DNA of 64,000 nucleotides from Zopfochytrium polystomum (taxonomy: Eukaryota > Chytridiomycota > Chytridiomycetes > Chytridiales > Chytridiaceae): NCBI GenBank assembly GCA_025765615.1, contig JAIVFJ010000223.1, positions 1-64,000 on the forward strand, read 5' to 3'. The translations under genes and the position numbers were made by a program. Below the pieces are notes generated by a model. That model was not told where the DNA came from and made no database searches. It saw nothing but the letters and a program-made list of their open reading frames with translations. Positions 1 to 64,000 of the stretch are shown one piece after another (positions within the stretch are counted from its first letter, which is position 1; each line of letters begins with the position of its first letter).

Positions 1-99
1 TTTCCGCAGCGCTGCTGCTACTGCCGGCGATGATCCCCGCGCCGGCGGCGGCGCGGGGAAGACGTGGTACATTACCCTCACAGCGTGGGCATCAATTCC

Positions 100-330
100 C
101 GCGACGCGGTCGGACGACGGCGTGGATTGCCGAAGCGCCGGCGTCCGAGTTGTTGTGGGCGTGGACGGCGTGCAGGCGGAACCGCGGGAGGACGGTGGTG
201 GCAGGGTCGGCGGCACCAAGGGTTGCGTCGTCGAGGGCGGCCAGGTCGGCGTCGTCGACGGCGGATTTCTTGGAGTCTGCGAGGCGCTTGAAGGCGGGAA
301 CGAGCTTGTCGCAGGCGTTCTGATCTGAGG
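100..330 (-). pseudogene. 2-isopropylmalate synthase (LeuA)-like fragment
   Basis: The minus strand encodes a stretch with 'FKRLADSKKSAVDDADLAAL', which resembles the linker between the catalytic TIM barrel and the regulatory domain of LeuA-type acyltransferases (family pattern F-K-x-L-A-D-x-K-K-x-V-x-D-x-D-L-x-A-L). It is followed by a block resembling the first strand of the regulatory domain (RFRLHAVHAHN, then AIHAVV). Nothing recognisable of the catalytic barrel lies upstream, and the frame degrades toward base 1, so this is at most a remnant; the rest of the gene could lie beyond the window. LeuA acts in leucine biosynthesis. The family call rests on one short motif and related homocitrate or citramalate synthases cannot be excluded. 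Confidence 0.45.
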
Positions 331-821
331 CCGCAGGGCCGCAAGCTCCGCAAACAAGGTCGTAAGATCGGCTGCCACGCAAGGAGTGGGAGTGGGGAGG
401 CTAAGCCCGCAACGCCATGCGGGACCGCATACAACTTAGATCTACTCTCTACTCGGACCATCCTGGTTGCGCGGGGGGTAGGATGTGGGATGGGGGATGG
501 GGGCGAAGATGAAGATAAGATCAGTAGCGCCACAGCTTCACGACACCCTCTCTCACAAGGTCACCTCGGTCGTCGCCACCCGCATGACTTTCCAATGCGC
601 TTACCTCAGCGTCCATCGTCCCGAGCAATAGCTCGGCGGCGGTTCCCAGGCGAGGCGGGTCCAACCTGCGATTTTGTTTCTGGGTGGGGGCGCTAACCCC
701 CCCCCAAACGAAGGTCCACCGAGACAAACTCGGGCGGACCAATCAGCGCGCCAGAAATTTTTGTCTCCTCCGGGAACGACAGAAACGGCGAAGGCGGCCC
801 GGAACGGGGGGGCCGAGGGAT
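331..821. other. Intergenic, nothing recognised
   Basis: Short overlapping ORFs on both strands with no family signature, splice logic or repeat structure. Confidence 0.5.
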
Positions 822-917
822 AACTCACGACCTTCGGATGACTGTGTGGAGGAGCACCTGTGCAACAAGGTGTGTCATGTATGAGACCGACGCTTTAACC
901 AGCTAAGCCACCAGAGC
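822..917 (-). pseudogene. Truncated tRNA-Met(CAT) with intron
   Basis: The minus strand matches the intact elongator tRNA-Met at 36829-36942 through the acceptor 5' strand, D-arm, anticodon loop CTCATA and the 40-nt intron, ending after GTGAGTT of the T-arm. The T-loop, the 3' T-stem and the 3' acceptor strand are replaced by unrelated sequence, so no mature tRNA can form. It lies at one end of the duplicated block 822-1099. Confidence 0.8.
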
Positions 918-1048
918 CATCAAACAAGTGGGTGCACTTCATGTGTTATTGTGTGCCTGCCATTTTCTCACTTGTTTTAGTGGAACATGGCTGGAGGATT
1001 CTCCTCATGCCACGCAATCACCATGCAAGTTTTGTTAGTTTTTGCTGT

Positions 1049-1099
1049 TCCCAGATCGTCTAACGGTCAAGATTCCGCCCTTTCACGGCGGTGATCGGC
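1049..1099 (+). pseudogene. Truncated tRNA-Glu(TTC)
   Basis: TCCCAGA acceptor strand, D-arm and anticodon arm CCGCC-CTTTCAC-GGCGG (anticodon TTC) are present, then homology to the intact copy at 36627-36697 stops near GATCGG at the T-stem. The 3' third is missing. Confidence 0.75.
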
Positions 1100-1335
1100 G
1101 CAGATTTTGATGCGTCGAGCGCGATTTCGAGAAGCCTGGTTGTCGGGGGTGAGCGGTTCAAGCTTGTTTGCCGCATCCTCCTCCATTGAGAACCACAAGT
1201 CTTCGTAGCACATTGGCTTCACCTGAAATGCTCCATCAGAGAGAGTCGGGAGGCGGTGGGATGTTGTAGATACGACTAGAGGGTGGGTTGAGTGAAGTTA
1301 ATTCTCATAGCGAAGTTCTTAAAGGATGACTCCGC

Positions 1336-1560
1336 TCACTCACATCGGTCTGTCAGCAAGCATGCCCACCAACACCGCCGGCACGTCTCTTTTTCGGCTG
1401 GTGTGAGGTTCGGCGTTTTCTCGTCAGGATCAATGTGCAACTCTAGAAATAGCGCCTGGGCGGAAAATAATTGAAAATCCTTCAATTGCTTTTCACGAAA
1501 AATTGGTTGTCGACATACTACGCGGCACGCAAAACCAAAGAGCATTCGTCCGGCAGGCAT
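1336..1560 (-). pseudogene. Fungal-specific transcription factor domain fragment
   Basis: The minus-strand translation contains 'FSAQALFLELHIDP' followed by 'KETCRRCWWACLLTDR'. This matches the hallmark of the fungal_trans middle homology region of Zn2Cys6 transcription factors (A-x-x-L-x-L-H-x-D ... E-x-x-R-R-x-W-W-x-x-x-x-x-D-R). The reading stops right after the DR motif. Upstream (about 1580-1830, minus) there is weakly similar coding sequence broken by stops, and no Zn2Cys6 cluster is seen. I read it as a decayed fragment. It is also one of the clearest signs that the DNA is fungal. Confidence 0.65.
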
Positions 1561-2186
1561 TTTTCCTAGTACTGCAAGAAAGAGGAGGAAGGTATGGAGT
1601 GCAAGACAATGGTATTTGTTGTTTGGTCATGAACGGGAATCGATGGAGTTAGTTGGAATGCAAAAGCCCGATAGCGCAAGGAAAAGTTAATCAGTGATGT
1701 TCCTCAACGGAAGCCACGTCGAAAGTCAGTCACCAGGCAAAGAGAGGAGAAGAAAACTTGAACACATGTTCTGTGAACAGTTGAACTGCATCTTCTGGAC
1801 TTGGCTTGCCTTCAAGAGTTTTGAACTTTGAGAGCGTCGAATTTGAGCAATGGGTCATAAGGGAGGCAAGCTATCGAACCTGCGGGAACGAGTGAGTGGC
1901 CCAGGAATCAATGAAGCCCTGCGGGTGTGGATCGACACGGTGTGCCCGCCCTGTTTCACTCTTGAATCTTTCACCCGATCAAGACAGTGCAGCGTCAGGG
2001 CGAACGATAGATGCGCAGCCAATATCAGGCGCGACGTAACCGGGGGGTGGAAGGGTTGTATGTTCATCTTGCTTGGGCTGGATAATGGAAGCTGGCACAA
2101 ACCAAGGAAGCACTCAACGCTTCGTCAATAAAGTTGCGACCACACATGACAATTACAATGGCAAAGAGTGCTCGTTCGGCCTGGCA

Positions 2187-2231
<45 letters not shown>

Positions 2232-2883
2232 CCGACACGCATCCTCGCCACGATCCAAGGATGTCAACGTGTTCCAAGATGCAGCACCGCTAGCCGCAAG
2301 GTGGAACACACAGTCTTCAACAGTGTACAGGAGTTGCCGCTAATGGCAAGCGCGTTCAATGAGTACAAAGGGTCGAAAAATTTTGGCAGCAGAAGGCAAA
2401 AATTCTGCACTTTACCCCCTGCCTATACCCCATTTTGCTTTTACGCGAGTTCAGAGATGAGTGAATATACGGAGAGATCACTCTTTGTCGGAAGCTTCCT
2501 CTTTTTTCGACGCCCCCGTTGGAGCCGATGTCGCGTCGGAGTCGGAGCACCGCCGACCGAAGGTCGCGGCATCCCCAATGGTCCCCAATAGCCCCCAAAG
2601 AGGCGCCCAGCTGCGGTGTGCGTCACTGAATTTGTCTATTTCCGTTATCGTTGCTTCACCTATTTCAGCTCCCATGAAAAACTGGGGGGGCATCACTCAC
2701 CGCAACCCCCCAGCACAATCTCCCAGCTCCATGGTCTTTCTCAAAAAAAAGGTACCGCAGCAGAGATGCTGTCGACGCGTACTACGACTATGGCTTCTCG
2801 TCCACGTTCGACACGAAGCCGTCGATGAGGCCTTGAGACTGACTGAATGTATCATATACTAAATAGATTGAAGACAGAATCGA
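1561..2883. other. Intergenic, no gene seen; contains poly-T
   Basis: Short ORFs without recognisable motifs. A 41-base T run lies at 2189-2229. The plus ORFs across it (Phe runs) and minus ORFs (Lys runs) are translation artefacts. Confidence 0.5.
2189..2229 (+). repeat. T homopolymer, 41 bases
   Basis: Uninterrupted T run. It could be the poly(A) tail of a minus-strand retro-inserted sequence, but no body or target-site duplication was identified. Confidence 0.9.
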
Positions 2884-2957
2884 GCTCTGTTAACTCAGTT
2901 GGTTAGAGTGTAGTGCTAATAACGCTAAAGTCACAGGTTCGATCCCTGTACAGAGCA
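2884..2957 (+). tRNA. tRNA-Ile(AAT)
   Basis: Complete cloverleaf: acceptor GCTCTGT/ACAGAGC, D-arm ACTCAGTTGGTTAGAGT, anticodon loop around CTAATAA (anticodon AAT), T-arm CACAGGTTCGATCCCTGT, discriminator A. No intron. Confidence 0.93.
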
Positions 2958-3334
2958 TTTCCCTCCATCAAAAGTCACTTGAAGGCTCAATACTCAAAAC
3001 GATGGAGAATCATGGGGGAGACGGCGCGTGTTCGCCAAACTGAGCCAAGCCGAACGTTCATGCAACAACGTCCCAGCAAACTTTGAGAAGCTTCTCTGTT
3101 TGATCAATCGATGGTCGCCCAACGAGACCCCACAAAGCGGACCGCGATTACCTTTGCTTCTTCTTCCTGCCTTGGGACGGCACAACCACCGTGGCTCCTC
3201 CTTCTTGCCCGAACATGAGGAGCCGGCGCGGTCTCCGACTGCTGCGCGGAGCCGAACTCGTTGCACATGTCGCGGATTGTCTTTTGATCTAATTCTCGAA
3301 GGACGTTGACGGTGAATCGCTTGCCTTCTTGGCT
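2958..3334. other. Intergenic, nothing recognised
   Basis: No motif-bearing ORF, RNA or repeat seen. Confidence 0.45.
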
Positions 3335-3550
3335 GTATCGGTGGGAAGAGAATAAATGGAACTTTTATTAACTCCGTGTAGACGTTGAACAGGACTGTCT
3401 TTGTCTCGCCGAGGTTGGGTTGTTGCGTTCAAGGTCCCGAGGCGGACGGGGCAGCTTGACTTATAGCACTTCGATCTAGTGGCCAAAGACAGCTGCAGCT
3501 TTTTTATCTTCGCCCGAGATGGTGTGGGCGATGTGTCGCTTCTGGATAAG
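3335..3550 (-). pseudogene. GH3 beta-glucosidase C-terminal (FnIII-like) fragment, copy 1
   Basis: Reading the minus strand gives RHIAHTISG..KAAAVFGH, then a stop, IEVL, a stop, VKLPRP..DLERN and, after a frame change, an arginine/threonine-rich stretch. It aligns with the better preserved copy at 7740-8185 (RHIAYTVS..NTAAVFSHEVVQLY ... LIPGETRTVRFNVY), which carries the FnIII-like domain typical of the C-terminus of GH3 beta-glucosidases. Two stops and a frameshift within about 70 codons show it is dead. No catalytic GH3 domain is nearby. A tRNA-Glu-like relic follows at 3741-3810, as also near copy 2. Confidence 0.55.
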
Positions 3551-3740
3551 CTCGACGAACCACATAACCTCTCTCGCTTCACATGCCCAGTGAGACTCGC
3601 CGCGTCATTTTGCGCCAATACGCGTGATTGTCTTTGGAGGCAGACTATCTGGAACATCCCAAGTGGGTGCCGCGCTTCTCTCGATTCAAGAGTTGGCGAA
3701 GCTGCTCCCATGGACGAGATTTGTAAGCAGCGCCCCGTAG

Positions 3741-3810
3741 CGCCCCCACGACGAATTGAACGCCGATCTTCACCGCTACATGTGATGTCATGACCATTAG
3801 ACTACAGGGA
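3741..3810 (-). pseudogene. tRNA-Glu-like relic
   Basis: The minus strand reads TCCCTGTAGTCTAATGG (acceptor and D-arm) and ends with GATCGGCGTTCAATTCG and GGGGGC (T-arm and acceptor). The acceptor pairing is imperfect and the anticodon arm is shortened and unpaired. It is closely related to 8852-8936. Confidence 0.5.
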
Positions 3811-4857
3811 CCTTGAATATTGTTTTCCAGCGGGCGACACACCGCCAGCAAGCAACATGACTCGAAGAAACTGTGCCACCAAAATTAAAAACCAGCAGAT
3901 GGAACATTGAGAGCTTGGGAAGTAGGTGGCCAATGCCCAAGAAACGCTGGCTGTGGGACGGCATCCACCTTAAGCACCGCAAGGCGGCGAAATTTATAGT
4001 CGATGACTCGCGTGCGAGGAACAGCTGGCAAAATTCAGAAAAGACGTTTGTTCTTGTGTGAATAAATATATGTATATGTGTGTTGATCGAAAAAAGGAAC
4101 GGCCAAAGCATGGCAAAGCATGGGTCGATTCACCAGGCTCGGCCAGCGCGAGCGACTTTTGCAGAATGATCTTGCTCGCGGGGTTCCACTTGTCTGCGGT
4201 TGGCTCGGTCGGGGTTAAATGTCCAAATGCCTCGCCAAAGCGTCGGGCAGAAATCCGTGTAGTGTGCCTCGGACGTGTCTGTACCGCGCCGTCGTCCAGT
4301 CGAGAATGATCTCCTCCCCCGTCGTCCGTCCGAAGATACACCCAAGCATGGCGGGACGGGTCACCGTTCAGGACCAGCCGAGATGCCGGCTACTTGGCCC
4401 TGCCGCCGCCGCAGCCGCCGCGGAGCCTTCCTGCGGCCTTGGCGACTTCCGGCGGGGTGTCGATGCGCGGAAACCCCTCCGAGTCCGGCTTTTCCACGCA
4501 GCAGGCGAGGGTCGCAGTAGGCGACAAGAATACAGTTGGCAGGGCTTCAGCGAACGGTGCTCTCCCGCCTGTCGGGAGCACGATCCGCATCGCGCGAGAG
4601 GGACGGTGATGGGGGTATTCGGGTTGGCGACGAGTTATTCGTTCCCGCTACCAGGGTCCTCGTCCGTTTCGCGTCGTCGTCATGGTGATGATGATGATGA
4701 TGATGACCGAGCATGAGGAGCGCGAACGTGAAGGGGTGAGAACTTTGTGGTACCAAGACGCGGTTCCTAGTAAATGACAGACAGGCCCCCATTTTGTCTT
4801 TTGCGTTGTGAACTTTGGGGAACTGGCCAATTGAGTTTCCGTGGAAACAGCAATCCC
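3811..4857. other. No gene recognised; gene-debris candidate
   Basis: GC-rich ORFs on both strands. A minus-strand stretch near 4210-4345 (including EEIILDWTTARYRHVRG) looks protein-like but no family is recognised and it is soon interrupted. A short ATG trinucleotide run occurs at about 4684-4712. Confidence 0.4.
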
Positions 4858-4916
4858 GTGATGGCTCTTTCTCTTCCTGTCGGCCCCTTCGGGGCGGAAC
4901 AATATAAAAAATAAGA
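4858..4916 (-). repeat. Dispersed hairpin-bearing repeat, copy 1
   Basis: On the minus strand an AT-rich stretch ending ATATTGTTCC is followed by the hairpin CCCCGAAGGGG and GGAAGAGAAAGAGCCATCA. About 60 bp recur on the plus strand at 46874-46936. It lies downstream of the Helitron reading frame and could be its 3' terminal hairpin, but no CTRR terminus is evident. Confidence 0.6.
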
Positions 4917-5033
4917 TATGGGAAGGCTACGCCTTACCACCTCGCCCGCGAATTTGTAATCCAGCACCCAAGAGGGGAGCTGGATTAAACTTGGTTAAAC
5001 TTTATTTTTGCAACTTCTGCATTGCTGATGCAA

Positions 5034-5600
5034 TTATTGATCCAGCAAGATAGAAAGAGTATCCAATCTTTGATCTTCTGCCAACCTTTTTTGGAACCCT
5101 GGACTCTCCCAGAGTAATGACACCCTGTCATACGGAAAACCCTTCACCATGAGGCCAGCCACGTTTTTCACACGTGACAGAGCCACAAACGTGAGCCGAG
5201 TTGTTTGTTCTTTGGAGCCAATGTCAACATAAGCAGAAGCAAGTGTTTGCCCTTGACTCTTGTGAATTGTCATGGCATAGGCCAGCCTCAAGGGCAACTG
5301 TGTACGTGTTCCTCCATTAGTGCCATCAACTGATATCGGAGCGATAGCCACATATTTCTCATGTCCCTCAACACTGTTGTCAAAAGAGGGACCAGGAGCA
5401 GCATATTGGTCCATTTCAACCACCACAAACAGCGGCATTGCAGCGTTGTCAGATCCAAAAACTATATCCTGGACAGTACCAAGTGCACCATTTGTAAGCC
5501 CAACACGCTTCCACATATTTGATGTTAGGGCAACCCTTGCCCCAATGGCAATGTAAATGAAGTTCTCCAAGTTTTGAAAGTCCTTGGAATCCTTACTTCT
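5034..5600 (-). pseudogene. Pif1/Helitron helicase C-terminal part
   Basis: About 185 codons read open to a stop at 5034. The piece starts near the GARVAL-T-NMW motif and continues with GLTNGALGTVQDI, the accessory-domain sequence of Pif1-family helicases. It then shows LRLAYAMTIHKSQGQTL (motif V) and TRLTFVALSRVKNVAGL (motif VI with its arginine). In the family these contribute to ATP and DNA contacts in the 5'-3' helicase of Helitron transposases. The Walker A and B half is missing, so the fragment cannot be an active helicase. It is separated by only about 60 bp from the DUF6570 part, which reveals the internal deletion. Confidence 0.85.
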
Positions 5601-5624
5601 TGCATTCAGGATTATTGAATGCAG

Positions 5625-6924
5625 TTACCTAAACATTGGAGAGCGAAGCTGCTGCAGCTGGCCGCGGTTATGCTCCTCAACTGCAGAGTTCTGCTCTGTA
5701 AGAAGCTCCTCTGCCCCTTCTTCATCCACAATAGTTCCATAGGGGTTAAGGTCCTGCTCTTCAAGATCCTGATCCACAACAGCATTCTCATCAACCAATC
5801 CCTGACCTTCATCTTCATTATCCAAAGCAACAGGCAAGTCTGGAGGAACACCATTCTCTGGAAGACCATCACAAGCAGCCTGGTCAAACTGAACACAATG
5901 CTCAATAAAGTCAGGGTGGTTCTCCACCAAAAACCTTGCAATCATCTGCACTCTTGCTCTACAAACAGTCAAGTCTCTAGGTTGGCCGTGTTCATCTTGA
6001 TTTGCTCTGCGAACAACAATAACTGAAACTGCTGCTGGGAGGCGAGGGACTTGCTTCACAAACTCAATATTCTGCTGGCGAAAGTTTGCCACAAAGCCTT
6101 GGTGCACATTTCGGCCATGCGCAGCTGATAGACAGTCATGATGGAGGAACAGGAGAAAGCAGCATTTCTTCAACCATAGTGAGAGATCTCAGAGCTTGTC
6201 TTATTTCCAAATCAATGGTGGAGAATTCTGGGATCATGTCATTCTCAATTCCAAAAAGGGGAACCCAGCATTCTGGTGTTCCATCAGATCTGAATGGACT
6301 TCAGAACAAAAACAGTCAGCACTGGTTAACTTACCTTTTTTGCACTGGTCACGCTTAAAGTTGTTGGCCACTGGAAGTGGCATGTCTTTTGCTGGCCAAA
6401 GCTCTCTGCAAACAGTGCAGTGAAGTGAGTTGTATCAAGCCATTTTCTCGTGAAATTGAGTCATAGCAGTCTTTGCAAAAAGCTGCTCAATCAGAGGACC
6501 ATTTTCAGCTGCATCAAACTGCTGCAAGTAGTCGCCTTGAGGAATTTGGTCCTACAGAATGCCAATAATTAGTTTGACTGAAGCAAATATGAAAAGTTAG
6601 TCAAAGAGAGCGAAACCTGTAGTGTTGGCTCATTTGCCTCATGACTCTCATTCTCAGGCTGTGGTTGTGCTGCGAAGCTTCCTCTGCTGCAACTTGTGCT
6701 TCACCATGAGCAAGTGCTTGAACACGAATGGGTGGATGAATTGGAGCTTGAGTTGCTCCTCCAACTGGAAGTCTTCTCTGTGCGGAGGCCCTTGAGACTG
6801 CTTGGCGCAGCACAGCATCAGTGGCAGCTTGGACCTGAACAGCAGCCTCTCGAGCGCGACAATTGGCTTCCTTTTGTTCTTCAGTCAGTTTCAGTCTGCC
6901 AGCTCTTGATCGTTTTGGACCCAT
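5625..6924 (-). pseudogene. Helitron transposase N-terminal part (DUF6570-like)
   Basis: It starts at an ATG at 6924 (MGPKRSRAGRLKLTEEQK), a basic N-terminus common in these proteins. Further on (about 6380-6450) is HCTVCRELWP, the Cys motif preceding DUF6570, then, around a possible GTAAGT donor near 6353, ENDMIP and RSLTMVEEMLLSPV. After another frame change come NVHQGFVANFRQQ and VPRLPAAVSVIVVRR, core DUF6570 sequence. At least one in-frame TGA (near 6440) and two frameshifts break it. An acidic stretch rich in E, D and Q ends the frame just before the helicase tail. Confidence 0.75.
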
Positions 6925-6927
6925 TCT

Positions 6928-7739
6928 GTGTAGCAGGTCTGATTTTCCTTTTCCTTTTTTTTTTTTTTTTTTTTTTTTGTTTTTTTGGCTTTCACCATGA
7001 TTCCAATGAGGAAAAGTGACAGAACAAAAAAAAAAATTTTTCTGCGCAAACACCACAAACACACACACACACACACACACACACTCACTCACTCACATGC
7101 ACGGGCCAGCAGCAGCAGCAGCCTGCGATTCAGGGATGGCAGGCTGTGTTGGGACCTGACGGCAGTGGTGGTGGTGGTGGCAGCTGCAGACAACGACAGC
7201 AGACTTACAGACGACGACAACGAGTCGGTTGCAGTGGTTGGACGGCGGACGGTTGGGGTTGTTGTAATTTTCCTTTTTTTCCTTTTCTCCTCTTTTCTAT
7301 TTTTTCTACTCTTTTTTTTGCTTTTTTCCATTTTGTCTGCTTTTTTTTCTATTTTGTCTGCTTTTTTTTCTATTTTATCTGCTTTTTTTTTCCTTCCTGT
7401 TTTCTAAACATTTCTGACAAAACCCCTAAGCGAATTAATGATTGGTTCCCCTAATTCACTAATCAAAAATCGGGCCCTGGGGGATTCACGTGTAGAATTA
7501 AATCCTCCCCTGCTGCGCAGGCTCGGAAAAAAGGAAACAGGAATCCCGATGGTCCGGGGCAGGTGGAGGAGGGGCGTGCTTCGGGTGTCATAGATCTATG
7601 GCGATTAAGAATGAACAGTGGCTATTTAACAAGGGCGGGATGGACAAAAGTGGCGAAATAGGGAAGGCGGCAGTGAAGGCCTAGGAGAGTGACGAAAGGA
7701 AAAAAACAAAAAACAATGGGACAAGTCCCAGCTCCTACC
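6928..7739. repeat. Low-complexity block: T tract, CA repeat, 21-mer tandem repeat
   Basis: Contains a T-rich tract at about 6954-6980, an (AC)n run near 7060-7085, a CAG/GTGG trinucleotide-rich stretch and about three copies of a T-rich unit containing TTTTGTCTGC at about 7327-7392. No gene seen. Confidence 0.7.
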
Positions 7740-8185
7740 ATCGATACAAGGGACTATCCAGAAGAGGACAGACCCTGTCTTGCGCCTCCAACATCATGAG
7801 ATGGTGAACGAACCGGATCCGCGTATACCAGTGGCGGAGGCCAACGAAGACCTTGACCTCGCCCTGGAGCACGGTCCACCCGCCTTTGTAACATCGTAAT
7901 ACTTTCCTTGTAGACGTTGAACCGGACGGTTCTTGTCTCGCCGGGGATGAGTCGGTTACGATCAAAGTCCCTAAGCTCCTTTGAGCATCCCTGAGGCTGG
8001 CAGGTGGACTTGGGCAGCTTGACGTGTACAGCTGGACGACCTCATGGCTAAATACGGCCGCGGTGTTTCTAACGTCGACGGAGACGGTGTAGGCGATGTG
8101 TCTCGGGGAGACGCGGGACGAGATTTGAAAGTTTGAGTAGGCGAAGGAGGCGTAGGAGTGGCCGTGGCCGAAGGGTGGAGGGTTC
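7740..8185 (-). pseudogene. GH3 beta-glucosidase C-terminal (FnIII-like) fragment, copy 2
   Basis: Minus-strand translation gives GHSYASFAYSNFQISSRVS, RHIAYTVSVDVRNTAAVF, SHEVVQLYTSKLP, ELRDFDRNRLIPGETRTV and finally GWTVLQGEVKVFVGL. This is the ordered set of strands of the FnIII-like domain that ends fungal GH3 beta-glucosidases (GxGLSYxxF ... NTG..G.EVVQLY ... LxxFxRxxLxPGET ... W.V..G.Y.V.VG). A change of frame is needed twice (near 8000 and 7890), so the fragment is broken. The other ~600 residues, with the catalytic domain, are absent: the homology stops where the oppositely oriented hydrolase fragment starts at about 8190. Confidence 0.75.
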
Positions 8186-8189
8186 GCAA

Positions 8190-8690
8190 ATGGACTCCCT
8201 CAAGAGCAAACCCGCGTCCTTCAGCGCCGCGGGCGTACAAAGTGCTCCCGCACGTCCTGGCGTTCGCCGACGACGTGCGCGCCAGACTGGGCGCGACAAG
8301 GATCGGGACGATCGGGTACTGCTTTGGCGGGCAGTACGCGGTGCTGATGGGCGGCTCGGACAAGGTTGACGCGTTTGCGACGGCGCCACGCGTCGAACGT
8401 GGCGGTGCCAAAGGACCTGCTGGCGGCGACGAGGCCCGGGCTGATGTGTCTGGCGGTGAAGGAGGTTAAGCGGTCGGGGTACATTGAGAGACCAGGTGGC
8501 GGAGGCGTTGCAGGTCTTTGCGTCGCGGCCGGACGCCGACACTGCACCAAAAGTTCAGCTCAAGTGGTTTAAGGGAACGGCGCACGGCTTTGCACTGCGG
8601 GGAGACGAAGACGATCCCGTCGTGGGGACGGCCCGGGACGATGCGCTTGCATCGATGCTTGATTTTTCAAGGAGACGTTTCGAGATGTAG
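8190..8690 (+). pseudogene. Dienelactone hydrolase family fragment
   Basis: The plus strand encodes LPHVLAFADDVRARLGATRI, then GTIGYCFGGQYAVLMGG, the nucleophile-elbow motif GxCxGG of dienelactone hydrolases with its cysteine. HASNVAVPKDLLAATRPGLM follows, then QVAEALQVFASRP and WFKGTAHGFALRGDEDDP with the catalytic histidine. A one-base insertion near 8392 and a disrupted stretch of about 25 bp near 8466-8490 break the frame; the second falls where the catalytic aspartate is expected. The N-terminal third of the alpha/beta-hydrolase is missing and is replaced by the inverted GH3 tail. I therefore call it a decayed copy. Confidence 0.75.
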
Positions 8691-8851
8691 GAACTCTTCC
8701 TCCTGCTCCTGAAGCTCTTGGAGACCAGCTCCAAAAAGAAGAAAAAAACGCTCGATTGGAAAGCAAAGGATATTCTTTCGTGGACAACTGACAAGTAAGC
8801 GAACGACAGCTGGCTCAACCCAAAAAAACACGAAAAAGAGGAGGCTAAGTT

Positions 8852-8936
8852 CGCCCCTACGACGATTTGAACGCCGATCTTCACCGAGATTTGTTTGATT
8901 GAGGTGGTGATGTCCTAGCCATTGGACGACAGGGGC
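8852..8936 (-). tRNA. tRNA-Glu(CTC)-like with a 13-nt intron
   Basis: Acceptor GCCCCTG pairs with TAGGGGC (one wobble). D-arm is GTCC-AATGGCTA-GGAC, anticodon stem TCACC/GGTGA, T-arm CGGCG-TTCAAAT-CGTCG. The anticodon loop is 20 nt, best explained as 7 nt plus a 13-nt intron after position 37, giving anticodon CTC. Position 33 is C instead of the nearly invariant U, so it may be a pseudogene. Confidence 0.6.
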
Positions 8937-9156
8937 TTAGAAGCAGTTGTACTTCCATTTAAATAGTTAAAGACTTTGCTCAGGAAAAAAAAGTCGAAAA
9001 ACTTTGCCGAAAGGCTCTCGTTCTCGATCGAAAAAGAAAGGAAAAATGTATTGGATATTTTATCCGAGATGCATGATACAACAACCAAAACCAAACAAAC
9101 CTGTCAACCACACCTCTACCCACACCCAAAGACCCATCCGGCCCCCCCACGCGCGC
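8937..9156. other. Intergenic, nothing recognised
   Basis: Short stretch downstream of the acidic secreted protein gene; no feature seen. Confidence 0.4.
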
Positions 9157-9881
9157 TCACTCGTCCACCCCGTCCTCCTCCACAGCATCATCATCCTCAA
9201 ACGCCTCATCCTCCACGAAGTCGTCGTCGTCCATGGCCTCGCTCTCGTCAAACGCCGCGTCGTCGTCAAACGCCGCGTCGTCATCAAACAGCGCCGCGTC
9301 GTCGTCGACAAACCCTTCAACCTCCGCGTACTCGTCGTCGTCAAAGGCGGCGTCGTCGTCAAAGAGCGCGGCGGCGGCGGCAGAGTCGGCGGAGGAGGCG
9401 TCGGCGGCGGGGGCGGCGTCGGAGGACGAGGAGGAGTCCTGGGACGGGGGTTTTTCTGGTGATTTGTTTGGGGGGGAAGGAGAAGTGTCAGACGGTCCAT
9501 AGTGGAGGGTGGAGGGGAGGAGTAAAGAGCGAGCGGAGAGTTCCCATTTTACCGTCGTCGCCACGGTGCTTGCGGTGGTGGTGGTGTCGTCCTCCGTGGC
9601 CGTGGTGCCCGTGATGGCCGTGGTCGCTGCGGTGGTGGTGGTGGTGGTGGTCTATGTTAATGAGGGAGACGTGATTAAAACCAGGGTGCTTTTTTCGATA
9701 CGTCAACAACGTCGACAGCCGCAAGAAACCCACGGTCGCGGCGCTCGAGGTCGACGGTCCCGTCGAGGGGTGCGGCGGCGGGGTTCTGGGCGTTGAGCGA
9801 GACGTCGGAGCCGCGGAGGGGGGCGGCGACGACGCAGGAGGCCGCGAGGAAGGCGACAAGGAGCAGGGAGAGGGTCTTCAT
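9157..9881 (-). CDS. Small secreted acidic repeat protein (unrecognised)
   Basis: I model three exons on the minus strand: 9881-9702 (60 codons), 9651-9553 (33 codons) and 9438-9157 (93 codons plus stop). Introns are GTATCG..ATAG (50 bp) and GTAAAA..CCAG (114 bp); the second is a multiple of three without stops and could be retained. Exon 1 begins with a clear signal peptide (MKTLSLLLVAFLAASCVVAA) and continues to GTVDLERRDRGFLAAVDVVD. Exon 2 is a Thr-rich linker (TTTTTTAATT). Exon 3 is Ser/Ala-rich and then strongly acidic, with repeats of the type AALFDDDAAFDDD, ending in EEDGVDE. No known domain. Secretion is inferred from the leader; a calcium-binding or cell-wall role is only a guess. 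A TATA-like motif at 10072-10079 suggests expression. Confidence 0.65.
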
Positions 9882-9928
9882 GTTTGGTTGTTGCTGTTGT
9901 TGTTGCTGTGTGTGTGCGAGTGCGTGCG

Positions 9929-9931
<3 letters not shown>

Positions 9932-10002
<71 letters not shown>

Positions 10003-10019
10003 GGTGTGTGTGTGTGCGG
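9932..10019 (+). repeat. (GT)n microsatellite
   Basis: GT run with a few GC interruptions, in the 5' region of the minus-strand acidic protein gene between its TATA-like motif and ATG. ORFs reading Cys-Val or Thr-His repeats across it are artefacts. Confidence 0.95.
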
Positions 10020-10071
10020 GCGTGTGTTTGTGTGTTGACGAAGGGGGATGGGATGGGATGGGGCCGAGCCG

Positions 10072-10079
10072 CTTATAAA
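10072..10079 (-). promoter_or_regulatory. TATA-like box
   Basis: GTTTATAAGC on the minus strand, about 190 bp upstream of the ATG at 9881, in a GC-rich context. A plausible core promoter for the acidic secreted protein. Confidence 0.45.
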
Positions 10080-10639
10080 CTGTTTCTTGTTCGATCGCCG
10101 ACCCCTCGCTCGGTGGCCTTTTCCCCACTGCACCATCATCCCACAAGGCGCGAGCCACACGACACGGATTGTGAAGACACAAACACCAAGTTTTGGCGCC
10201 AAAGGAAAGGAAAAATCTGTCTCGCGTGTCTGTCTGTCCTTCTGTCTCGTTCTCCTCCCGCTCCAGCCGAACACGAAGGACAGCGCATGATGTAAATGAC
10301 AGAAGCCCTTACTCCACCGGCTGCCGCCGCGGCCACGATCAGTATTACCAACCGCCCTTTCTCCTCCATCGCACTACTTTGCTGTATTTTGACTTCGCCC
10401 ACCCGAGACACAATGCTCCGTTGGTCCACGGCGACCATTGTTCCTGCGGCGGCGGCGGCGACGGCAGCCACGGCCGAAATCGTCCTTCGAGGCCCCAGCG
10501 GCAGCTCTTCTTCGCACCACCAGCCGCCACCACCAGCAGCAGCAGCAATACCAGCAGCATTGGCAACGGTGGCGGCGATACCGGCATCACCGCCGGCGTC
10601 ATCCGCATCAGGGCCTAAGCGCCCGCCGCCCCCAACGAT
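10080..10639. other. GC-rich simple-sequence DNA, no gene assigned
   Basis: Overlapping Ala/Arg/Ser-rich ORFs on both strands without family motifs. It may include the 5' part of the decayed transporter that follows. Confidence 0.4.
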
Positions 10640-11760
10640 GATCAGGTCAAACACCCGTCGCTGTCGTTGTCGGTGTCGTCTTCGTCGAACTCGTCGTCGT
10701 CGGCCCTCGAGCCGATATCCATCGACGACGCCGTCGACCGCGACCTCGCGGAGCCGCTCGCTGGGAAAGAAGATGCGGCCACCCACTGTTTGCTGTTTCT
10801 TTTTTTTTTTTTTTTTTTTCCTTGTCCGTCCCGATGATTCATCCTCAGCTGCAACTAATCCCCCCTCGTACCCGTACGTTGTCCAGCCTTCGAATCGTAC
10901 CCGGACGGCCTCGTGGCAGAGGGGCTGGCGCCGGCGTCGACTCTGCAGTGGATAGACTCGGTGCAGGCCAGTGTCGAATCCGTGATCGCTCTGCCCGGTG
11001 CGCGACTCGTCGACCAGTTGAAGTAACCCCCCTCGCATCAGATTTCATTGTACTGACGCTCCCCTCGTGCTGAAGTCGCGGTCGCAGCCGGAGCCGTTTT
11101 TTGCAAACAAGAAAGTTGTGCAGTGGTGTGAGATTGTTTTTTGCCGCACTTGTAAAGTTTTCAAAAACCCCACCCCCCCCCCCCCCCCCCCCCCCCCCAT
11201 TGAATGGTGTTCGTTTGGTTGTTTTGTGTGCAGGTCCGCATTCAAGGACAAGCGGTTCATCCTTCTCCTCGTTGGCAGCTCGATTGCCATATTTCACCTC
11301 TTTGTCCCGCCTTTCTTCCTTCCCCTCTACGCCAACAGCGTGGGTCTCAGCACGTCCATGTCGTTGCTCGTCGTCGCCGGTACGAGATCCTCCTTTTCCT
11401 TTTGAACAGACTCCGTCATTCTTGCAAAATCGACCCCTGACCGTCGCACGGCTTCTAAAAACAGGGTTTAACCTCTCGAGCGCAGCGGGCCGGTTCGGGT
11501 TTGGGGTGTTTGCAGACCTGCTTCTCGGCAGCCTCAACAGCTTCGTCGTGTGCCTCTTTCTCGTCGGCATTTCGACGCTCGTCATTTGGCCGCTGGCCAC
11601 GTCGGTCGCGCCGCTGTACGAAAACCGTCCTTTTCTCTCGTTCCTTGTGACGATAACGTCGCCGTGCTGAGAATGTTCTCGTTCAAAATTTTAACGACCG
11701 ATAACCACCATGCAGGGTCGTTTTTCGCAATCGTGAACGGGCTGTGGCGCAGGTAGGGCA
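10640..11760 (+). pseudogene. MFS monocarboxylate-transporter-like gene, internally deleted
   Basis: Plus-strand pieces follow the order of a fungal monocarboxylate-porter family protein. First comes a Ser-rich acidic N-terminus (ALEPISIDDAVDRDLAEPL). Then 'LAPASTLQWIDSVQASVESV' plus LPGARLVDQL (TM2 and the loop with RLVD). Then FKDKRFILLLVGSSIAIFHL and PPFFLPLYANSVGLSTSMSL (TM7-8), AAGRFGFGVFADLLLG and LVIWPLATSVAPL (TM9-10) and SFFAIVNGLWRR (start of TM11). TM1 and TM3-6 are absent, with only about 150 bp plus a poly-C run between the TM2 and TM7 pieces. Intron-like joints exist (GTACGA.., ..TGCAG). The deletion makes function unlikely. The C-terminus is lost into a minisatellite region. 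Confidence 0.6.
11173..11198 (+). repeat. C homopolymer, 26 bases
   Basis: Uninterrupted C run inside the transporter remnant; length is likely uncertain in any assembly. Confidence 0.9.
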
Positions 11761-12114
11761 GGAGAGGAGTCTGTTTTGTGATGAAATCCCACCCAGGACT
11801 GGAGGGACTTGGTGTGTGTGGAGAGGAAGAGAGAGAGAGAGAGCAGTGATGATGAAAAAGGGAGGGGAGTGAGAGGATGGAGAGAGGAAAGAGGAGTGAG
11901 TGGGCAGAGAGGGAAGTGAGAGCAAATGGAGGAAGAGAGATTGGCTTGTTTTGCACTGGATTCTGTCAAAGCAGCAAGGAGGGGGTTTTTTTCCTTGTTA
12001 GATCTCTGTGAGAGGTTGCTGCTTTTATACTCCTGCAGGTTGGAGCCATCAGAAAACAGAGGGAGGAGTGGGCTGCACAGAGCAGGCCACAGAAATGAGA
12101 TAAAACAGGCTGAG
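11761..12114. other. Purine-rich spacer
   Basis: GA-rich tract (GAGAGA run at 11825-11845); nothing coding recognised. Confidence 0.4.
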
Positions 12115-12270
12115 CACCAACCCCCAGCCTGGGCTAAGTACCCATTCAGGGCTGAGTACCAACCAGGGCTGAGTACCAGACTGGGCTGTGCACCACCCAG
12201 GGCCAAGTACCAGCCAGGGCTGAGTACCACCTTGGGCTGAGGACTTTGTATGGGCTGAGTACCGCCAAAA
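12115..12270 (+). repeat. Minisatellite, unit about 20 bp
   Basis: Seven to eight diverged copies of a unit resembling CAGGGCTGAGTACCA in tandem, with phase-conserved GGGCT and GTACC. Confidence 0.8.
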
Positions 12271-12589
12271 ACCACTTTACAGCTTGTTTGAGAAACAGTT
12301 GCTTGTGAATTGGTTTGTTTCCAAATCAGGAAGCTTGTTTGGGAAACAAGCCGCTTTTTTCCTTGTTTTTAGAAATCCAATGATTGGTGCAATCTCTGGT
12401 GAGCTCAGTTTTTATCTCACTTTCAGGCAAGGGTGGGTCATTCCTATCGGACTTTGAAAATTCCACCATAAAAAAAGCGGTACGGTTCCTCCTTCTACCC
12501 GCCTATCCAACCAATCGGCGAGGACGGCGACGGCGTTCAGCACGTTGCCGCAACGGCCTCCGCCGCCCGCCGCCGGCGCCGCGGTGACC
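12271..12589. other. Intergenic, short repeats only
   Basis: Two nearby copies of a phrase around CTTGTTTGGGAAACA/CTTGTTTGAGAAACA (12283-12350). No gene seen. Confidence 0.4.
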
Positions 12590-12852
12590 CCGCGTAGTTC
12601 GGACAGGTGTTCCGGCAGAGGTGCTCGGCGGTGCTGGACGCGGCGCGGATCAACCCCAGTGAGTAAGCAGCCCTCTGATTCTTTTTGTTTCTTCTATTAC
12701 CTGGTGATTCTTTAGACGGAGGTGCGATATACCACGCCAACCGCGACGAGCCTCGCTTCGTCCTCTTTCAACGGCGACACGATGGGCTCAGTTTCCACGT
12801 TGTGAAGGAGAAGCATCTGGCGGAATTAAAGCGCTGTTGCGTGGAGGTGTGA
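12590..12852 (+). pseudogene. 3' end of an unrecognised spliced gene
   Basis: A plausible exon ends RCSAVLDAARINP at a GTGAGT donor (12661). After a short intron ending TTCTTTAG (12715) the frame continues NGGAIYHANRDEPRFVLF, QRRHDGLSFHVVKEKHLAEL and KRCCVEV, then a stop at 12850. The splice signals, compact amphipathic composition and clean stop look like a genuine C-terminus. I do not recognise the family, and nothing comparable lies upstream, so I treat it as one more 3' gene fragment. The LINE remnant begins directly after its stop. Confidence 0.4.
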
Positions 12853-12859
12853 AGGGCTG

Positions 12860-13694
12860 CTGTGGCTCACTCAGATGATGATCCTGTGGGGCAGAAGATG
12901 GCCTGGACCCAGTTTTGTCAGTGGAACAAGATTGTGAAGATTCCCATCAAGCGGTACAGGAAGGGTGTTATTCAGCTGTTCAGGACTCTGCTGTGTGCGA
13001 CTTTGCTGGGGAGGCCAAGCGCATCAAGTGTCAGAAGACGCGTTCAGATAGGAGCCAGTGTGCGCTTGACCCCCAGAAGATGGGCCACTACGAAGACCAT
13101 TTCCGCACAACCATAGGTCATGAGCCAACTGGAACTGATGTCTTCTGGCTGCTCGGGGCTTCAACGGCTGGGACTTCTGGCCTGTGAGCTCTTACAGGGT
13201 TTACATGTGTTTCCTGAGACCAATGATGGAGTATGGGTTTGCACTGCGCCCACTGACCCACAGCTGAAGGATGTGCAGAAGTTGCAGGACAAGTGCCTGC
13301 AGCAGGCGCTGTCTCTGGGGAAGACCTCCTCAGGGGCAGCCCTGCGACTGATGTTTGGAGTGGTCCCTGTGGCAGCCAGGAACAAGATGCTGAACGCCAG
13401 ATACTTTTTCAGACTGCACCACATTCAGGCTGCACCACATTCAGGATCCTTGCAACACAACAGCTCAGATGTACAGGCACATGGTGGAAAAAATTGCTTC
13501 AGGGGCCTCCTTGGGGCAGTCCTTGACAAAATTTTTGCTTGACTACAAGGGTATTTGGGATTTTTTGGGCTCTGTGAGGCGGCCCTCCTTTGTGGAGTTG
13601 CCACTTGTGCTCCCCACAACCAAGGCCAATGACATTGAGTTGCCAGTGGTGAGAACAAAGAACATTGAAGCTGCAGAAGCATGCTTTGAGGAGG
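12860..13694 (+). pseudogene. LINE (non-LTR retrotransposon) ORF2 remnant, 5' part
   Basis: The pieces are WTQFCQWNKIVKIPIKRY, then CALDPQKMGHYEDHF (sequence normally just before the reverse transcriptase), and after a jump at about 13140 ARGFNGWDFWPVSSYRVYMC, FLRPMMEYGFALRPL, VQKLQDKCLQQALSLGK and AARNKMLNARYFFRLH. The last group is the region after the RT fingers and palm in LINE ORF2 proteins. The RT catalytic core (YADD box) is deleted and several frameshifts are present. The coding continues beyond the inserted LTR-like element at 15151. Confidence 0.75.
13691..13694 (+). other. Target-site duplication, left (GAGG)
   Basis: GAGG immediately before TGTGAGACTA and again at 15151-15154 directly after TAGTCTCACA; the LINE frame resumes across the join. 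Confidence 0.65.
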
Positions 13695-15150
13695 TGTGAG
13701 ACTACACCAAGGTCTCAGTGATAAAGTCTAGGATTTTATTCGCAAAAACAAGCATACCTGTCATAAAACCGCAAGGATCGGGACCCCTATTATTGCTCCC
13801 GGTTCATTAGTTTCCAAGGCGTTATCAAAGTATATTTGCGGCTAACCCGTCTTTATTATTGGGCCTGCTTTTACTACTTTCGTCTTAACAGTTTCCGTTG
13901 CGCCAGGGTTTTCTCAACATATTTTCTTTTTCGGTGACTAACAGAGACTGCCCGACTGCCTAGGGATGGGGTGCCTGACAGGACGTACCCCAAGACCGCC
14001 TAATTTATTATTTATTTTCGGCACTTGTACATACATGCATAGGGTTGGGGGGGACTTAGAGCATTTGTGGTGGATGCTCCAAGTCAGGGGGGTTGACTTG
14101 TCAATTTTCTCTCTCTCTGTTTTTGGGCCATTTCTCTTTTTCCTTTTTTTCTTCAATCTGATTTCTGTCCATTGGCACCAATACAGGGTCCCTTCAAATC
14201 CATCTGGCTCGCAAAGGTGAGGGTAGTGAGAGATGGTACACACCTGGGTGTGTACATGGTCCCTTCGTGGGGCTCCTCTTAAGGGGCCGTGGGTGGGGAA
14301 TGTAGCTGGCCCCACCAGCGACTGTGTGACATTGCCGGCTCTGTGTTGGAGTGAGGATCCCTGGCGCTTGCCTGCCGCGACGACGGTGGTGGTGGTGGTG
14401 GCGACGACGGCGTCATCGTCCCCAACCTTCCCGTCCCTGTGAGGGTGTTGGTGGCGGCGCCTGGTGCAGCCCCCGACACCTGAGAGTTCGATCTACAAGC
14501 GCCTGCCTCGGTCCTATTGCTGTGAGGGTGAGATGTGTGAGTACGAGTGCGATGCGATAAAGCCCGTTGGTTGAGTGATTGTGCCGACGCAGCCCGGCGG
14601 GGTGCGTGTACGATCGCAGGTGTTTCTGCGTGCGAGTTCCCTGCTGGCGACCTTCCGGCCCCTACATAGTCCACTCCCTTCTCTCTCTCCCCCCTGTCGC
14701 TGGCGACGACGAGGGCTCCCGCAGCACCGTCTGCGACGAGGGGCGCTAGGTCGCGCCCTGTCCGTCCCGTCACTATTAACCGCTCCTGTTGTATTTGAGA
14801 TTAGGTTCCTGAGATAAAACCCCCCGTTTCCCTCTTCTCTCTCTTTATTCTGCGGTTGTGTTGCGCCCTCGGGAGTGCCCTTCCGTTTCCCCCTCGCATC
14901 GGCCCGCGGCCACGCGAGTAATCGGTGCTCCAGCACCGATCCTTCAGAGGATTGTCCCTCTGAATGTTCATTCTTTGTGTTTGAGACCCCTGTTAGACAG
15001 ATCAGTAGGGATACTTCGTGGACTAGGCAGGTAGTAGGGTTGAAACACCCCCTAGACAACAGCCCAATAAAGTTAGTTTTAGCCTATTATTTGCTTTCCC
15101 TCACTCTAGGGCCCAGATCCCAGGGTCAAAGGAGTGAGTATAGTCTCACA
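13695..15150 (+). mobile_element. 1,456-bp TG..CA element, probable solo LTR, inserted in the LINE
   Basis: The element begins TGTGAGACTA and ends TAGTCTCACA, a perfect 10-bp inverted terminus, and is flanked by GAGG repeats. Short TGT..ACA inverted ends, a 4-bp target duplication, an AATAAA near the 3' end (15065) and absence of coding capacity fit a solo long terminal repeat. A DNA transposon or MITE with 10-bp inverted ends is the alternative. A 3' half copy lies at 23350-24090 and a 5' copy, inverted, at 35421-35835. It interrupts the LINE reading frame, so it is younger than that insertion. Confidence 0.65.
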
Positions 15151-15600
15151 GAGGTGCCAGCAGAAAGCCTCCCCCACAGGGGTGGCGCAGGCTTTGGAGG
15201 TGCCTTCACACATGGGCTCATGCCAAGTCATTCAATCTGGTGTGGCATTTAACAGGAAGTGGCTCAGACACTTGTTGATGTGGATGGCTGGGATGGTAGC
15301 GTTCCACCAACCCTGTGTGTGGGCAGACTGTGCAGAGAAATGCACTAGGAGGCATGTTTTGGAGTGCTCAGGGGTTAAGGACAGGCTGGAGAGGCTGCAC
15401 CTCAAGTTGATTCCCACTGCAGAGCAACGGGACTTGAACATTTCAGCCGTGGATTTGGGCTTACAGTCGCTGGTTTTTTGGGACCCCTACAGTGCCAAAG
15501 CTGAGGACAAGATCTCTAAGGAGACTTGCATTGCCTCAAAGAAGAAGGGAATGCAGCTGCCCAGGATGATTGTGCAGATGCGCATTTAGTGTGGAGGACT
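15151..15600 (+). pseudogene. LINE ORF2 remnant, 3' part
   Basis: The LINE frame resumes after the insertion with VPAESLPHRGGAGFGGAF and, in another frame, WADCAEKCTRRHVLECSGV. The latter is the C-terminal Cys/His (C-x3-C-x4-H-x4-C) motif common at the end of LINE ORF2 proteins. It ends near MQLPRMIVQMRI with a stop at about 15588. No poly(A) tail is evident. Confidence 0.7.
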
Positions 15601-16347
15601 TGCGAATAACTGTAACCCTGACAAAACTAATTGTCCTTGTCTACTTTGAAAGCCTCCCCTGAATGCTAAGAGTGCTAGCACGTCGAAAAAAGAGCGTGGC
15701 AAACAGAAAATGCAATGGGTATATGTATTTTCTAATTTACTCCATATTGGAATTTACGCTTAGTTGCGAGAGCTAGTGCAAGAGAAAAAAAAAGAAACTT
15801 TTTTTCTACCACTGGTAGGATGTTGGGGATTAGAAGGTAAAATGACTCATTTGACGACTGCAAACATCCAATGCAACTGAATTTTGGAGGCTTTGTTTGG
15901 ATTTTGGAATTATGAGTTTTGCCAACGTCACACCAGACTCAGATAGAGAATGGGAACCTCAAAGAATGCAAAGAAGTCCAGCTCCATTACGCCAATCAAA
16001 CTCAAATTGTTGTAAAGCACACAAAAAGGGCTCCATTCAGTATCATCTTTGTGCCGCGATTTTTGTTTCCCATGTACAAGCAACATGGGCCAACAAAAAC
16101 GAAAAAAGAAAAAAAAAGGACAGGAAGAAACAAAGAGTCTTTACTCAAGAGGCTCTAAGGAACTAAAGGTTAATTGTCTTCCATGAAATCCCAATGCTTT
16201 AAGAGCAATTTTGGCACCAGTCTCATGTCACAATCAGCCCTCCAAGTCATCAAGTCATCAAAGCCACTCTCTGAAGCAGAAGGGCAGGACAACCACAACC
16301 TCCAAAGCCTCACCAACAAAAACACACTTTCCATAACAGAAACAAAA
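15601..16347. other. Spacer downstream of the NLR-type gene
   Basis: A-rich DNA, no gene seen. It includes the 3' flank of the minus-strand PB1-TIR-NACHT-WD40 gene. Confidence 0.5.
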
Positions 16348-19300
16348 TCAAAACTGAATGACAGAGGAAATGCCTCTGCCAAGGAGAAGAATTGAATGTT
16401 CGGTGAGGAATTGTTTACCACATCGAAATTCAGGAGGAAGCCAGAAAAAGGATTTGGTGTTGGTGGGAGAGAACCAAACACCATTTTCCATAACAGACAC
16501 AGAGGCAGTTTTACCACCCTGCAGTTTCCTCCCTGACACATCACGAACACAAAAACTCGATTGTTGGCTGCAAGAAACAGTTCCAGAAAGCCCAGCATTC
16601 TCTTGTAATTGGAGAGCAGTTGCAAGGTTGATGCAAATTGCTGTTCCGACCTTGTCCCTCAAAACAACAGACCGCCCATCAGCACTGAATCCATCAGATA
16701 CTGTGAAAGAGAAATATTTAATTGTGTGCATCAACTGCCAGTGGGCCTTGGTCGCCTCCTTAAACCAGCTTGAATCAGCTCTGTCAGTGGATGCGTTCCA
16801 AATCCGGACTGTCTTGTTACCACATCCAGTCACAACAAACTGCTCATCAGGACTGAATGCTGCAGACAAGACGAACCCAAAGCCTCCCTCCAGCTTGTGC
16901 ATCTCCTGGCCATTGGTTGCATTCCAAATCCTGGCTGTCATGTCAGCACTTCCAGACACGACAAACTGCCCATCAGGACTGAATGCTGCAGAGAAGACAC
17001 GATCTGTGTGTCCCTCCAGCTTGTGCATCTCCTGGCCAGTGGATGCATTCCAAATCCTGACTGTCATGTCAAAACTTCCAGACACAACAAACTGCCCATC
17101 AGGACTGAATGCTGCAGAGAAGACCCTTTTGTTATGTCCCTCCAGCTTGTGCATCTCCTGGCTGGTGGATGCATTCCAAATCCTGACTGTCTTGTCAAAA
17201 CTTCCAGACACAACAAACTGCCCATCAGGACTGAATGCTGCAGAGATGACTAAATTGGTGTGTCCCACAAGCTTGTGCATCTCCTCGCCAGTGTATGCAT
17301 TCCAAATCCTGACTGTATTATCCGAACTTCCAGACACAACAAACTGCCCATCAGGACTGAATTTTGCAGAGTAGACAACATCAGAGAGTCCCACCAGCTT
17401 CTTGCATTCCTGGCCAATGGATGCATTCCAAATCCTGACTGTATTGTCCCAACTTCCAGACACAACAAACTGCCCATCAGGACTGAATGCTGCAGAGAAG
17501 ACCCTTTTGTTATGTCCCTCCAGCTTGTCCATCTCCTGGCCAGTGGATGCATTCCAAATCCTGACTGTCATGTCATCACTTCCAGACACGACAAACTGCC
17601 CATCAGGACTAAATGCTGCAGAGTTGACCCTTTTGTTATGTCCCTCCAGCTTGGCCATCTCCTGGCCAGTGGATGCATTCCAAATCCTGACTGTCATGTC
17701 AGCACTTCCAGACACAACAAACTGCCCATCAGGACTGAATGCTGCGGACCTGACCTCTTTGGTGTGCCCCTCCAGCTTGTGCATCTCCTGGCCAGTGGAT
17801 GCATTCCAAATCCTAACTGTTTTGTCCTCACTTCCAGACACAATAAACTGCCCATCAGGACTGAATGCTGCAGAGGTGACAGAACTGGTGTGTCCGTTGA
17901 GTTTGTGCATCTCCTGGCCAGTGGATGCATTCCAAATGACTGACTCGTCCCCACTTCCAGACACAATAAACTGCCCATCAGGACTGAATGCTGCAGAGGT
18001 GACAGAACTGATGTGTCTGTCGAGCTTGTGCATCTCCTGGCCAGTGGATGCATTCCAAATCCTAACCGTATTGTCAGCACTTCCAGACACAACAAATTGC
18101 CCATCAGGACTGAATGCTGCAGACCAGACTCCTTTGCTGTGTCCCTCCAGCTTGTGCATCTCCTGGCCAGTGGATGCATTCCAAATCCTGACTGTCATGT
18201 CAACACTTCCAGACACAATAAACTGCCCATCGGGACTGAATGCTGCAGTGAAGACCCACCCGTGTCCCTCAAGGACATTCATGCAAGTTGGCCAAGCTGT
18301 TGGCTGCCCTTTGACAACTCTTGGGCACAACAGATCTGCTGGCAACATCCCTCCAAATTTCCTGTGAAATTCACAGCCACTTGGAGAGAAAGGAATGGCA
18401 GTGAAATAGACCTGCAAAGCTGATGCCTTGAGTGGAATGAGAAACTTTTGCAAAACTCTTTTCATGTCCGTCATCAACGTTTCCAAGCTTTTCTTTGCGG
18501 AACCATTCAACAAAGTCTGAAGTTTTGTCATGGCAGGAATCACCAGGTTGAGTGAGTCCAACAAGCTGCAGGCCTCCATGAAGTGATGTCCATGATTTTC
18601 AAGTAAATCTTGCAACTCATCCAAGAGACTGTTTTTTGTCGTCTGATTCTCCACAGAATTCACCTTTGGGGGGGCTTCCCTTGAGGCGTCAAAGCAGTGC
18701 TCCCAGAAGTGCTTCACTGCATATTGGACAAGCTCTGGGATCCCTTTTGCAACTTTTTCATTGAAATCAGGGATCTCAGTGTGAAATTCGTCAAATGGCA
18801 GATCACACATATTGAACTTTAGATTCTTGTTCAGTGCACTGATGCACAGTCTTGCAAATCGTGCATGACCCTCATTCACCTCAGTCCTGACAGACAGCCC
18901 ACATCGCGATGGGTCAGTCAGGTAATCCTTCACAGACTTGTGGAAAATCCTGATCTTCTTGGAGGAGCCGTCAAGTACAAGGATTGGATCAAGCATTCTG
19001 ATGCATCTTTTCACGTTTCCAGGGCTCTTCCCATCCAGCAGCGACACCATGGCTGCTGCAGTCAGCGGTTCATAGGCAAGGACAATGATTGACAGCACCG
19101 TGTGAAGCAAAGGTTCCAACTGGCTCAATTTGGCTGAGTCCCAAATGCCAGCAAAGATTCTGTCATACATTGTATCAATGCGGCCATTCATCTGGTCACC
19201 CTCTGGCAGGGCGTTGATCTTGTCAAGAGAGATGACCTCAGTGCAGGAGTCCCTCAGGTAGGTGCAAGCAGTCACAAGCCAGACAAAAATCCCAGAGGAC

Positions 19301-21531
19301 TTTGAAACAAGAAGCTTGGATCCCTCATCAACCACAGGTTGTGCAGCATTCAAGGATTTGAGGAAAGCTTGTGTGTACTCAATCTGGTCTTGAGTGTTCT
19401 CCTCGGCAGTTGGCTCAATTTCAGTGATTGGAATCATTTCAAAGGCCTTTGATATATCTTCTTCGGGGCGTCCAGTCACCAGCATCTTCACATTTGAAGG
19501 AAGCATCCTGTTCAGTTCCTGAAACACTGACAGAATGTCACTCCTCTTGCCAACAGCACCACACTCGTCCAGGGCATCCACAACAAGCACAACAGGCACA
19601 TCCAGCTGCTTGGTGTCAACAACACTCTGCAGCGGCTGAATAAGCAGCACCTTCATCATCTCAAACACAGATCTGGACAAAATATCTGGATTGTCTTGCT
19701 TGACTTGAAGAAGAATTACCCCAAACTGAAAGCTAAACTTTGCTAGACTGAAAACCAGGGTCAGGACCAGGTTGCGAGCACTGTTGCGACATTCATCGTC
19801 ATGCTTGCAAAAGAACATGCCACCAAGCATTCCAAAAGCCTCCAGCTCTCTGGAGACCATGGCAGCCATCACAGACTTGCCCACTCCAGCCACACCCTTC
19901 AACCACATCACCCTGTTGGTGCTGGCTGCTGAGGGTTTGTCTGGTGACAGGAACTGAAATACTCTGTTGACGAGCCACTGCCTGGATCCAGAAAGCAAAT
20001 TCTTCAGAAGGGCCTGCCTTTCATCGTCCATGATGTCAGACAGGGGAGTCAGCCACGTTTCCAATTCATTCAATCTGGGTCTGGAGAGTGAAATATCTGA
20101 ACTTGCATAGAGAGTCTTCATTTCAGCTTTCCTACAACTGTACACATTCCTTGCAACAGTGACAACCCTGTTGTATATCCAAAGTGAAAGTTGTGTGAGG
20201 AGGGTTCAAGAAACACAACAAACACAAAATGCAAGTGCATACTTGAGGACTTCATCGCTTTTTCTATCTGCAAAGGGGCCATTCAGCTCCAGCACCATCT
20301 TGACAGTTTCAGACACAGTGTGGCGCCGAGGGCTCAAAGGATGAGCATGAAGTGATTTTGGAAACTTGGAGTAATCAAAAGTGCTGAACTTGTTCTCCAC
20401 CAACTCCTTCCTCCCGTTGTCGAGAGTTGCAGTCACCTGCTCAGAAAGAAGAACTGGCAGGATGTCAACTCCTCTCTCTTCCTTCATCTGAAGTGCAAGT
20501 TCCCACTAACAGTCACGTTTAGCAACATCAGAAATCAGATCAACAAGCTCACCTCCAACAAGCAATTGTCCAGCTTTTTGTCAGCCTCAAGCATCCACTT
20601 CATGCTCGAATCAGAACACAGCAGAATAATAACTGAAGAGTGATACAAGCCCGACATGTAGTTGATGTCCCACTTCTGGCCAAAAGCAAGGCACTTTGCA
20701 TCCCAAAAAGCATGGAGACCGCTCATTTTGGTCTCTTTGGGAAGAGCAGTGCCACTGAAAGATTTCAACAAGGCTTTCTCCAATTCATGGAAAAGTTCCT
20801 TGGCAAACACTGTTTCTGATGCCTGGTGGTAGCTGTTTGCAGTTCAGATGATTGTTGGAACAAAACATGCAATGCTCAGACCTAATAAAGAAAGGATGCC
20901 TTTGAACACCAGTCTCACACTCCCAATCTCTTGGAATCAACCCCATCCACTTATCTGAAGGAGAGTTTGAAACAACAAGGGTGAGTCTCTGATGATCATT
21001 CCTGAACTGCACAACTCACCCTTGTCAGGCACAAGGCTCTCATCAAAGCTATCACCATCAGCCGATGCAGCAGTGGGATGGGTAACTCCAGGACCATTAG
21101 CAACTGGAACAGTGCCATTACCACCACCAGCAGCAGCCGTGGTTGTGCTTGCTCCAGATGCAGTGGGAACAGTCTGGGTCACTCCAGGTAGGTTCGAAAC
21201 AGGAACAGCAAGCACCTTAAAAAATTTTTCAGAAAGAAATGAAAAAAGCAGAACAACTGATGAGAAGCAAACGTACTTTCCACTTCAAATGCTGAGAAAG
21301 CAGGCTTGCCAGGTCATCTTTCACATCGAGGATCATTTTACCACCAGTTGCAGAGTCCACATACACCAATTCAATGGGACCAGTGATATTCCATCGTGAA
21401 GCCACAAGCTGGTGCAGGTCGGCAAAGCTGGTGCTGGCAGGAACTTCAATCTTCCTTCCAGTATCACCAAGCTCAAAAACCACAGTCCAGGAATTCACTT
21501 TGCTCGTCATATTTTTCACAAGCACAATCAA
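16348..21531 (-). CDS. PB1-TIR-NACHT-WD40 protein (fungal NLR-type receptor)
   Basis: Minus-strand exons as I read them: PB1 exon ending at a GTACGT donor near 21276 (5' start not found); linker exon about 21214-21020; TIR exon 20832-20553; 20505-20243; and 20167-16348 (stop). Introns 20506-20552 and 20168-20242 are clean GT-AG. PB1-like: GRKIEVPASTSFADLHQLV with acidic IELVYVDSATGGKMILD. TIR: HAFWDAKCLAFGQKWD, SGLYHSSVIILLCS, DNCLLE joined by splicing to WELALQ, then DILPVL; the Glu of LLEWE is the likely NADase residue. NACHT: Walker A GVAGVGKS, Walker B VVLVVDALDECG, sensor LVTGRPEED. The C-terminus has twelve WD40 repeats of 42 residues, nearly identical. The strand linking the linker exon to the TIR (20833-21019) does not splice cleanly, so the 5' part is provisional and could be damaged. 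Likely role: self/non-self recognition with WD40 sensing, NACHT oligomerisation and TIR signalling. Confidence 0.85.
16795..18270 (-). repeat. Coding tandem array: twelve 126-bp WD40 units
   Basis: Each unit encodes AAFSPDGQFVVSGS..TVRIWNASTGQEMHKLEGH with few changes. Variation concentrates just after the GH and just after VSGS. Unit 3 lacks one codon (VIWNAS instead of VRIWNAS). Plus-strand ORFs across the array are antisense shadows. Confidence 0.95.
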
Positions 21532-22867
21532 TAGCGGATTCTGTGAAGAAGGAAATGAAAGTAAGATTGGGTGGTAATAAGAGAAGAGGGAGATTTGGAA
21601 AGCAGGGCATTGGGTCAGTGAGACAGTTTAAACGAGAGTATTTGCATTAGCTTTAGCAACAGATAGCTAATATTCAGAAGTTTCTTTCAAGCATGTTGAA
21701 ATTGAACAAAGTTAGCAGGACTGGCCTGGAGCCACAGACAAAGTGCGCCTGCGTTGGGAGGGTGGAAGGTGGCTGTCTCATCACTGGCCAGCATCAGAGC
21801 CTGTCCTCGCAAGATCAACAACATGACTGTCGTTCTGGATGAAGTGGAGTGCAAGGTCTGCATCTTGGAAAACGTGGCTTGCGGGGGGGAGGCAGCATTT
21901 CAGATCATTATCAAAGGCACGAGAAAGAACACCTCCATAAACAATAGGGCACGAACCTTGAAGCTGGTCAGATAGCCACCCTGAGGAGAATGGGTTTGCA
22001 GGCGATAATCCATGTTGATTGGAGGCCCATATGGCGAATCAAATGCCTTTTCCGTCGTCCTGGAAAACCCTTGGACGCCGCAGTGGCTACGGGGGGGGAG
22101 AGGTAGAAGAGATTCATGCTGTCAACGAACTCGCAACACGTCTTGGACACTTCTCGTACCCACCTTTTTGTTGTACTCCACCTCAGTTACGACCTCTATA
22201 AAAATCCATGACAAAAAGATATCTTTGAGGACAGGGTAAATCTCAATGTGAGACTCGGTGCCGTCCAGGCTTGTAATGGGCCTTGCAGAGCAGCCGGCCG
22301 ATACCTCGTCCTGGGCGGCGACCATGTCTGCGGTATTCAACCTGTCGGGGTAGTATCTGTCCCGGTACCTGTCGGGTGGGTGAGTGCTGACCGGCGTTGA
22401 CGACGGAGCCGCACCCGAGGATGCAGGCGGCGAGCTCGATGACCTGGCGACCGCCGAAAAGTTTGGTGTGGCTGTCAACATGTACTCGCTCGGGCCGACA
22501 CTCGGCCCGGCGGTCGGTCCACTCGTCGGATCGCGCATTCCGCAAAACTTGACCTCGACAGGATCGCACTTTGTCCTGGCTGGTGGATCCATCTGCAGCC
22601 TTGATGGGTACACGGAAAGCGCCTGTGTTGGGGGTGGGCGGCTTGGGCGGGGGCGGGGAGGACGGTCGATCGGCGCTCACCGGTTGTTCGTTCGTTCGTT
22701 CGTTTTTTTTGTTTCTCGTTTTTGCTTTTGGTTTTAAAATTTCCCTGTCTGTCTGTCTGTCTGTCTGCCTCTCTGTCTAGACAGCCGACCCACCCGCTGT
22801 TCGTCACATCAAAAAACCCGCAGATTCATCCAACTCTTCGTCACAACCCACCCCTTCTCCCCGTCCG
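21532..22867. other. Upstream flank of the NLR-type gene; no gene assigned
   Basis: Should contain the promoter and first exon of the minus-strand gene, but I could not identify the start. From 22240 the DNA is GC-rich with Pro/Ser-rich ORFs on the minus strand and a Gly/Pro alternation on the plus strand; neither is convincing. Simple repeats (GTTC)n and (TGTC)n lie at 22688-22780. Confidence 0.4.
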
Positions 22868-23330
22868 TCACAGAGCCACAGAGCGTGAGCTCCTCGCCAT
22901 CGACTTGGGGCAGAAAATGAACCTCCAGTCCGGCTGCTGACGCATCCACCAGCTGCAGAAGGACTTGTCCGAAAAGACCCACCCATACCGCAATTTTGTC
23001 ACGGGCAACGCCGAGACGCTCAAGGGCGCCGAGGGCAGCTGCGGCGGCCGCAACGTCTGCAACGAGGTCGTCTCCTGGTACAGGGAGCACTGAAGCGCCA
23101 ACCCCGTCCCGGCTTTCCCGAGGCATCTGCTGTCAGTTGGTGCGCTGCGGACAGAAATTAGGATTAAGCCTGTCAAGGAGAATAGGGAGCTGCAGATCAA
23201 TTTCGCGTTCCCAGACCTGATCGAGTTGTATTTGTGCAAGCCTTCTTCGTACGTCCCTCACTTGCTTGGCCACCAGTGAAGGAGGCATTCTGGCGCTGTT
23301 AGGAAAGCTTGGTTTGTTTCAGATTCCCTT
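22868..23330 (+). pseudogene. Insulysin-like M16 metallopeptidase fragment
   Basis: Plus-strand pieces in family order: ERELLAIDLGQKMNLQ (the ER-E..A(V/I)D-S-E-H region of insulin-degrading enzyme), LQKDLSEKTHPYRNF followed by TGNAETLKGA, then NVCNEVVSWYREH (the VR-E-L..FY..HYS region), and after frame changes LQINFAFPDLIELYLCKPSS, YVPHLLGH and EGGILALLGKLGL. Intact enzymes read P-x-x-Y-L-x-H-L-I-G-H-E-G-x-G-S here. In-frame stops after NLQSGC, after YREH and within GH*E show it is dead. The zinc-binding HxxEH region and the C-terminal half are absent. The second copy of the LTR-like element follows within 20 bp. Confidence 0.75.
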
Positions 23331-23349
23331 TTTGATTTGATGCAGTGGC

Positions 23350-24090
23350 CAGTGGTGGTGGTGGCGACAACAACAGCGTCGTCGTCCCCAACCTTCCCAT
23401 CCCTGCGAGGGTGTTGGTGGCTGCACTCGGTGCAGCCCCTGACACCTGAGAGCTCGATCTGCGAGTGCCTGCCTCAGTCCTATTGCTGTGAGAGTGAGAT
23501 GTGTAAGTACGAGTGCGATGCGATAAAGCCTCTTGGTCAAGTGATTGTGCCGACGCAGCCCAGTGGGGTGCATGTACGATTGCAGGTGTTTCTGCGTGCG
23601 AGTTCCCTGCTGGCGACCTTCCGACCCCTACATAGTCGACTCCCTCCTCTCTCTCCCCCCCGTCGCTGGCGACGACGAGAGCTCCTGCAGCACCGTCCGC
23701 GACGAGGGGCGCTAGGTCGCGCCCTGTCCATTGTGTTTGAGATTAGGTTCCTGAGATAAAAACCCCTGTTTCCCTCTTCTCTCTCTTTATTCTGCGGTTG
23801 TGTTGCGCCCTCGGGAGTGCCCTTCCGTTTCCCCTCGCATCAGCCAGCAGCCACGCGAGTAATCGGTGCTCCAGCACCGATCCCTCAGAGGATTGTCCCT
23901 CTGAGTGTTCATTCTTTGTGTTTGAGACCCCTGTTAGACAGATCAGTAGGGATACTTCGTGGACTAGGCAAGTGGTAGGGTTGAAACACCCCCTAGACAA
24001 CAGCCCAATAAAGTTGTTTTAGCCTATTATTTGCTTTCCCTCACTCTAGGGCCCAGATCCCAGGGTCAAAGGAGTGAATATAGTCTCACA
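23350..24090 (+). mobile_element. 3' half copy of the 1,456-bp LTR-like element
   Basis: Aligns with 14380-15150 with a few percent differences and one gap near 23727, ending in the same TAGTCTCACA at 24090. The 5' half is missing; the left join is in GTGG-rich sequence at about 23350. Confidence 0.8.
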
Positions 24091-24495
24091 ACGATAACCC
24101 TTCTCATTGCTCTTACTCTCAATACAGCAGCGTCTCTGAACCATTTCTATCAACAGCCAGTTGGAGCTGAACTGATGAGTGTTAAAGTAACTGTGTTTCT
24201 TGACCAACTATAACATTATGCGTTATTAAAAGTGACATTTGTTTCCAGTTGGCAATTTGCACCTGTACCTCTGAAACAGCTGCATTCGTCCTTCCTCCTT
24301 CCTGCTGGGTTAGCCCTGGCTGCAGAGTCAGAACCACTTGAAACATGCAGAACTCGAACACCACATCAGGAATAGATGCATCCAGCGACTGCAAAAGAAC
24401 TCCTCACGGTTTGGCTGCTTTCGCGTCCGTCAAAAGATCACGCGCCAACCTCGCAGCAACACCGGTTCCAACTGAGTGCCCCTGCTGAGAGCAAT
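24091..24495. other. Intergenic, nothing recognised
   Basis: No motif-bearing ORF or RNA seen. Confidence 0.4.
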
Positions 24496-24552
24496 TCCCA
24501 GATCATCTAACAGTTAAGATTCCGCCCTTTCAGTTCAATTCACCGTCTGGGA
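24496..24552 (+). pseudogene. tRNA-Glu(TTC) relic with internal deletion
   Basis: TCCCAGA..TCTGGGA ends pair and the anticodon loop CTTTCA is present, but the 3' anticodon stem and variable region are deleted. Confidence 0.6.
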
Positions 24553-25407
24553 GGAACCAGCCACCTGATGCCTGCCGGCGGTTGGTTGGTTGGTTGTGCC
24601 ACTGTCAGCTCCTGGCGCCTTGACTCACTCCTCTTATTTCCGTGCTTCTTCCTGAGGAACCTGCTTGTCGCCTTTGACTTTGGCCAAACCCCCCAACTTG
24701 TTCAGTGTGGAAGCACCCTGAGATCCTTGACTCCTGTTGAAAAAGGCAGAACTCCCTTTTCACGACAAGAGAACAGTACCAGCTGAGCAACAAGTAGTCA
24801 CCTCACACTGCTCCTCGCTGCCTGACAGGGGGTACATCAGGGCCTAGCCACCTGACATAGAAGGAGGACATGTAAAGCCACATGGCTCAGTCTGTGTTGG
24901 AGCTGTTGCTGCATACTCTCAACTGCATGGATTTCAGACAGTTCCTTTTTTGTATGAGAATCAACCTCCACTGGGAATTGCTTCTCAGGGTTTTTGTACA
25001 TGTTGCCACAAGCCCGATTGTATTGGCACAACTGCTTTTATCTCTCAAGGACCTGCTTGGTCGGCAACAGGACAAAGCTGGCAAACCGTCCATCTAAATG
25101 ATCGCTGTCAAAGAGGTTCCTTGTCTTTTTCTCTCATCTCACGAAGGTAAGTCGTGGCGCTTCCAATCATAACCTTGATATGAGTGCCGTTACTCGCCGT
25201 ACGTCTAATATCCGCCCCAACGCATACTTGCATCACAGCAACGCTCCAAAAACGGTCAAGGATCCAGTTGAAGCAGGGTCGCAAAGTACAAAAACGTGCA
25301 TCGAGATAACTCCAGACCCACTGTCGTCCAGTGCTGAGAGACTGGCTTGTGACTTTTTCTCGTGTGCGATCAGAAATAGATTTGTTTTGCTGTAGCCTCC
25401 TGTAATG
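24553..25407. other. Intergenic, nothing recognised
   Basis: No gene or RNA supported. Confidence 0.4.
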
Positions 25408-25479
25408 AGCAGCGTACTGTAGTGGAGGCACGTTGGGCTCATAACCCAAAGATCGAACGATCGAACGTTCCACTACTTA
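25408..25479 (+). pseudogene. Initiator tRNA-Met(CAT)-like relic
   Basis: AGCAGCG acceptor strand, GTTGGGCTCATAACCCAA anticodon arm and GATCGAACGATCGAAC T-region match eukaryotic initiator tRNA architecture. The 3' acceptor no longer pairs well and the D-arm is altered (ACTGTAG where GGCGCAG is usual). Many differences from the standard are G-to-A or C-to-T. Confidence 0.6.
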
Positions 25480-25868
25480 GTGGTAAACCACCTCAAGACG
25501 GCGTACAGTATCTGTGGTTAATGCGGTTTTTTGAGCTGACTCGCTGAAGTGCTTGAGTGATCAAATTTGATGGATCTGACCACTAAATTTTTCTGTTTTC
25601 CACTCCGCATATCGGGATTGTGGGTGAAGAGCTTTTGCCTTCCTCATGCCTTGGCTCCGTCACGCGCTGCGTCCCAGCGAAGCGAAAGCTAGGTCACTTC
25701 TCGGGATGATCAATGTGGGAGTTTGCTGCTCATCACTTCTCTCCTCGACAGAGTAAATACAAGTTGAAACGTGCTGTATTGGAACGTTACATAATTATCC
25801 GTACAAAAACCCCCCCTCTCAAACCATACACCATGTTCCCACACCGTCCTCCTGGATTTCTATAACCG
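25480..25868. other. Intergenic, nothing recognised
   Basis: 3' flank of the minus-strand disordered-protein ORF. Confidence 0.4.
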
Positions 25869-26900
25869 CTACTCCAGCTCTGGCGTCGGTGAACCAAAAA
25901 ACGGCGAGCCTCGAAAGGACGCGGGAGACTTGAGTTCCGGAAGAGCGGCAGTCGAGCCCCCGCAGAGCGCCTCGACGCTCAACACACTCGACCTCGTTCG
26001 CAACGCAGCGGGCACGCGGTCGATCCCCTTGGAAACCTTCGTGGCCTCTTTAATCTTCCCCTCGAAGCGATGCTCAACAGCCACTTGTGGCGGAGGCGGT
26101 GGGGGCGCCACATATTTGCTCGGGTCGAAGGTCCAGCGCCTTGACCGGTCTCCACGATGCCGCGCCTCGGAGCAACAGAAGCCGGATCCGGCCGTGGTAG
26201 GCCAGTGGATGCGGATAGGCCCGCCACCGTGGCCCGGCTCGAAGTGAGTGTTACTGCGCGAGCGGCTGCAGTTGTGGGTGCAGGGATGGGAGTAGGGGGC
26301 GGAAGCGCAAAGGCCGGAGGTTGGGGGGCGGGTGTAGGGTGTGGGGCTGCGCGAGGGGGAAGGTGGGGTGGAGGCTCTTGTGGAAGGGGTTGTTGGTGTG
26401 TCTGGAGTGGGTTCGGACTTGATTGGAGTTGGACTCGACGTTGGGGTCGGTTGCGCTTGCGGCTGCTGAGGCTGGTGGGGTGGAAGGATAGTGGCTCGGT
26501 CTTGTACGCGGTGTGGTGCGGGAAAGGGGGGCGGCGGGGAAGTCGACGCGGTTGCGGAAGGTGACGGCAACGGTTGTAGCTGGATTACTTGGCCAGAGTG
26601 GCGGGCGAAGATCGGGAACAACAGCTGCTGCACAATGAGCTGGAATGCTGCTGCGGGGTCGTTCTGCAACGACTGGTTGGCAGGCACGGCGATTTGAAAG
26701 ACGACGTTGACCACCTGGGCCGTTTGACTTTGACCCACGGGCACCGCGGCTGGAGACGGTGGTTGTTCTGGCTGGGTGGTGGGGAGTGGACGGAGCCCAG
26801 CTTGCATGGTCGTGCCCGCTGTTGAAGATGGTTGATGGGCAGCGTTTACTGAAAATCTTTCTCTTATTATTATTTTCAGCAAATAAATAGTTTTCTCCAA
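25869..26900 (-). CDS. Proline/serine-rich disordered protein (unrecognised)
   Basis: A long minus-strand frame of up to 343 codons. The first part may be intronic: a GTGAGT donor near 26907 and a TTTTCAG acceptor near 26851 suggest an upstream exon that I could not define, and an internal ATG (MQAGLRPLPTTQPEQ) is an alternative start. The protein has a hydrophobic block (VVNVVFQIAVPANQSL, AAAFQLIVQQLLFPIFA), a long Pro/Thr/Ser region, a short Cys/Arg-rich segment, WTFDPSKYVAPPPPPP and a C-terminal basic helix (EGKIKEATKVSKGIDRV) before PFFGSPTPELE. No domain is recognised. Low stop density and biased composition support coding, but a chance GC-rich frame is possible. Confidence 0.4.
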   Translation of the reverse strand: MEKTIYLLKIIIRERFSVNAAHQPSSTAGTTMQAGLRPLPTTQPEQPPSPAAVPVGQSQTAQVVNVVFQIAVPANQSLQNDPAAAFQLIVQQLLFPIFARHSGQVIQLQPLPSPSATASTSPPPPFPAPHRVQDRATILPPHQPQQPQAQPTPTSSPTPIKSEPTPDTPTTPSTRASTPPSPSRSPTPYTRPPTSGLCASAPYSHPCTHNCSRSRSNTHFEPGHGGGPIRIHWPTTAGSGFCCSEARHRGDRSRRWTFDPSKYVAPPPPPPQVAVEHRFEGKIKEATKVSKGIDRVPAALRTRSSVLSVEALCGGSTAALPELKSPASFRGSPFFGSPTPELE

Positions 26901-28199
26901 CTCACCACAGGCTGAGCACCGCGCCAGCTTGTTTCTGTTGCCGTCGGTGTCTGCGTGTCTGCCGTTGGCCCAGCTTCAGATCCGCAAACCAACCGAAGTG
27001 GGTGCGGAAGAAGACACATACACCACGGAATCTAAGGAAATGTGCTCCGCCAACAGCGACAAACCACACACACACACACCAAACGCCACGGGGAATGCGA
27101 AGACGCCAGGCTGAGCCACCATCGAAGCCGTATTTCCTGCATAAGAATCCGCATGGGAGAGACGGCCTTTCCAGCCCAAGACGGCCTTGCCAGCCTCGCC
27201 AAGTCGGCGGTGCTGCAGTTGATACAGCTCCTTGTCTCCGCAGCAGCACCGGATACGGCCTTACCGGAAATCGAGAATGTTTTTTTTTTTTTTTTGTCTT
27301 TTTTTTGTCTTCAATATTATCCGCGGGTCTGCCCGCGCCCGGCTATTAACAGGCTGGGCCACTTTCCTTTTTTTTTTTTCTTTTTTTTTTTTTCTTCTTT
27401 TTTCGCCCCAGTGTCTCCATCCCCGTCGCTCGTCGCCGTCGGGAGCCGGCGAGCTGCCGACGCGGAAGAATTAGACACGCTGCCTCCTCTTCGGTGAATG
27501 CTTTGTGTCGATCGGAAAAGAGCGAGGCAGCGCCAAAACTGCTGGAGAAGAGCGACCGCAAGTGTGCTCCGCCAACAAAGCAATCCCATGAACGGCAAGT
27601 TATGGCTTCTATTCATCGTTGCTGCAAAAAAAAAAAAAAGGGGAAGGCGGGCTCTTTTTTGACTGAGACATGGGTCAGTGATACCTGAGCCCCTTTCGTA
27701 CGCAAGCTCCAAAATCAAGTCCGCCATCAATGAGGACGAGAAGCGGCTGCTCTGGAAAATGGGGTAATGGAACGAACAATCGGGGCAAACAAATTTTAAC
27801 AGGGACGTTTCCACCATCTCACACGTCAAACAACCGACCACTCAGCCCACCAGTCCCTGTTCCACCGGGTTTCAAAGTCGCAGCAACACCGAGGCTAAGA
27901 CGCCGAAGAGCAGCGCCTCGACGACGGGGTCACCACCTCTGCCTCCATTGGCGCTACCGGCGGTGCCTTTTCGAAACCGTTCGTCGTTGTGAAGGTGCGA
28001 CCTTTGCTGCCACTGTTGTTTCCGTGTCTTCTTCATGCGAGGTTGTCGATGGCTGCGGGCATCGACGCCTTTGGCCCTGCCGTCGCAAGAGCGGGCGACG
28101 CCAAAGTGGTCGTCGTTTGAGCGGATTTAGACGATGGGGTGGCTGCTCGCGCTTTGCAGTCTCGCTTTCAAGGGTGTTTGCGGCGGGAGTTGCCGTTGC
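26901..28199. other. No gene assigned
   Basis: Contains CA repeats (27067-27081) and T-rich tracts (27281-27310, 27367-27405), possibly a 5' exon of the disordered protein on the minus strand. A short plus-strand phrase at 28048-28127 (GIDAFGPAVARAGDAKVVVV) is discussed under rejected items. Confidence 0.4.
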
Positions 28200-28664
28200 A
28201 GCAAGAAAGCAGAATTGCCGGGCTTGGGTGGTTGGTCGAGGCAGGGTGGCGGAGACGCTGACCCTCCCCAACCTCCTCGAGCGATTGCGTCGGAGCGCCG
28301 GGTTTCGCGGTGCGGAGCGGCGGGGCAAAAGAGCGAGTTCAAGCTCCTCCCCGACCGCGACGAACAAAAAAGTCTGGTGACTGGCGCGCTTCACGAAGCG
28401 GCATTGGCAGGCAGCCTCGACATGGTGACGTTCTGTCTGGAACGCGGCGCAGACCGGCAGTCGCCATCAGCCAAGAAAGCCCTCGGCCACGCGATCAGCA
28501 CAAGCCGTGTTCCGATGGTGGAAACCTTGCTGGCCGCATCGGTGCCGGTAGCGGGAAAACGTGAGTTGAGTTTGGAAAGGGAAGTGGAGGCAGCTGCGAG
28601 CGATGCAACAGACAATGTCAAAGCACTGCTCAGATCGAGATTCCCTTCTCTGGAGCTTCTTTGA
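28200..28664 (+). pseudogene. Ankyrin-repeat protein fragment
   Basis: GALHEAALAGSLDMVTFCL followed by ERGAD and, about one repeat later, LGHAISTSRVPMVETLLAA fit two consecutive ankyrin repeats (A-L-H-x-A-x-x-x-G-x-x-x-x-V-x-x-L-L-x-x-G-A-D). The frame then runs through ELSLEREVEAAASDATDNV to a stop at 28664. Upstream sequence is Cys- and Arg-rich and not recognisable. Only two repeats are seen, so this is probably a 3' gene fragment. Confidence 0.5.
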
Positions 28665-30066
28665 GTAACCCAGGTGGTTTTGGTGTGCACGTTATCGGGA
28701 CAATTTCTTCTTGTCATGAACTACCTTTCGGGCATGCAGTTACCATTCTCGATGTTCATGTATTTGGTGCCGCCAAAGATTCTGACTCTCTATTTGACCG
28801 CGTTGCTTCCTTCAGTCCAGAATGAGAAATCTGAGCGTATCTCTTATGTTCACTGGGCAAAACCCTCGAGCTTCTCCAGCGGAGGCCCAATATGGAAAAA
28901 GAACAGGCCTTAATGGCATTCTGGCGGGATGCCTATTACAAGTAAACTTACTGATGAACGCCAGAAAAATATACCGCGCTGCACGAGCGGTCATACTCAC
29001 TGCTTACCTCAATCAAAGAACGGGAATCAGTCAATGTTGCTAATGGTCCAACACAGGCGGCGGCGGCGGGTGCGGCTGACAGACTGCACGCCTCACGAAG
29101 CGCTTGCAGCCCGCGAAAAGGTGTTTCGCAAGTTTTTCCGGCTCGTGAGTGAGCAGAGTCACGGTGTGGTATTCGGCGGACTCGACGCGCAACGGCGCGA
29201 ACGTTGCTCAGTGCCCCCGTCGGACGTGCGGATCGACGAGGGGGACAAGTTTGAGGGACCGGGTGCGATGGGCGCGGTCAGACGTGCGGCGGCCGAGCCT
29301 CTGGAGTTTATTTAGCAAAGGAGGAGGAGGAGAGCAAGCTTTGTCGTAATATCTCCTTATGCGGTGGGCGAACGAAGGAACGGCATACAAACCAAGAAAC
29401 AATGGTATTGAAAAATTCCAAATGGGCCGTATTGCCATCATTTTAGGCAGACGAAGTGAATCCATGCGACAAAATTTCACTGCCACTGCCTCTAAGAAGT
29501 CTAAAAGACATCGCTCCTGCGCAAGCGAAACAGCCACATTGGCTTTGGCTTTAGCAAAAGGTGATTGAAGGTGTAGGAACTGGTGCAAAACCCTAAAATT
29601 ACTTTTCTGATGTCTTATTAGGTCCGTCCAAAGGTCTGCTTTGCGTATTCAAGGACTGATCACCTTCACGCTACATGACACCTTCATTCCTACCTAACGG
29701 CCATGAAAGACCTGGCACTAGTGAAGGAATCCTCCACCGGACCAAGGGGGAATTTTTCATTACAAATATGAACAGTCAGTCATTCAAAAAATAATGAACA
29801 ACAATTACAACCACACTGACACAACCCCAACCAGTAGAATGTCGCAATCGCTGTATTTGAACGAGCAATGTAGCCACACGAACAAATAGTCATCGAGTAG
29901 AGCAAAACCTCACTGATCCAACCAGCCAAGCTTTCACCTTCCGCCCAATCACTCGTGGACCCTGACAACATACTTGAACCCCGAGACCTTCCCTTCCAAC
30001 TGCAACTTGCGCCGCCACAATCCCCGCCAGCCCATCCTCCGCCGCCTCCATCCCCGCAGCCAACAA
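28665..30066. other. Intergenic, nothing recognised
   Basis: Short unrecognised ORFs, including one at 29050-29315 (AREKVFRKFFRLVSEQSHGV) without family assignment. Confidence 0.4.
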
Positions 30067-30361
30067 GGCCCTCGTCGCAGAGGCCATCCGCGGCGACCAG
30101 GTCGTGCGCGACTTCCCTCACTCCCCGGCAACCCTCGCCGACAATGAGGTCGTAGTCAAAGTACTCAGCGCTGGGCGTAAGCCAAACAGGCGGAATGCGC
30201 AGGCGTGGGATTCGTCGTGGGTGTTCCCGGACTTGGCGAAGAAGTTTTGGAAGGCGTTTGTCGCGCTCGTAGAGGAGGGCAAATACAGGACGCAAAAGCT
30301 GACTGTAGAGGAGGTGGCTGACATGACTTTGATTGACTCGAATGTGGGAACGAGTTTTTGA
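30067..30361 (+). pseudogene. MDR/zinc-alcohol-dehydrogenase-like fragment
   Basis: The plus strand begins NKALVAEAIRGDQVVRDF and TLADNEVVVKVLSAG, the N-terminal beta strands of medium-chain dehydrogenase/reductase proteins (GroES-like domain). It then jumps to KKFWKAFVALVEEGKYRT and KLTVEEVADM, which resembles the extreme C-terminus of the same family, and stops at 30361. The cofactor-binding middle is missing. An internally deleted copy is the simplest reading; the C-terminal assignment is weaker than the N-terminal one. Confidence 0.5.
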
Positions 30362-31223
30362 TTTTTTTTAGAGTTTTCCGCTCGTTTTGTCGCTTCGTCG
30401 CGGCTAAAAAGTTTTTTTCCTGTTGTTTCGCTCGTTTTGCTCATTTTCGAAACCCGATTAGGCGGTGGGTACGCAAGACAATGGATCAGTCATCAGGCAT
30501 TCAGATGCGTGAAAATTTTTCTATCCAGCCACCAGCAACCAGTAACTGCCAATTTGAAACCGGATCCAAATCAATAGAATATCCAATCATTTGGTCTCCT
30601 ATATTGTATTGCTTGATCAAATGGCTAGATACCTGGCCATTGATCAAAACCATTTCAGGATCCAGAGATCCAAGTATCCACTCCAAAATCTGGAGGATGC
30701 CAGCCTAAAACGCTACCCAGAGAAGCTCTGTGTTGTCCTCACATACCACTAGTTTGTAAGGTTATTGCAATACAATAAATGCAAAATTCTCCGGTATTGG
30801 ATATCGATTGGATCCTTAGTAAGGTCTTACAAGAATCAGGCAGGATTCAAAGCCCAATTGGACATGATTTGGGTTTTTGGACTCAAATTGTTACTTTTAG
30901 CAAGGGCTCTGGCATTTAATTTGATAAAATGACCACTTTTTGGCCAAATGATCTTCGAGCAGCCAGATATCCGAAAATTTACTAATTACAATTTGTCAAA
31001 TTGAACTCAAATGGAAGATTTTTTACAAGTTGAAGAAATCATTTACAACCAAATGCGAACAATACCAAAGTCAGACCTGAGTCGATTCGTGGAAGGTCCT
31101 GACCCTTAGTCATTTCCACCACCCTCCAATTAACAGAGAACGACCACCGAGAAAAGGCATAGGTACAAGATTGAGGATTAGGTCTAACCAGAGCACTGCT
31201 AACCTGATTTCGTTCCCATTTCA
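30362..31223. other. AT-rich intergenic, start of the tRNA region
   Basis: No gene seen; composition shifts to AT-rich here. Confidence 0.5.
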
Positions 31224-31305
31224 CGACAACGGCAGGACTCGAACCTGCGCACCCAAAGAGTAACAGATTTCGAGTCTGTCGCCTTAACCGCTCGGCCACG
31301 TTGTC
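31224..31305 (-). tRNA. tRNA-Ser(CGA)
   Basis: Complete class II tRNA: acceptor GACAACG/CGTTGTC, D-arm, anticodon arm ACAGA-CTCGAAA-TCTGT, long variable arm, T-arm GCAGG-TTCGAGT-CCTGC, discriminator G. Confidence 0.93.
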
Positions 31306-31684
31306 CGCACAATGAGACAGTCATGATGACTTTATTCCCCTTATTGATATGCAGCTGTTGGCAGAAAGCCCTCCCCAGGAGTGAACTGTTGCAGCAGCCA
31401 AACAGAAGCCAAACATCCAAAGACAATTAGCGAACAGCAACTCTGGTCTTTCTAGGAGACTAAGACACCCTGTTGCATCACACTGATGAGGCCGAAACTC
31501 CATGGTGTATGTGAGCAAAGTAGGGGCCATGGCTCTGGATCAATTCCTATCAATTTGTCAGTGTAAAGCAATATGACGTGGTGTCTGGCCTGTGGAATGA
31601 AACCTTGAGGACCTTACCAAGCACTTGCACGTAGCTCAAACACCATTAGGAGAAGTGTACTGCTCATTTGTGAATCTTCAACAA

Positions 31685-31756
31685 TGGAGGCAGTGGGGTT
31701 CGAACCCACGGCATCTCGCATGCAAAGCGAGCTATCTACCACTGATATATACCCCC
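31685..31756 (-). tRNA. tRNA-Ala(TGC)
   Basis: GGGGGTA/TGCCTCC acceptor with wobbles, anticodon arm CTCGC-TTTGCAT-GCGAG, T-arm GTGGG-TTCGAAC-CCCAC, discriminator A. Confidence 0.9.
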
Positions 31757-32457
31757 GTCATTTCGGAGGCAATCACAGATGAGCAAATACCAAAAATAAA
31801 GAAACTCCTCTTAGAGTCCATCAGGGTAATGGCCTGCTGCACCGACTGGCTGCCCCTACCATTCATAACATCGTGTTGCTCTTTCTATCCAAGTTAGGGA
31901 GAAGGACCACCCACAAACACACATCTCCACTTCATTCACTCCTTCCACTCACTCACTCAGAGTAGACTTTTGACAGCATAGACTGGGAACCACTGGAAGG
32001 GTGCACAAGACATGATAAGTTTATGATGCGCTTCGAATCCAGCCAAGTGTCTGGTGGAAGGAGGTTTACAGCAAAATCCAACAGTCAGAGATCCCTTAAG
32101 AGGGAGAGACTACTGCTCACATTTGGCAATGCAGCTACTGGGCTAAATGCGCCGTGCACAATCGAGCAGAGTGGGAGTCAAGCCCATGCCGCTGGAGAGA
32201 CCAGAGCCTTAATCTGGTGCCTTCGGCAGTTTGGCCAACTCGACCAATCTGCCCATGGACATGCAGCCAAGTGCTTAGGGTCCACTTTGGCAGCTACTGC
32301 ACTTTGGTCTTGCTGTGCATGTGCTACTGCTTGTGAATCCCAGCAGTTGCACACAAGTTGTTCTAATTTGATTCCATCACAGGAAACTGATGAGGGGCAA
32401 ATCCACGCTGCCCCAGTGTGCAACAAGCACACACAAGCCTGCGTCTCGCAGCTGCCG
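31757..32457. other. Spacer with dispersed repeat copy
   Basis: 31889-31970 holds the first copy of a repeat (GGAGAAGGACCACCCACAAA..CACTTCATTCACTCC) seen again at 33938-34014 and 50106-50160. Otherwise nothing recognised. Confidence 0.6.
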
Positions 32458-32529
32458 CTCCCAGTCTGGGAATTGAAACCAGCTCTACTCTGTGACAGGT
32501 GGTGATACTAGCCACTATACTAACTGGGA
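32458..32529 (-). pseudogene. tRNA-Asp(GTC)-like, anticodon stem mispaired
   Basis: Acceptor TCCCAGT/ACTGGGA pairs fully, D-arm is normal, anticodon loop CTGTCAC gives GTC, but the anticodon stem ACCAC/AGAGT has three mismatches and the T-stem one. Confidence 0.6.
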
Positions 32530-32942
32530 CCGGTCAGACTGCTCCTGGAGAGACTGTTTTTGGCTTGTGTGTGTCAAGATTCTTCAACTGAACAAGAGAT
32601 GGGGACTCCCGAGTTGCAGAGTTGTGGCAGATTTGGCAATGTTCTTCCTCTAAGTGCGCAAGCTGTTTCTTGTTTTTTTTATAACGTGTCCCACGCAGAG
32701 GCACTCATCAGCCAAGCTCGGCATCTCAGCAAACTTTTGAATGTGACAGCCAAAAGCCCTCCCTCCCACCAGAGCAACTTGTAACTCTTGACATGAAGCG
32801 GGAGACTACCAAAAAAAACTAATTTTTTTTCCGCTAAGGTGGGATAAAGGTCAGATCTCCTAAAACACGATACAATCAATGTTCTGCCAACGATGGAAAC
32901 GCTGGTGGTTGATGCAAAACCATGCATTGCCCCGGCACCTCT
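32530..32942. other. Spacer, nothing recognised
   Basis: No feature supported. Confidence 0.4.
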
Positions 32943-33014
32943 AATCACCACCCCAGGTCGCACTCGGGTCCCCAGAATCAGGATCTGATGTGATAACCCA
33001 TACACTATACAGCC
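32943..33014 (-). pseudogene. tRNA-Gln(CTG)-like relic
   Basis: Strongly similar to the intact tRNA-Gln(TTG) at 43678-43749 through acceptor 5' strand, D-arm and anticodon arm (loop TCCTGAT, anticodon CTG). The T-loop is GTGCGAC and the 3' acceptor does not pair. Confidence 0.65.
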
Positions 33015-34030
33015 ATTCCGGGAATTGTTTGTCAAGTAAGATGGCAGTTTGTGTTTTCTCCAGAGGTTGGTGCACTGTTACTAATTAGGCTTGCCTGAGG
33101 AGAGGTTACACTAACTTGGAGAGTTTCTTGCGTGGAATCAATCAAACTTTTGGGCCATAAGCTGGCAGCAATTTGCTCCTGAATGAAAGGGATTTTGGTG
33201 CTTTGCCTTTTTTTACAGTCTGTGTAGCAGTTTTCCTTTTTTGCAGTATTCTTCTGGGGCTCTCTGATGTTGGAGTTGCTCCTGAGCGTAGGACAACTTG
33301 TGTTAGAAGTATCAAGTGGCTAGAGTTATCGACAACCCAGCTCATAACAAGATTAGCCAAACTAATCTCTCTCCAAAAACCTGTTCGACAAAGCATCTAT
33401 GATAAGCAACACATTGAACTGACCAATCAAAGTGACAAAGACTCAGCTACTACTGCACCAGAAATCACCATACCAACCAGCTATCTGGCTATCTGCCTCT
33501 CCATATCATTTGAACAACAAACAGCAGAGGACCTCAAAAACCAACTGGCTCCATCAACTAATAATCAATCTGCTAGGTGATTTGCTCTTCTCTTTGATAT
33601 GCATCAAAATGTGTGGCGGAACTGACTGGTTAGCAGCAAGAGGCACAAAACAGGCCCGAACCTATTGTGACTGTCAGTTATCGTTCTCACAATGCCCATG
33701 GGAGAGCGAGCCACTGCCAATGCAGACCTGGGTGCTGGCTTGTGCTGTTGACAAATACTCTGAGTATTACGTGGAACAGAAACCCTGTGTCAACAGTTTT
33801 CCTCCTCCTCTGCTCAAGCAGATAATGTAGAAGAGGTTTTTACCCTGTGCCAGTCACGCTTGCCTAGCAGCTATTACTGCGTGTATATCATCATCATGTA
33901 TCAATAATTCATAACAGAGTTTTTTTTTCTCTTTCTCTCCAAGTTGGGGAGAAGGACCACCCACAAACACACATCTCCACTTCATTCACTCCTTCCACTC
34001 ACTCAGAGTAGACTGTTTACACAAAGTAAC
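33015..34030. repeat. Spacer with two dispersed repeat families
   Basis: 33600-33830 resembles 41240-41415 (phrase AACTGACTGGTTAGCAGCAA and CAAGCAGATA). 33840-34014 resembles 50005-50160 (phrases CAGTCACGCT, GCATAACAGAGTTTTTTT / CATAACAGAGTTTTTTTT and GAGAAGGACCACCCACAAA). No coding seen. Confidence 0.65.
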
Positions 34031-34645
34031 TGCCTTTATCCTCTCAACATACAGCCGTTCAGTCTCCTGTCAGTCCTGTGACTCATTTCTAAATGCTTTG
34101 AGTCTGCAATATTCTTTCAGGATTCATCATTCCATGAAGATCAAAATAGGCATTTCAGTTTTTGGAGACCTGCACCACTGACAACTGCCCCTGTGCCCTG
34201 TTAATAAGGCTTGCTCAATTTCAACAGGGCACAACAAATAAGAATTTAATGATATGGTGTTTTGCTTGCCTATCAACCCATGGAGTTGGCAGTTCAATTC
34301 CTGGATTCCCTGATACAATTATCATCGACATGGCCGCCTTTTTAGACCAGAGTGTTTTAAACCACACTGTAACTCTCACTATCAAACATATTTGTGATTG
34401 GGATGACCAATAGTTATGCAAGTGCCAACTCTCACAACTATGGCAACCTTGTGCAATTTCCTCATGACTTTGGGCTCTGTTGCATCAGGCTAAGCCTCTC
34501 TTTATCTTTCCTCACATAACTTCAGCCAAAGACAATTTGCTGTCCATTCATTGATAGAACAAGGACTGGTTGAGTAGTTTACGATCCTCTAACCATTTTG
34601 CCAGTGCAACATCAAACAGCATCTTCCACTTAGGGGGGAAGATGC
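34031..34645. other. Spacer, nothing recognised
   Basis: A weak T-arm-like phrase near 34285-34300 was not accepted as a tRNA. Confidence 0.4.
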
Positions 34646-34673
34646 TGTTATGAATCACCCTCTGGAAACCTCT

Positions 34674-34727
34674 GGAACCTTCTAGAACATTCCTTCATGG
34701 AACGTTGTGGAGCCTTCTGGAACCTTC
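34674..34727 (+). promoter_or_regulatory. Heat-shock-element-like arrays
   Basis: GAAccTTCtaGAAcaTTC at 34675-34692 gives four alternating units with exact 2-bp spacing; TTCtgGAAccTTC at 34715-34727 gives three more. This matches the nTTCnnGAAn consensus bound by trimeric HSF. It lies 115-165 bp upstream of a TATA box. Confidence 0.65.
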
Positions 34728-34841
34728 TTTGCTTTCCTGACTTGTCTTGTTGTTGACATTGGTATCATTGGTATCATTGTATTACTAATTGCTCTTTCTG
34801 GAACTTTCTTTGAGTTCTTGACAAGGAAAACTCTCAAAAGG

Positions 34842-34848
34842 TATAAAA
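34842..34848 (+). promoter_or_regulatory. TATA box
   Basis: GGTATAAAAGAGGGGCC, an ideal TATA context downstream of the HSE-like arrays. Confidence 0.65.
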
Positions 34849-35208
34849 GAGGGGCCGCAAGTGAATTATTTTTGCCAATACAATCATCACTCCTCTCAGT
34901 TCCTTGTCTGCTTGTCCTGTCCTGCCCTGTTCCTGACAGGTGTCAGGAAAAGCAGACTTGTCTGCACTCTCCACCTGCAGCAACGGGTTGGTCATCAGTG
35001 CCACTGAACAAACAATTGTGATAATAACGCTGCAAGATGACAGTAGGTAGCTGCCTTCTACTGCTGTGATAAGGTCATCAGTGTGATTCCTGCAGAAGGC
35101 ACTATACTGCGTTGTGCTGGTCAACCTGCCACCCACACAACTTTGTGCGCAACTAAGGCAATAACTGCAACAGAGGAGCTGAGCAAGCCGGTTTTGCAAC
35201 ACTCTGTC

Positions 35209-35290
35209 CGACAACGGCAGGACTCGAACCTGCGCACGGAAACTGTAACAGATTTCTAGTCTGTCGCCTTAACCGCTCAGCCCCATTGTC
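35209..35290 (-). tRNA. tRNA-Ser(AGA)
   Basis: Acceptor GACAATG/CGTTGTC (one wobble), anticodon arm ACAGA-CTAGAAA-TCTGT giving AGA, long variable arm, T-arm GCAGG-TTCGAGT-CCTGC. Near-identical to the Ser(CGA) gene except the anticodon and variable arm. Confidence 0.92.
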
Positions 35291-35420
35291 TGTGCCTCCT
35301 GCCCAATAGGCCACTCTCAATAGGTACTTACCAGTGCCACTTGCAGGCAGCTCCAAACCTGGATGTGCAGCAGCAGCCTGATATTGCACTGATCCACAGA
35401 CAACTTCAGTCCCTGGCTTT

Positions 35421-35835
35421 TGTGAGAAAATTGACAAGTCAACCCCTGACTTGGAGCATCCACCACAAATGCTCTAAGTCCCCCCAACCCTATGCATGTA
35501 TGTACAAGTGCCAAAAATAAATAATAAATTAGGCGGGCTTGGGGTACAGCCTGTCAGGCACCCATCCCTAGGCAGTCGGGCAGTCTCCGTTAGTCACCGA
35601 AAAAGAAAATATGTTGAGAAAACCCTGGCGCAACGGAAACTGTTAAGACGAAAGTAGTAAAAGCAGGCCCAATAATAAAGACGGGTTAGCCGCAAATACA
35701 CTTTGATAACGCCTTGGAAACTAAAGAACCAGGAGCAATAATAGGGTCCCGATCCTTGCGGTTTTATGACAGGTACGCTTGTTTTGCGAATAAAATCCCT
35801 AGACTTTATCACTGAGACCTCCGTGTAGTCTCACA
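35421..35835 (-). mobile_element. 5' copy of the 1,456-bp LTR-like element, inverted
   Basis: On the minus strand it starts TGTGAGACTACAC at 35835 and aligns with 13695-14112, with substitutions and small gaps. The remaining about 1,040 bp are missing. Confidence 0.85.
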
Positions 35836-36626
35836 CTTTGGCTTGCCAATGGCCCAACACTAAATTTAAATCATCCAAAAAGGTGATTCTCCTGGTTTGT
35901 TTTCATGAAAAGAAATGGTGCCAAGTTGGAAAGCACCAGCTTGCCTAAGTGTGCTTGTGCTTTTTGTCAGTTTGGGAATTTTTAAGTGGCAGAGGAGAAA
36001 GGGGCGTCCAAAAATTTGAGCTCATAGGGAGTGTCCCTGTCAGCTCAAGGAGGATTTCTGTTGCTGCATCACTGCTGCTTTGCCATTGCATTTGCCACAA
36101 CACCATTGCATCCTGCTTGACTGCCGCCACACACAGTGCTGCTTCCTCACACCCAGCTGTCAAGCCCCACACTTTGTCTTGACCTGTTCTCCAAAGGGAT
36201 TGTCCTGGAGCGCCACGCTCCATGGTCTGCCAGGATATGCCAGAGAGTGCATGCAACAGGTCAAGATGAGACTGATTCAGAGGTGGCTTTACATTTCCTG
36301 CTTCTAAAGCAGGCACCTGAGTAAGGATCCATGGGGCGTGCCTGGTGAAAACCTGCAGAGGTGGGTTGATTGTGGGATGGACAGGGTCTGAAATTTGCAC
36401 CAACAATCACTTTTCCTATTTGTTCATTCACTTCAACTGGCTTGCGTGATGGAGTATTCAATTTCTAACAAAATCAGATCCTGGGAAAAAAGCACAGAAA
36501 CAATTTGAAGTGATTTAGCAGAAAAAAAGCAGCCAGTTGCAGTCAAGTGAAAGCCAAGCCAGTCCAGGACTGGAGTCTGACCCTGGAAGTGGAAGCTCCA
36601 TCCAGCAAGTGAAGGCCAACTGATGG
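35836..36626. other. Spacer, nothing recognised
   Basis: No supported gene or RNA. Confidence 0.4.
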
Positions 36627-36697
36627 CTCCCAGACGGGGTGTCGAACCCAATCGCCGCCGTGAAAGGGCGGAATCTTGACTGTTAGACAATCTGGGA
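36627..36697 (-). tRNA. tRNA-Glu(TTC)
   Basis: Acceptor TCCCAGA/TCTGGGA, anticodon arm CCGCC-CTTTCAC-GGCGG, T-loop TTCGACA with one T-stem mismatch. Divergent to the tRNA-Met 131 bp away; this pair is the apparent source of the truncated copy at 822-1099. Confidence 0.82.
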
Positions 36698-36828
36698 ATA
36701 GGAAAAACTAACAAAGCTTGCATTGTGATTGCGTGGCATGAGGAGAATCCTCCAGCCATGTTCCACTAAAACAAGTGAGAAAATGGCAGGCACACAACAA
36801 GAGATGAAGTGCACCTACTTGTTTGATG

Positions 36829-36942
36829 GCTCTGGTGGCTTAGTTGGTTAAAGCGTCGGTCTCATACATGACACACCTGGTTGCACAGGTGCTCCTCCAC
36901 ACAGTCATCCGAAGGTCGTGAGTTCGACTCTCACCCAGAGCA
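36829..36942 (+). tRNA. Elongator tRNA-Met(CAT) with 40-nt intron
   Basis: Acceptor GCTCTGG/CCAGAGC, D-arm GCTT-AGTTGGTTA-AAGC, anticodon loop CTCATA then a 40-nt intron inserted after position 37, T-arm GTGAG-TTCGACT-CTCAC, discriminator A. The T31-T39 mismatch is normal for elongator tRNA-Met. Confidence 0.93.
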
Positions 36943-37030
36943 CCCCTTTTCCTTCCACTGGCTGGTTGGAGCACTTTCTCCTTGAAAGGAGAAATGGCAA
37001 TTCTGTGCAGACATATGGCGGGAAGATTTG

Positions 37031-37113
37031 GATTTTGAAGTTTAGTGGTAAAATAGACGCCTTCCACCCGTGGGAGATAGCATCAGCCCCGGGTTCTATT
37101 CCCGGTCAGCGCA
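37031..37113 (+). pseudogene. tRNA-Gly(TCC)-like, 5' acceptor strand lost
   Basis: D-arm GTTTAGTGGTAAAAT, anticodon loop CTTCCA with a probable 12-nt intron, T-arm CCGGG-TTCTATT-CCCGG and 3' acceptor TCAGCGC are fine. The 5' acceptor (GATTTTG instead of GCGCTGA) cannot pair. Confidence 0.6.
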
Positions 37114-37532
37114 ATGGTTAGTCAAAGCTGCTTTTACTGATTGCGCTTGCAATTGGATTTTGAAGATTTTCATGAGGTTGGTGTTACTGTGCTGACAGTG
37201 ATTTTTGTGGTCTGATCACATAGTTTGCCTTTGTTTACGCACCTGTGTTGTTTGCTTATTCCTTCAGTCAAGCTGCTTTAAATATTCTTGTGGCTGGTAG
37301 AGTTTGATGCATGATTGGCTGCAGCCATCTTGCAGAGATGTGTTGCGCAAGTGCTGCAACTGATCCACACACCAATCAAATTTCTTGTAAGCAAAGGACA
37401 CTGGTGGGGCCATGGAATGAGGGCTCTTTGTGGGACCCTGGTGCTCTTCCAGCAACACTGCAAAGAAACTTTTTCTCCAGTACCTATAAGTAGATTTAGT
37501 GATAAATGTAAAACGACATAAAAACATCCAGT

Positions 37533-37603
37533 GCAACAGTGGTTCAGTGGTAGAATTATCGCCTGCCACGCGGTAGACCTGGGTCCGATTCTTGGCTGTT
37601 GCA
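37533..37603 (+). tRNA. tRNA-Gly(GCC)
   Basis: Acceptor GCAACAG/CTGTTGC, D-arm GGTTCAGTGGTAGAATTAT, anticodon GCC in loop CTGCCAC, T-loop TCCGATT, discriminator A; 71 nt, no intron. Confidence 0.9.
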
Positions 37604-38701
37604 AGGTGGCGTTGTAGTCTCCTGCGCTGTTGTAAACTGTGAATTACATTGGACATGTCCCTGCAAATTTTTCTTGTTTTTTTATTTCTCCACTCCTCTC
37701 ACGTTTCCATCAAAAGCAAGAAAAGGACCAATCACCAAAGAAGTACTGTCTTCCCTTGTGTTTGGCGCAGTGTGGTGCCACTGGTGCTGTGCGATATTTG
37801 TTGGGTCTCTGAAGGAAGGGTCAAGGGAAAAGAGAATCAGTGACCCCACTCCATTCGTTTTTTATGGCTGGTGCGCACTGTGCAGTGGGAACCCCAATTC
37901 ACTCATGTTTCACAGCAGCCTCTCCTCCCCAAAGGTGTGGGTGCCTGGGCAAAGTGTGGCTGTGTCTTGGCTACAGAACAACAATGTGACAGTCGAGAAA
38001 TTGTGAGAGATTGGCTTAGCAGGCAACTGGCAGACTGGCCTGCAGGAGCTGCGTTGATGCAGAAGCAGCCAAAGCAGCAAGGTTTCTGATACCATGAGAT
38101 CTTTTCTATTTCTCATTGTTGATGAAAAAGGTTGCAGTGTTGGGGAAAAAAAAGGGAAAGGAAAAGCATTTGTAAGGACAAAAAAGGAAGTACAATCCTC
38201 TTCTACAGCAGGGGAATTTGCTCAGCCATACCATTGTTCTGAATTGCAGGAATAGTGCCTGCATGACTTAATCTCCCTCTTTTACAATACTGGCAGTGGC
38301 AAGTCCTGGAATTCCTGGAGTATCCAAGGCTCAAGCTCATACACGTGCCAGCACTGCTGTACAGCAACTGGATGATTGGGCTAAAGCAGGTTGCCCTTGA
38401 AAATTTCCCCTAAGCATCATCTGAGTGTGAGGATGACAGGCTGTCGAGCCTGTGACCTCAAATAAATTAAGTGTATACCCACTTTTTAACTGGTAATTGT
38501 GAGGATTACCACCCCGTCTCGACCTGCGTTTTGCTGGCAAAACGTGACTAGGCTTGGATTCCTACTCTCTTATTATTTATTGGGTTTCCATACGGCCTCC
38601 GACTGGCTCTGTATGTCTGCCTCTGAGCTCTACTATTATTACTTATTATTGGCGATGTTGCAGACAGAAAGACTCAGTCTTGATTCTGATTGCTGATACA
38701 A
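37604..38701. other. Spacer, nothing recognised
   Basis: No gene, RNA or clear repeat. Confidence 0.4.
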
Positions 38702-38772
38702 GGTTCCCTTGCTCAGTGGTTAGAGCGCTCCCTTCAATTGGGAAGGTGCCAAGTTCGAGACATGCTAGTTGA
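38702..38772 (+). pseudogene. tRNA-like relic, isotype unclear
   Basis: D-arm GCTC-AGTGGTTA-GAGC and a stem CTCCC..GGGAA around TTCAATT are seen, with a T-loop-like TTCGAGA, but acceptor strands do not pair. Confidence 0.4.
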
Positions 38773-40682
38773 CAGACTGGGCAGAAATGCAAAGTCCTAC
38801 TATGCCTGGCCAATGGCCCCTCACTTTTGGAAATGACTTAGGACTGAAACACTTCTGTGGGAGAAGTGCTAAGCCCAGATGGACAGAGTTAACAAGATGA
38901 TGGCAGAGCTAACAAGCCCTACCACCTGCTACCATGATGTAATACCTCATAAAAAGGGTATGAGATCACAGGGTTTTTCTTTATCTTTTCATTGGTGATT
39001 TTTACTTATTTTTCCAATTAGTAATTTATCCTGTTTTTCCTGTTTTTCCTGTTTTCTCTTTTATTTCTTCCTTGTTGTCTCTGTCTGTGTCTTTTCTTTC
39101 TTGTGTGGCTGAGAGTGACTGTCTTCCTCTTTGCACCAACCAGCTCTCTCCATCTCCTCCATCTTTCTTGGCAGCTGATGCCAAGAAATGCTCCATGATT
39201 TTCTGAGCTGTCTTCCTTGTTTGATGGCTCAGCCCCATTGTTTGGTGACTCACTCCTCCACTCTCTTCTTTGCTGTTTTATTTATTGTTTTGTTCTTTTG
39301 TATATGTTTTCCCCTCTTTTCCCTTCCTTCTTCCTTCACCCTGCTGATTCCAACCCTTTCCTATTTAAGCAGCTGCCCCCCATCTTGTTGACTGTGAGAA
39401 CCTGTGCCTGAAGTCCCTTGCCTGCCCTTTTCTTCCTGACTGTATGTAGAGCTGGGGGTGGCAGTCCCCTGGTGTGTGACAGGAGGTTGAAGTCCTCTTG
39501 GCCATGATGGCAGTGTGCTGGGTTCAAGCCCCAGTGCACCTCACCAATTCTGCATGCTGTTTAGGTTGGACTGGGTAGGAGCCACTTGGTGATGGAAGGA
39601 TGGAGGGTAAATCTGTGGTGGTGCCTCTAGGTTCCTGTCAATACATCTAGTCAAATCCAGGTCTCTCAAGGGGATATGAATGAGCTGTCTGGTCAGGTAC
39701 TGCTGCAGGAATGGTCTCTCAGGTATGCCCCCTCCTCCCTGGTTGTTGGCTCCTGTGGCCTCTGGTGGGCCTGGTCTTCACTGGGTTCAGACCCTCTTTC
39801 TCTCAGATTAATGCCTGTGATGTCATGGTGCCACATTTGGGTGAGGGAGTGGGTGTTAACCTTCCTTGCTTCTAAGATAGGGAATTCCTCTGGCTTGGTG
39901 AAGCAGATGTCTGTGTCCTAGTAGGATGAAGTAAGAAGAGTCCCACTGTCTCCCACCCCTGTGTGCCCCCTCCTTGGATTGAGTTGGAACTTCTCCTTGG
40001 AGTGAGACAAGTTGTGTCTGGTTCTGTTAAGTGGAAAACAGTTCTGATTTAATTCAACAGACACCTCTGCACACTAACTGTTCCTTGTGTTTGCCCTTTG
40101 TGTCCAACCCCCTCCAACTTAGGGCTTGTCTTTGACAGAGAGGGAGCCTTGCTCCATGGTGGTGGCTCCAACAGACCGGGGTCTGGCCACTTTCCTCCCC
40201 ACTCTCTTGTCTTCTTCAGTTGGATTGGAGTGCTGCACTTAGTGCCGCTCCCTGGAGCTTGTTGCATCTTGCACCTCCAGTATTGTTACCGGATTTCCCG
40301 GTCCCCTTTGGCTTTGGCTTTTGCCTCCCATTGGGCCCACTCTGTGTCATGGACCAGAGAACCCTGCACATTCTTTGCTAGTGTGCCACCTTTTCACAGT
40401 TGCCTTTGGTCTGAGTGTGAGAGTCTTCTCTTTGTGTGTAATAAGAGAGTTTTCTTTGTGTTTCTTGGGCTTCTTAAGACTCCAAATACATTGTCCTGTC
40501 TAGTGACCCCTAGACATCTCCTTTTTGCCCTTTTTCACTTTTCAGGATTGGTATTTAGGCCATTGCTCTATTTGCCACCCATAGCCCAGGGTGAGGATTT
40601 AGAGAGCACAGTCTCACATGAGGATCACTTAGGAGGACAAAGTTGCAAGCCATCCAGTTGCGTGCTCACCACAGAAATTCTC
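38773..40682. other. Spacer, nothing recognised
   Basis: About 1.9 kb of T-rich DNA. A T-arm-like phrase CTGGGTTCAAGCCCCAG at 39517-39533 has no cloverleaf around it. Confidence 0.45.
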
Positions 40683-40754
40683 AACTCTATTCCAGAATTG
40701 AACCCGGGTCTACCCCGTGACAGGGGATGATACTAGCCACTATACTAACTGGGA
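40683..40754 (-). pseudogene. tRNA-Asp(GTC)-like, 3' end degraded
   Basis: Acceptor 5' strand TCCCAGT, D-arm and anticodon arm (ATCCCC-TGTCA-CGGGGT, anticodon GTC) are good; the 3' T-stem and 3' acceptor no longer pair. Confidence 0.6.
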
Positions 40755-41873
40755 CTGCACTATTCCCTCACACTTGTATTTACAATTTCTATAGAGATTT
40801 TAGGATCTCAGGTTTCTGTAAAATTTTCCAATCAAGAGCTGAAGCCCTTGTTGCCAATAGCCCACTTCATGCCCTGTTGGAAATTACTTCTTGATTGGCT
40901 GGCTCCACTTATCATGTGAGGTCCCTTTCAAGGTGCTGGAACCAAAAATCCGAACAAAGGATATCTGTAATGCTCCATTGGCGCTATGGCACCCGTCATT
41001 TGGGTGTGACAGATATGTGGTACAATAAGAATCCAGTGTTTGTCTCATGATCAGTTTAGGATACTGATATCCCTGCACACACCATGCTTATCAGCTCTGT
41101 TGACCTTTAGGGTTGATTCCGCAAAAAGCAGAAACAAGGTATCTATCATGAAAAACCATTGTGCAGTTTGCTGAAATTTGTTTTGTGTTGCCAACACCCA
41201 CACAGCCACAACCAAGAACACCTTTGCGCTGGCCTTTTCATGTTAGGCAGAACTGACTGGTTAGCAGCAAGAGGCACAAGACAGACCTGAACCTATTGTG
41301 GCTGTCAGTTATTGTGATACACTGGCTTGCACTGTTGACAAAGACTCCGAGTATAGTGGAGCAGAAACCCAGCGAAAACAGTTTCCACCTCCTCCAATCA
41401 AGCAGATAGTATCCCTGCTAAGTAAGAACATAAGACACAAATGCATTGGTTGGATAAGGGTCAACATAGCATTGCAAAAGCGCAATCTCCGCAGCACCTA
41501 CTGACTACCGATGGCTGTCAGCATGGATACCCTTAGCAACGTTGAATCAATTCCGTGATGTTATCACTCCACTGGTTCCTCTGAATTGGATTTTTTTTTC
41601 AGGATTATATCAGGAAATGGACCCTTTTGACCTAACCTAACTGAGCCCCCAAGCCTTAAACTACACACCTTTGTTGTCAACTGCATGACCATTCTTGGCA
41701 TTCGACGTATATCCAGCTGCACAGCCAATTGCTGCAGCCAATGCCCTCCCCCTTACCTTATCTTGGACTGCCTTCAGACACTGAGTATTGTCACTGGTAC
41801 TTGTGCAATAACCTCGCAAGTCGCAGGACCAGTTTGCAGCCCATCTGCAAGCTCCAACCATAGCTCTGCGCAT
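40755..41873. repeat. Spacer containing a dispersed repeat
   Basis: 41240-41415 is a second copy of the family seen at 33600-33830; the rest is unrecognised. Confidence 0.55.
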
Positions 41874-41933
41874 GACTGTAATGGTTTCTGCCTGGTGCCA
41901 TCATGAGGTCCCCAGTTCGAACCTGGGTGGTCA
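41874..41933 (+). pseudogene. tRNA-like relic with intact T-arm
   Basis: T-arm CCCAG-TTCGAAC-CTGGG is perfect and outer strands GACTGTA/TGGTC partly pair, but D and anticodon arms cannot be drawn. Confidence 0.3.
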
Positions 41934-43009
41934 GATGCACTATACTCAGCACTGACTGCTCATTTGTTCATTCCAAGCTACTGCAACTGACATGCGCTCC
42001 ACGTGTGATGCAATTTGCGTGGTGGTGCCAACTGCTGATAATCTCTTCTTTTGCATCAGCAAGCAGTCCCCATGCTTGTCTGTGGTTGAACCTTCATTGC
42101 ACAGGAGAAAGGCTTCAGCATCGGCCACAGCTCAAATACTCTTACAACTACTGGGGCTTGGCAGTGTTCTATGTTGCAATTGTTTCCCACTTTTTGGTCT
42201 TCTTCAAGTAGCTGAGGCCAGTTTCCTGTTGGAAACATAACTGGCGCTGGTCAGTGGTACTAGAAGTCAAAAGACTGCTAGTTTATTGATCCAGTTTCCT
42301 ACCTTCACATTCTGCATCCAACTGTGACAAAATTTGATGAGAGGATTGCAAACTGTTGCCCCAAAGACTCAGTGCCAATAGAGAGGGCAGCCTCACCCAA
42401 ACTAAGTCTCCACTCTCCTGTAAAGGCTGCAGTCTGCTTATCTCAGATAAATTGGTTTCTTTGCAGTACTAACTCTGCCAAAAAATCGTAAAATCTGGCC
42501 AAAGTTGGCATAAAATGGGCACTGAAATACCACATCGTGTGTCCTACAGTAAAACCCAACAAATTTTATGGAAAACTCAAGAAATATCCAAGATCATCTG
42601 AAATATCCAACAAGAAGCAGATAATTAGGATACTTTGCCTTTTCCTGATACTTTCTCAATCAAATTTCTTTGGATTTTGGACACAATATGGAGTTCTCCA
42701 ATGCGTATTTTATACCAACTTTGGCAGGATTTTACAAATTTTTTTGGTGGAGTTAGTGAAAATAATAAAATAAAATAAAAAAGGAAAAAAAAACCCCAAT
42801 AGAGATAAGCAGACGACAGCCTTACTCTCCCTGGGGCTGAAGGGCTCATTGTTGCAGTTGGGGAAATCTTTCTCGATTGTCACACAAAACCAAGTTGAAT
42901 CCATGCTTTGGGCTCCAGACATTGCCTGCACCAGTGCCGGAAAGGGAGCTGGAACTGAGTAACTCAAACACTGTCAATAATAAACATATGGACTGTGTAG
43001 GTCTTTAAA
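41934..43009. other. Spacer, nothing recognised
   Basis: AT-rich; A-rich tract at 42760-42793. Confidence 0.4.
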
Positions 43010-43081
43010 TGACCCCTACGTGATTTGAACACGCAACCTTTCGATCTGGAGTCGAATGCTCTACCGTTGAGCTAAGGAGTC
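43010..43081 (-). tRNA. tRNA-Trp(CCA)
   Basis: Acceptor GACTCCT/AGGGGTC, D-arm GCTC-AACGGTA-GAGC, anticodon arm TTCGA-CTCCAGA-TCGAA, T-arm GCGTG-TTCAAAT-CACGT, discriminator A. Confidence 0.93.
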
Positions 43082-43677
43082 CACACATAGGCCAATCCAG
43101 ATCTGAATAATTACGTTTTTGTCATACTCATGTCACACTCCATGGAAATCATGCACAATGGATTGTCATGACTTGTCCACTGCCAGATATCCTGCATTCC
43201 ATAAAACTCAGTCTTGGAAAGGATAAGGACTCATTCTGATCCTTAAGACTGCATTTCCTATGTGATTCAATTTGATTCAATCCTTTGACCTCAAAATGCA
43301 ACTTTCCCAAAGGGTTTTGTTATCTTGTTTGGAAAACAGTGGCACAGACTGGCACAATGGCACTGTAGGTTGCCCTCCTCAAGTTGTGGAAGGTTTAAAC
43401 ACTGTCTGGTCTGCCATTTCCAAACCGCTGAGGTTTGTGGCCTGCTAGACGCTCCATACAGCGCGAGGCCTGGGGAGCGAGGTGATGGCAGACAACAGGC
43501 AGCAACAAACAGAACTCAGCTCTGTGTGCTAATAACATAAGGGCATGTTGGAAGGAAACAAAATGAAGAAGAAAAGGAAGCTTTCTTCTTTTCCTTTTTT
43601 TTTTTTTTTTTGGAAAGAGGATCTGATGCGAAGTTTTGTCCACAAACATGGTCCTTACGGTTTGCTGCCCAGGGCAC
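43082..43677. other. Spacer, nothing recognised
   Basis: T run at 43597-43612; no gene. Confidence 0.4.
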
Positions 43678-43749
43678 GGCTGCATAGTGTAGGGGTTATC
43701 ACATCAGATTTTGATTCTGGGAACCCCGGTTCGAATCCGGGTGCGGCCT
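43678..43749 (+). tRNA. tRNA-Gln(TTG)
   Basis: Acceptor GGCTGCA/TGCGGCC, D-arm, anticodon arm TCAGA-TTTTGAT-TCTGG giving TTG, T-arm CCCGG-TTCGAAT-CCGGG, discriminator T. Confidence 0.9.
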
Positions 43750-44753
43750 CAACATTTGGGTGGACAATCTCCCCACAGTGGAAATTGTGATGGTGGGGGC
43801 CTTGAAGACTCCCACAATCAGTCTGGAGTGTTGAGGGGAGGCTGGTTGGTGGTGCTGCCAAACAGAGGCAGGTGACACTGAGCAGGTTTTTTGCTCTTGT
43901 TTTTCTAAGTACACTGGGCAGTGATTGCTTTGTCAAAGCATAGCAAATAAATAATGCGAGGGGCTTAAATGCAATTCGCTTTGATGGGTACAAGTTGATC
44001 CAATAAATTGGTATTGCTGTTTTGCTCCATGACTGTTTCTGTGCGGAGAAAAAAAAAAAAAAAAAAACAACCTGAGCAGAGCCTCCAGACAGAGCTTGTT
44101 TCATAGCTAAAATGATCAAAAGTGGCAGTGGCAAGAGTGGTTCAACCTCTAAGGCGAGACCTTTTCTTGTTTTTGACTGTTTTTATGGGCAAAACTAAAT
44201 GCAAAAAACAATTTGGGAATGCAGGAGACTGACCTGACAAACATCGACAACAAAAAGAAAAGAAAACCTTTTATCTTATTCTTTGCTGCCTTGCAGCATA
44301 TCAAAAACTGTCACGCTTGGATTGCTGTTCAAACAAAATGGGAAAAGTTTTTCTGGACAAACCAACAGACCCCCCACTTTTTTTTTTCTGCGCAGTGTCG
44401 ATTACAATCTGCGCACAGCAACACTTTTAAACAAAGCAGCAATATTTGTCCCTTTTTTCTGGCCATGGGGAGGACACAATTACACCTGAGTTGCGTCATG
44501 TTGGAGCCTCACCTGGGAATGACTCAGGCTTTCTCTCCTTGAATTTGCTGCCCCACCAGGTGGGCTCTTGAAAACAAAGACCAGAGTGTATATAATGGAA
44601 CTTTTTGGAACAAAGTTCTAGTCATGTAATGCTGCAGGTGTGGTCCCACTCTGAGCACACTGACCAACTTTGCTGTTCTTGCTGGAAAATGCGTTGGAGA
44701 AGGATGAGATACTAGTCAACAGAGTAACAATGGTAATTTGCCACATTCATAGG
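43750..44753. other. Spacer, nothing recognised
   Basis: Includes an A run at 44050-44066. No gene seen. Confidence 0.4.
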
Positions 44754-44808
44754 CACAACAGTGGGTTCAGTGGCAGAATTATTACCAGACGCACAGTAGG
44801 CCTGTGCC
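44754..44808 (+). pseudogene. tRNA-Gly(GCC) 5' relic
   Basis: Matches the 5' two thirds of 37533-37603 (CAACAGTGGGTTCAGTGGCAGAATTAT) with a damaged anticodon arm; the T-arm is missing. Confidence 0.55.
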
Positions 44809-44975
44809 CTCAAACACTCTGTCCATCCAATACCTTTTTAGGGCTCTGGAGCCACCTTCCTGATTTAGGAACTGAAACCCACACAAGACCCCTTCACCAG
44901 CCCAGCCCCCATCTTTTGCCAACAGAACAAACACCACAAACAGACAGTAGAACTGGGACAAGAAAGAGGAGAATT

Positions 44976-45049
44976 TGGTCACATCCAGACTCGAACTGGA
45001 GACCGTCTGTGTGTTAGACAGACGTGATAACCAACTACACCATGTGACC
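44976..45049 (-). tRNA. tRNA-Val(AAC)
   Basis: Acceptor GGTCACA/TGTGACC, anticodon arm TCTGT-CTAACAC-ACAGA giving AAC, T-arm TCCAG-TTCGAGT-CTGGA, discriminator A. Confidence 0.93.
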
Positions 45050-45795
45050 CATGCGAACATTTCGTGGGGTTTGCAAAATCTTGTGGGTAGAACGACAACA
45101 ACCAGTTTAGCCAAGTAAACAAATAGGCTAGCATGTCTGACTCTTCTACCGTGCTGATACTTTGCCTTGTGTCAAATGTGTCTCACTTAGGAACATCATA
45201 CAATTATAAAGAGGCTGAGTGCAGATTTGTGCCTCACTGTAAATGAAAGGGGGGAAAAAGAAAAAAACCAAAACGGCTTTCCTGATTAAGTGCAAGTGGT
45301 ATGACTTGAACACAGTTCTGGAGTATGCACACAATCAATGGGCAGTGCTGGAGAACAGCTTCCTTTAAGGCTGGCATCTGAGAAAGTGGAGACTGGACCT
45401 CTGCTGGATCTCTGCTGGATCTGCTCCAAACCTCTGGCGGATGTGGTGGACAGATATGGTTACTGCCCACACCTGCCTCACAGATAATTCCCAGTCACTG
45501 ATATGCAAAAAGACCAAATATCTGCACAATCTGCTGACAAAGTCCAGACATCCGCCCTCCACCAGATATCTGGGTCTTTAAACAGATATGAGAACACCAT
45601 GTCTGTGTGTATTCTTGGATACGGAGCTCTTAGTATCTGGTCTGAATCCAGCCAGCCTTAGCCTCCTTCCTGGCTGGTTTCAGATTGATTGGAAAATAAC
45701 CCAGAAATGCAGATCAACGTGGAAAGCGCTCTCTGCCAGTAAGGCTCAATAATGGGATAGAACAGGCCCACTTCCTGCCCACTTCCTGCCAGCCA
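45050..45795. other. Spacer, nothing recognised
   Basis: No supported feature. Confidence 0.4.
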
Positions 45796-45873
45796 TGCCT
45801 TCTACCAGAATCGAACTGGTGACCTTCTCCTGCCGTCAGGATTCACTCCTGGTACTTGGGAGACGCTCTGCCC
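45796..45873 (-). pseudogene. tRNA-Thr(AGT)-like, 5' truncated
   Basis: 3' acceptor AGAAGGC, T-arm ACCAG-TTCGATT-CTGGT and anticodon stem TCTCC/GGAGA enclosing CAAGTA plus a probable 21-nt intron are present. Sequence 5' of the D-loop (GGGCAGAGCG) is unrelated, so the 5' acceptor and half the D-stem are gone. Confidence 0.6.
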
Positions 45874-46873
45874 GGATTAAATCCTCAACAATGTCCATGA
45901 CTGGTGCGACGACGGACACTGGCAGAGGAATTCCCGATGGCGGGCACCGGGGAGCCCGCGTGGGAAGCTGGGCGGAGCTGCTAAGGGCGGCGGAGGACCG
46001 AGGGGCCTGGCTGTTGAGAAGAAATAATGCACAAGCCCCTTCTTTTGCCAATTTCCTTCTACTTCTTCTTTTTCTCCCTATTCTCCGAGGTCCTTTATAA
46101 TCAGTTCTTGTTTACATTCAGTGATCATGGGAACTTCTTCATCCCCAATCACTGTGCAGGTATGCCTTGATCGTGTTGCACCTTCCCAAGCACATCCTTA
46201 CAATAAATGGGAACTTCTTCATCCCCAATCACTGTGCAGGGCGCCTAGATCGCCCTCAACACTGGCGGCTAGGTTGGTGCTTGACAGACAATGGCGGCGA
46301 CTGAGGACCCCTAGGGCGCAACCGAGCTTGAGGACACCACGGACTGGGCGGAGACGGATGAGGCAACGAAGACGGCGATGGCGAGGTTGAGCTGGTCTGC
46401 ATTAATTTGGGCTGCTTGAGTGAAAGGTGTTTGTGGTTGGCCAGAGAGAAGGATATGCTTTCTTTCTTTCTTTCTTCCTTCTTTTTTTTTATATTTTTTT
46501 TGAAGGTGCACGAAAGAGGAACGTTTACAATATATACCTGGGGAGAGTTAGATCGGGTCCATTTGTTCTTTCTTTGCCGCATAGCAACAAAGCTTCGGCG
46601 GTTCCTCGCTGTGGCTGGATGTCTCGTTCTATGTGAAACCTCGCAGTCACCCTAGGGGCAGTCCCCGACCAGGTAAGACTGTTCCTGTCAGACGCCTAAT
46701 GCGAGGGAATTAGGAGTTGATTGTTCGCCATATGAATTTGACCCGTTTCTCGTCGTCCGGGTCGTCCCGCTCCCGGTCTTCAGAAATCAGAAATTGGCGT
46801 TTCTTCTGCCGGCGTCAGCTGAGCCTCGGGTACGCCGCAGCGCGCATGCGAGTGCGCTACTTCAAGGCGGGAT
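45874..46873. repeat. Spacer with a 34-bp direct repeat
   Basis: The same 34 bp (ATGGGAACTTCTTCATCCCC.. to ..GTGCAGG) occurs at 46127-46160 and 46207-46240, 80 bp apart. CTTT-rich tract at about 46457-46500. No gene. Confidence 0.7.
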
Positions 46874-46936
46874 CTTTTTTTATTTTTTATATTGTTCCGG
46901 CCCCAAAGGGGCTCGCGGAAAGAGAAAGAGCCATCA
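46874..46936 (+). repeat. Dispersed hairpin-bearing repeat, copy 2
   Basis: T-rich stretch, ATATTGTTCC, hairpin GCCCCAAAGGGGC, then GGAAAGAGAAAGAGCCATCA; matches the minus strand of 4858-4916. Confidence 0.7.
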
Positions 46937-47174
46937 ATGGTGAACTGTAATAGACTACATCCAGGTATCACCTCAGCAAACCCACCCCATGCGCTATGGA
47001 CTTATAGGGTGGTCAGGCATCTCCACCACACCACTCCTTGTGATTCAAGACCATACTCTTTCTTGTTACCTTCAACAGCTGGCGTTGTGACTTGAACCCT
47101 GGGCCCTTGAGGGACAGATACCCGGACCCCCATGCTTTCCCAGCTGGGCGGGATCAGTTGCTTGAGTTAAATTT

Positions 47175-47211
47175 CCTATTTCCAAGCCAAAGGTTTTGGC
47201 TTGGAAATAGG
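47175..47211. repeat. Perfect 17-bp palindrome arms, 3-nt loop
   Basis: CCTATTTCCAAGCCAAA and its exact reverse complement are separated by GGT. No T-tract follows, and the DNA is nuclear eukaryotic, so this is not read as a terminator. Confidence 0.9.
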
Positions 47212-47274
47212 TGAGTGGTCGTTATGCGGAGAGGGGAAAGGAGTGATCGCGCGTGGATCGCTTCCCCACACGGG

Positions 47275-47383
<109 letters not shown>

Positions 47384-47900
47384 CATGGATTCGTTCGCGA
47401 AGACGACGGCCTTCGGCTGTCGTCGCCACAAGAGGCGTCAACAGCGGGCGCTTGGTGGGCTCTCGGTGGGCGGGTGTGACCACGTGGAGCGCAATCGCAC
47501 GACGAAGGCCTCACGGCCTATCTCTCTCCCCCTCCGTGTACCCTTTCCCAAGCGGATTCGCTCGCGACGACGACGGCATTTCCACCGCAGTCGCCGCTAC
47601 GCGGCGTCAGCGGACGTTCTCCACTCTTTTCCCCCTTTCTAAGTACCCTCTCATTTAGCGACGGCGGTTGGCGTCTTCTTTTTCCCTTTCTCTTCCTCTC
47701 TGGTCTCTCGGTTTCGGCCAGGCGTGCGGCCGTGCGCCTGCGCAACCGGCGAGGTGGCTGCAACGACGACGGCCTTTGGCCGTCGTCGCCGTGAAGAGAG
47801 GCGCGGGCGGGCGTTCTCCATCACCTTTTCTCTCTTCCTATGTACCTTTTGAATGGTGGACTCGCTTGCGACGGCGGGCCATGCAACATTGCGTGATGAC
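47384..47900. repeat. Diverged tandem array with GC-rich hairpins
   Basis: Units of about 165-200 bp each carry a GACGACGGCC..GGCCGTCGTC-type inverted repeat (47400-47425, 47564-47595, 47762-47795), a GATTCGCTCGCG-like phrase and a pyrimidine tract ending TTCTCCA/CTTTT. No coding recognised. Confidence 0.6.
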
Positions 47901-48135
47901 GATAGTGGTGAGGAGACAGTCTCCGCCGCGGAACGGCGCGGTTCTTCTTAGAATCATCTTTGCGTTTACTCAAAACTCCATTTCCTTTCTGCTGTTTTGC
48001 TCTTACTCGATCGAACGTCGCCCCCCAGCCAGAGGCTAATTAGCGTTCGTTACTCCCTTGTCCCCAGGGTCTGTGATCGACAACACTTGAGACTCGACGA
48101 TTGAATTCTCACACGAGGATACATTGAAAGTAGAA

Positions 48136-48402
48136 ATGCAAAGGGACCCTCTTCTCTACGAACTGTGCGCTATGCTATCTGCCACCTTTCTCATGCTCGT
48201 TGTTAACGTGCAGTGGATCTCCGTGAAGTTTATTAGCCAAGGTGTCTACATATACTCGAGGAACTCGATTGCCCCACCCCTATTCGAGCATGGGCCATTC
48301 TTCTTGTCTATGAAGAGCCCGTATCTGACTTTTATCCCATTCGTTGTATTTGTAGCTGCGCAAATCCCAGCTGTAAGGAGGGGCTTGGGTCTTGCAGCTT
48401 GA
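48136..48402 (+). CDS. Small hydrophobic ORF (uncertain)
   Basis: ATG at 48136 opens an 88-codon frame: MQRDPLLYELCAMLSATFL with a following hydrophobic run (VVNVQWISVKFI), a loop with Ser/Asn/Pro and a second membrane-like segment (YLTFIPFVVFVAAQIPAV), stop at 48400. Two predicted membrane helices make it more credible than neighbouring ORFs, but there is no family, splice evidence or promoter. It could be a fragment of a larger membrane protein. Confidence 0.25.
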   Translation: MQRDPLLYELCAMLSATFLMLVVNVQWISVKFISQGVYIYSRNSIAPPLFEHGPFFLSMKSPYLTFIPFVVFVAAQIPAVRRGLGLAA

Positions 48403-49254
48403 GGATTTAAAACTGCACCATTCTCACTGCACAGGTAGTCTGCGCTCAATACAAGGCGAAAGATCGTCTCCAATGACAGAGAGAGTAGGCGGCGTTCTGC
48501 GATTGTAGCGAGAGAGAGAGGGGGGGAGAGAGAGAGAGAGAAGCTGAGCAGCATGAGCAGCCGAAGGCCATGAGTGCAGCCTGTCGAAATTGTCCAGGTG
48601 GCTGAATCGTTCAGTCCAGTTTTCGTGATGGTGGCAGCAACGAAGTCTCAGCAATGTCAAAGGCGAATTCGCGGCCAAACCCGCAGTCGCAGCAAAAAAG
48701 GTGAGGTTGACGGTGGTGGCAAAGCCGCCTCGATATTGAAGTCGGGGTCGCGGTCGAAAATTGCAGCCAAAGGCCGCGATTGCGGCGAAATGGTGGTGGT
48801 GACAACGTTGAGATTGCGACTGAAGGCCGCGATTGCGAGTAGCGAGACTGGTGTAGAGATCGCAAATTGCGCTATTAGCGCCGTTGTTTCGAAAATAGTC
48901 ACGAGAAAAAAAACTGACAGTGCGACAACCCTTGGAACAGCCCGTCGCGATTTTCGCCGACGGTCCCAAAACGCAGCGCAGCACACCGCCAGCCCTGGCA
49001 GTAAGAGAGACTGGAGGCAACAATGAAGTTGTGCACTCTAGGCTCGACCAAAACACCCGGATCAAAGGGAGTGTCGTTGCACAAGGAAGTAAAGATTGCA
49101 GTATCATCCAGACTGGAACAGAGAATCACTGAATCGAAGGAAGAGCGAAAGCATTTTGGAGTATTCTGAGGAAAGTGCATTGAAGTAGAAGTTGCAGTAG
49201 CTGAGTGTAAAACGGTTTCACCAGGATCAAAAGCTATCAAGGCTTTGATCCTGC
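48403..49254. other. No gene assigned
   Basis: GA tract at 48512-48540 and two phrases GGCCGCGATTGCG at 48771-48783 and 48828-48840; otherwise unrecognised. Confidence 0.4.
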
Positions 49255-49420
49255 TTTGGCTCGTCGCTCACGGCAAAGAACCTCGCCCTGGCACTCGACG
49301 CCGGCAAGGACGCAAAGGCCGCGGTCACCCTCGGCGCTGTCGCCGCCCAGGTCTACCGCATCGTCGCAGCCACAGAGGGGCTCGAGAAGAAGGACTTTTT
49401 GGTCGTGTACCGGCTGCAGT
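49255..49420 (+). pseudogene. 3-hydroxyisobutyrate dehydrogenase-like C-terminal fragment
   Basis: The plus frame reads LTAKNLALALDAGKDAK, TLGAVAAQVYRIVAATEGL and EKKDFLVVYRLQ. This follows the C-terminal helical domain of beta-hydroxyacid dehydrogenases (L-x-x-K-D-L-x-L-A-L-D-A ... P-L-x-A-x-x-x-Q-x-Y-x-x-x-x-x-x-G-x-x-x-x-D-F-S-x-V). The N-terminal Rossmann domain is absent. The fragment ends exactly where a tRNA-Cys half begins on the other strand, sharing CTGCAG at the join. Family call is moderate; a chimeric dead fragment is the reading. Confidence 0.6.
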
Positions 49421-49450
49421 GGACCGCTCTACCACTGAGCTATAGGGCCC
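49414..49450 (-). pseudogene. 5' half of a tRNA-Cys(GCA)
   Basis: GGGCCCT acceptor strand, D-arm GCTC-AGTGGTA-GAGC, then GTCCA-CTGCAG ending inside the anticodon loop (GCA). The 3' half is absent. Confidence 0.65.
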
Positions 49451-50309
49451 TGTGCTGTGCCACACAATACAAGGATTGTTGTCACGCCAGACTGTTGTTT
49501 TGTTTTTTTTGTGAAATGGAGCTTTGCTTGCTGGTGATGTTTGAATTACCCCTCTTTGCAAGCTCCTCCTCAAGCCTCACGTGTCGTGTGTCAAATCCTC
49601 CCATGCTAGTGTATTCCCACCAGTTGGGCAGGATTAGGATGAGACAGCAGCATTACACAGGACCAGTTCATTTAATCCCACACAAGGCACTCACGCTTCG
49701 CTCAATCGCATCTATTTCCCCACGAGCACAAACAGAGATTACAGAGAGAGAGAAGAAGGGAGAGAGAATGGATGAAAGTGGGTGGCTCACACATCCCTCA
49801 TCTCCCCCACTGTAGAGAGTGATAAGACTTTACACTAATCACATCAAATGCAAAGGAGGTCTGATTTGGGCCTGAAACAAAAAGTTAAATCAAGACGTTT
49901 AGCTGAATAAGCTATTTCCATTTGATTCAAAATTCCTCTCTGGTAATGTCTCCCATTTGAGGCGATTTAGCCAATCAAAAATGTCAGTCATATTGCACAG
50001 CGCTTACCCTGTGTCAGTCACGCTGCCCTGGAACTATTATAGCGTGCATATCATTCAATATGTGTCAATTATGCATAACAGAGTTTTTTTCTTTCTCTTA
50101 AAGTTGGGGAGAAGGACCACCCACAAACACACATCTCCACTTCATTCACTCGGCGTAGGCTGTTTACACATCCAGTCCACTGCACAGCGGGTTACTTCTT
50201 TCTCAACACTTTCCTTCATTGAAATAACCTTTTTCTGGCTGGCATTGTGTGTTGAGAGTGGCCAAGACAGTCCTACTAATTCAGCCACTGTGTTGGGCTG
50301 CTCTCGAGA
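49451..50309. repeat. Spacer with dispersed repeat
   Basis: 50005-50160 is a further copy of the family at 33840-34014. The rest is unrecognised. Confidence 0.5.
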
Positions 50310-50606
50310 ATGAGCAGTGCGCTACTGAAAATCAAGGAACACAAAAAATCAAGAACATTCCTCCCAGCAAGTGAGAGCCAATTCGCACCAGCTCGGGCCG
50401 GGGTTGGAGCACGCACCGTAATGGGAGAACCACAGCACAGCGCCACTGCATTCGCCCCAGATAGATTGGGTGCACCATGGTTCAAGGCTCCACAGGATTT
50501 TTCAATCCCTTGTTCTTCCGTGTTCAAAAGCGCCTTGGGTACCATCGGAAGAAAAGTCGTTCCCGTGGAGAGTTTCGAACACCTGGACTTCATCGCTCCC
50601 GGTTAA
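50310..50606 (+). pseudogene. Possible lipase-like C-terminus
   Basis: The frame ends ALGTIGRKVVPVESFEHLDF followed by IAPG and a stop at 50604. EHLDF near the C-terminus resembles the catalytic-histidine motif (E-H-x-D-F) of acid-lipase type alpha/beta hydrolases. The preceding 70 codons are not recognisable. This is a single-motif call. Confidence 0.25.
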
Positions 50607-50908
50607 GTCTTTTGAGCCGAACATCATCAGCAGTTGGCATTTTCTCGAAGGGTTCGGGAATCTGAAAGCTGCCAGGAACCACCAAGACCTCTGATGTCCA
50701 CCGCCCAAAGCCCAAAGAGAGCGGCAGGAGGGGCCTCAACGCTCCCGAACGCATTTGGGCCCGCGTGGGCAGTTAAGCCCCCAACCAATTTCGCGATACG
50801 ACGACGTCGAAGTTCCTTCACCAGTAGCACATGTAAATAGCACTCTAAAAATATCTCTACGTCGCACGCGTATACCCACATCACTCCATCCCCCCTTTTT
50901 CCCTCCGA
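50607..50908. other. 5' flank of the large GC-rich gene
   Basis: Contains an AACCAAT phrase near 50782 on the plus strand about 125 bp before the ATG at 50909; no TATA box is obvious. Confidence 0.35.
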
Positions 50909-53900
50909 ATGCACCCCAACCGCCACCATCACCAACCCCAGGACGACGACGAAGACGCCGAAGCGGCGGCGGCGACCGCCGAGTCAGCGGACACGGCCGC
51001 GGCGCTGCTGCCGATCCGCTCGCGGCCGGGGACGACCAGCGGAGCCGGCGGTGGCGGCGGTACGACGACGACGCTCCCGCCGATCGCCGCCGCCGCCGTT
51101 GGAACCTCCACCTCCACCACCACCGCCACCACCGCCGCCACCGCCGCCGCCGGGCAGCAGGCGGCGTCGGCGCCCGGGACGCGGCGCAACAGCGTGTACA
51201 AGGCGGGTGGGCCGTCGACGTTCTTTACGATGGACCTGGTCGTGACGGACCCGCTGGCGCTGCCGCCGGCGTCTGCGGGGGCGGCGGGCTCGGGCGTGCT
51301 GCCGTCCGCGGGCGGCGGCGGCGGCGGGATCGGGATCGGGATCGGCGGAGGCGGCGCGTCGCCGATCGCGATCGCAGGTGCAGGCCGCGCGCTGTCGTTC
51401 ACCGGCGGCGGCGTCGGCGGAGGCGGCGGGGGGCGCGGGCTCGATCGGCGGCGGCGTCGGAGGCGGCGGTACTTACTTTCCGCGGCCGACGGTAAGCGCG
51501 GGGTACGCGCACTCGGGTCGCGGCGCGTCGGCGGGGAGCGTCGGCGACGGCGGCGAGTACGGGGGCGACGGCGGGTTCGCGCGACGCGCGCGGGAAGCGG
51601 TGCGGTTCGGCATGTCCTTGGCGTCGTCGTCGGCGTCGTCGTCGGTGGCGGTTGGGGCGTCGGGTTGGCTCGGGTACGGCGTGGACCCGCTGTCGCTGCC
51701 GGTGTTTGGCGAGCGGGATCTCGCGGCGGTGATCGAGGCTGCGATGGGGCGGCTAGCCGCAGAGGCGGCGGCGGCGATCGGCGGCGGCGGCGGTTCTGAC
51801 GAGACCTCGGGCGGAGCGCCGCGGGTGACGGCCGAGGAGCTTGCGGCGGTACTCTTCCGCGACGCGGATGTCGGGCTTGCCGCACCAGCCGGGAGTAACA
51901 GCACCAGCAGCAGCAACAACGCCAACGGGACCGGCAGCGACAGCGCAGCGGCGGCGGCGGCGGCGGCGGAAAAGCAGCGGTCGCGGTTGCTGGCGGTCCT
52001 CAAGCTTCGGTACCGGGCGTCGCAGACGATGCTGGGCGAGCTAGGGCGTCGGGTGGACACGATCCAGCGCGCGTTTGGGGACGCGGCGGCGCGGGTGTCG
52101 GCGGCGGAGGTGGAGCGGGCGGAGGCGGTGCGGGCGGCGGAGGGGGTGGTGCGGCGGTACCGGGAGCTGGAGGTGCGGTGCGCGGCGGCGGAGCGAGCGA
52201 TGGAGGTGTTTGTCGGGTCGCGGCTCTGCCGGCGGTGTCGCGAGCGCGACGCGGAGGAGGAGGAGGAGGCGGTAGCTGCTTCTGCGGCGACGGCGGGCGC
52301 TACTGGCGGCGTCGGCGTCGGCGGAGAGGAGGCGCCCGGAGAGTGGGAGGACGCTCAGCGCAGCGGCAACCCCGTCGACGGCGGCGGCGACTTGCCGGAC
52401 CGGCCGCCGCCCGCGCGCAAGGCTTCGGCGCGGTCCGGTCGGTCCGCCGGCGGCGCCGCTGCGCAGAAGCGAAGCGTCAAAGTCGTTCTGCCCGTACCAA
52501 AGGAAGAACCGGGAGCCGGTTCTTCCGCCTCCTCCCCCTCCTCCTCGACCTTCTCCTCCTCCGCTCAGGGCCCTTCGCCAGCGCGGCAGGGGTCGACGGT
52601 GCTGGACCCGTGGACGGCAGCGGCGGCCATCGACGAGACCGAGGAGCCCGTCTCTAAAAACGACTACTTTGGTAAAGCAGAGCTCCGATCCGCCTTCCAC
52701 CTCACCTCTGTACTCCTTCGCTTTGCAGTCGGACCAGTAACTAACACCTTGTGAAAACCAACAGACGAGCAGGACGCGTTCGCGGCGCCCGACCAAGTGA
52801 CGCGGGCGGTGATTCTCAAGTCGGCCAATGTGCTGGCGGCAAAGAAGCGGTTCGACCCGCCGACGACCGCCAACGCGCAGGCGCACGCGCACATTGCGCG
52901 AGAGTCGGAGCACGGGTAAATCCTCTCCATCAGACCAAAAAAAAAAAAAACTCACACCCCTCTTAATACTACAACAACAATCGCGACCTCGTCTTTGCCC
53001 AGCCCGCCACACACGCACCACCCGCCGACGGGGCAACCGACGGTACCCCTCCTCCCGCTGTCTCCAACGGCGACGCCGACGACAACCGGCGGCGTCGGCT
53101 GCCCACCGCCATCGTCGTCTGGCGCCGCGGCACCGTCGGTGCAGCAGCAGCAACAGCACCACCTCGCGCCGCACACGCTGCTCCGCCGCCTCGCGCACGC
53201 GCGGACCGCGACGCCGCACCACCTCGCGCAAGTCCTCCAGCAGCAGACGCAACGCCTCTTATCCTGCGCGACGCCCGAGTCGTACGTGGCGGCGCTGCAC
53301 GGGCACCTCGCGTCGATGACGCGGGCGGTTGTGGCGTGCGTGGAGGCGCTAGCGGAAGAGCGGCGGGCGCGGGAGGCGGTGCGGGGGAGGTGGCGGAGGT
53401 TGAGGAGGGCGGTGGTGGAGAGGGGGTGGGGGGTCGACGGGAGGGGGGAGGTTGTGGTTGGGCCGGCGCCGACGGGGAGGAAGGGGAAGGGCGGCGGGAG
53501 GGGGAGGGAGGCGGGCGGGGAGTGGCGGCGGAGGGTGTTGGGGCAGGTGGTTGTTGCGGTTGGGGCGGTGGCGCGGGAGGGCGGAGGCGGTGGAACGCGG
53601 GGCGGTGGGAGGACGCGGGGAGGGGGGTAGCGGCAGGGACGGGGACGTGGACGCGGACGGCGGCGGCGGGGGCGGCGCGGGGCGGGCGACGCCGCCGCCG
53701 GCGCCGCTGTCGTCGGCGTCGTCCTCTGCGCGCGTGACGTTCTCGGCGGATGTCGACGCGCACGCGCGGCGGTCGCACCCGCAGCCGCACCCTCCGCGGC
53801 GGCCAGCAACGGCGCCGGAACCCTCCGACGGCGGCGGCGGCGGCGGCGGCGGGGTCTCTGTCTCTGCGGCGGCGGCGCGGCGCCCGCAGTACCGCGCTCC

Positions 53901-54519
53901 CCCACCGCCGCCGCCGTCCGCCCCCGCCGGCGCCGTCTCACGATCCGCGTCGTTATCGCATCCGCCGCCGTCGTCGTCGGCTGCGTCGTCGTCGTGGCCG
54001 TCACGTCGTCGTCGTGCGCGGGCTACGACGGCGCCGACGCTGCCGCCGGCGTGCGCGGTGCGACCGTTCATGGACGAGGCGGTGTCGCAGCACACGCAGC
54101 GGCGGCGGACGATCGACAGCATAGCGCGGCGCGCGCCGGGGGTCGTGGTCGCGGCCGGTGGATTCGGGTTCGGGTTCGGGTCGTCGTCCCCGTCGCCGCT
54201 TGCGGGAGGTCCCTGCTCTGCTGGTGGTGGTGGTGGTGGTATTTGTGGAAGTGGTGGCGGTGCAAGTTATGTTGTTGCGTCGGGGCCTGCTGGCGGCGAC
54301 GGCGGGGGCGGCGGCGGCGGGAGTCGAATCATGTCGTCGTCGGGGGCGCCGACGGCGCACTGGCGGTCGTCGTTTTCGACGAGCGCGGCGTACGAAAAGG
54401 GCGGGGGCGGGGGCGGGGGCGGCGGCGCGACGGCTGGGTCGATGGCGATGTCGACGCGGCCGGCGACGAGGGACGCCGCGTACGGCGGGGCCGGGCGGCG
54501 GGTTGGCGAGTGCTACTAA
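50909..54519 (+). CDS. Large Gly/Ala/Ser-rich coiled-coil protein (unrecognised)
   Basis: ATG at 50909 starts MHPNRHHHQPQDDDEDAEAA. The frame must shift by one base around the G-run near 51430, after which it runs to a donor at 52671/52672 (GTAAAG). Exon 2 is 52765-52915, exon 3 starts at 53003 and another one-base change is needed between about 53400 and 53640 before the C-terminal frame ends GRRVGECY at 54519. Stretches that look selected: FGERDLAAVIEAAMGRL, VTAEELAAVLFRDADVGL, a coiled coil (RLLAVLKLRYRASQTMLGEL and RRVDTIQRAFGDAAARV), a possible zinc pair CRRCRERDAEEE, VTRAVILKSANVLAAKKRF in exon 2, a second helical region (ATPESYVAALHGHLASMTRA) and RVTFSADVDAHARRSH. The rest is poly-Gly/Ala/Ser. 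No family is recognised. The frame changes are either assembly errors or missed short introns. Confidence 0.55.
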
Positions 54520-55026
54520 AGCCCTTTTTTTTTTGTGCGTAGAGTCGAATGATTGCGTTTCAGCTTTGTGTTGCTGTTGCTGATGGTATTGGGTATTGCT
54601 GGTGTTGGTGCAGGTGTTGGTGTTAGGGGGGAAGGGCGGAACATTCTCCGACTGTCGGCGTAGTTTTTGCCGGTTCTCGTATTTTGCTCGTTGTCCACTT
54701 TCTTCTACTTCCTCTTCAACTTCTTCTACCTCCTCTGCTGGTTTCCCTCTTCTTCTAATTCTCCTTTCTCTTCTTTATTACCTCTCGGGGTTGGCCCCCC
54801 ATTTGGATCTTGTAAGGGGGCAGCCCCGCCCATCTTTCCCCTTGCCCCCTTGCACCCCTAGCATAGAATACAGAGAGTTTGTTCGTGTCCTTCTTCTTCT
54901 TCTTCTTCTGTTTGTGTCACAGTCCCAGCCTCCTTCTCCCTCCTCGAGATCTATCTGGCACGCACGCACGCAAGAAGGCGTGAGAGTTGTTTAGCCAGGT
55001 TTTTTTTCGAGCGAGTGTTTTCCTTC

Positions 55027-55063
<37 letters not shown>

Positions 55064-55104
55064 TCTCCCGTCGGGGTCGCCCCCACCACAAAAAACTCTC
55101 CTTT
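54520..55104. other. Convergent 3' spacer
   Basis: Between two convergent genes; TTCTTC-rich tract and a (CA)n run at 55028-55061. Confidence 0.6.
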
Positions 55105-56291
55105 CTACGCCGCCGCCGCGTCCAGCTCCGCCTTGAGCGTGCCCAGCAGCCTGACCAGCGCATCCCGCTCGGCGCGCAACCCGCCGACGGCCGTCTCGGC
55201 CTCGCCCAAGGCCTTTTTCGCCTCGGCGTCTTCACCGGCACCAGCACTAGCACCGGGACCGTCCCCAGCGGCCGCGACGCCGCGTCTTAGGGCGGCGACG
55301 TCGTCGCGGACGGCGTCGAGGCGCCTCTTTGCGTGGGCCTCGAGGCCGGCGAGCTCCTCGCGCTCGAGCGACTTTTCGGCGACCTGGTCGTCGGCGGCCT
55401 GGCGGTCGGCGGCGCGGTTGGCGTACTCGAGGTCGAGGGCTTGGAAGTCGGCGCGGAGCGCGGGGAGGTCTTTTGCTTGCAGGTTGCCGCCCGCAGGGTC
55501 GCGGTGGTTCACGGTCGTGCGAACAAAGATGGTGGATCCGGTTTTCTTGATTGTTGGTGTGTAAGTGTTGCGAGGAGAGAAAGAGAGGAGAGAGAGGAAG
55601 AGAGTAAACGAGTGAACGAGACAGTGTGTGATGATAGAACGGGTCGTTTGGGAGGATCGGTGGGTAGAAGTACCAAAAACGGGGGGGGGGAACTTCTCAC
55701 CGACTTAAGGAAACGCTCCTTCACGTCGAGGGGCACCCCAACGGGGAGCGTGCGGCCTCGCCGCCTGCTCTCGAGGACGTGGCGAAAGTAAATGTACTGT
55801 TCCTCGTTGATGGTTGGCGCGCTTAGCGAGACGAGGGCCCTGCGGGTGTGAGATTGATGGGCGGAATCGTACGAAGTGGTTGATGAATGATGGTTGATGA
55901 ATGAACGATTGATAGATTGATTGATTGATGATAACGGATGATCAACGAAAATGAGTGGGGTGGGGGAGGACAAGGGCTGGGTCGGCCTGCGCGGCTAGCT
56001 CAAGTGCGCGTGTGTGTGTGTGTGTGTGTGTGTGGCACCTTACCAGATCTGCACAAACTCTTCTTGGCTGAGGCGGGACTGCTGGTACAGCGGCTCGAGA
56101 TCGGCGACTGGGGTGATGGAAATGAGATGAGGAGAGAGGTAAGAAGGGGGGTCGTCGGGGGGCGTTGGTTAGTAGCACATATCGCGCATAATCGCACATT
56201 CGGATCCGATTGTTCGCTTCGAAGATCACACCAACGATCGATCTCGCTCTCGCTACTCTCTTCTTCGTCTTCTCCTACTTCTCACTTCTTA

Positions 56292-56330
<39 letters not shown>

Positions 56331-56454
56331 ACTACTACAAGCAGCACTACTCACGCGCGAGGTCGTCCTTGCCCAGCCTTGCAAACTGCGACTCAAAGGT
56401 AAAGCGATCGCTGGGCGTGACGTGCCAGTCGAACGCCGCGGCCGACGCAGCCAT
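55105..56454 (-). CDS. End3-like actin/endocytosis complex protein
   Basis: Four minus-strand exons: 56454-56355, 56107-56044, 55839-55701, 55545-55105 (744 nt, 247 aa), all with GT-AG junctions and a continuous frame. The product opens with FDWHVTPSDRFTFESQF, the start of the second EH domain of yeast-type End3 (FDWYxxPSD). It continues with DLEPLYQQSRLSQEEFVQIW, ALVSLSAPTINEEQYIYF, HVLESRRRGRTLPVGVP and VKERFLKS, then TIFVRTTVNHRDPAGGN and a long coiled coil (about residues 120-247). End3 works with Pan1 and Sla1 in actin-driven endocytosis. The usual N-terminal EH domain (about 95 residues) is not seen; a splice acceptor just upstream (CACTCAG) hints that an unseen 5' exon may exist. Expression seems likely: low-complexity is confined to introns. 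Confidence 0.8.
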
Positions 56455-57714
56455 AACTGAGTGGGTGGGTGAGTGACGGTGTCTTGTTGAGGAAGGGACG
56501 GGGGTGGTCGCTGTGTGGGGATTGCAACGATTGGCCCACACAATTACATATTACTGGAAGAAGGAAAATACTGTCGTGCCGTGCACACGTGTACCTAACC
56601 CCCCAACCTCAGTTCCACTCTTCTTCATTAACGATTCCAATGATCGAGGCATTTATTCTGATGATACGAGACATCACCTACAAGCGACGCGCCCATGGGT
56701 TGAAGGGAGTTTGTATGACTTGTCAGAGTAAAGGAAAGAAATATGCAAGAGAGCCTGTTGCCTTCATCGACCTCACTACTTTTCATTGATCACTTCTTCT
56801 GTGCCTTCTTGCTGCCGACCAGTCAGTTTTCCGCCGAAGAGCAGGTTGTGCCAAACATGAAGAGAGAATCCAGGGATCGAAAATTTTTCGAAACATGGTG
56901 AACCTTCCCTCCCCCTGGTGAAACAAAAATAAAAACGCTTGCCTCGCGCGTGACGCACGCGAATTGAACCGTGAAACCCAACCTCGGCAGCAAAAAAAAA
57001 AGAAGAAAAAAAGCTCCCCGACGGGCATGTGCTCGCTTTCAGCACTGGGTAGAAAACAGCGTAGAACTGCTGGAAAGAAATATTTCCCTTTTTGCCGCCC
57101 GCCAAAAAAAAAAAAAAAAAAAAACAGCTTCTTACAGTTTACACGCTTGGAACTTTCTTTGTTTCCCCCTTTTTTCTTTTGGCGTTGCCCTTTTTTTCTT
57201 TCCTCCTCAAAACGGGGAGAAGGCGGGAACAACGCCGACAGTCTATTCCATCTTTTTCGTTGGGGACAGGGAGGTGGGAAATCAAAGGAGAAGCAGAGGG
57301 GAAAGCGAAACTCTCTTAAGCGGGGTCTAGAGAAATGGAAAAGAGACAGGAAGTGAGAGAGAGACAGAGAGAGGGAGAGAGAGAAGGTTGAGTAGAGAGA
57401 GCCGAGAAGCAGGAGTAGGGGGGAGAACGGGCAAGGAGCGAGTGAGTGTGTGAGAGAGAATAAACCGCAATGAAGTCAACCTCGACCAGGGGGAAAAAAA
57501 AAGAATAACAGAAAAAAGAGACTCGGCGAACAATAGAAAAAGGAAAGCGCCTCTCACACTATCAAACACAGTCACACACTCACATATCACAACAACAACA
57601 CAAACCAAAAAAAAAAAAAAAACCAAATATTTAAAAGGCAACAAAAAGGGAAAAAAAAGACCAAAAAATACAACCCGCAGGCCATCCCCTCCCCACCCCG
57701 GCTTCACCCTCCTT
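56455..57714. other. Spacer; possible location of a missing End3 5' exon
   Basis: No EH-like coding found. Contains A/T homopolymers (56990-57016, 57103-57124) and GA-rich tracts (57355-57400). It also holds the 3' flank of the receptor-like gene. Confidence 0.45.
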
Positions 57715-58228
57715 TCAAAACGCCGTCGTCACATTCCCACGCGTCCCCGCCCCGGCCGGCGGCTCGCCGTACCCACGATACACCCCGCCGCCTACACCAC
57801 CACCACCACCACCACCACCACCGTCGCTCCCGTACCGCTGCTGCTGCTGCAGCTGCGTGTTCCCGTCGCCGTACATTGTCGGGTACTGCATCGGGTGCTG
57901 CTGTTGCTGCTGCTGCTGCTGGTGCTGCTGCTGTTGGTAAAAGCTGTATTGCTGTTGTTGTTGTTGCGGGAAGAACGACGCCGCCGCCGACGACGACGAC
58001 ATCGGTAGCGGGAAGAAGACAGAGGACGGTGAGTGGTTGTTCTGGTTCGGGTTTATTGCGTTTGCTGCGTAGGACGACGACGGCGACGACGACGGCGGAC
58101 GCTGCGGTTGCGGACTGCGTTGGGGACCAGAGGTCTGTCGCGGAGGGGCGGCGCGGCGGTGGCGGCGGCGGTGGGGCGCTGTACGCGCTGTAAGGCGTCG
58201 TGGTGGTGGTCGGATTGCTGTTGTTGCC

Positions 58229-58260
<32 letters not shown>

Positions 58261-60073
58261 AAGGCGGCATGGGCATGGGCGGGTAATAAGCGCGCGGGGT
58301 CAGGGACGACCCTGTCGACGCGGCCGACGCCGAGTCGGTGCTGGCGCGGAAGTGGTGCTGGTGGTTGTACTGCTGCTGCTGCTGCTGGTTGTACTGCAGC
58401 TGCGCGACGGCGGCGGCGGAAGAGTTTGTGGTGGAAGACGGGAACCCCGCGACGGCGGTGGACGCGGAGGACGCGGTCGGGGACGCGAGGATAGCTGCTG
58501 CTGCTGCAGCTGCTGCGGCGGAGGTCGGGGAAGGGAAAAACGGCCTGCCGCCGGCGCCTGCTCCGCCGCCGCCGACGTCGCCGTACGCAAACTTTACGTC
58601 CCCTCCACCACCACCACCACCGCCGGCGCCCCCGGACGTCCACCAACCGTTCGCGGCGGCGGCCGCGTCCGCCGCCGGGTTGTTCCGGTAGTACAGCTGC
58701 TGCTGCTGCTGGGGGTCGGCGGTCTCGCCGACGCCCGCGGGGCGCAAGAGGTCCGCGGACGAGTTGAAGGACGCGGCGGCGGGTGTGAAGGACTGCGGCG
58801 GGATCGGATGGGTTTTTGCAAAGGGATTGTGCGTGGCGGCGTACGGGTCGTTTGCTCCCGCTGCGTGGATCCCGCCGTTGAGGTGGGTCTTGTTTAGGAG
58901 GATGGGACAGTGTTGTGTGAGAACTGAAGCCCGGTTTGGGGGAAGAAAAGAAAAAAGTAACGCTGTTTAGAGAACATTAACACTCACGAGGGAGACGCCG
59001 CCGTCGCCGCGCGTGTGGTAGAGGGCAGCGGGGGAGGCTCTTCTGAGGGACGGAAAGCGGACGTGGCGGAGCCAGGAGAACCACGAAGCGTACGTTTCTC
59101 TCGCCGAGTAAGTCTTTTAAAGAACAGTTTTGTTTGGGTTTTTTTTTAAGAGTCGAAAAAAGGGTGGGGAAAAAAAAAACAATCCAGCACTCTACCGTCC
59201 CAAAGCACGCGAGCAGCAGCACGGCCAGCAGCGCCGGCTCGTACAGGTTCAACTGAATTGTCAGGTCCTGCACGCCCAGCAGCGAATTCAGGCCCTCGGC
59301 GGAGCCTTGCTCGATGACGGTGAGGAGGGACGAGAGGATGTAGAGCAACGAGAGGACGGCGATGCCGGAGCACCAGAGGAGCATGCGGAAGATGAACTGC
59401 ATGAGGACGCGGAGGGCGCGGGTGTTTGCTGCGGCGCTGCCGGCGCGCGAGGCGGAGGAGGACGCGGCGATGCTGAGGGCCGGGTTTGCCGGCGCCGGCG
59501 CGGAGGTGGACGTGGTGGGGCTGGTGACGCCGCCGGTGTTCATGGTGTTGTTGTAGGGGTTGTATGGGTTGCCGGGGCCGCCGCCGTTGGACGAGTTTTG
59601 AGAGAGGGCGAGCTGGCGGTGCTTGCGGATGTACGAAATGACGGCGCGAGCTGTGTAATGTGTGTGTGTGTGCGTGTATATGTGCGTGTGGAGCGGAGCA
59701 GAGATTTTTCGGTGAGTCTCGATCCCCTCGCGCTCTCTCGCCTTTCCACAACCACACGAACGAACGACGAACTCAACTCAAAAAATAGAACCCGTGCGCG
59801 AAAAACACAGCGTCCCAGCAAATCTCGAAAGTCAAGAACTGGTACAAAAACCGGTCGTAGTCGCAGTACGAGTTGTCGACGAGGCGGGCCTTTGTGGCTC
59901 TGATGGAGAGGTTGATGACGGCGGTGACGCAGGGGGAGAGCCAGGTCGCGCAAAAGTAGGCGACGGAGCGGGCGCGGCGGTCGGACCACCACTTTGTCGG
60001 GCTGATGGCCTTGGGGGACAGCGTGAGGTGCAGCTCGATCGCGAGGCACGAGTTGGCCGTGACTTTTTGTTGA

Positions 60074-60114
<41 letters not shown>

Positions 60115-60444
60115 TGTGAGGAGTGTGAGAGTGTGTGAGCGCGCTCGCCGGTTAGAACAAGAGAAAAGAAAAGAGCGAAGACACTCACACGCGGCGTTTC
60201 CAATTAGACCGAAAATGAACGACTGTGTGTGTGAGAGTGAAGTTGATTGGTAGAAAGAAAGAAGACGAGGGGAGAGACAGAGAGAGAGAGATCAGTCAGT
60301 CGGTGGGTGCTTGCGTCATTGGACAACGAGGATTGGGGCGCCGACCAAGCTTCCGAGAGACCAAATAAGAGAGAGAGTGTGTGTGTGTCGGGAAGCACAC
60401 AGGCTGACAGCCAGTCAGACAGACAGTCAGAGAGACACAGACAT

Positions 60445-60491
<47 letters not shown>

Positions 60492-61182
60492 CAACCCGGC
60501 AACAAATCAAACAAGCCAGAAAAAGCTTTTGCGGCCGATATCTGCCTTGGGGGTAGTTGTTGGAATCCGCCGGTCTGTCGGCCCCGCTCTTGTCATCGCC
60601 CCCGTAAGAGTCGCCATGTCCGTCGGGTCTGTCCGTCGCGGTCGTCTGTCTCAACGCCCCACCCCACAGACAGGCAGACAGACAGACAGACAGACAGACA
60701 AACGCAAGGCAGACAGACACACAACGCTCCCCGCCACCCTCACCCTTACCCTCTCCTCTCCCACTCCTGCACTCCCCTACCCTCCCTCTCTCACTCTCAC
60801 TCCCACTCACCTCGATCTCGCACACGACCTGGAACGGCGCGAACCCGTCCACAAACCTCAGCGGCGCGTCCGGGTTCGTCGCATCGGGCCTCACAAACAC
60901 CGCCGGCGGCAGGCCCACCCCCGTCGTCGCATCCGTCGTCCCATTCGTCGTCCCATTACCACCGCTCCCCGCGACCGCCGCAGCGTACTGCTCCGCCAGC
61001 ACCTGAGCCCTCTGGAACAGCGCGACGACGAGCGTGCCGTCGGTGATGAGCATGAGCTCCCAGACGACGATGGCGGACGCGATCAGGGTCAGCGGGTAGT
61101 TTTTCGCGGGCGCGGTCGCGCCGACGACGAGCAGCGCCGCGACGAAGCCGACGCAGTTGCAGGCGAGGGGGAAGGCGTGCAT
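57715..61182 (-). CDS. Seven-transmembrane receptor-like protein with long Q/N-rich tail
   Basis: Six minus-strand exons: 61182-60811, 60222-60189, 60062-59778, 59650-59196, 59113-58988 and 58888-57715, with consistent phases. Seven hydrophobic helices appear in order: ACNCVGFVAALLVVGA; TLIASAIVVWELMLITDG; SFIFGLIGNAAFTANSCL; VAYFCATWLSPCVTAVINL; FLYQFLTFEICWDAVFFA; FIFRMLLWCSGIAVLSLLYI; YEPALLAVLLLACFG. A long, glycosylation-prone loop (NGTTNGTT) separates helices 2 and 3 and ends FQVVCEIE, reminiscent of the CDI at the start of TM3 in fungal STE3-type pheromone receptors. A Ser/Ala-rich loop joins helices 5 and 6. The tail is Ala, Gln, Asn and Gly-rich (poly-Q, poly-N). One base must be added near 58110-58130 to keep the tail open. 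A GPCR-like plasma-membrane receptor is inferred; the STE3 link is tentative. Confidence 0.7.
60077..60112 (+). repeat. (GT)n in intron 2 of the receptor-like gene
   Basis: About 36 bp of GT. Intron 1 carries CAGA/ACAG repeats at 60440-60490 and 60668-60705. Confidence 0.9.

Positions 61183-64000
<2,818 letters not shown>

Follow-up and report, generated by a model that had tools for sequence, protein, structure and literature searches.

Among the closest described systems to the gene analysed here are the HET-E/HNWD receptors of Podospora anserina, which combine a NACHT domain with an array of highly similar WD40 repeats varying at positions 10, 11, 12, 14, 30 and 32 (available text of PMC12222747 and PMC1805685). 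The accessible part of PMC1805685 counts 10 family members, and that of PMC12222747 gives 11 repeats for the most common reactive HNWD alleles. The HNWD effector position is occupied by HET. In plant TIR-NB-LRR proteins such as flax L6, a TIR domain stands ahead of a STAND NTPase. Fungal NLRs with ubiquitin-clan N-termini (Crinkler type) begin with a beta-grasp module that is neither PB1 nor joined to TIR in the portion of PMC9815663 that is available. A 2014 survey recorded no NLRs in chytrids, as far as the available text of PMC4986451 goes.

Here we describe a gene of the chytrid Zopfochytrium polystomum, located in a 64,000-nucleotide stretch (the window) of contig JAIVFJ010000223.1. It shares with HET-E/HNWD the NACHT domain and an array of highly similar WD40 repeats (12, with a divergent C-terminal tail) that vary at the same six positions. 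Unlike in HNWD, the effector position holds a TIR domain, a HET domain was not found in it, and a PB1-type domain is added. As in flax L6, TIR precedes a STAND NTPase and has a glutamate in register at the catalytic position, but the plant protein has NB-ARC and LRR where this one has NACHT and WD40 with an N-terminal PB1. With the Crinkler-type NLRs it shares an N-terminal beta-grasp module. The PB1-TIR-NACHT order recurs at 78 loci, compared with the 10 members in Podospora. We consider it fairly likely that the gene is one of a large family of genes for intracellular NLR-type receptors, in which the WD40 part senses a ligand, NACHT oligomerises and TIR signals.

Gene structure and domain order

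Translated across its splice junctions, the minus-strand gene has six exons (CDS 21510-16348) and yields a 1621-aa product with no internal stops. By this translation and profile searches, it encodes a PB1-type domain, a linker, TIR, a NACHT/STAND NTPase and 12 WD40 repeats in that order (Table 1). Every element that an earlier note on this DNA had read on one strand is present in the model, and the motifs it cited (FWDAKCL, LLE/WELAL, GVAGVGKS and DALDECG) were all found in that order.

Table 1. Positions in the window of the gene and its parts
Feature	Position	Strand	Remark
CDS exons	21510-21277, 21215-21020, 20954-20882, 20832-20553, 20505-20243, 20167-16348	-	
Exon 1, PB1-type domain, aa 1-78	21277..21510	-	weak Pfam score in window copy; 17 family members above cut-off
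Exon 2, low-complexity Gly/Thr/Ala/Pro linker, aa 79-143	21020..21215	-	by eye
Exon 3, W..LIP.DW.C...VQ.HPFFI segment, aa 144-168	20882..20954	-	ends in first TIR strand (HPFFI/S)
Exon 4, N-terminal TIR part	20553..20832	-	FWDAKCL 20708-20688; candidate catalytic Glu261 20555-20553
Exon 5, C-terminal TIR part (WELAL ... HPLSP), aa 262-349	20243..20505	-	
Exon 6, NACHT/STAND NTPase, C-terminal WD40 domain and stop	16348..20167	-	
NACHT/NPHP3_N domain, aa 429-608	19390..19929	-	profile match
Walker A GVAGVGKS	19896-19873	-	
Walker B VVLVVDALDECG	19593-19558	-	
12 WD40 repeats, 126-bp units, aa 979-1481	16771..18279	-	
C-terminal tail, aa 1482-1621	16351..16770	-	space for putative divergent (cryptic) propeller blades, after the HNWD model in the available text of PMC12222747

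An exon 3 ending at 20921 was rejected because the first TIR strand would be missing; a paralog and the conserved HPFFI segment led to the border at 20882. The exon 3 segment was recovered in paralogs at 42-100% identity. Exon borders carried GT or AG in 27/27, 34/34, 32/32 and 33/33 of the paralog contexts examined, the window's own included, with the exon 1 donor GT kept in 27/27. Alongside the window gene lies a dispersed repeat.

TIR and PB1 domains

With the corrected exon 3, Pfam TIR_2 matched the window TIR at E=3.8e-9 (37.5 bits, above its cut-off of 28); the earlier border, which leaves out the first strand, gave only 30.1 bits. With E values up to 1 allowed, the effector segment matched no family other than TIR_2. 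A profile of eight chytrid members matched 21 PDB sequences, 20 of them TIR proteins and one an unnamed protein. Flax L6 scored best, and the NAD hydrolases SARM1, tir-1 and AbTIR were among the matches. The window TIR as a single sequence (earlier exon 3 border) had no match in PDB, and none of the NCBIfam profiles exceeded its cut-off for TIR or PB1.

In the HMMER alignment, Glu261 lines up with the glutamates of flax L6 LMEL and Cat1 ELEQ, which we take to be catalytic residues. Of 35 distinct exon-4 translations, 34 have E at this position and one does not cover the site; in 8/8 aligned chytrid fragments the corresponding residue does not vary. It is the glutamate of LLEWE that the earlier note had singled out. 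The TIR domain would signal, probably with NAD cleavage as its route.

The window copy of PB1 scored 13.9-14.4 bits, below the Pfam cut-off of 23.6. Related exon 1 copies matched PB1 in 14/17 and 10/11 of the members scanned, two sets that overlap in the window copy and three others (L014, L017 and L058). A genome-wide Pfam search revealed 17 PB1 exons above the cut-off, each followed by the TIR of this family. When a PB1 profile was compared with PDB, an NBR1 homolog came first (E=0.0069), and other PB1 proteins together with unrelated ones appeared at E values of at least 0.29. By eye, basic Lys and acidic OPCA surfaces are visible in diverged members and reduced in the window copy, from which part of their acidic cluster is absent. 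An alignment of PB1 with four chytrid fragments was of poor quality and was dropped. The earlier reading had been made to depend on PB1 and TIR folds being predicted, and profile searches, as a sequence-level approach to that point, returned both.

The genome holds 35 Pfam PB1 matches. Checked against hand-chosen lists of 17 family TIR loci and a subset of the NACHT matches (one NACHT entry mistyped), 16 had neither a TIR nor a NACHT entry after them; since C143:11154 among these belongs to the family, 15 candidate PB1 partners are left.

NACHT domain and WD40 array

NPHP3_N matched the NACHT region at 87.3 bits (cut-off 24.8) and PF05729 NACHT at 25.7 bits, slightly below its cut-off of 26.7. 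Walker A and Walker B are both present in this NACHT-type NTPase, and the 12 WD40 repeats provide the C-terminal superstructure repeats of an NLR. NB-ARC reached 13.4 bits on the window protein against a cut-off of 23.5. Among PADLOC profiles, Avs2 alone matched, on the NACHT part (E=0.059).

The WD40 part is a 126-bp tandem array of 12 stretches. Inner repeats share a mean DNA identity of 85% (78-94%) and an amino acid identity of 89% outside six variable columns. Over all columns of all 12 repeats, mean amino acid identity is 70%, below the 80-100% quoted for HNWD, so high internal conservation is found only outside the variable columns. In a register that we set from the conserved V and D, variation is concentrated at positions 10, 11, 12, 14, 30 and 32, those diversified in Podospora HET-E/HNWD; the seventh HNWD position, 39, is almost invariant here, leaving six of seven shared. 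For the ten inner repeats, pN was 0.568 at the six positions versus 0.061 at the other 36, and pN/pS was 1.40 versus 0.42, by simple counting, which falls short of a formal test and takes no account of recombination among the repeats. The pS values were also higher at the six positions (0.405 versus 0.147).

None of 100000 random six-column sets reached the concentration observed in the window array. All six positions lie within the eight highest-entropy columns in the window array, C177, C19 and C223b, as do five of the six in C99. Six less uniform arrays displayed a weaker concentration, reached by 0 to 250 of 20000 random sets. In five members, 53 repeats contained 36 distinct four-residue codes. 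In the part of the family whose repeats were read, the WD40 contact residues look diversified for recognition. Weighing against this, hypervariable WD40 sites are solvent-exposed in ordinary WD40 proteins too.

The family in the Zopfochytrium polystomum genome

The assembly contains 89 loci with this TIR, 78 of which have a PB1 exon at most 2 kb upstream and a NACHT at most 2.5 kb downstream on the same strand; loci matching the window gene's NACHT number 133 after merging. Such counts may include allelic duplicates, as C66/C191 and two C83 loci score identically. Because 78 of 89 loci repeat the order and all exon borders examined carry GT or AG, the PB1-TIR-NACHT order is not a product of chance. 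A further 84 TIR_2 matches lie outside the family. The fungal NLR with a TIR module that the earlier note proposed is supported, but its remark that TIR is rare in fungi does not hold for this species. Pairing based on 86 TIR_2 matches and 40 NACHT entries (one a dummy) joined 26 of 85 TIR_2 matches to NACHT; one is the family member C99, so 25 are outside the family.

Apparent PB1 and NACHT loci with no TIR amounted to 15, and the four that were read (C19, C11 and both C14 loci) each have a diverged TIR in between. PB1 matches with neither TIR nor NACHT were found at 21 loci. Two of these, both on C13, were read and resemble broken fragments. One of the two has a Helitron nearby.

Median dN/dS was 0.28 for PB1, 0.29 and 0.29 for the TIR halves and 0.22 for NACHT (12, 16, 15 and 18 comparisons, respectively, with dS from 0.05 to 1.5). 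For the TIR halves, a few near-identical pairs gave values above 1, from very small counts. Across the paralogs examined, splice sites and the candidate catalytic glutamate are conserved, and so is purifying selection.

Two deposited proteins, P0004 (named partial) and P0007, begin inside the NACHT exon and omit the short exons for PB1 and TIR at their loci, so a TIR part may go unnoticed in other places as well. P0002 and P0007 gave gapped alignments with their own loci (95% and 90-99%), as expected for gene models with other introns, and a near-identical match to P0001 or P0003 was absent among the loci examined. As queries, residues 1-170 matched no annotated protein in the length class of about 0.55-1.75 x 1621 aa, and residues 143-345 matched one protein.

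Related proteins in other chytrids

TIR, NPHP3_N and WD40-type domains occur in one annotated protein, as here, in P0008 of Cladochytrium replicatum and in P0005 and P0009-P0012 of Nowakowskiella sp. JEL0407, all deposited as hypothetical proteins. By eye, the Nowakowskiella proteins have beta-grasp-like segments ahead of TIR; PB1 was absent among the 25 families listed for each of P0008-P0011. P0015 of Blyttiomyces sp. JEL0837 follows the same order with a sub-threshold PB1-like segment (609-669; 15.7 bits), TIR (798-908) and NPHP3_N (968-1141). It differs in being a longer composite protein with another TIR subtype by eye and no WD40 among its nine families. Our literature search returned no earlier description of the PB1-TIR-NACHT-WD40 combination, of a family on this scale or of the WD40 code. 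The earlier note knew of no described fungal receptor of this exact make-up. TIR in chytrid NLRs is already mentioned in the available text of PMC9815663.

Proposed mode of action and alternatives

In the receptor reading that we favour, the WD40 part would form a two-propeller clamp contacting a ligand, for which the candidates are a host protein altered by a pathogen, a protein of viral or bacterial origin and a non-self version of a host protein. Contact would release the NACHT ATPase, and the ensuing oligomerisation would bring TIR domains together. The TIR assembly may then cleave NAD+ via Glu261, and the resulting NAD drain or nucleotide signal could end in cell death or growth arrest. 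PB1 front-to-back contacts might stabilise the assembly or dock a partner. The joining, in a large gene family, of a plant-style TIR signalling domain to a fungal sensor with diversified-looking contact residues suggests that this early-branching, zoosporic fungus has an immune or self/non-self system based on TIR. A larger picture, which we regard as possible rather than probable, is one of TIR-NLR immunity by some 80-100 PB1-TIR-NACHT-WD40 receptors with a shared signalling head and a combinatorial propeller code, in which PB1 would join sensors into a polymer or hub and TIR nucleotide signals would feed a shared pathway to death or arrest. Such a number would be comparable in magnitude to plant TNL repertoires.

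Where the 2014 survey recorded no NLRs in chytrids, one chytrid assembly here has 133 merged loci matching the NACHT of this gene and 78 with PB1 and TIR. TIR fills the effector position that HET has in HNWD, with the WD40 recognition code at the same positions, and the family is a starting point for seeking TIR nucleotide signalling among fungi. If chytrid receptors diversified there with no known need for heterokaryon incompatibility, a defence versus allorecognition origin of fungal NLRs becomes testable.

Some TIR domains are scaffolds rather than enzymes. NACHT oligomers might accordingly present TIR and PB1 surfaces as docking sites for further proteins of either kind, as in animal Toll adaptor signalling, and the 84 TIR_2 matches and 15 candidate PB1 partners outside the family could supply them. 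We hold this to be unlikely, as the conservation of the NADase-position glutamate in exon-4 translations and chytrid fragments is more than a scaffold needs. That the receptors serve allorecognition between individuals, as HET-E does in Podospora, instead of antimicrobial defence is a doubtful proposition that nevertheless gains from the coincidence of their hypervariable WD40 positions with those of HNWD allorecognition genes. Heterokaryon incompatibility, however, needs hyphal fusion, which is not known to occur in Zopfochytrium polystomum. Strain WB228 was also among those yielding dsRNA in a mycovirus survey (PMC7482067, available text), so viral pressure is plausible.

The start of P0004 and P0007 inside the NACHT exon, and the failure of residues 1-170 to match an annotated protein in the length class searched, would fit PB1-TIR and NACHT-WD40 being separate adjoining genes, as some public gene models imply. 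This is extremely improbable, since the exon chain stays in frame through exon 6, the order is kept in 78/89 loci, splice borders are conserved up to the exon 5 acceptor, and P0008 joins TIR, NPHP3_N and WD40 in a single annotated protein. The earlier note had named PB1 and TIR exons belonging to another gene as fatal to its reading; this genomic linkage points the other way. Very improbable, too, is a family of mobile-element-like or decaying repeats with no present function. The 21 PB1-only loci (with a Helitron close to one of the two that were read) and the dispersed repeat beside the window gene would agree with it, but long open frames and dN/dS well below 1 in PB1, TIR and NACHT argue against it.

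Organization of the receptor gene and its family

The receptor gene lies on contig C223, which is 101,833 bases long and belongs to an 80.16-Mb assembly of 761 contigs; the window covers the initial 64 kb of this contig. Six predicted exons on the minus strand would encode an open protein of 1621 residues. A shorter border for exon 3 was dropped, as a paralog shows this exon extending to HPFFI|S. With the extension, the first TIR strand was regained and the TIR_2 score rose from 30.1 to 37.5 bits. We compared paralogs for the presence of GT/AG at splice borders, counting the window copy and only distinct contexts reaching the border, with protein identity down to about 27-40%. It was present at the exon 1 donor in 27 of 27 contexts, at the exon 4 acceptor in 34 of 34, at the exon 4 donor in 32 of 32 and at the exon 5 acceptor in 33 of 33. 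Among comparisons within dS limits, median dN/dS was 0.28 for PB1 (n=12), 0.29 for each of the TIR halves (n=16 and n=15) and 0.22 for NACHT (n=18); values above 1 occurred in the TIR halves for a few near-identical pairs, on tiny counts. Purifying selection acts on the PB1, TIR and NACHT parts. Two deposited models, P0004 (compared with locus L054; named partial) and P0007 (compared with L055), begin within the NACHT exon, leaving out the PB1 and TIR exons of both loci. The locus on contig C19 matches P0004 residues 1-476 and 477-641 at 100%.

Searches of the same genome with the TIR, PB1 and NACHT parts gave, once merged, at least 89 TIR, 117 PB1-like and 133 NACHT loci. These are lower bounds because the TIR search listed part of 192 matches and every search scored best candidates only. 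With same-strand neighbors counted up to 2 kb upstream for PB1 and up to 2.5 kb downstream for NACHT, at least 78 of the at least 89 TIR loci had both, four had PB1 only, six NACHT only and one neither. Counted from the at least 133 NACHT loci, at least 78 had both, 15 had PB1 without a family-type TIR, six TIR only and 34 neither; a diverged TIR was present in all four loci read among these 15. Scores were identical between loci on C66 and C191 and between two loci on C83, and alleles or duplicate contigs may therefore inflate the counts. Some copies are fragments or contain stops. The claim of an earlier note that PB1, TIR, NACHT and WD40 form one single-strand gene is supported by the six-exon open frame and, for PB1-TIR-NACHT, by the order repeated at family loci. 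The WD40 code of L065, a second close member, differs from that of the window gene. At L057, a broken PB1 exon adjoins a WD40 fragment, and frames matching Helitron_like_N and PIF1 helicase lie about 3 kb further along.

Domain assignments

The predicted TIR domain of the window gene is securely assigned, scoring above the curated TIR_2 cut-off of 28 bits. Each of eight TIR fragments from chytrid proteins, a set separate from the window's own TIR, matched TIR_2 with an E-value of 1 or less; the score of the first, 27.8 bits, fell just below the cut-off. With E-values of 10 or less allowed, a profile built from these fragments matched 21 PDB sequences; flax L6 came out on top (E=4e-4), and Cat1, tir-1, SARM1, AbTIR, Roq1, AT1G72930 and TcpB were included. 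Twenty of the 21 we take to be TIR proteins, in agreement with the TIR claimed earlier; the remaining match, 4lzp, is labelled putative uncharacterized protein. The candidate catalytic residue in exon 4, Glu261, is glutamate in 34 of 35 exon-4 translations, the 35th not covering the position. Its equivalent is invariant in all eight aligned chytrid fragments, and HMMER puts it in register with a glutamate of L6 and one of Cat1.

PB1 is the weakest of the predicted domains in the window copy. Exon 1 matched PB1 as its sole Pfam family, at 13.9-14.4 bits versus a cut-off of 23.6. The PB1 proposed earlier finds support in 17 family exons reaching this cut-off in a genome-wide Pfam search, but the window copy itself falls below it. 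Pfam scans matched PB1 in 14 of 17 close relatives of the window exon and in 10 of 11 diverse family exons, the two sets having four members in common. When seven diverse exons were scanned singly, L054 gave no PB1 match, L061 was barely at the cut-off, and another family outranked PB1 in two. A profile of diverse members placed NBR1 homologs on top in PDB (E=0.0069 and 0.021); MEKK3, ARF7 and PKC zeta ranked lower, mixed with unrelated proteins (E 0.29-1.4). NPHP3_N and motifs make the predicted NACHT region a secure assignment, but PF05729 scores 25.7 on it, slightly under the cut-off of 26.7. Twelve WD40 repeats were counted, as had been claimed.

Variation in the WD40 repeats

Paoletti and colleagues place Podospora WD40 codons 7, 9, 25 and 27, which flank conserved codons 8 and 26, under strong diversifying selection (PMC1805685), and work published in 2025 relies on positions 10, 11, 12, 14, 30, 32 and 39 (PMC12222747). 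Repeats were aligned on the conserved V and D residues between variable pairs, 18 residues apart here and in Podospora. Among the window array's ten inner repeats, non-synonymous variation is highest in columns 12, 14, 30, 11, 32 and 10 of the 2025 numbering, and position 39 is nearly invariant. At these six positions pN was 0.568 versus 0.061 at the other 36, a value reached by none of 100,000 random six-column sets. By counting rather than a codon model, pN/pS was 1.40 versus 0.42 (1.21 versus 0.54 with all 12 repeats), with pS also higher at the six (0.405 versus 0.147). Inner-repeat identity was 89% outside the six columns and 17% at them. All six fell within the top eight entropy columns in the window (11 of 12 repeats analyzed), C177, C19 and C223b arrays, and five of six in the C99 array; none of 20,000 random sets reached the entropy sum in any of these five. 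Six less uniform arrays, of four to eight repeats each, had their sums reached by 0 to 250 of 20,000 sets. Over four positions, 53 repeats of five family members carry 36 codes. As a caveat, equivalent sites are surface-exposed in WD40 proteins generally.

Relatives and a proposed mechanism

One annotated protein of Cladochytrium replicatum (P0008) carries TIR_2, NPHP3_N and WD40, and the window TIR aligns to five proteins of Nowakowskiella sp. JEL0407 (P0005, P0009-P0012) at 29-35% identity. Dyrka 2014 detected no NLR among chytrids (PMC4986451). Wojciechowski 2022 states, citing four works, that TIR has been reported for Chytridiomycota NLRs (PMC9815663); one of the four says that archaea and fungi have TIR (PMC7075850). 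The existence of TIR-NLRs in chytrids has thus been stated before. No description of the PB1-TIR-NACHT-WD40 architecture, its expansion or an HNWD-type code in a chytrid was found in the literature searched, which included few subscription papers and no bioRxiv preprints. In that literature a single paper, a plant study, contains all three terms PB1, TIR and NACHT (PMC9786959). Mortierellomycota NACHT-PPR-WD40 receptors are attributed elsewhere to transfer from endosymbionts (PMC11291939).

The architecture, conservation and variation pattern of the family are observed features, and a scheme may be proposed beside them. NACHT proteins assemble into oligomers when a ligand is contacted, oligomerized TIR domains from plants, bacteria and SARM1 are NAD-cleaving enzymes, and PB1 domains pair front to back. 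WD40 contact with a ligand would lead to NACHT assembly, which would activate TIR by proximity; a putative NAD-cleaving activity through Glu261 could then cause cell death or arrest, and PB1 might act as a docking or polymer module.

Genomic context

Features of the window and of the genome (G000, assembly GCA_025765615.1; C, contig)
Feature	Location	Strand	Remarks
L065, second close family member	G000:C223:70700-77100	same as window gene	~55 kb away; NACHT 99% identical
L057, locus with a broken PB1 exon	G000:C13:126663-134663
Direct repeats flanking receptor gene	window 14386-15150 and 23352-24090	same strand	~750 bp, 90% identical, ~8.95 kb apart
Frames with UvrD_C_2 and DUF6570	window 5037-6188	-	profile matches; UvrD_C_2 sub-threshold, DUF6570 above threshold
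tRNA genes, loose cluster	window 31224-45049		ARAGORN and Rfam
Second-set TIR loci, examples	C418:21144-22514, C436:6359-7495, C57:327447-328577		Pfam TIR_2
Best HET match	C94:175760-176188

A 371-bp piece of the repeat flanking the receptor gene matches 40 scored genome places at 98% or more (763 candidates in a first look), and the repeat is therefore a dispersed element, which could have aided duplication of the locus. The frames with UvrD_C_2 and DUF6570 look, by eye, like a Helitron-like helicase remnant. Pfam TIR_2 has 85 matches in the genome, one overlapping the family, and 25 of the non-family matches have a NACHT no more than 2 kb downstream; this second TIR-NACHT set was found via the Pfam profile and missed by the family TIR. 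A mycovirus survey purified dsRNA from Z. polystomum WB228, which may differ from the assembly's strain (PMC7482067). HET, the effector domain of Podospora HNWD receptors, is also present in the genome, with 28 matches coexisting with the TIR expansion.
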